Positions 1-27,190 of a stretch of 27,190 bases of DNA are shown one piece after another (positions within the stretch are counted from its first letter, which is position 1; every line of letters starts with the position of its first letter). A model generated the notes under the pieces. It did not search any database. It worked only from the letters and a program-made list of their open reading frames with translations, and was not told the DNA's origin. The translations under genes and the position numbers were made by a program. Origin of the DNA: a virus; IMG/VR virus record IMGVR_UViG_3300030090_006702, positions 1-27,190 of that record. One strand, 5' to 3'.

Positions 1-212
1 ATTGGTCTCCAATCAGGCATTCCGTCACTATCATCAGCGTTGATGTATCCTTCATCTGTAATTCTTGTAAACAAATCGTCACTTTTAAATGTTGTTTGTA
101 TACCCGAACCATCTAAAAAATCTAAATTATCATCATCATTATAATAATATTGACCATATGAATTATATTCAGGCATATTTTTTAGTATTTTATATTCTAT
201 TCTACCAGCCAT
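1..212 (-). CDS. Partial hypothetical protein, N-terminal 70 residues, distal to giant cysteine-rich gene
   Basis: I translated this frame by hand. It starts MAGRIEYKILKNMPEYN and stays open through DGMPDWRP to the window edge, so its 3' end is missing. The ATG shares one base with the TAA of the 3389-residue gene (TAATG), the same junction type used elsewhere in this operon. Translation is therefore probably coupled to that gene. The visible part is polar, rich in Asp, Asn and Tyr, and has no cysteine, no signal peptide and no membrane segment. An Asp-rich stretch (INADDSDGMPDW) could be a calcium-binding loop, but this is weak. I do not recognise the family. From position it is probably another tail-fibre or baseplate-associated structural protein. 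Confidence 0.7.
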   Translation of the reverse strand, partial: MAGRIEYKILKNMPEYNSYGQYYYNDDDNLDFLDGSGIQTTFKSDDLFTRITDEGYINADDSDGMPDWRP

Positions 213-3200
213 TAAAATTGTTTCCCATCTTGATCTAATTCAGGTTTAATTTGTGTCTCTACTTTTTCTGGAACACGTGTTTCTTGTTCATAATCTATTC
301 TATAGTCATTATATATAAATCCATCATTTCCATTTCCACTTAAATCTTGTAACATCCCATCACTTTCCGAATCGAATCCTATATCTAGTAATAAATATTT
401 GTTAAAATCATTTGACATGACAGAAGTTATTAAAGATTTGTCATCAATCGCATTCCAACTTTCTCTTTCCTCATGACCAAATGGTATTCTATCACCTTGT
501 AGTCCTAAATTTTCTTCATCAAATTCACCATAAACATTTAATTTTGGTAAAACTGGATAATAATAATTATTTCCATATTCATTTTGTCCAATCCAAATCT
601 GCCCATCAGTATCACTTGCGTTTACAGATATTAAATCATCTTCATTATATTCTAATCCTGTTCTATCACCTATAAAATAATTTTGAGGAATTATATTTTT
701 CCAATATGTTTCTAATTTTGGATCTCCACCATATTCATCATTAAATCCTAACATTTCTGCCATACTTATAGATTCATTAAAATATCTAACTTGCCCTAAA
801 TCTAAATTACCAAAACTTTTTCCAAGTTCACCATTAAAACGATTATATTTTCCTGAATATATTAGTGTTCCATCAAAAGCGTCATAGACAGGAGTCATAA
901 AAGCATTTAATTCATCAGCAATAAAATTTTCATCCATTTGTGCCAGTGCATATTGTGTCATAATCATATCATAATGAAATAGAAATTGTAAATCTAAAGG
1001 TTCTTCTTCAGGAATATCAGAAAAATATCCCAATTGTCTTAATATATTTTTATAATATATTCCTTTTTTTGAAATACCACCAATCACAGCTTGATTGGTA
1101 TTTGTTTGATTTAAAATATAAGGATGTTCTGAATAGCCTTCTGGTTCATTTATATTAATTTTTGTTGTAAATTTAAAAAATCTATTAACACCAAAATCAT
1201 GTAAATTTTTTGCTTCGGTATCTGCTGGTTGACATTTAATATTTTTGCTATCATCTATTTGATTTAAAGTATTATGACATTGTTCATGTGTACTACAACT
1301 CAAACCAGATTCAGAACCACCGATACAAACACCACCATTATCTATATCACTACAAAATCCCACACAATGATTATCATTTGTACAAGCCCAATTTCTACCA
1401 TCATGTTCTCCATGTATATCTACACAAGTTCTACCTTTATGTATACTAAACCAATATCCTGTTATTTCATACACTCCTGGTTTAGAATATGTGTGTCTTA
1501 ACTCTTGATTTTTATTTAATTCATAAGCTTCAGTTTCATATTCTATTTCACCATCACCCCAATCAAGTTGAAGTAAATACATTGGAATATTATCACTCAT
1601 TGATTGTGCTATTTCCCTACTATTTTGCCATGGATTACTTCCATATTTAGTTGGTTGAAAATGAAATATAACTTCTGATGGTGCTGTTGTTTCTTGATAT
1701 TTAATTGGTTGTAAAATTGGGTCGTAATATTCCCATAATCTTGAATTTTCACCTGTTAAAGACCTTTGTGTATATGTTAAAACATCTGGTAACCATTGTT
1801 CATAGTTTTCTGTAATGAGACATCCATTATTACTTGTATTATTTTCAGGATTATCAGATAAATCATTCTCTCTATCAAAAGCCTTTAAATCAACACCACA
1901 TTCATTTTCTACATTTTTAACAAGACCATCGAATTTTTTACCTATTCCTCCTAATCCTCCCCATTTTTTACCTGACATTGTAAAGTCTTCATAAAAATAA
2001 TTATCTATATACCCATCAGTACCTAAATTTCGGTCAAGTAATCTAAAATTATTAGGATCATCGGAATAATAAAAAGTACCTAATGATGGTCTTCCATCTG
2101 TATCAAATCCACCATTAAAAGTAGGTTCAAAATCTTGTTTTCTATATCTAAATTCATCAGTAAATGGGTTATTAATCCATTGACCTTGATATGGTTGTTG
2201 GTAATTAGATAAAGAAACTTCCCAATCAATTGAATTTCCAATATTTAATGTATTTTCAAGTGTAGTACTTGAACCATCCAAATCATAAATTGTTAATTCA
2301 ATACGATAATTATCATTTTTTATAAAACGATATCCAACACCACAAGAAACAAATGTATGTATATTAAATGCACCATCTATATTTTGATCATCAAGTAAAA
2401 TTGGACAATCTGGATTTGAATTACTATCGTTACCACTACCTTCGTTGTTATAATCTGGATGTGAAAAATAATGATAAGAACTTGTAGCCCACCAATACTT
2501 TAATGAGTTATTACTTGAATCAAATATTTCTAATTTATAAGCAGATATCTGATTTTGTGAATTATCAGGTTCTATGGATTCAATTCCACCATAATTTTCA
2601 TTACATGTAGAATAATCATTTTCACCATCAATACATAAAGTACCTGTAGTATCATTACCAGCTGGTCTGAATACATAATAATCTAAACCAGAACCAATAC
2701 CTGATGATGGTATCATAACCATATCACCAAAGAAACAAGTACCAGCGTCTTCCTCATCTTCAAGAACTGGATTATAGTTTATTGCTCCTTCAGTCATACA
2801 CCCAACACAATTATTAAAATTTGGATCATCTAAATCTTGATATACCTCACCACATTCATCAATATAATTACCACTTTGACACCAATTATTATGTTCATCG
2901 TTATTAGTCCATGGACCTGTACAAGAACAATTATTTTCTATATCTACCCAACGACATGATTCATTATTAATGTAGTAAGGTTCTTCTGGAGGAAGTTCAT
3001 CAATATTTGTATAATTACATGCAGTTTCATCTACACAAATAGTACAAGCTAAATTTGGAACACCATAACCACCATATCCATCTTCATAACAATTTCCACA
3101 TTCATCTGGTTCACTACCACAAGTTGGGCAACCTTTCCACTCATTATTATCACAACCACTTGGTACACAATCAGGATCTGCAGAATCACAATCATTACAA

Positions 3201-6200
3201 TAACAAGGACTTACTATATTTCCATCTGCATCTGTTGGACAGTCTTCATTGCTATCATATAAAGTTCTATCATCACAACCACAAGGATATAGACTATCTA
3301 TTCCATCATTATAGTCATTACCAGTATTACCACCTGTGCATGTATCACATTCATCAACTACTGCTGTTCCATTACAATCATTGTTACAATCTTTCATTGG
3401 ACAAAATGCATCAGAATTTTCAGTTGTTTCATATGTTGGATTTACTGGATATAAATTTGGACCATCATATCCACTTCCACATGTATCATCATTACATCCT
3501 GTACAAGCACAAGTAGAACAAGCAGTATCACTTGGTACTAAACAATCATTACAAGTCCAACTTCCCCCTACATTATTATTTATATTTCCTTCAACACATA
3601 AACCACAATCATCTGGATACCAACACTCTTGTTCTTGTATTTGACCAGGACAATATGTTGGTTGATTATTTTCACAACCATTTGCTGGACAATCTATTTC
3701 TACTTGACAAACTTCTTCGTAACAATCTCCCCAATTACCATTACAGATTGGAACATCTTCAGTTCCATTTATTGTAGCTGTAGGTGGACAATATGTATCG
3801 TTAGCATTACAAGTCTCATCACCACATTCAGTTGGCATTATACACATACTATTTTCTGCAAATGTACAAGGTATTGTTGTACAAGCTCCATTACCATCTT
3901 TTCTCATACCATAGTTACAAGCTTCTGGAATATTACAACCATAACATACAACATCTGTTCCCTCACATTGTCCACAAGTATCCGTAGTTCCTGGACAATC
4001 AGGTTCTGGGTCATTACAATCAGTAGTCCATGTTTCAACTTTGTTTGGGTCTTGTCCACCACCAGTTGGGGTATAATTATCAGGTAAAGAATAATACTGA
4101 CCAAAAGAAGGTACAAGTCCTTCGAATGGTGTTCCCAATGGACATATGTTTTGTTGAAAAAATGGGTCACCTAAACCATCTCCATCATCATCAAAACAAT
4201 GCTTTACTACACCTAATTCACCTGGAGTTCCACAACCACAATCTTGATCTTCATTACCACTAAAACATATATCATCACAACCTTTATTTTCGTTCTCACC
4301 AAAACAAACACCACATTCATCTCTTTCAGTTGGTAAACAACATTGAGGTCCTACATTTGCATGATTATCATAAGTAGCTGAACCGCCACATTGACCATTA
4401 CAATCCATGTCATTACAAATATTTGACATAATACAATTGGTTTCAAAAGCATCACCATCACAATTACCACATTCATCCCATTTCAATGGTCCATTTTCAC
4501 TACAACTACATTGGTTGTTTGCAACATTAGGCATATTAAATTGATTTTCTCCACATCCACCACAATCATCCCAATAAAGTGGAGTAGTTCCATCACAATC
4601 ACATACAGGAAAACCTCCAGACCAAGTTTGTGAATAATTATATCCAGGAAAATCGACAATAACATATGCATCATCTGGATCTTGACATAATCCACAAGAA
4701 TCTATAAAATCATCACCAAAACAACCACCATTACATTGTTCAAAATTTGGATAATTATCTGTAGTCCATAATCCAGAACCTTCGTAACCTTTAAAATCAA
4801 TCCACTCTTCTATTGTATAATAATCTATTTGTCCATCACCATCTGTATCTATACCATCAGTACATAATCCATAATGTGTATAATCTACATCATCATTAAT
4901 ATGTCCAAGTTGGTATCCATCATACCAACTTCCTGTATTAGGTGGACAGCAACCACATTGTTGTAAAAAGTTAGGTGTTAATTGAGTTGAACCACCAGTA
5001 CACACTCCACAAAAATCAATAACAGCAGGTCCAAATTGTATCCAATCATCATCAGTTGGAACATTTCCTAAACAATCAGCATCAAATTCACAACAAGCTG
5101 TTTCCATTCCAGATTGATCTGGATAGTTTGCACTACAATCAAATAAACAATCCATACTATTACCATCTGCATCCGTACATCCTTGTGAATCTGTACCAGG
5201 ACCATTATTAGCTCCAACAAATATACAACCAGCACATCTTTGACCATTTCCATTACAATCACCACATTGATCTAATCCAGGATATTGATTGTTTCCTTCA
5301 AAATCTTGTGTTATAGTTCCATTAAAATCACAAGTATCTGAACCATCTTCACATATACCATTTTCATAAGGTGAACCACATCCTGAATTTGAACCATAGT
5401 CACAACAACCATTACAATCTTGAGATGATTCACCAAAAACATTAAATGCTGGATTTATATTACCATCTATATCTCTAAAACAATTACCACAATCATCGAT
5501 ACCATAGAAAAAATCTTGTTCCCATTTACATTCAGGTGTAAATTCATCATTTAAACAAACATCTACGTCTTGAATAGCTCTACAATATTCTTCAAAATCA
5601 CCATCCGTACCACCAAATGATTCTTTAGCTTGACAAGCAAATGTTTCATTAGGTATCATCCTACCATCAACTTCTGTTGAAGGGTATGTACCACTATCCC
5701 AAACGATATCTGTTCTACAAAAATCACCTAACTCATCTTCGTTTAATGTCAAAGACCAACAACCATTAGTAACAGGTAATTCATTAGAACAAAAATAATT
5801 AGTAGTAAGGTCACCACTACCTAAACCATCACAATCATAATCATGATAATATTGTTTTCTAATATTATTACCACCACAAGAATAATCACAATCCAAGACA
5901 TTACCTACACAATCACAACAATCTTCAACCTCAAAACCAAAATCAGAACCACATAATTCTACAAAATTAGAATTAGGTATTCCTGAACCTGCAAATCCGT
6001 TATCACCTATCGTGTAGTATCCATCAGAAGAAGCGTCAACACAAGCATATTCTCCAAGTTCATAAGTGTTCTTACCCCCTAAAAAATCTGCAACATTATC
6101 AGAATCTGTTGGATTATAATTACAAGCTGTTGGGTCTGAATAACATCCACAAGCTGCTACATCCAAACAACTTGTTCCATCAACTACACCATCATCTCCA

Positions 6201-9200
6201 AAACAATATTGAACTGTATCACAACATATTTCTTCTCGTGCATCACCTTGACATACACCAGCACAATCTCTTCCAGAATCTGGTGTGAAATCACCATCTC
6301 CAATCCAATAAGTTGATTCAGAACAATTAAGTGCACAATCTAAAACTCCACCTAAACAACATCCATTTTCTTCTGTTAAAGTATCAGGTTCACCACAACC
6401 ACAAGATTCATTATGTTTGTTAAGTTGGATTACATGTGGTATTGGTCTACATTGTGGATCATCTCCACAAGTATCTAAACAATCACCACCATCACAATTA
6501 AAATCAATTGAATCTAACACGCCATCACCATCAGTATCTAAATTAGCATGAGCATGTCCTGGATAAAGATATATTGGACTACATGTATATGATGTTCCAT
6601 TACAAACACCATTACCAATTGCTGCTGGACCACCAACACACTCACTTGGAGTAGTACTATAATTTATAAAATCACAAGTTGGTATACTATAACCATTAAC
6701 AGTTCCTGCACAATCAACACATGTTGTGTTCCAACTTAAATTTGTAGGTACAGGATTATCTTGATCTGTAGTTAATGGATTACAAATCGGTTCATTACCA
6801 TAAACTTCTTCATTAGTCCAATTTGGTTGGTCTTCAGGTATTTCATCTAAATAATTACTACAACCTGGTTTTCTACATTCACCACAAGCGTCATATTGAG
6901 GCCTTTCACCTAAATCTCCTGGTTGTAATATTGGAGCGATATAATCAGCAGTTCCCCATTCAGGTATTTGTTCATAAATGTAATAACCACCATCACATTC
7001 TTGACGACATTCATAATTATAATATGCACAATATTTACTATTACAAGTTGTACCCATACCAGGATCTTGTTCTGTTGGACAATCAGGTAATCTAACACCA
7101 TTAACAACTTGACACTCTTGTTGGTTTTCAAATATTAATACATCACTACCATCAAGTTCGACACACCTGCCACAATTATCAAATTCAAATGGACAATCAC
7201 ATAAATTATTATTATCTGAATAAGATTCAAAACTTCCACCAAAACCATCTGCGGCAACCCAACAAAGTGAACCTTCTCCTATACCACATAATAATTCTAA
7301 ATTAGGATCTCCATCACAAAAGAAAGAACTACCAACATCACAAACAATACCATCTCCATCTTGGTCGTAATAGTATTCTTGTGCACCATCACCACCACAA
7401 ACTCCACAATCGTCACAAACATTATTCTCACAATCACAAATTTGATTTAATGTATTTTGTGGGTTAGTGGTATCACAAGTAACAGGATTCCAATCTGAAA
7501 AACAAGTACCACAATCATTTTGATCTCCACATGGTGACCATGAGCTATCAGTTGAATATTGAGTACAATCACCTTCACATATACCACAAAAATCTAATTC
7601 AGCATCACCACCACAAGAACCATCGGCAGGATAAGTACAATCATAAACATTACCTTCACAATCACAAGCTCCTTCTTCATATCCACAAGGTACTTCAGTT
7701 TCTGTACCAACTGTGTCACATAATATTCCTCCACAACAACAATTATTACAGAAGTCTAAAATTGCAGTTCCTCTACATTCACCATTACAATCATAATAAC
7801 CATTTTCATCAAGATTACCAGATGCATCAAAACCTAAATTAGCAGCTGGTGGTATATTTGAACACTCATTATTACAATCACAAACCAAATAATTATCATC
7901 ACCATATGATGTATTACAACAATATTCATCAGCTGAACCATTTGGACATATTTGTGTATTTTTTGATCCACCACAATCTCCACATTCATCGTAAGAAGAG
8001 TCACATATTTCATCAAGTGTTGATTGTGAACAAAATTCATCCATTAAACCTGCATCTATTGTAACATTTGCACCACTACCAACATAATAACTTGAAAATT
8101 CAGTGCCACCAGGATTATTACATGAATATTGAGGACTTGTAGAACAATCATAACAACCGACACCATTTTGATCACCATCATAACACCACAATTGAGCCGG
8201 TGTTCCTTCACAATCACAATTTGGAACTCCTGTACGAGCTTCTATGAATATACCATTATATTCTATTTCAGGAAAATTTGAAGTTCCATATCCAGGTCCT
8301 CCACAAACTCCACAAGTATCACAAGTATCTACAGGTGTATTACAACTACCAGGAGTATTGGTACATGGTAATCCAAAATCATCTAATCCTCCTGAACAAT
8401 CATATAATATATCAACACCACCTCCACAAACATTACATGCATCGAGATTTACTTCATTACATCCACAAGCACAAGTATTACAACTACCACCACATGTTCC
8501 ACAAGCGTCATTGGTTGAACCTCCACCACATGAAGCTTCTAATTCTGCAATTTCTTCAGGACCTGGTAACAAATAAGCGTTTTCAGCTCTACAATCCCAT
8601 ACTTCACCATCACCACCTGCATAAAGAGCTCCACAAGAACACCAAGTATTATCTATTAAACAATCAATTGATGTATATTGTTGACATGGAGTTCCATCTG
8701 GTAGTGTAAAGAAATATCCAGTATTACCAGATGAACCACCTGAACATTCACCACAATCATCAAGTACAGCTGTACCATTACATTCATCATTACAATCTAA
8801 AATGTGTGGTGTAAAATCATCAGGATTTCCATCACCAGTTGTATCTGTTCCATTGATGGAATTACAAGAACATTCTCCTTCTGGAATTCCATCTCCACCA
8901 CAGATACCACATTCATCATTTCCAATTTCATCCACTCCAGTTCCCAATAAAGGTCCATTACATACACCATTACAATCTACAATATTTCCGTCACAATCAC
9001 ATTGATCAGCTGGAATACCATCACCACCACAAACGCCGCATTCGTCAAAAATTTTTTCCGAACCACATACACCATCACAACCAATTCCACATGCACCATC
9101 CATACTATTTTGAATTAATATTGTTTCTATTAGTGGTGAATAAACACCATCACCATAATCAGTTAATAAAGATGGTTGTCCACAACCACCAGCATGTCCA

Positions 9201-10381
9201 GCATCACCTGGACAATTTCCAAAACAATCTTTAGACCAACCATCAATACAAATCCAAGTATTTCCATTGTCGTAATCTGCCATGTTTTCCCATGGTGGAG
9301 CACAATCGTCAATCGCAGCTGTTGTAGTTCCACCGATACATTCACCACAAATTGTTCCTTCATCATCACTTACTTGATCTGATGATGAACACTGTCCGTT
9401 GCAATCTAAACATTGACCCAAACCACAATTAAAAGTAGTATAACCAGTGTCATCCATATATACAGTTCCAATTAATGGATGACCAATACCTTGAGCTACT
9501 CCATCACAAAAATATCTTTCACATTGTTCATCTTGATCTATTCCATTTTGAACATTATCATAATAATTCATCCAAGCATCTGGATTTATACATTCATAAT
9601 CACCATCATCACAAGTTTCTATAAAACACCCTTCTCCGTTTGGATATAGTGCACCACTTATAGATGTATTTTCAGGAGAACATTCTCCTGTATCATGATT
9701 TGATATACAAGTATTATTACAATCCAATGTATGTCCAAAACAATCACAATATGTATCATCTTGTTCTGCAGAAAATGGTAATTCTACACTACCAACTTCT
9801 CCATTTGCAGTGTAAACACAATCTGCATTAGAATCATCATTAGCTTCTGGATCAAAATTACAAACACTATAACCTGTATTGGGTTGTAGAAAAGCTCCTG
9901 GATCTTTACAATAACCAAATTCATTTGGAAGTCTTATATTATCACCATCTGGTCTACAAAACCCATATACATCTGGAAAAGGACCAGGTTCATTTAAACT
10001 ACAACCAGGAATTATTATATAAACAAAATCAGGACTTATATAATCTTGATTAAATAAATCAGGTGTTCCAAATGATGCACCTGTATCAGGTATTTCATTT
10101 GATTCAAGAATAGTAGTTCCATCAGAAGTAGCTGTTAAAAAGTAATCTAATGCATCTGGTTTTACTTTTATAGTTAATACACCAAAATCAGGTGTTTGAC
10201 TGATAAAAATAAAAAAAGTTGGTCCAGCATCAGTACTGGGATAATAAGAAGTTTCTATATCTTGTTCATTACCATCAATATAAATTTTAAACTCATCAGC
10301 TGCATTTATTTCAACAACATTAGATTCTTTATCTAACATTTGATAACCAGCTAATACTATACCTATATCTTTATTTGCCAT
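212..10381 (-). CDS. Giant cysteine-rich repeat protein (3389 aa), putative phage tail fibre/adhesin
   Basis: One uninterrupted frame encodes 3389 residues. ATG directly abuts the TAG of the preceding gene, and AGAGGAAA lies a few bases upstream as ribosome binding site. Residues 1-125 form a cysteine-poor beta-rich N-terminal domain, a plausible virion anchor. Residues about 130-2550 are cysteine-rich repeats: about twenty D-x-C-G-x-C units (for example DECGVCGGDG), many DCNGxC units, a few xCNY units resembling GCTDPSACNY, and Asp-rich loops such as DTDGDGQID and DDDGDGLGD. By hand count, residues about 445-548 contain 14 cysteines in 104. After residue 2550 cysteine becomes rare. A PKD-like domain lies near residues 2895-2975 (DWGDGE, then HTYSKPGVYEITGYW). 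DLSGNGNDG near residue 3345 resembles the start of a concanavalin/LamG domain, but the protein ends about 40 residues later. No signal peptide or membrane helix is seen. Position after baseplate genes suggests a host-contact structure; function is inferred. Confidence 0.85.
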   Translation of the reverse strand: MANKDIGIVLAGYQMLDKESNVVEINAADEFKIYIDGNEQDIETSYYPSTDAGPTFFIFISQTPDFGVLTIKVKPDALDYFLTATSDGTTILESNEIPDTGASFGTPDLFNQDYISPDFVYIIIPGCSLNEPGPFPDVYGFCRPDGDNIRLPNEFGYCKDPGAFLQPNTGYSVCNFDPEANDDSNADCVYTANGEVGSVELPFSAEQDDTYCDCFGHTLDCNNTCISNHDTGECSPENTSISGALYPNGEGCFIETCDDGDYECINPDAWMNYYDNVQNGIDQDEQCERYFCDGVAQGIGHPLIGTVYMDDTGYTTFNCGLGQCLDCNGQCSSSDQVSDDEGTICGECIGGTTTAAIDDCAPPWENMADYDNGNTWICIDGWSKDCFGNCPGDAGHAGGCGQPSLLTDYGDGVYSPLIETILIQNSMDGACGIGCDGVCGSEKIFDECGVCGGDGIPADQCDCDGNIVDCNGVCNGPLLGTGVDEIGNDECGICGGDGIPEGECSCNSINGTDTTGDGNPDDFTPHILDCNDECNGTAVLDDCGECSGGSSGNTGYFFTLPDGTPCQQYTSIDCLIDNTWCSCGALYAGGDGEVWDCRAENAYLLPGPEEIAELEASCGGGSTNDACGTCGGSCNTCACGCNEVNLDACNVCGGGVDILYDCSGGLDDFGLPCTNTPGSCNTPVDTCDTCGVCGGPGYGTSNFPEIEYNGIFIEARTGVPNCDCEGTPAQLWCYDGDQNGVGCYDCSTSPQYSCNNPGGTEFSSYYVGSGANVTIDAGLMDEFCSQSTLDEICDSSYDECGDCGGSKNTQICPNGSADEYCCNTSYGDDNYLVCDCNNECSNIPPAANLGFDASGNLDENGYYDCNGECRGTAILDFCNNCCCGGILCDTVGTETEVPCGYEEGACDCEGNVYDCTYPADGSCGGDAELDFCGICEGDCTQYSTDSSWSPCGDQNDCGTCFSDWNPVTCDTTNPQNTLNQICDCENNVCDDCGVCGGDGAQEYYYDQDGDGIVCDVGSSFFCDGDPNLELLCGIGEGSLCWVAADGFGGSFESYSDNNNLCDCPFEFDNCGRCVELDGSDVLIFENQQECQVVNGVRLPDCPTEQDPGMGTTCNSKYCAYYNYECRQECDGGYYIYEQIPEWGTADYIAPILQPGDLGERPQYDACGECRKPGCSNYLDEIPEDQPNWTNEEVYGNEPICNPLTTDQDNPVPTNLSWNTTCVDCAGTVNGYSIPTCDFINYSTTPSECVGGPAAIGNGVCNGTSYTCSPIYLYPGHAHANLDTDGDGVLDSIDFNCDGGDCLDTCGDDPQCRPIPHVIQLNKHNESCGCGEPDTLTEENGCCLGGVLDCALNCSESTYWIGDGDFTPDSGRDCAGVCQGDAREEICCDTVQYCFGDDGVVDGTSCLDVAACGCYSDPTACNYNPTDSDNVADFLGGKNTYELGEYACVDASSDGYYTIGDNGFAGSGIPNSNFVELCGSDFGFEVEDCCDCVGNVLDCDYSCGGNNIRKQYYHDYDCDGLGSGDLTTNYFCSNELPVTNGCWSLTLNEDELGDFCRTDIVWDSGTYPSTEVDGRMIPNETFACQAKESFGGTDGDFEEYCRAIQDVDVCLNDEFTPECKWEQDFFYGIDDCGNCFRDIDGNINPAFNVFGESSQDCNGCCDYGSNSGCGSPYENGICEDGSDTCDFNGTITQDFEGNNQYPGLDQCGDCNGNGQRCAGCIFVGANNGPGTDSQGCTDADGNSMDCLFDCSANYPDQSGMETACCEFDADCLGNVPTDDDWIQFGPAVIDFCGVCTGGSTQLTPNFLQQCGCCPPNTGSWYDGYQLGHINDDVDYTHYGLCTDGIDTDGDGQIDYYTIEEWIDFKGYEGSGLWTTDNYPNFEQCNGGCFGDDFIDSCGLCQDPDDAYVIVDFPGYNYSQTWSGGFPVCDCDGTTPLYWDDCGGCGENQFNMPNVANNQCSCSENGPLKWDECGNCDGDAFETNCIMSNICNDMDCNGQCGGSATYDNHANVGPQCCLPTERDECGVCFGENENKGCDDICFSGNEDQDCGCGTPGELGVVKHCFDDDGDGLGDPFFQQNICPLGTPFEGLVPSFGQYYSLPDNYTPTGGGQDPNKVETWTTDCNDPEPDCPGTTDTCGQCEGTDVVCYGCNIPEACNYGMRKDGNGACTTIPCTFAENSMCIMPTECGDETCNANDTYCPPTATINGTEDVPICNGNWGDCYEEVCQVEIDCPANGCENNQPTYCPGQIQEQECWYPDDCGLCVEGNINNNVGGSWTCNDCLVPSDTACSTCACTGCNDDTCGSGYDGPNLYPVNPTYETTENSDAFCPMKDCNNDCNGTAVVDECDTCTGGNTGNDYNDGIDSLYPCGCDDRTLYDSNEDCPTDADGNIVSPCYCNDCDSADPDCVPSGCDNNEWKGCPTCGSEPDECGNCYEDGYGGYGVPNLACTICVDETACNYTNIDELPPEEPYYINNESCRWVDIENNCSCTGPWTNNDEHNNWCQSGNYIDECGEVYQDLDDPNFNNCVGCMTEGAINYNPVLEDEEDAGTCFFGDMVMIPSSGIGSGLDYYVFRPAGNDTTGTLCIDGENDYSTCNENYGGIESIEPDNSQNQISAYKLEIFDSSNNSLKYWWATSSYHYFSHPDYNNEGSGNDSNSNPDCPILLDDQNIDGAFNIHTFVSCGVGYRFIKNDNYRIELTIYDLDGSSTTLENTLNIGNSIDWEVSLSNYQQPYQGQWINNPFTDEFRYRKQDFEPTFNGGFDTDGRPSLGTFYYSDDPNNFRLLDRNLGTDGYIDNYFYEDFTMSGKKWGGLGGIGKKFDGLVKNVENECGVDLKAFDRENDLSDNPENNTSNNGCLITENYEQWLPDVLTYTQRSLTGENSRLWEYYDPILQPIKYQETTAPSEVIFHFQPTKYGSNPWQNSREIAQSMSDNIPMYLLQLDWGDGEIEYETEAYELNKNQELRHTYSKPGVYEITGYWFSIHKGRTCVDIHGEHDGRNWACTNDNHCVGFCSDIDNGGVCIGGSESGLSCSTHEQCHNTLNQIDDSKNIKCQPADTEAKNLHDFGVNRFFKFTTKININEPEGYSEHPYILNQTNTNQAVIGGISKKGIYYKNILRQLGYFSDIPEEEPLDLQFLFHYDMIMTQYALAQMDENFIADELNAFMTPVYDAFDGTLIYSGKYNRFNGELGKSFGNLDLGQVRYFNESISMAEMLGFNDEYGGDPKLETYWKNIIPQNYFIGDRTGLEYNEDDLISVNASDTDGQIWIGQNEYGNNYYYPVLPKLNVYGEFDEENLGLQGDRIPFGHEERESWNAIDDKSLITSVMSNDFNKYLLLDIGFDSESDGMLQDLSGNGNDGFIYNDYRIDYEQETRVPEKVETQIKPELDQDGKQF

Positions 10382-12139
10382 CTAACTTTCCTCTGGTAAA
10401 GTCCATCTGAACCAACCAGCATTTGTTGTTTTTAGTTTTATTCCCATTCCAGGTTTCAAATTTATATTAGGTCCAACCCAACCAATTCCACCTATATAAT
10501 TAAAAAAACCATTGTCTAAATTTTCGTCACTACCTGCACAATTTTCATTTGCACATAAAATTACATATACATAATCACCTGTCATAAAAGTTGCTGGTGT
10601 TGTATCTCCAGTATCTGGATTATTCATATAAAAAGATTCGTTCAATAACTGAATCATATCATAATTATTACCATCAACATTCGGGGGTAAATAAGAACCT
10701 ATCAAACTATAAGCTCCTCCTCCTGGTATATAAATAGGTGGAAATTCAGATAACTGTGTTCCTAAAATATCAATATCTCCAATTGTAAAATCTCTTTCAA
10801 CTTCATCAGAAAAACCATCAGAGTTTGCTATTGTTAATTTAGCAGTAATTATACCACCCCCACCAAACTCATCAGTAGGGTCGGAATAAAGTGGTATTGT
10901 AAATCCAAGTTGAGGACCTGTGCCAGTCCATGTATTTCCATCAGTATCTTCTACCTCCCAAGAATATCCTGAAATAACGACATTGGTATCATAATCCGAT
11001 TCATTAGGCATTGCAAGTGAATTATTTCCAACTATTGTTATTTGATTATTTTCAAATAAAGGATCTGTTATATCGTTTATAAAAGCTATCGGATTAAATG
11101 TACAACTACCATCATCTGTAGCTGAAGTATATGTATCTCCTGTACAATAATATGAATTACCACATTCACCATCACAAATATAATTATTGGCCAATGCATC
11201 CAAACAATCTTCATACTCACAACTACCATCATTAATTGTCGCATTTGTATCTTGATTTGTTGCACATGGATCATCACAACCAGGTCTATCATCATCAGTT
11301 ATTGTAATTTGATTTGATAGTCTCGATGGACTTCCATCTTGTGTTTTAATTTTTATTTTATAATTACCTAGTCCTAAATTAGCCGATTCAAAAAATTCTT
11401 CAATATTAATATTTAAATCTACATATTGATAAGAATTACAATCATATGAAGTATTTATTTCAGTATATAAATGTTCAGAACTACCATTTGATAAATTTAT
11501 AAAAGATACTATTAAAGGTGAATCGGAATTAGAAATATTTCTATATCTAAATCGAGCATACATATCGGTATTTGTTCCCAATTCATAAGAGGATGGTGGT
11601 TGTGTTGAAAAATATATCAAAGATGAAAAAGTTGTGCACTCACCATTATTACAATACTCACAACTTCCACATGTACCACAACTACCACCACAACCATCTG
11701 AACCGCAATCAAGGTCAGTACAATCTGGCATACATACACATATACCAGCAATACATTCATATTGATCACTATAAAGTGATTCACAATTGTTTCCACAACT
11801 TATCGTTCCACCACAACCATCATCAAATGTCTCACCAGGACATTCATCGTATGTAAAATCATTACAAGTTAGTGGAGTACAAGGGCATAATAAAGCCGCA
11901 CTGGTTTCATACACCTTATCACAAATAAATAATTGATCACTACAAAGACAATCTGCACCTTGAGCTGGAATTGGAACAGTTACTGAATTTGCTTGACATT
12001 GTGTATTATTTTGATAACACGAAAAAGTTACAGAAGAGTTGTCCGGACAAACCTCAACCTGACCCAATTGTTCTCCAGATGGACCTAAACAACCCCCTTG
12101 AGAAGTAAGATTTACATCTATTCTATAATCTTGTTTCAT
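10382..12139 (-). CDS. Cysteine-rich structural protein (585 aa) with PKD-like segment, putative tail-tip protein
   Basis: The ATG shares one base with the stop of the 1002-residue gene (TAATG), with AAGGA upstream, so the two are probably translationally coupled. The N-terminal 170 residues are rich in cysteine and include LDCGSDGCGGSCGTCGSC, a repeat style common in myxobacterial and other deltaproteobacterial surface proteins. Residues about 175-285 are a cysteine-poor beta segment. Two units of the GCTDPSACNY...NDGSCEY type follow (CATNQDTNATINDGSCEY and DDGSCTFNP). A PKD-like or Ig-like segment comes next (ISGYSWEVEDTDGNTW ... ITAKLTIANSDG). The last 110 residues end in GWVGPNINLKPGMGIKLK, which resembles the N-terminal domain of the neighbouring 1002-residue protein. 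No signal peptide is seen. It is probably part of the same extracellular phage structure as its neighbours; the exact role is unknown. Confidence 0.8.
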   Translation of the reverse strand: MKQDYRIDVNLTSQGGCLGPSGEQLGQVEVCPDNSSVTFSCYQNNTQCQANSVTVPIPAQGADCLCSDQLFICDKVYETSAALLCPCTPLTCNDFTYDECPGETFDDGCGGTISCGNNCESLYSDQYECIAGICVCMPDCTDLDCGSDGCGGSCGTCGSCEYCNNGECTTFSSLIYFSTQPPSSYELGTNTDMYARFRYRNISNSDSPLIVSFINLSNGSSEHLYTEINTSYDCNSYQYVDLNINIEEFFESANLGLGNYKIKIKTQDGSPSRLSNQITITDDDRPGCDDPCATNQDTNATINDGSCEYEDCLDALANNYICDGECGNSYYCTGDTYTSATDDGSCTFNPIAFINDITDPLFENNQITIVGNNSLAMPNESDYDTNVVISGYSWEVEDTDGNTWTGTGPQLGFTIPLYSDPTDEFGGGGIITAKLTIANSDGFSDEVERDFTIGDIDILGTQLSEFPPIYIPGGGAYSLIGSYLPPNVDGNNYDMIQLLNESFYMNNPDTGDTTPATFMTGDYVYVILCANENCAGSDENLDNGFFNYIGGIGWVGPNINLKPGMGIKLKTTNAGWFRWTLPEES

Positions 12140-15100
12140 TATATATTTTCCTTAAATTTTAACCAACCAAATGGAAGTCCACATTGAATCATTTCATCTC
12201 TTAATCCACATTCACATTGATAACCTATTCCATCTATACTATAAATACCATCATCACAATTACCAGAACAATTTCCTGGAGTACAAGTTGATGTTAAATC
12301 AGCTAATAAAAATCTTATTTTTCCTACAAAACCTTTTACTATACAACTACCATCAGATTCAGTACAACCATCAGGCATTGAGTTTCCCGTTTCATATAAC
12401 GCGTTTCCAAATTCTTCTTCTCCCATATCATCTGTACTTATAAATTCAAATCCATTATAATATAACATACCTTTTTGCATACCAACTAAAGATGTTGTTT
12501 CTATTGAATCACCATTTATTATCGAAGCTAATGAAGCTAATGAAGGAGCTTCTGACATATCACAATCATCCCATTCCACACCATCACAATATTCATCCGG
12601 ATTTACTAACCAAATATAATTATAAATATCTTTTATTGATATAGATTTTTCATATGGGTAATAAAAATCAAATTCTCCTCTAAATGGAACTACACCTCCA
12701 CCTCCAGTAGAACGAAATTTATCTCTCAATTCAAGGTCAACAGGTTCTGCTCTAAATGTAAATGTACAAGTACCATTATCAATAGTTGCATTTACATCAT
12801 AGTTATCTGCTCCTGAATATGTACAACCATAACAAGATTCAGCTTGATAACCTGCATCACCTGTACACACACCACAATCATCTATAAATGAATCACCATC
12901 ACATACGCCTGCACAATCAACTATTGCTATACAATCTCCATTGCAATCATAATTTGTTGGTGGACCATCTCCATCACATACACCACATTCATCATTTACT
13001 AATGCAGAATCACATTGATTATCACAACCAGACCTTGTATAACATTCAAAATCAGGATAACAAGTTGATGTAGGTCCGCACAATGTATCTCCTGTAGCAG
13101 AATCTATTGAAGTTGTACAATCTACGGGTTCTGGATTTCCGCAACCACATCCAAGATTTACAATTGAACCATCACATGTTCCACAGTCGTCATAACCTGA
13201 ACCATCACAAACTCCACAATCGTCTAATACTCCATCACCTCCACATTCTCCACATTCATCAAAATTATTATTAGGACAATCGTCTTCTTCGTCACATATA
13301 CCATCTCCATCAGAATCTACAAGACAATCACCATTACAATCACGATAAGGTGGTGGGAATGAACAAGGAGCACATACACCTATGTTACAAGCTCCTTCTG
13401 TTTGACAAACCACAGCATCTCCGTCACATACTCCAGCACAATCTTCTACTGCTATTCCACCACATTCATCAAAACAATCTATGAATGTAATACAATTTCC
13501 ATCACAATCAAATCCAGCAGGTGGTTGTGAATCATCAGCACAATTACAATATGAAGTGTTATTATTATAAGTATAAAAACAACTTCCATCATCCCAAATA
13601 GCTTCTGCATCAGGATTACATGCTGGAGTTGCATCATCTGTACACCCACCACACACTGCAGTTCCTTCTTCTGGATAATCTGCATCAGTTGTACAATTTC
13701 CACAAATATCAATAACTCCACCACCTGGACAATTATCTAATAAATTAGAAACAAATGGAACACCCCAAATACATTCATCCGTATTATTACATTCTGTTGA
13801 TGTTGTTATACTTCCACATCCTATAGATACTTCAGTATTTGAATAACAATGGTCAATGAGATTTGGATTATTAGCACACATTGAATAACCTTGATTATCA
13901 GGTGATTCATTGGATGGTGTATCTTCTCCAAAACCATCTCTATCTATATCTCTATAATATTTTATTCTAACATCTGGATGACAACAACCTGCAGGTTGTG
14001 AATCATCATTAGTCAATACATATGTGTCCGATAGTGGATAATAATCTGTAAGACTTGAACCATCTACATTACCTGCACAATCAGTACATGTTGAACCATC
14101 ACCATTACATACACCACAAAAATCATAACAATTACCCAAAGAACAATTAAAATAAAAAACTTCCCCATTAAGTTGTTCTTTAAAATCACAGGCAAAATTT
14201 GCAGCTGTTCCATTACCATCAAAACATTCACCACCATGTGTTGCTATATAAGTTTCCCATATAGCTAATGATATACATGCATCATTACAATCTAATATAT
14301 AAATCATACCATCATCTGCTTTACCACAATTAGGTGTTGGTGCACAATCAAATCCAGCATTAGCATGTCCTTCTGGATAAACATAAACATCTTCATCTAA
14401 ATAACCCATACATTGTGAATAATCACATGAAAAAGGACCTAAACCTGGTGGGTCAAACATTCCTCCTGGACCATCTACGGTATATTCACAACTACCATCG
14501 TTTATAGTTGCTGTTGGTAAATAATTACAAGCTGATGGATCTGTACAACCATAAACTGGACAATCTGGACACTCTGGACAACATGAATCACAATCTGGAC
14601 ACTCTGGACAATCAGGGCAGTCTGGACAATCAGGGCAGTCTGGACAATCTGGACAATCCGGAATGTCTGGACATCCACCATAAAATTGACACCATTCTTC
14701 TTCAGATTGTAAAAACTCATTGGTAATTGGGTTTGTATAATTATCCCAAGACATATATAAATCACCACTATCAACTGGATTTTCAGGTACCACACATACT
14801 TCTATTGTACATGGTGAAGTTGAATTACCTTCGTCATCTTCAAGTTCCATTTTAACCCAATATCCTTTTAAAGGTTCAATATTATATAAACTACCTACCC
14901 ATCCAAGATTTGCATTATAATTTGCTGCAATACCCTCACCTATAATCGAAGAAAGTCCAGTAGAAAGAGCAAAATCTGGATTACTACAATCAGTTCTACA
15001 ACTGGCAAGATTTTCAATAGATGTATCTGCATCAGTCCAGTTACCCTCATCACCACTCTGAACATCGTAACAATTAGCAGCCAATAATCCAGGAATACTT

Positions 15101-15147
15101 ATTAAATTTGCACCTTGATGAACCTCTAAATCATAACAATGTATCAC
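12139..15147 (-). CDS. Cysteine-rich repeat protein (1002 aa) with (Cys-Pro-Asp)n tract, putative tail fibre protein
   Basis: The start codon is GTG, overlapping the preceding stop as GTGA and supported by GGAGGA eight bases upstream. Residues 1-105 form a globular domain with GANLISIPG and LGWVGSLYNIEPLKGYWVK, a pattern found in repeat proteins of marine Bacteroidota and phages. Residues about 160-198 contain a low-complexity Cys-Pro-Asp/Glu tract. A GCTDPSACNY unit follows, then a long region of DCxGxC and D-x-C-G-x-C repeats. It includes a thrombospondin-3-like calcium loop (DSDGDGICDEEDDCPN) and DECGECGGDGVLDDCGVC. From about residue 790 the chain changes to a mostly cysteine-poor C-terminal domain (FRGEFDFYYPYEKSISIKD ...), with a small cysteine cluster near the end. 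No signal peptide or membrane helix is visible. It probably contributes to the same host-contact structure as the genes on either side; this is inferred from position and composition. Confidence 0.83.
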   Translation of the reverse strand: MIHCYDLEVHQGANLISIPGLLAANCYDVQSGDEGNWTDADTSIENLASCRTDCSNPDFALSTGLSSIIGEGIAANYNANLGWVGSLYNIEPLKGYWVKMELEDDEGNSTSPCTIEVCVVPENPVDSGDLYMSWDNYTNPITNEFLQSEEEWCQFYGGCPDIPDCPDCPDCPDCPDCPDCPECPDCDSCCPECPDCPVYGCTDPSACNYLPTATINDGSCEYTVDGPGGMFDPPGLGPFSCDYSQCMGYLDEDVYVYPEGHANAGFDCAPTPNCGKADDGMIYILDCNDACISLAIWETYIATHGGECFDGNGTAANFACDFKEQLNGEVFYFNCSLGNCYDFCGVCNGDGSTCTDCAGNVDGSSLTDYYPLSDTYVLTNDDSQPAGCCHPDVRIKYYRDIDRDGFGEDTPSNESPDNQGYSMCANNPNLIDHCYSNTEVSIGCGSITTSTECNNTDECIWGVPFVSNLLDNCPGGGVIDICGNCTTDADYPEEGTAVCGGCTDDATPACNPDAEAIWDDGSCFYTYNNNTSYCNCADDSQPPAGFDCDGNCITFIDCFDECGGIAVEDCAGVCDGDAVVCQTEGACNIGVCAPCSFPPPYRDCNGDCLVDSDGDGICDEEDDCPNNNFDECGECGGDGVLDDCGVCDGSGYDDCGTCDGSIVNLGCGCGNPEPVDCTTSIDSATGDTLCGPTSTCYPDFECYTRSGCDNQCDSALVNDECGVCDGDGPPTNYDCNGDCIAIVDCAGVCDGDSFIDDCGVCTGDAGYQAESCYGCTYSGADNYDVNATIDNGTCTFTFRAEPVDLELRDKFRSTGGGGVVPFRGEFDFYYPYEKSISIKDIYNYIWLVNPDEYCDGVEWDDCDMSEAPSLASLASIINGDSIETTSLVGMQKGMLYYNGFEFISTDDMGEEEFGNALYETGNSMPDGCTESDGSCIVKGFVGKIRFLLADLTSTCTPGNCSGNCDDGIYSIDGIGYQCECGLRDEMIQCGLPFGWLKFKENI
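14556..14671 (-). repeat. Tandem nine-base repeat encoding Cys-Pro-Asp
   Basis: Inside the 1002-residue gene, a nine-base unit reading TGT-CCA-GA(T/C) on the coding strand is repeated with small variation. It gives runs such as CPDCPDCPDC, then PECPDCDSCCPECPDC. A perfect 18-base duplication is visible at 14603-14620 and 14621-14638. Synonymous changes between units (gac/gat, tgt/tgc) show the tract is not wholly recent. Such a tract could expand or contract by slippage in whole tripeptides without breaking the frame. Confidence 0.9.
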
Positions 15148-15863
15148 GTCGGAGTTCCTCCACTATCATCTTCTATACAACAATATGTTCCTTCAATATT
15201 TGTACATGTATAATCTATAGGACATTGATCTGAAGTACCACCTGGACATTCATAACCAGGACATTGATAACCAATATCGTCATTTTGACAACATTGTGCA
15301 CAGCACCTACTTAAAAATTGGTCATTGATATCAAATACATTTTGATTACAATCTCTACAATTAAATGTTCTACAATCACATATCTCTGTAACCCCGTCAT
15401 CTATATCATCTATAGGTGGTAGTGGTGTAGCTATCTCAATTGCGGTATTATAAAAATTAATTATATCAAAGCTTTCGTTTAAATTTGTTTCTCTACCTAT
15501 TCTTTTTATATGTGATATGTAAATCTGATCACCATGTCTACAATATATTCTACCATCTTCATTAGCTGGTACAGGATATATATTAGGATTATATGGTGTA
15601 TCATTACCCATAACAGGAACAGTGATAATGTCAACTTGATTATATTCTTCAGATATATTAGGATTATATCTAAAAGCTCCTATAACAGATGGTTTACCTT
15701 CTCTATCAGTATGACAATAAGCTATAAATACATCACCAGTATCTAATCTTTGAATTTCTTCAGGTATAAATTGCACAAAAGCTTGTGAAACCTGTTGTGT
15801 ATATTCAAAATATACTCTTTGAGGATCTAAAATATCTGTTGGGTCAGTTCTAGAATTTGGCAT
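15144..15863 (-). CDS. Virion-associated protein (239 aa) with cysteine-rich C-terminal knot
   Basis: ATG is preceded by GGAG about eight bases upstream, and the gene begins 16 bases after its upstream neighbour ends. Residues 1-150 look like a compact beta-rich domain without many cysteines (VFIAYCHTDREGKPSVIGAF; later DGRIYCRHGDQIYISHIKR). Residues 162-229 carry 14 cysteines, with paired CC at 187-188, 191-192 and 228-229. The segment CPIDYTCTNIEGTYCC is reminiscent of granulin-like or other small disulfide knots, but I cannot assign it. The gene is the first of four consecutive cysteine-rich genes, and its stop overlaps the next start as GTGA. It may be an adaptor linking the baseplate to the larger cysteine-rich proteins; this is a guess from gene order. 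I do not recognise a named family. Confidence 0.75.
   Translation of the reverse strand: MPNSRTDPTDILDPQRVYFEYTQQVSQAFVQFIPEEIQRLDTGDVFIAYCHTDREGKPSVIGAFRYNPNISEEYNQVDIITVPVMGNDTPYNPNIYPVPANEDGRIYCRHGDQIYISHIKRIGRETNLNESFDIINFYNTAIEIATPLPPIDDIDDGVTEICDCRTFNCRDCNQNVFDINDQFLSRCCAQCCQNDDIGYQCPGYECPGGTSDQCPIDYTCTNIEGTYCCIEDDSGGTPT
15156..15161 (-). promoter_or_regulatory. Strong ribosome binding site that fixes a GTG start
   Basis: The coding strand reads GGAGGA, then eight bases, then GTG. No ATG lies at a comparable position, and the GTG overlaps the preceding TGA as GTGA. This selects GTG at 15147 as the start of the 1002-residue protein. Confidence 0.75.
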
Positions 15864-15879
15864 TTAAATACTCCAATTA

Positions 15880-17664
15880 TTATATTTTATAACCACGAGC
15901 TCTTAATAAATCACTCTTTGATATTATCTCCACTTTGCACCTTGCTCCTTCACCAGAATTATTTATATAATTTCCAGGAGTATCAGTTGCTGGTTCAACA
16001 TTCCACCTCCAATAATCTGGATCATTTTGTACAGGTGTACAATTAGGATTACATTGTGTACCAGTACAATCAGGTGCAGTTCCTGTACAACTACCTTGTA
16101 TTTGTGTTTCTACTATACTTGGATTATAATTTGCAACAATAAAATACCACTCATTTCTATCAGTTGGTATTCTTGTATAAGTTAAAGCTTGTTCTAAATT
16201 AAGTGTGTCACCGACACCAATCATTTGATTATATATATGAGGTAAACCATTAGTATTATCTAACCTTCCAACATCATATGAACCGACATGTGAATTATAA
16301 ATCTCACCACCATCATTAACCACAAGTCTAACAAACCTAGCATGACTTGTATCATCAAACAAATAATTGTAAGGTGATGCACCATCCCCAAATGTAAGTG
16401 CACAACTTTCATCCATACAATCATCTTCCCCAATAGCAAAAGTTTCTAACACAAAACCATATACACTACCATTACTTAATGGGGCACCAAAATTAAAAAG
16501 TGTTCCATTTGATTTTTTGTCAATAAATCTAACCCACATTGTTATGGTAAATCCATCACTTTGATAATTTTCAATTCCTGTTAATTCACCAGTTTCTGCT
16601 CTAACTATTATTGACTGATTTAATCCTCTAAATTTTAAATAACCTTCAGCTATATCTGAATAATCTATTCTATCATCAATTTCATCTGGATCTATAATTT
16701 CATCGATATCTTGTAAATAAGGATTTATTCTGTTTCTTAATGTTTCTAATGATTTATTTTCATTAACTCCATCTTCATGTCTAACTAATCTTGTTATATA
16801 TCCAGCATTAGGACCTAATTTAGAAATATCATACAAATCACTATAGTCATTTGATAAGTCTCCAACATTTCCACCCACATCCCAATCAAGGTCAACTCCA
16901 GGTGCACCATCTGTATCAAAATCTGGTGGGTTTGGTGCCAATAATTGGCCAAATTCAGCAAAAAGTCTATCTATTCTTTCTTGTCTTGTTTGAATACCTG
17001 GTAATAATTCATATATAGTTGTATCTAATATTTCTTCAGCTTTTTGATGATCGATTAATGTTTTATCAGTTTCTAATGGTATCAACTGACTTAATAAATT
17101 TAAAACAGGAGTATCACAATCATTACAAGTGTCAACAGCTGGTGTTAATACTTCTAATGTGTATGTAACAGGAGATCCATCTGTTAAAACATGATTTGCA
17201 ACTATTTGAGCTGTATTTCCTGGATCTGGATTACCGTAAATAGTGTTTCCATATTCATCCAACTCTAATGTGTCAACTGCTTGAAAACCATTCCAATTCC
17301 AATACCACATACCTGAAGTTCCATCTGTTACCCATTCTTGAGATGGTATGTCATATAGTTTATTACCATATGAATCTTTTTGTCCAGTATAATAAGTTTC
17401 TGAAATTGCATCTATAAATTCATCAATACCTACTTGATTATTCATTTTTTGATAATCTTCTTGATATATTACATTTTGTTTGTTTTGTGCAGTTCCACCA
17501 GTTTGAATATGTCCACCATCACTTACTGTTTTTCTATAGAAATCTAAATCTAATTGAAATTTTAAATTATAAAAATAGGGTGAATGCCTATGAAGCATTA
17601 TCATTTTTATAATTTGATCAATGATGTGATCTCTCATTTGATCTTTAATCCAAGTGTTTGCCAT
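15880..17664 (-). CDS. Tail structural protein (594 aa) with concanavalin/LamG-like domain
   Basis: The GAGG ribosome binding site lies within the last codons of the upstream gene, leaving seven bases between the stop and this ATG. The N-terminus is helical and charged (WIKDQMRDHIIDQIIKMIML). The middle, about residues 40-330, has no motif I recognise. From about residue 338 a LamG/concanavalin-like beta-sandwich is plausible: LKFRGLNQSIIV, then GFTITMWVRFIDKKSNGTLFNFG, then NEWYFIVANYNPS near residue 500. That order of strands is typical of such lectin-like domains. A short cysteine-bearing insert (CTGTAPDCTGTQCNPNC) sits near residues 515-535 and foreshadows the cysteine-rich neighbours. 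The end reads KVEIISKSDLLRARGYKI. Position directly after the gp6-like block suggests a baseplate-peripheral or fibre-base protein that may bind glycans. It could occupy the place of T4 gp7 or gp8, but I see no convincing sequence match. Confidence 0.75.
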   Translation of the reverse strand: MANTWIKDQMRDHIIDQIIKMIMLHRHSPYFYNLKFQLDLDFYRKTVSDGGHIQTGGTAQNKQNVIYQEDYQKMNNQVGIDEFIDAISETYYTGQKDSYGNKLYDIPSQEWVTDGTSGMWYWNWNGFQAVDTLELDEYGNTIYGNPDPGNTAQIVANHVLTDGSPVTYTLEVLTPAVDTCNDCDTPVLNLLSQLIPLETDKTLIDHQKAEEILDTTIYELLPGIQTRQERIDRLFAEFGQLLAPNPPDFDTDGAPGVDLDWDVGGNVGDLSNDYSDLYDISKLGPNAGYITRLVRHEDGVNENKSLETLRNRINPYLQDIDEIIDPDEIDDRIDYSDIAEGYLKFRGLNQSIIVRAETGELTGIENYQSDGFTITMWVRFIDKKSNGTLFNFGAPLSNGSVYGFVLETFAIGEDDCMDESCALTFGDGASPYNYLFDDTSHARFVRLVVNDGGEIYNSHVGSYDVGRLDNTNGLPHIYNQMIGVGDTLNLEQALTYTRIPTDRNEWYFIVANYNPSIVETQIQGSCTGTAPDCTGTQCNPNCTPVQNDPDYWRWNVEPATDTPGNYINNSGEGARCKVEIISKSDLLRARGYKI

Positions 17665-17671
17665 TTTTAAT

Positions 17672-18832
17672 TTACCTCTTTACTTTAAATTCAAAACCAT
17701 CGTCAAAAATTTGTTCTTGACCATCGTCATATTTTACTTTAAGTAAAATTTTATAAACTCTATCAGGATAAAACCCATCCAACCATTGATTGAAATAATT
17801 TCCATTTAAATCAACACTCATAGATGAAAATTGTCCAAATGGTACAATAGTTTCATCAGTAGCTACATCTTTTATTGAATACCAACCACTACCAGTTGGT
17901 ACATATGAACCTGTTGTAGTTTGAACTGATGTATTAAAAGTTTTTTGGATATATCTTTTTCTTGCACCAACTCTAAACTTAACTTTTTCACCTTCTTTAT
18001 AACTTTCTTTTAATCCCCTCATATATAAAAAGTTGTCAGCTAATCCACTCATTGTTAATTCATTCATACTACCTGTAACATTTGAATCAAATGTTGAATC
18101 ATTCCATTTTACTTCTAGTTTTGGTGCATATATTGTATTGGTATTTTTTGAAAAGAATTTTAAATCACCATATGTTATTTCACCATCTGTACCAGTAGCT
18201 AGTTCTTGACTTCCACTAAATCTTAATAAGTAACCTTCTATTGGATAATTTTTATTATTATTAAATATTTGTAAAAGTATAGGAACAGTCATATCCATAT
18301 TAATATCAGGAGATTCATATGAAAAAGATTGAACACCAAAAGTATTTGAGCCTGTAATATAATCTTGACCATCATTATATTTACCAGCAGAATTATTACT
18401 CCAACTAACAGCTGTACTACCCGGTTTATTTTGTCTATTATCCCAACTACAACCATCAGTAACTTTAGGGCTATCACCAAATTTACCAGTACCTTCATCC
18501 CACGAAGCTGATAACATATGTGCAACAATTTTGTATTCTGATGAATTATCTCGATTACCTTCAGCTTCATACAATCTTAAAAAAGCTCTTGAAGTAGAAT
18601 CTGTTGAACCTAATAATGGTATCTCACCTCTAGCAATAGATTGAGATAATGGATTTATATCAAAATCAACCAAAACTCTTGTAATATGATTTAATGAATT
18701 ATTATGATAAAACTTTTTTAATTCTAAAATTTCATCTTGACCAAAATTTTGATCTCTTTGACTAACACCAGTGATTAAATTTGAACCACTTGAAATCCAT
18801 GTATCTTTTTTTGAAAAATAAAATGTATGCAT
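17672..18832 (-). CDS. Tail/baseplate-associated protein (386 aa), DNRLRE-like beta domain
   Basis: ATG overlaps the stop of the gp6-like gene (TAATG), with AGGAG ten bases upstream. The N-terminal 250 residues resemble the DNRLRE-type beta-sandwich of surface proteins: DTWISSGSN, then FGQDEILELKK, then a strand ending TRVLVDFDI, then AFLRLYEAEG and VAHMLSASWDEGTG. The rest is beta-rich, with KVKFRVGARKRYIQKTF near residues 285-300 and YKILLKVKYDDGQEQIFDDGFEF at the end. There is almost no cysteine, unlike the genes downstream. Position right after gp6 suggests a wedge-associated or fibre-attachment protein. The DNRLRE assignment is by pattern only and should be treated as tentative. Confidence 0.72.
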   Translation of the reverse strand: MHTFYFSKKDTWISSGSNLITGVSQRDQNFGQDEILELKKFYHNNSLNHITRVLVDFDINPLSQSIARGEIPLLGSTDSTSRAFLRLYEAEGNRDNSSEYKIVAHMLSASWDEGTGKFGDSPKVTDGCSWDNRQNKPGSTAVSWSNNSAGKYNDGQDYITGSNTFGVQSFSYESPDINMDMTVPILLQIFNNNKNYPIEGYLLRFSGSQELATGTDGEITYGDLKFFSKNTNTIYAPKLEVKWNDSTFDSNVTGSMNELTMSGLADNFLYMRGLKESYKEGEKVKFRVGARKRYIQKTFNTSVQTTTGSYVPTGSGWYSIKDVATDETIVPFGQFSSMSVDLNGNYFNQWLDGFYPDRVYKILLKVKYDDGQEQIFDDGFEFKVKR

Positions 18833-21018
18833 TATATTACTACTCCTCTTATGTTTTCTCTTGGTTTTTTTAGTTCAAATACTGAAGGTTCAACAGATGG
18901 TAATATAACACCACGTGAAACATATCCATCTCCAGTAGGATTATAAAAATCAGCAAATGGATATAAAAACCCATAACCATCTTGACCAATACCTTCATCA
19001 GGACTACCCACATTAAAATTCCATAATTGTGGTAAATCAGCTGGTAAACCATCTAATGATTCATCATACAAATTATGAAAATCTTGTGTTAGTTGTAAAA
19101 AGTTAACAGACCTAACACCTTCTAATCCCATCAATTCATATTCTAAATCTGATGTGTATATTGGTTGTCTAAATTGCATTTTGTCAATATCAAAATATTC
19201 TGTTATTTTATCTATACATCTTAACTTAACATCTCCCTTATTCGCTGAACGATGAGCGACAACTTCAAACGCAACACCAAAGTTAATTATTTTTCCATCT
19301 CTGATATTAATCTGATCTGTTATCATTCTGAAATTATTTAAATATTCCTTTATGTTTTGTTTTAATGGATGAGCAATTGAATCGGTTGATGGTAAAGTAA
19401 CTAAATTCTTATTATTATCATATCCCAATGCAAAAATATCAATAGTAGCTAATGCATTTGTTCCTATATTATCAATATGTTGTTGATATCTATTACCAAA
19501 ATCAGTTAGTAATGAAACAGCAGTACTAATTTCATTATTATCATTAGATTGTATTTTTGAAATTATATCATCAATGTCGTTTGTATTAAATCCTGGAACA
19601 TCATCCGAATCTAACTCATTAAATATTTCGTTTATAGACGAACCAACTCTATCAACACCTGTTCTTTTTGCAAATACCTTAGCTATACTACCAAATCTTG
19701 GTGGAATGTTTAAAACTCTAGCTTCAAAATCTTCTTTTGTAACACATCTGTTTTGTGAAGCAAAAAATTGTTTAGATTTATGTCGTATTTCTTCTATAGT
19801 TTCTTCATCATTACCACCATAAGCTGGTGAATCATTTATTACATTTATTGCTGTAGTTTGATTAGTTAAATATTTAGCTGCTGTATTAGTAGCATCAACT
19901 AATGAACCAGCCGAAACATTACTAGCTATTCCACCACCGACACGATATGTTACTCTTAATGTTGTATTTCCAGGAGTTTCACCTAATGTCATTCTTGAGT
20001 CACCCTGACGAGGGTCTAAAGAGATATCTAAATTATTAGAATCTGGATCTCCAGGAGTTACAACAAAAGCATCTGCTAAATTTGCAAATTCTGTTTCTAA
20101 TGTTCCTGCTCCTCTTCTTAAAACACCATTTCCAAATACCAAAGAAGTTGTATTATCATCATTTACTTCTGTGATAAATCTTTTTCCAGTTTTTATATAT
20201 TGTAATGTATATGGAACAGCTACTGATAAAATATTTTCTGATGAGTCGTGGTATGCACTTGCTCTTGTACTATCTCCAACATAAAAAGTTTCAATTGGTA
20301 CTTTGTCTTGTGCTAAATAATCAACTTCATAGTATCTATTACCATTATTTAAATCTTCAACCTTTACAATGTCTATAACATTTTCTTCAGGTAGTGTTAA
20401 ATTTAAATATTGTTGAGGACTTCCTATAGTAAAATCTTTAGTTCTTGTTTCTCCACTAATAGCAAGTACTTTTCTTGTTAATTGGTATTTGGAAATAATA
20501 CCATTCGCATCTGTTTCTGATGATACAGGTACTGGATCTAACGAACTACTAACTGTAAAATCAACAGGTTCTAATGTTTCAAATATTATATTTGAATCTT
20601 CAGAAGATTGTATTTGTAATCCTTTATCAAGTATAACTGCAGATGTATAATCAGGTTTTCTATCATTAATATCATTGTTAGATTCTACATCTTGTGTAAT
20701 TGTCAATTCAACATATGCTGGAATTGTCGGTTTTACTTTATATCCTAACATTTTTGCTATATTTGTTATGTTTCTTCTTTCTTGAGCTAAAGGTAACATC
20801 ATTTCTTTATATTGTTGATCTATATAAAATGATAATACATCACCAACATAAGCTGACATTTCTATTAACATCATTCCAGGAGATGTCTCGTTAAAATCTT
20901 TATATGAATTTGGAAAATATGTTTTTGCATATTCAATAAGATTAGATTTGAATGAGTCAAAATCTTTATTTAAATAATTTATATTAGATTCTTTAAATTC
21001 TCTGTTTGAATTTGCCAT
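18832..21018 (-). CDS. Baseplate wedge protein, T4 gp6-like (baseplate J family)
   Basis: T4 gp6 dimers form the inner ring of the baseplate and join neighbouring wedges; the related J protein serves the same role in P2-type phages. This 728-residue protein is a little longer than T4 gp6 (660). The N-terminus is characteristic: YLNKDFDSFKSNLIEYAKTYFP, then NETSPGMMLIEMSAYVGDVLSFYIDQQ, then a helical segment ending ITNIAKMLGYKVKPTIPA. The middle has the J-like region (TEFANLADAFVVTPGDPDSN; VTYRVGGGIASNVSAGSLVD; KSKQFFASQNRCVTKEDFEARV). The C-terminus ends in FELKKPRENIRGVVI. ATG follows GGAG by eight bases, three bases after the gp25-like stop. The pairing gp25-gp6 is conserved in T4-like phages. 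I am confident in the family. Confidence 0.93.
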   Translation of the reverse strand: MANSNREFKESNINYLNKDFDSFKSNLIEYAKTYFPNSYKDFNETSPGMMLIEMSAYVGDVLSFYIDQQYKEMMLPLAQERRNITNIAKMLGYKVKPTIPAYVELTITQDVESNNDINDRKPDYTSAVILDKGLQIQSSEDSNIIFETLEPVDFTVSSSLDPVPVSSETDANGIISKYQLTRKVLAISGETRTKDFTIGSPQQYLNLTLPEENVIDIVKVEDLNNGNRYYEVDYLAQDKVPIETFYVGDSTRASAYHDSSENILSVAVPYTLQYIKTGKRFITEVNDDNTTSLVFGNGVLRRGAGTLETEFANLADAFVVTPGDPDSNNLDISLDPRQGDSRMTLGETPGNTTLRVTYRVGGGIASNVSAGSLVDATNTAAKYLTNQTTAINVINDSPAYGGNDEETIEEIRHKSKQFFASQNRCVTKEDFEARVLNIPPRFGSIAKVFAKRTGVDRVGSSINEIFNELDSDDVPGFNTNDIDDIISKIQSNDNNEISTAVSLLTDFGNRYQQHIDNIGTNALATIDIFALGYDNNKNLVTLPSTDSIAHPLKQNIKEYLNNFRMITDQINIRDGKIINFGVAFEVVAHRSANKGDVKLRCIDKITEYFDIDKMQFRQPIYTSDLEYELMGLEGVRSVNFLQLTQDFHNLYDESLDGLPADLPQLWNFNVGSPDEGIGQDGYGFLYPFADFYNPTGDGYVSRGVILPSVEPSVFELKKPRENIRGVVI

Positions 21019-21021
21019 TTA

Positions 21022-21468
21022 TTATTCTCCTATAGTTACACTAACAGTGTCAAAGTAATCTTGGTTTTGTTTTATATTAAACGATAAAGATATATCTATT
21101 TTATTTCTACCAATATCTGATACATCTCCATTAAATGTAACTTGTAAATCAATAACATTTACAAATGGTAACCAAAAATCAAATGTTTGTAATATTTCAC
21201 TTTCAATTTTTAATCTTAAATCTTCATCTAATGGTTCAAATAAATATTTTTTTAAATTTAAACCTAAAGAGGGTTGCATTATTCTTTCACCTCTTTCTGT
21301 TAATAGTAATGATTTAACATTATTTCTAACAGCATCAAAAGTTGTTTTTGTAGAAGCAAACCACCCCTCATTACCATCTGATTTTCTGAATGGTAAGTCT
21401 ATACCTATAAAGATTTTTTCATCTCTATCATTCTTTAATGGTTTTATTTTATTATTTATTATAGCCAT
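21022..21468 (-). CDS. Baseplate wedge protein, T4 gp25-like
   Basis: gp25 is the small wedge subunit that contacts gp6 and nucleates sheath assembly; homologues occur in all contractile injection systems. This 148-residue protein matches the family in length (T4 gp25 has 132). It carries the expected core: a region ending in VRNNVKSLLLTERGERIMQP, then SLGLNLKKYLFEP, then a helix (LDEDLRLKIESEILQTF) and beta strands to the end. The conserved Glu-Arg of TERGERIMQP is present. Only one base separates this ATG from the preceding stop. The upstream ribosome binding site is weak (GGTAG), so translation probably relies on coupling with the gene before it. Confidence 0.95.
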   Translation of the reverse strand: MAIINNKIKPLKNDRDEKIFIGIDLPFRKSDGNEGWFASTKTTFDAVRNNVKSLLLTERGERIMQPSLGLNLKKYLFEPLDEDLRLKIESEILQTFDFWLPFVNVIDLQVTFNGDVSDIGRNKIDISLSFNIKQNQDYFDTVSVTIGE

Positions 21469-21469
21469 T

Positions 21470-21931
21470 TTATAAATCTACCAAATCGTCTTTTAATAAT
21501 CTTACTCTAGTCTTTTTTTCATTTGTAGAACCAACAGGATTACTACCAATATAAGCGTGTCCTTTAGATTGCATAGCACCACCTTGTCCACCTGTTTTAC
21601 TAAAGTTTACTTTAGGTACAAGTACACCTTTACTACCACCTTGAAGAGGACCTGGAGCTACTGTTGCCTGTGCAGCAGGTGAACCAGCAGTTGGAACACC
21701 AGGAGCAACCATAACTGTTGGTAAAACATCAGCTTGATATGGAGCAGTTGTTGTCATTTTCTCAACTTCTAAAACTGCTTTCATTTCAACTATTCTAAAT
21801 GTTTGTGATGTAATCCAATTAACTATAGCATCACGCTGAGCTTCGGCTAATGTAGCACAATTTCCAGAATCTACAGCGTCTCCACCGAGACTATCTAAAC
21901 AAGCTTTTTCTAAATTGTCTTTTAATCCCAT
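21470..21931 (-). CDS. Hypothetical baseplate-cluster protein (153 aa)
   Basis: I do not recognise this protein. The first 60 residues are likely helical (GLKDNLEKACLDSL; AQRDAIVNWITSQTFRIVEMKAVLEVEKM). The centre is a flexible Ala-Pro-Gly-rich linker (about residues 65-105). The C-terminus is basic and polar, ending KKTRVRLLKDDLVDL. There is no signal peptide or membrane helix. It starts on a TAATG junction and ends one base before the gp25-like start, inside the baseplate block, so a role as baseplate component or assembly chaperone is plausible. It has none of the features I would expect of a PAAR tip protein. Call rests on context and intact frame. Confidence 0.8.
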   Translation of the reverse strand: MGLKDNLEKACLDSLGGDAVDSGNCATLAEAQRDAIVNWITSQTFRIVEMKAVLEVEKMTTTAPYQADVLPTVMVAPGVPTAGSPAAQATVAPGPLQGGSKGVLVPKVNFSKTGGQGGAMQSKGHAYIGSNPVGSTNEKKTRVRLLKDDLVDL

Positions 21932-22350
21932 TAACTATTTCCCTTTTTCTTATCTATTGCTTTCATTACTGCTCTATAATCTTTTTTTAAAAAATCCATA
22001 CCAGGAGCATTTGGATTAACTCCCATTTCAGCTGCTAAATTACCATTTGGGTTATTAGCAGTAGATACATCACTATAAGCAGAACTTAAAACATCGTTCA
22101 TTTTACTTGAATCATATACACCACCACCCATTGAACTCCATTCTTCGTCATTTTTTGTTTCATTTAATATATCGTTTATAATAGAATTTTTTGAAAATGT
22201 TTTTTTCTCAACAACTTTCTTCTTAACTTTTTGTTTTGGTGATGATAGTGAAGGCTGTTTTAATTCAGTTATCACTTCTTGAATCGCCATTGCAACTTCT
22301 TCTCTAACGATTTGTCTAATTATAGTTTTTACATTTGTTTTCTTTTTCAT
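21931..22350 (-). CDS. Hypothetical small basic baseplate-cluster protein (139 aa)
   Basis: The frame could begin at an ATG at 22380, but that would overlap the gp5-like gene by 20 bases and has no good ribosome binding site. The ATG at 22350 has AAGGA seven bases upstream and gives MKKKTNVKTIIRQIVREE, so I chose it. Residues about 5-32 are a probable amphipathic helix, followed by a lysine-rich stretch (KQKVKKKVVEKK) and an acidic, Asn-rich, probably disordered middle. The end is helical and basic (FLKKDYRAVMKAIDKKK). I know no family. Position between the gp5-like and gp25-like genes suggests a structural or assembly role. The stop forms TAATG with the next gene. Confidence 0.78.
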   Translation of the reverse strand: MKKKTNVKTIIRQIVREEVAMAIQEVITELKQPSLSSPKQKVKKKVVEKKTFSKNSIINDILNETKNDEEWSSMGGGVYDSSKMNDVLSSAYSDVSTANNPNGNLAAEMGVNPNAPGMDFLKKDYRAVMKAIDKKKGNS

Positions 22351-22353
22351 ATG

Positions 22354-22362
22354 ACCTTCCTT
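22354..22362 (-). promoter_or_regulatory. Ribosome binding site choosing the internal start of the 139-aa gene
   Basis: The coding strand reads AAGGAAGGT just before CAT-ATG, with AAGGA seven bases from the ATG at 22350. It overlaps the stop codon of the gp5-like gene. The alternative ATG at 22380 lies upstream of this site, inside that gene. Confidence 0.65.
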
Positions 22363-23701
22363 ATTCTGGTTTTTGTCCATTATCTTCTATGAAATGGTAT
22401 TGACTATTAAAAGGTGTTGATGTAACATCACTTATCTTTTGTTTTACTTGTTGTAACTTTGGTAATAGTGGAGCTCCTGTTGAATCCATTATTGGTATTG
22501 GTGCCCCTTGACATAATCCATGTGCTTGTTCCATTACTTCTATAAATTCTGTTAAAAATAACCTTAATTGTTCACCCAAAACTAATGGTTCGGCTGGACT
22601 ATCACCACCCTCATCTCTTTTAGCTTTTGCCTGTCTTCCTAAATAAATATTAGAAGATTCAATAATTGTTTCATTTTCCGAAATAAAATTTATACTTGTT
22701 CCTGAGCCTAATACTATGTTTTTTTTAGAAGACAGAAATATACTATCTTTTTTAGAATTAATTGTAATTTTATCAGAATTAAAAAATATTTGAGGTTCGT
22801 TATATTCATAGTTATATAAACCTTTTGATTCTTCATTTTCTGGATCAAATGCACCTATCAATCTTTTTTGACCATTTTCTTTATCTAAACCAACAGTATC
22901 ACTAGATAATGTAAATAAATTTGGAATAGGTTCAGCTTTTTCTTCGTCTCCCTCAAACACAATATCGTTAGGAAAATGTTGATGTATAGTACCATCATCT
23001 GAAATTAATATAATAGAACCATCTTCATTACTTTCGGCTGAATTTCCAAGTTCTCTTCCATTTGAAAAAAGCATGTATGGATTCATATCTCTACTACCCA
23101 CTCTAATACTATTTCCATGTCTACCCTCTAGTAACATATCACCATGAGTTTCTTTTAACTTTTCTCTTTTGTATCTATTTAAGGAATCATCTAATTCTGT
23201 TGTATATGTTTTTTGTAATCTTTTGATTTCAGTTGAACTGGCAAATGTTGATGATAATCCATATTTAGAAAACCCAGCAGAACCAGGTACTGATTTTGCA
23301 ATACCTCCCAACTCACTCGTGTTTCTTACATTTAAGTGATCTATATTCCAATTAGGACTGTTGGTAGTATTTATAGGTCCTAAATAATAATCAACTCCTC
23401 CAAATGTACACAATAAAACCTGGTCACCTTTAATTGGTGTATCTGTAAATCCTCTAAATAGTGGATAATATCTTTTTTTATTTACACCTTTTAATTTTAT
23501 ACCATTTGCAGGAGATATATGAGATTTAGCCAATATACTATTTATATCTCTATCTGATTCATATGCGGGTGATTCACTATTTATAACAACATCCAATACA
23601 ACTCCAGGTACAAATTGTAACCAAACAGGAACAGGTTTACTACCACCAAATAAACCAGATTGATTTTGTTTACTTGGCATTGTTGACATGGTTGAACCCA
23701 T
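22361..23701 (-). CDS. Baseplate central spike/hub protein, gp5-like, without lysozyme domain
   Basis: The family forms the trimeric spike at the tail tip that pierces the outer membrane. Here residues about 20-115 look like the OB-fold part (PVWLQFVPGVVLDVVI; PLFRGFTDTPIKGDQVLLCTFGGVDYYLGPI). The segment GDMLLEGRHGNSIRVGSR, near residues 182-202, is typical of gp5-like proteins. Residues about 310-355 form short repeating beta strands (ITINSKKDSIFLSSKKNIVL; then SINFISENETIIESSNIYLG), consistent with the beta-helical spike stem. T4 gp5 has 575 residues including a lysozyme domain; this protein has 446 and shows no such domain. ATG overlaps the preceding TAA (TAATG), and AAGGGGG lies nine bases upstream; a second ATG four codons in is less well placed. 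Confidence 0.85.
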   Translation of the reverse strand: MGSTMSTMPSKQNQSGLFGGSKPVPVWLQFVPGVVLDVVINSESPAYESDRDINSILAKSHISPANGIKLKGVNKKRYYPLFRGFTDTPIKGDQVLLCTFGGVDYYLGPINTTNSPNWNIDHLNVRNTSELGGIAKSVPGSAGFSKYGLSSTFASSTEIKRLQKTYTTELDDSLNRYKREKLKETHGDMLLEGRHGNSIRVGSRDMNPYMLFSNGRELGNSAESNEDGSIILISDDGTIHQHFPNDIVFEGDEEKAEPIPNLFTLSSDTVGLDKENGQKRLIGAFDPENEESKGLYNYEYNEPQIFFNSDKITINSKKDSIFLSSKKNIVLGSGTSINFISENETIIESSNIYLGRQAKAKRDEGGDSPAEPLVLGEQLRLFLTEFIEVMEQAHGLCQGAPIPIMDSTGAPLLPKLQQVKQKISDVTSTPFNSQYHFIEDNGQKPE

Positions 23702-24105
23702 TAACTATTACCCCCTTTAAAATCTACAGTTTTATTTTTTATATTTTCAAGTCTACTTTGTTCTTTATTTAAATCATCTACAGTTTCTTGTAATGTTCCC
23801 ATCAACTCTTCTTTTTCAGCTTCTGATAATAACATAGTTTCATCACTAGCACCATCTGATTTACTTATAATTCTTTGTAACACACCAGCTAACTTAACTA
23901 AATGTTCATCATTCTTAACTGCTGTATCCATATATTCTTTTATAATAGGTGCAACCATAACCACATCATCTATGGTTTGAATAAATCCGTGTATTTCTGA
24001 TATGAGTAAGTCTATTTGAACTTTACGCTTTGTGGTGTTTTCGTAAATATCTTTTGTTAAATCTTGAAAACTTTTACCCTCGAATATTTCATTGTCTTTT
24101 GACAT
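23701..24105 (-). CDS. Hypothetical coiled-coil protein (134 aa), first gene of the baseplate operon
   Basis: AGGAG lies six to seven bases before the ATG, and this is the first gene after the intergenic gap, so it is probably transcribed first in the baseplate unit. The protein is almost all helix. Residues about 10-60 and 90-125 look like amphipathic or coiled-coil segments (EAEKEELMGTLQETVDDLNKEQSRLENIKNK). No signal peptide, membrane helix or catalytic motif is seen. Its stop overlaps the start of the gp5-like gene as TAATG. Possible roles are a baseplate hub accessory or an assembly chaperone, which I cannot separate from sequence alone. No family recognised. Confidence 0.8.
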   Translation of the reverse strand: MSKDNEIFEGKSFQDLTKDIYENTTKRKVQIDLLISEIHGFIQTIDDVVMVAPIIKEYMDTAVKNDEHLVKLAGVLQRIISKSDGASDETMLLSEAEKEELMGTLQETVDDLNKEQSRLENIKNKTVDFKGGNS

Positions 24106-24170
24106 GGTTTTCTCCTATATATACTTAATCATATATAAATATAAAGTTTAAGAAAATTGTGGGTAAAAAT
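24106..24170 (-). promoter_or_regulatory. Intergenic leader with candidate promoter for the baseplate operon
   Basis: This is the only real gap in the window (24106-24223 with the terminator). On the coding strand TTTACC (24167-24162) and TATATT (24143-24138) are separated by 18 bases and resemble bacterial -35 and -10 boxes. AGGAG then precedes the first ATG. The region is so AT-rich that chance matches are likely. A T4 late-type TATAAATA is present at 24134-24141, but on the plus strand, so it does not point at these genes. Confidence 0.3.
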
Positions 24171-24171
24171 A

Positions 24172-24200
24172 AAAAAACCCACTAAAAAAGTAGGTTTTTT
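24172..24200 (-). terminator. Rho-independent terminator after the sigma-factor operon
   Basis: On the minus strand the sequence reads AAAAAACCTACT, a five-base T loop, then AGTGGGTTTTTT, so twelve bases pair with one G-U wobble and end in a T run. On the plus strand the same position is a C-A mismatch, which favours minus-strand use. It lies about 25 bases after the stop of the gp55-like gene and before the baseplate operon. Confidence 0.8.
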
Positions 24201-24223
24201 AACATTAATATTTATTTTTTACT

Positions 24224-24931
24224 TTAAAAAAATTTATTAATTAGATTACTTTGTTTATTAACACTATAATGTTGTTCAATTATTTTTTTATAATGTCGTT
24301 TAAAAACATTAACTACAGAGGTTATGTGAATAGTATTAACATTAGTCATTTCTCTAATTAAAATATATAAAGCTTTTTTATTAAAGTTTTCTATTTCGTT
24401 TTTATTTTTGAATAATTCCACTATTGCATATGCTACTTCTATATCTCTTTTTTTATTAAAAATATTTAATATGTTTTCATCAAAATATTTTATAACATCA
24501 TTTAATAATTCTTCGGCTAATTCTTTAGATTCACCTGATTCATATGATTTATCTTTTACAACATCAATATTATCATGAATTTTTAATTTTTTATAATTGT
24601 TATTATTATGAAGAATTAAATAGTTTTTTGCAACAATAGAAAAATAACTAAATGCCTTTGAACCTTTAGTGTGGTCATATTTGTGAATATTCATTACTAA
24701 AAAAGAAACAACTTCATTTTTAACATCTTCAAATGGATAATCAAAGTAACTAAATTTAAATGTATTAATTACATTTTCTGCCAGTTTATCAAAAGCTGGG
24801 TGTATTTTTTTTTGGTATGTTTGATTTCTTTCTGATTGATCTTTATCAGAATCTAAAGAATTATATTTTATAATTGCATCTTGAACAACTTCATCAAAAT
24901 ACATTCTTTTTTTACTTTTCGGTCTGGGCAT
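24224..24931 (-). CDS. Late-transcription sigma factor, T4 gp55-like
   Basis: gp55 directs host RNA polymerase to phage late promoters. With the start used here the protein has 235 residues; T4 gp55 has 185. Residues about 45-112 match a sigma region 2-like helix set: FDKLAENVINTFKFSYF, then FEDVKNEVVSFLVMNIHKYD, then HTKGSKAFSYFSIVAKNYLI, where the KGSKAFSYFS motif is typical of marine T4-like homologues. The C-terminal 80 residues (NKKRDIEVAYAIVELFKN ... ALYILIREMTNVNTIHIT ... VFKRHYKKI) look helical and could hold a helix-turn-helix, which T4 gp55 lacks. An earlier ATG at 24961 exists, but the ATG at 24931 has AGAGGAG seven bases upstream. The gene overlaps its upstream neighbour by 20 bases and is followed by a terminator. 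Confidence 0.85.
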   Translation of the reverse strand: MPRPKSKKRMYFDEVVQDAIIKYNSLDSDKDQSERNQTYQKKIHPAFDKLAENVINTFKFSYFDYPFEDVKNEVVSFLVMNIHKYDHTKGSKAFSYFSIVAKNYLILHNNNNYKKLKIHDNIDVVKDKSYESGESKELAEELLNDVIKYFDENILNIFNKKRDIEVAYAIVELFKNKNEIENFNKKALYILIREMTNVNTIHITSVVNVFKRHYKKIIEQHYSVNKQSNLINKFF

Positions 24932-25193
24932 CTTCCGTCTCCTCTGTTTCAAATATATCATTTAATAATAATTGAATATCTTTTAGTTGTTTAAAAAAAA
25001 ATCCTACTTCATCATCTGATTCATAATGTCCTTTAGAATCTACAAGTTTCATTCTTTCTGTTGAATACTCTATCATTTGTTGAATTTTTATTATAAAGTC
25101 TTCATACTGATTTATTCTTCGTAATGAAAAAAATAATAATGTAGATGATACTACACTAATTAAAAAAAATATTATTGAAATTGTTATCCACAT
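24912..25193 (-). CDS. Small membrane protein (93 aa), single N-terminal transmembrane helix
   Basis: AGGAG lies five bases before the ATG. Residues 2-24 are a clear hydrophobic helix (WITISIIFFLISVVSSTLLF) followed by basic residues (SLRRI). That predicts an inner-membrane anchor with the charged C-terminal two thirds in the cytoplasm by the positive-inside rule. The rest is helical (YEDFIIKIQQMIEYSTERMK) and becomes acidic at the end. The size and the single N-terminal helix would allow a lysis-related, spanin-like or host-membrane-targeted role, but there is no diagnostic motif. Its 3' end overlaps the sigma-factor start by 20 bases, and it starts nine bases after the HD gene ends, so all three are in one transcript. 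Confidence 0.8.
   Translation of the reverse strand: MWITISIIFFLISVVSSTLLFFSLRRINQYEDFIIKIQQMIEYSTERMKLVDSKGHYESDDEVGFFFKQLKDIQLLLNDIFETEETEDAQTEK
24939..24945 (-). promoter_or_regulatory. Ribosome binding site fixing the sigma-factor start
   Basis: The coding strand reads AGAGGAG, seven bases, ATG (24931). The alternative ATG ten codons upstream would place this site within the coding region and has no comparable site of its own. The protein then begins MPRPKSKKRMYFDEVV. Confidence 0.7.
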
Positions 25194-25201
25194 ATTATCT
25201 C

Positions 25202-25924
25202 CTAATTAAAAAGTTCATCGAACTTTGCTTTCATATTTTTAATATCTTTGTCTGATGTCTTTCTTTGTTCAACTGCTTCATCAGAATGTTCTTCTTCCCC
25301 TTGTAACCAAGTTTGTTTTTCACATATAGTTGATAACCAATCACCAAAGTGAACTATTGAACCAAGAACATGTCTCGTATCTACATAAGATTTAAAATAA
25401 GTTTCAGCTGCCGGGTCAAATAATCCATCTGCACATAAAATAGCTTTGTAGACATGTGGATTGACATCAATATGATATTTAGACAATAACCATAAAGCTC
25501 TATCGTGAACTGTCATATAATCTAAATCCTTGTTATGAGTATACCATTCATTTAATTTCTTACGTCTCCAATCATCCGTTTGATATTTGTAGTAAGGTTG
25601 TGTTCCATCACCAAGTTTACCCAAGTCATGAAACATAGCAGCCATTACAACATCAGAATCTGGATGAATTACCTTCACACCATTTGATTCATATTGTCTT
25701 TTAATCATAAGTGAATTTTTAATCACATGTAAAATGTGATCTAAATAACCACCTTTAAAACAATTGTGATAATTTGGACGACCTGATGCAGGTGCTGTTT
25801 TATATTCATCTTCAAAGTCACTATGTAACTTCAAAATATTTTCTTTTTGTTCACCTTCAAAATGTTCGTCAATTATTGACATTAATTCTTTCCAGTTGTT
25901 ATCCATTTGTTCTTGATTTATCAT
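25202..25924 (-). CDS. HD-domain metal-dependent phosphohydrolase (240 aa)
   Basis: HD-domain enzymes bind divalent metal and hydrolyse phosphomonoesters or phosphodiesters, often of nucleotides. Here the likely ligands are His63 (GGYLDH), His99-Asp100 (MFHDLGKLGD) and Asp195 (HFGDWLS), in the usual order and spacing. The stretch YHNCFKGGYLDHILHVIKNS is typical of the first helix pair of the domain. The N-terminal 45 residues are helical and acidic; the C-terminal 40 are charged and probably disordered. The ATG overlaps the upstream stop as ATGA, with AGGAG ten bases before it. Proteins of this kind are frequent in marine T4-like phages. A nucleotidase role in reshaping nucleotide pools is possible, and other phosphohydrolase activity cannot be excluded. 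Substrate is unknown. Confidence 0.85.
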   Translation of the reverse strand: MINQEQMDNNWKELMSIIDEHFEGEQKENILKLHSDFEDEYKTAPASGRPNYHNCFKGGYLDHILHVIKNSLMIKRQYESNGVKVIHPDSDVVMAAMFHDLGKLGDGTQPYYKYQTDDWRRKKLNEWYTHNKDLDYMTVHDRALWLLSKYHIDVNPHVYKAILCADGLFDPAAETYFKSYVDTRHVLGSIVHFGDWLSTICEKQTWLQGEEEHSDEAVEQRKTSDKDIKNMKAKFDELFN

Positions 25925-27012
25925 CTTCCAACTTCTCCTAAATAATTTTCTTTTGCTTGTTCATAAGTTAAACCAAATAACTTATCCCAAAAATGTAAAT
26001 CTGATATTAATTTATTATCAGATTTTAGTTTATTAAATCTTTTTTCTGCCTTTGGTTTCCACCATTCAGATATTAAATTATTATAATATACGAAATCCTG
26101 CCGTAAAAGCAAAGAACTTTTTTTAATTTTTCCACATAAAAATTCTCGTGTGTTGTCGTAAAAGGAACAAAAGTAAATTCCTCTTTGCATTCCACTAACA
26201 TAATCAGCTGGCTTCATACCACATTCTCTGTATATCTTTGTATCTAAATTAGATCTAACTTTTCGTTTCTCACCAAAGTATTCTTCCCACACTCTAACCA
26301 TATCCTTTGGTAATTTAATTGGCATCTTACCAGTTGTCTTACCTCTCTTTTTAAATGTTGGCATACTATTATATTGAGAATGTGTTCCATATAATGATGT
26401 TGTAGTCATACCAACTAACACATCACCATACTTTTCTTCCCAAGATTTTCTAATTACATCTGAAGTAATCATAAGTGCCATAAGTTTACCACCCAAGAAG
26501 TTATGTCCTAATGGTTGCATAGGAATTATAGCCTGTCCACAAGCCACATTGTTTAATCTTTTATTTTTATATCTATCATCCCGTGTCCAACCAATATATT
26601 TGTCTCTACCACCCAAGTCACCAAAGTCAGAAGTTACAGTTAAAGCTCCAAGATATTTATCAGTAGTTTCATCTATAACTAAAAATTTCATATTACGGCC
26701 AGGATTAGAAACATTTTTAAAACTTGAAGTGAAACGAATAAGATAACGCCAATCATCAAGTTGTTCTTTGGTATCAACTAAAATAACTTTTGGTTTAAGA
26801 TTTGATATATCTAATTCATTCCAAACTTTATTTTTTAGTGCATTGATTTTAAATTGTTCACCTGAACAGGCCTGTATTTCGTTATATTTATCAAAGAATA
26901 CTGCTTCAGCTGCAGATTGATTCTTTTTCATATCAATGAAATCAATTATCTTTTGTTTTTCGGAATCTAAATCAAATTCTATTTCAGTATCAAAAAATTT
27001 ATCTACCAACAT
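25921..27012 (-). CDS. DUF4338/DruA-like protein (363 aa) with C-terminal WW-K module; Mom-like fold suspected
   Basis: Residues about 85-235 carry the pattern I associate with the DUF4338/DruA family: LGALTVTSDF, GGRDKYIGWT, RLNNVACGQAIIP, NFLGGKLMAL, WEEKYGDVLVGMTTTSLYGT, HSQYNSMPTFKKRGKT. The same order (an I-x-P strand, an N-x-L-G helix, then a GTHSxY/FKKxGKT end) recalls the GNAT-like fold of Mu Mom, a DNA-adenine modification enzyme. Whether this protein modifies DNA is unknown. The N-terminal 80 residues are acidic and helical. Residues about 304-363 form a separate helical module (SEWWKPKAEKRFNK ... YEQAKENYLGEVGR) that is repeated in the gene upstream. The ATG overlaps that upstream gene by 14 bases. 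AGGAG is about 13 bases away, slightly far, so a start a codon or two away is possible. Confidence 0.72.
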   Translation of the reverse strand: MLVDKFFDTEIEFDLDSEKQKIIDFIDMKKNQSAAEAVFFDKYNEIQACSGEQFKINALKNKVWNELDISNLKPKVILVDTKEQLDDWRYLIRFTSSFKNVSNPGRNMKFLVIDETTDKYLGALTVTSDFGDLGGRDKYIGWTRDDRYKNKRLNNVACGQAIIPMQPLGHNFLGGKLMALMITSDVIRKSWEEKYGDVLVGMTTTSLYGTHSQYNSMPTFKKRGKTTGKMPIKLPKDMVRVWEEYFGEKRKVRSNLDTKIYRECGMKPADYVSGMQRGIYFCSFYDNTREFLCGKIKKSSLLLRQDFVYYNNLISEWWKPKAEKRFNKLKSDNKLISDLHFWDKLFGLTYEQAKENYLGEVGR

Positions 27013-27190
27013 CAGTTAAATATTTCTCCTTAGCTTCTTCCCAAGTCATGTTAAACATATCATTATAGAATAATGTTTCATCTTTTATTCTACCTTGTTC
27101 TAACATTTTAGTATATCTTTTAATTGCTTTCTTTTTCCACCATCTGTTGATGTAATCATAATCTTCTACAAACTTTTTCTTCATAACCAA
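26999..27190 (-). CDS. Partial gene; C-terminal module paralogous to that of the DruA-like protein
   Basis: The frame is open to the right edge of the window, so the N-terminus is either missing or begins at the edge (an ATG lies at 27184). The 60 visible residues align without gaps to the C-terminal end of the adjacent 363-residue protein over the first stretch: FVEDYDYINRWWKKKAIKRY against FVYYNNLISEWWKPKAEKRF. The two end in AKEKYLTDVGR and AKENYLGEVGR. Because the similarity reaches the edge, I favour a longer protein, possibly a second DruA-like one, whose start lies outside. A stand-alone small protein of about 61 residues is the alternative. The module is basic and has paired Trp, so nucleic-acid binding is conceivable. 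Confidence 0.65.
   Translation of the reverse strand: MVMKKKFVEDYDYINRWWKKKAIKRYTKMLEQGRIKDETLFYNDMFNMTWEEAKEKYLTDVGR

Follow-up and report, generated by a model that had tools for sequence, protein, structure and literature searches.

The 27,190-bp window analyzed here is a whole linear IMG/VR record from a marine virus of bacteria. Its dominant feature is gene A (positions 212 to 10,381, minus strand), which starts with ATG and encodes a giant of 3389 amino acids (P0001) in a single uninterrupted open reading frame; on the opposite strand this interval has stops throughout. The intact frame of more than 10 kb reported in a preliminary description of this DNA, which left the strand unstated, is thus borne out. 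The 282 cysteines of the product are very unevenly distributed, with none in residues 1 to 100, 7 to 16 in every 100-residue stretch over the span ~200-2600, and only 12 beyond residue 2600, in agreement with the Cys-poor head and tail noted earlier.

Several regions can be recognized along the protein, all encoded on the minus strand. The Cys-poor N-terminal head (residues 1-125; positions 10,007-10,381) is seen only in the two closest relatives. It is followed by a Cys-rich stalk (residues 126-2600; 2582-10,006), in which 270 of 2475 residues are cysteine and four-Cys units of the DECGVCGGDG..CDCDGN type occur among degenerate ones. The C-terminal part (residues ~2712-3389; 215-2248) is conserved, being kept in relatives that lack the stalk. 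It includes a putative PKD-like domain (residues ~2860-2990; 1412-1804) and ends in a module (residues 3061-3389; 215-1201) that is common to the neighboring gene B, making the two genes paralogous there. The stalk repeats are far in excess of chance, with 20 copies of DxCGxC across gene A (mean of 0.3 and maximum of 2 in shuffled sequences) and six of DC[NDA]GxC (0.09 in shuffles). While the cysteine count and the repeats are therefore real, the earlier wording that the protein consists mainly of hundreds of cysteines was overstated, as the cysteine content of residues 126-2600 is about 11%. The gene A product has no apparent signal peptide.

Upstream of gene A, and on the same strand, lies a tight run of genes that opens in transcription order with two baseplate wedge genes, gp25-like (21,022-21,468; phrog_261, E 3.5e-19) and gp6-like (18,832-21,018; phrog_219, E 1.2e-27), 8 to 11 kb from gene A. 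The statement that the giant follows baseplate genes is accordingly true in this order. Both gp6 and gp25 are conserved components of contractile-tail baseplates, and the presence of both wedge genes in one operon marks it as a baseplate operon of the contractile-phage (T4-type) kind. Next come p386 (17,672-18,832), which Flavobacterium phage immuto and Microcystis phage Mel-JY01 also possess, and the conserved operon protein p594 (15,880-17,664), which precedes a variable cluster of Cys-rich genes directly upstream of gene A. This cluster encodes proteins of 239 amino acids (15,144-15,863; 16 Cys, with a Cys-rich C-terminal half), 1002 amino acids (12,139-15,147; 102 Cys, with a CPDC tandem and DxCGxC repeats) and 585 amino acids (10,382-12,139; 36 Cys, 36% identical to a 714-residue counterpart in the related contig G002); other minus-strand reading frames average 0.67% Cys. 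On the far side of gene A, the start of gene B (MAGRIEYKILKNMPEYN...; 1-212, minus strand) overlaps it by one base (TAATG) and runs off the record; a complete gene B homologue in G002 has 428 residues. The idea of a frameshift, with the C-terminal piece of gene A continued in another frame, does not hold, since the ATG that comes next overlaps the stop codon and opens gene B.

Comparison with known sequences yielded no named family. The profile search against phage-fiber families proposed in the preliminary description found no match for P0001 at cut-off in PHROG, Pfam or NCBIfam, and hence no described fiber or receptor-binding family. Likewise, 50,697 phage records gave no tblastn match to any of five queries (the C-terminus, the greater part of the stalk, a short gene A, the 1002-residue protein and a repeat consensus), although low-complexity filtering by BLAST may hide repeats. 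Among open-licence papers, no description of such a phage protein was found. Adhesive phage proteins of giant size are already known; what is new here is the gene family, its unusual Cys stalk and, possibly, a reversed polarity.

Relatives emerged when IMG/VR was scanned with gp6, which returned 45. Among them, the 56-kb contig G002 carries a collinear orthologue of 3404 residues and 282 Cys in one frame. Identity to the window's gene A is 63.4% over the full length and uniform along it (50-79% in each 100 residues), and 275 of 282 cysteines align to cysteine; a third contig covers the first 1150 residues of another orthologue. Between orthologues, conservation in the stalk is 99% for Cys, 82% for Gly, 63% for Asp and 38% for Glu, and NG86 estimates of dN/dS are about 0.5 for the stalk and 0.37 for the C-terminal part. 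From this conservation and these ratios, the stalk repeats are old and individually maintained, with no recent tandem expansion. The artefactual join of several genes that the preliminary description had allowed for is excluded by the orthologues on independent contigs, and the wider notion of an assembly artefact or a decayed gene has a negligible chance of being right, given intact collinear frames free of stops and under purifying selection.

Beyond these orthologues, an alignment of the C-terminal 533 residues of gene A recovered 79 loci, and about 75 marine contigs carry the gene at one operon place. The order gp6-p386-p594-A-B-p1839-p213-p351-p304 holds at nearly all loci, as far as contig ends allow. 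Size and composition vary enormously at this fixed position, from 533 residues without a cysteine to at least 4373 residues with 211 Cys; the smallest forms have the last ~210 residues encoded by a gene of their own. The homologues from uncultured marine phages (L093-L170) share the operon slot and the C-terminal core with the window, but most differ in having few cysteines and a short or different N-terminal part; neither a functional annotation nor a cultured member was found among them. The window's gene A is an N-terminally enlarged form of a gene present in about 75 ocean phage fragments. Enlargement by a Cys-rich stalk is seen in a lineage to which the window belongs: on a gp6 tree, a single starred group unites the window with seven other Cys-rich rows, G014 being one record that supplies two of these eight, and the Cys-rich state requires about three changes in all on this quick tree with many open forks.

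More distant phages place the gene in a wider context. Phages immuto and Mel-JY01 and the 484-kb phage LR756508 have homologues of the gp25-like and gp6-like genes, p386, p1839, p213 and p351 in the same order, but differ in that no p594, gene A or gene B was detected between p386 and p1839, nor any Cys-rich giant. These three genes are therefore not core baseplate parts, and the giant sits in an accessory slot within a conserved baseplate operon. Homologues of p386, p1839, p213 and p351 had no PHROG match at a useful E-value that would name their T4 equivalents.

The two ends of gene A evolve very differently. Across 538 phage pairs with gp6 proteins 62-99% identical, median coverage was 0.74 for the C-terminal part versus 0.34 for the N-terminal part, and the C-terminal part was the better match in 528 pairs. 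A conserved C-terminus and a replaceable N-terminus suggest a C-terminal baseplate anchor with an outward N-terminal stalk, so that the polarity in the preliminary description is probably reversed, its N-terminal 'cap' being more likely the outer or variable end than the virion anchor. Most characterized tail fibers attach by their N-terminus, and PKD-like domains are often found in extracellular adhesive proteins; both facts would fit a gene A product anchored like ordinary fibers, with the PKD-containing C-terminal part as an outer receptor-binding or folding end. We regard this arrangement as unlikely, since relatives whose gp6 is near-identical have an N-terminal part that is short or replaced, or none at all, two homologues (L099 and L120) start directly at the C-terminal core, and the adjacent gene B has the same C-terminal module.

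Within the C-terminal part, several signals, each weak, jointly support a PKD-like domain at residues ~2860-2990, as the preliminary description had proposed. The Pfam profile PF18911 (PKD_4) matches with E 0.022 and 15.2 bits, under its cut-off of 27. An AF2 model of residues 2570-3389 from 38 alignment rows has a mean pLDDT of 55, with 61 to 91 over most of the PKD-like region. Foldseek with this region places PKD structures first (4xed, probability 0.97, E 0.12), as does VIA, led by 1wgo of SorCS2 (Z of only 7.8 over 97 residues, rmsd 2.9), and a profile search of PDB sequences also returned 4xed (E 0.043). The WGDG...HTY..PG.Y.I signature and the fold of these PKD domains are both predicted in the region. 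By contrast, the lectin-like piece claimed for the same end is unsupported: no lectin or LamG match was obtained in Pfam up to E 1, nor any in NCBIfam or PHROG, although at the low pLDDT of these residues a divergent lectin-type fold could escape profile search, and the last residues are the module common to gene B. A viral fold library gave no confident match to the C-terminal model. At the other end, residues 1-570 (37 rows) were modeled with a pLDDT of 43, residues 1-100 forming low-confidence strands (pLDDT ~45-73). The models are monomeric and of low confidence, and the stalk fold, disulfide map and oligomer state lie beyond their reach.

The pattern of cysteine change offers a view of stalk chemistry. 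Where the window and G002 differ in Cys, six of six local groups are even-sized, with a net change of 0 or 2; for instance, Cys 883 and 888 are both replaced in the two relatives, and a Cys pair has been gained near 2340/2352. In two other giants that form an independent comparison, G005 and G007 (56% identity), five of five stalk groups are pairs, and two single Cys changes are confined to the Cys-poor N-terminal region. Overall, all 11 stalk groups are even and an odd net change was never seen in the stalk. When the same number of changes was distributed randomly over Cys columns, every group came out even in none of 20,000 draws for window and G002 and in 0.00025 of draws for G005 and G007. 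This null is weakened by indels, which can remove two cysteines together, and an indel or a local shift of the alignment accompanies most of the even groups. Such even local groups favor disulfides over four-ligand metal sites, and the stalk cysteines probably form many local disulfides; together with their near-complete conservation, this supports the earlier picture of an extended stalk with disulfides. Metal or calcium, also suggested earlier, may still contribute, but the stalk has few His and no match to a curated calcium domain.

Phage assembly occurs in the host cytoplasm, and gene A contains 43 CxxC motifs where shuffling predicts 23.6. Both points would suit cysteines that serve, in a reducing cytosol, as metal ligands (Zn-type CxxC knuckles or Fe), making the stalk a metal-stabilized rod. 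This appears quite improbable, however, as cysteines that change two at a time are better explained by disulfide pairs than by sites with four ligands, His occurs just 15 times in the stalk, no zinc-finger family matches, and related bacterial repeats are found in proteins exported by the type IX secretion system (T9SS). A point against the disulfide reading is that thioredoxin was not found in 11 partial contigs; a search for Erv/ALR was uninformative, since the control genomes yielded no match.

These bacterial repeats were located with the codon pattern of DECGVCGGDG, for which we estimate a chance expectation of ~0.015 from codon degeneracy. At least 120 stretches in GTDB genomes contain it, including 77 in Bacteroidota (mostly Flavobacteriales), 26 in Fidelibacterota/Marinimicrobia and few in others. 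The gene A repeat segment 437-565 aligns with 103 bacterial segments, and the four-Cys unit also lies in conserved columns of a further alignment (A5). Proteins of marine Flavobacteriales and Neomarinimicrobiota share DECGVCGGDGIxxGxCDCDGN, DxDGDGxCD and ACNY..DDGSC units with the phage stalk; their arrays are often regular, with a 23-residue period, whereas the stalk is degenerate. Three of four long bacterial repeat proteins scanned carry a T9SS C-terminal sorting domain (TIGR04183/PF18962), and several others have signal peptides evident by eye, in contrast to P0001, on which the sorting domain had no match. From the spread of the repeat, the host is likely a marine Bacteroidota or Marinimicrobia bacterium. 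A weaker likeness is to the ADAMTS cysteine-rich domain (PF19236; PDB 9rwm), whose DKCGVCGGDNS motif resembles the repeat core over one short stretch (E 0.014-5), a lead only.

Resemblance to secreted host-type proteins could also mean that the gene A product is no virion part but, for instance, a soluble matrix or decoy protein that is released at lysis or secreted and acts on aggregates or the surface of the host. We consider this very unlikely in view of the strict synteny inside the baseplate operon in ~75 contigs, the module common to gene B, and the apparent lack of a signal peptide or sorting domain.

Our preferred reading, held with slightly more confidence than doubt, is that the gene A product serves a marine contractile-tailed phage as an adhesive arm associated with its baseplate. 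Its elements follow in order of falling confidence. The product would be a tail or baseplate component, because the gene lies on the same strand and in one tight run with the gp6- and gp25-like genes and adjoins gene B, with which it has a module in common. The stalk cysteines would pair locally into many disulfides; in view of the apparent lack of a signal peptide, this may happen only once the host has lysed. The conserved C-terminal part would dock on the baseplate near the wedge, although the module common to genes A and B is by itself no proof of docking, and the stalk would project outward with its N-terminus distal. Lastly, the stalk may stick through adhesive surfaces to the host envelope, to its secreted matrix or to particles, by means of the repeat that marine Bacteroidota and Marinimicrobia, from which the host probably comes, also have in secreted proteins; an adhesin reading of the gene is plausible on sequence grounds. 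More tentatively, and with the balance somewhat against it, gene A may represent an undescribed family of arms, anchored at the C-terminus, lengthened at the N-terminus to thousands of residues by repeats of host-type T9SS proteins, and folded oxidatively only after lysis.

If the arm is virion-borne, it raises the puzzle of how assembly in a reducing cytosol yields a structure with ~135 possible disulfides, and the question of whether it copies host matrix proteins in order to stick to them. The gene family defined here has no name, is widespread in marine phages and varies to an extreme degree in length and Cys content at one fixed operon position; it ties to phage tails a repeat present in secreted proteins of marine Bacteroidota, Marinimicrobia and a small number of further lineages. 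In the same region of another contig (G006), a reading frame of 6060 amino acids contains 459 Cys, the contig ending before any gene A C-terminus.

In the related phage G006 (loci L086/L087, contig IMGVR_UViG_3300030419_007560), the cysteine-rich cluster downstream of the operon protein p594 exceeds that of the window in size, with one ORF of 6060 aa containing 459 cysteines (approximately 15986-34165) and neighboring ORFs of 2165 aa (148 cysteines), 587 aa (57 cysteines) and more than 1450 aa (140 cysteines). A GC.D.NANN(Y/F)...DDG.C unit is present, in one copy, even in short, cysteine-poor forms of gene A (L135, 7356-9623; L151, 8588-10306). The giant gene A proteins of L074, L075 and L079 carry lamin-tail domains (PF00932, best E-value 1.5e-23) within their N-terminal region, at residues ~410-530.

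Dockerin type I domains scoring above the Pfam cut-off occur in a second cysteine-rich protein of three relatives, encoded away from the baseplate slot (L073, 3334-9738, minus strand; L076, 9014-12583, minus strand; L080, 6172-9609, plus strand); the cysteine-rich repeat proteins of bacteria also seem to have dockerin-like ends. The window's 1002-aa protein (12139-15147, minus strand) contains a CPDCPDCPDC... tandem with nine CP[DE]C motifs, which a stretch in L057/L085 seems to resemble.

Several p351-like proteins encoded by Microcystis phage Mel-JY01 (L091, 28990-37936), sharing a common C-terminal part and differing in their N-terminal parts, are another tail gene family with a conserved C-terminus.
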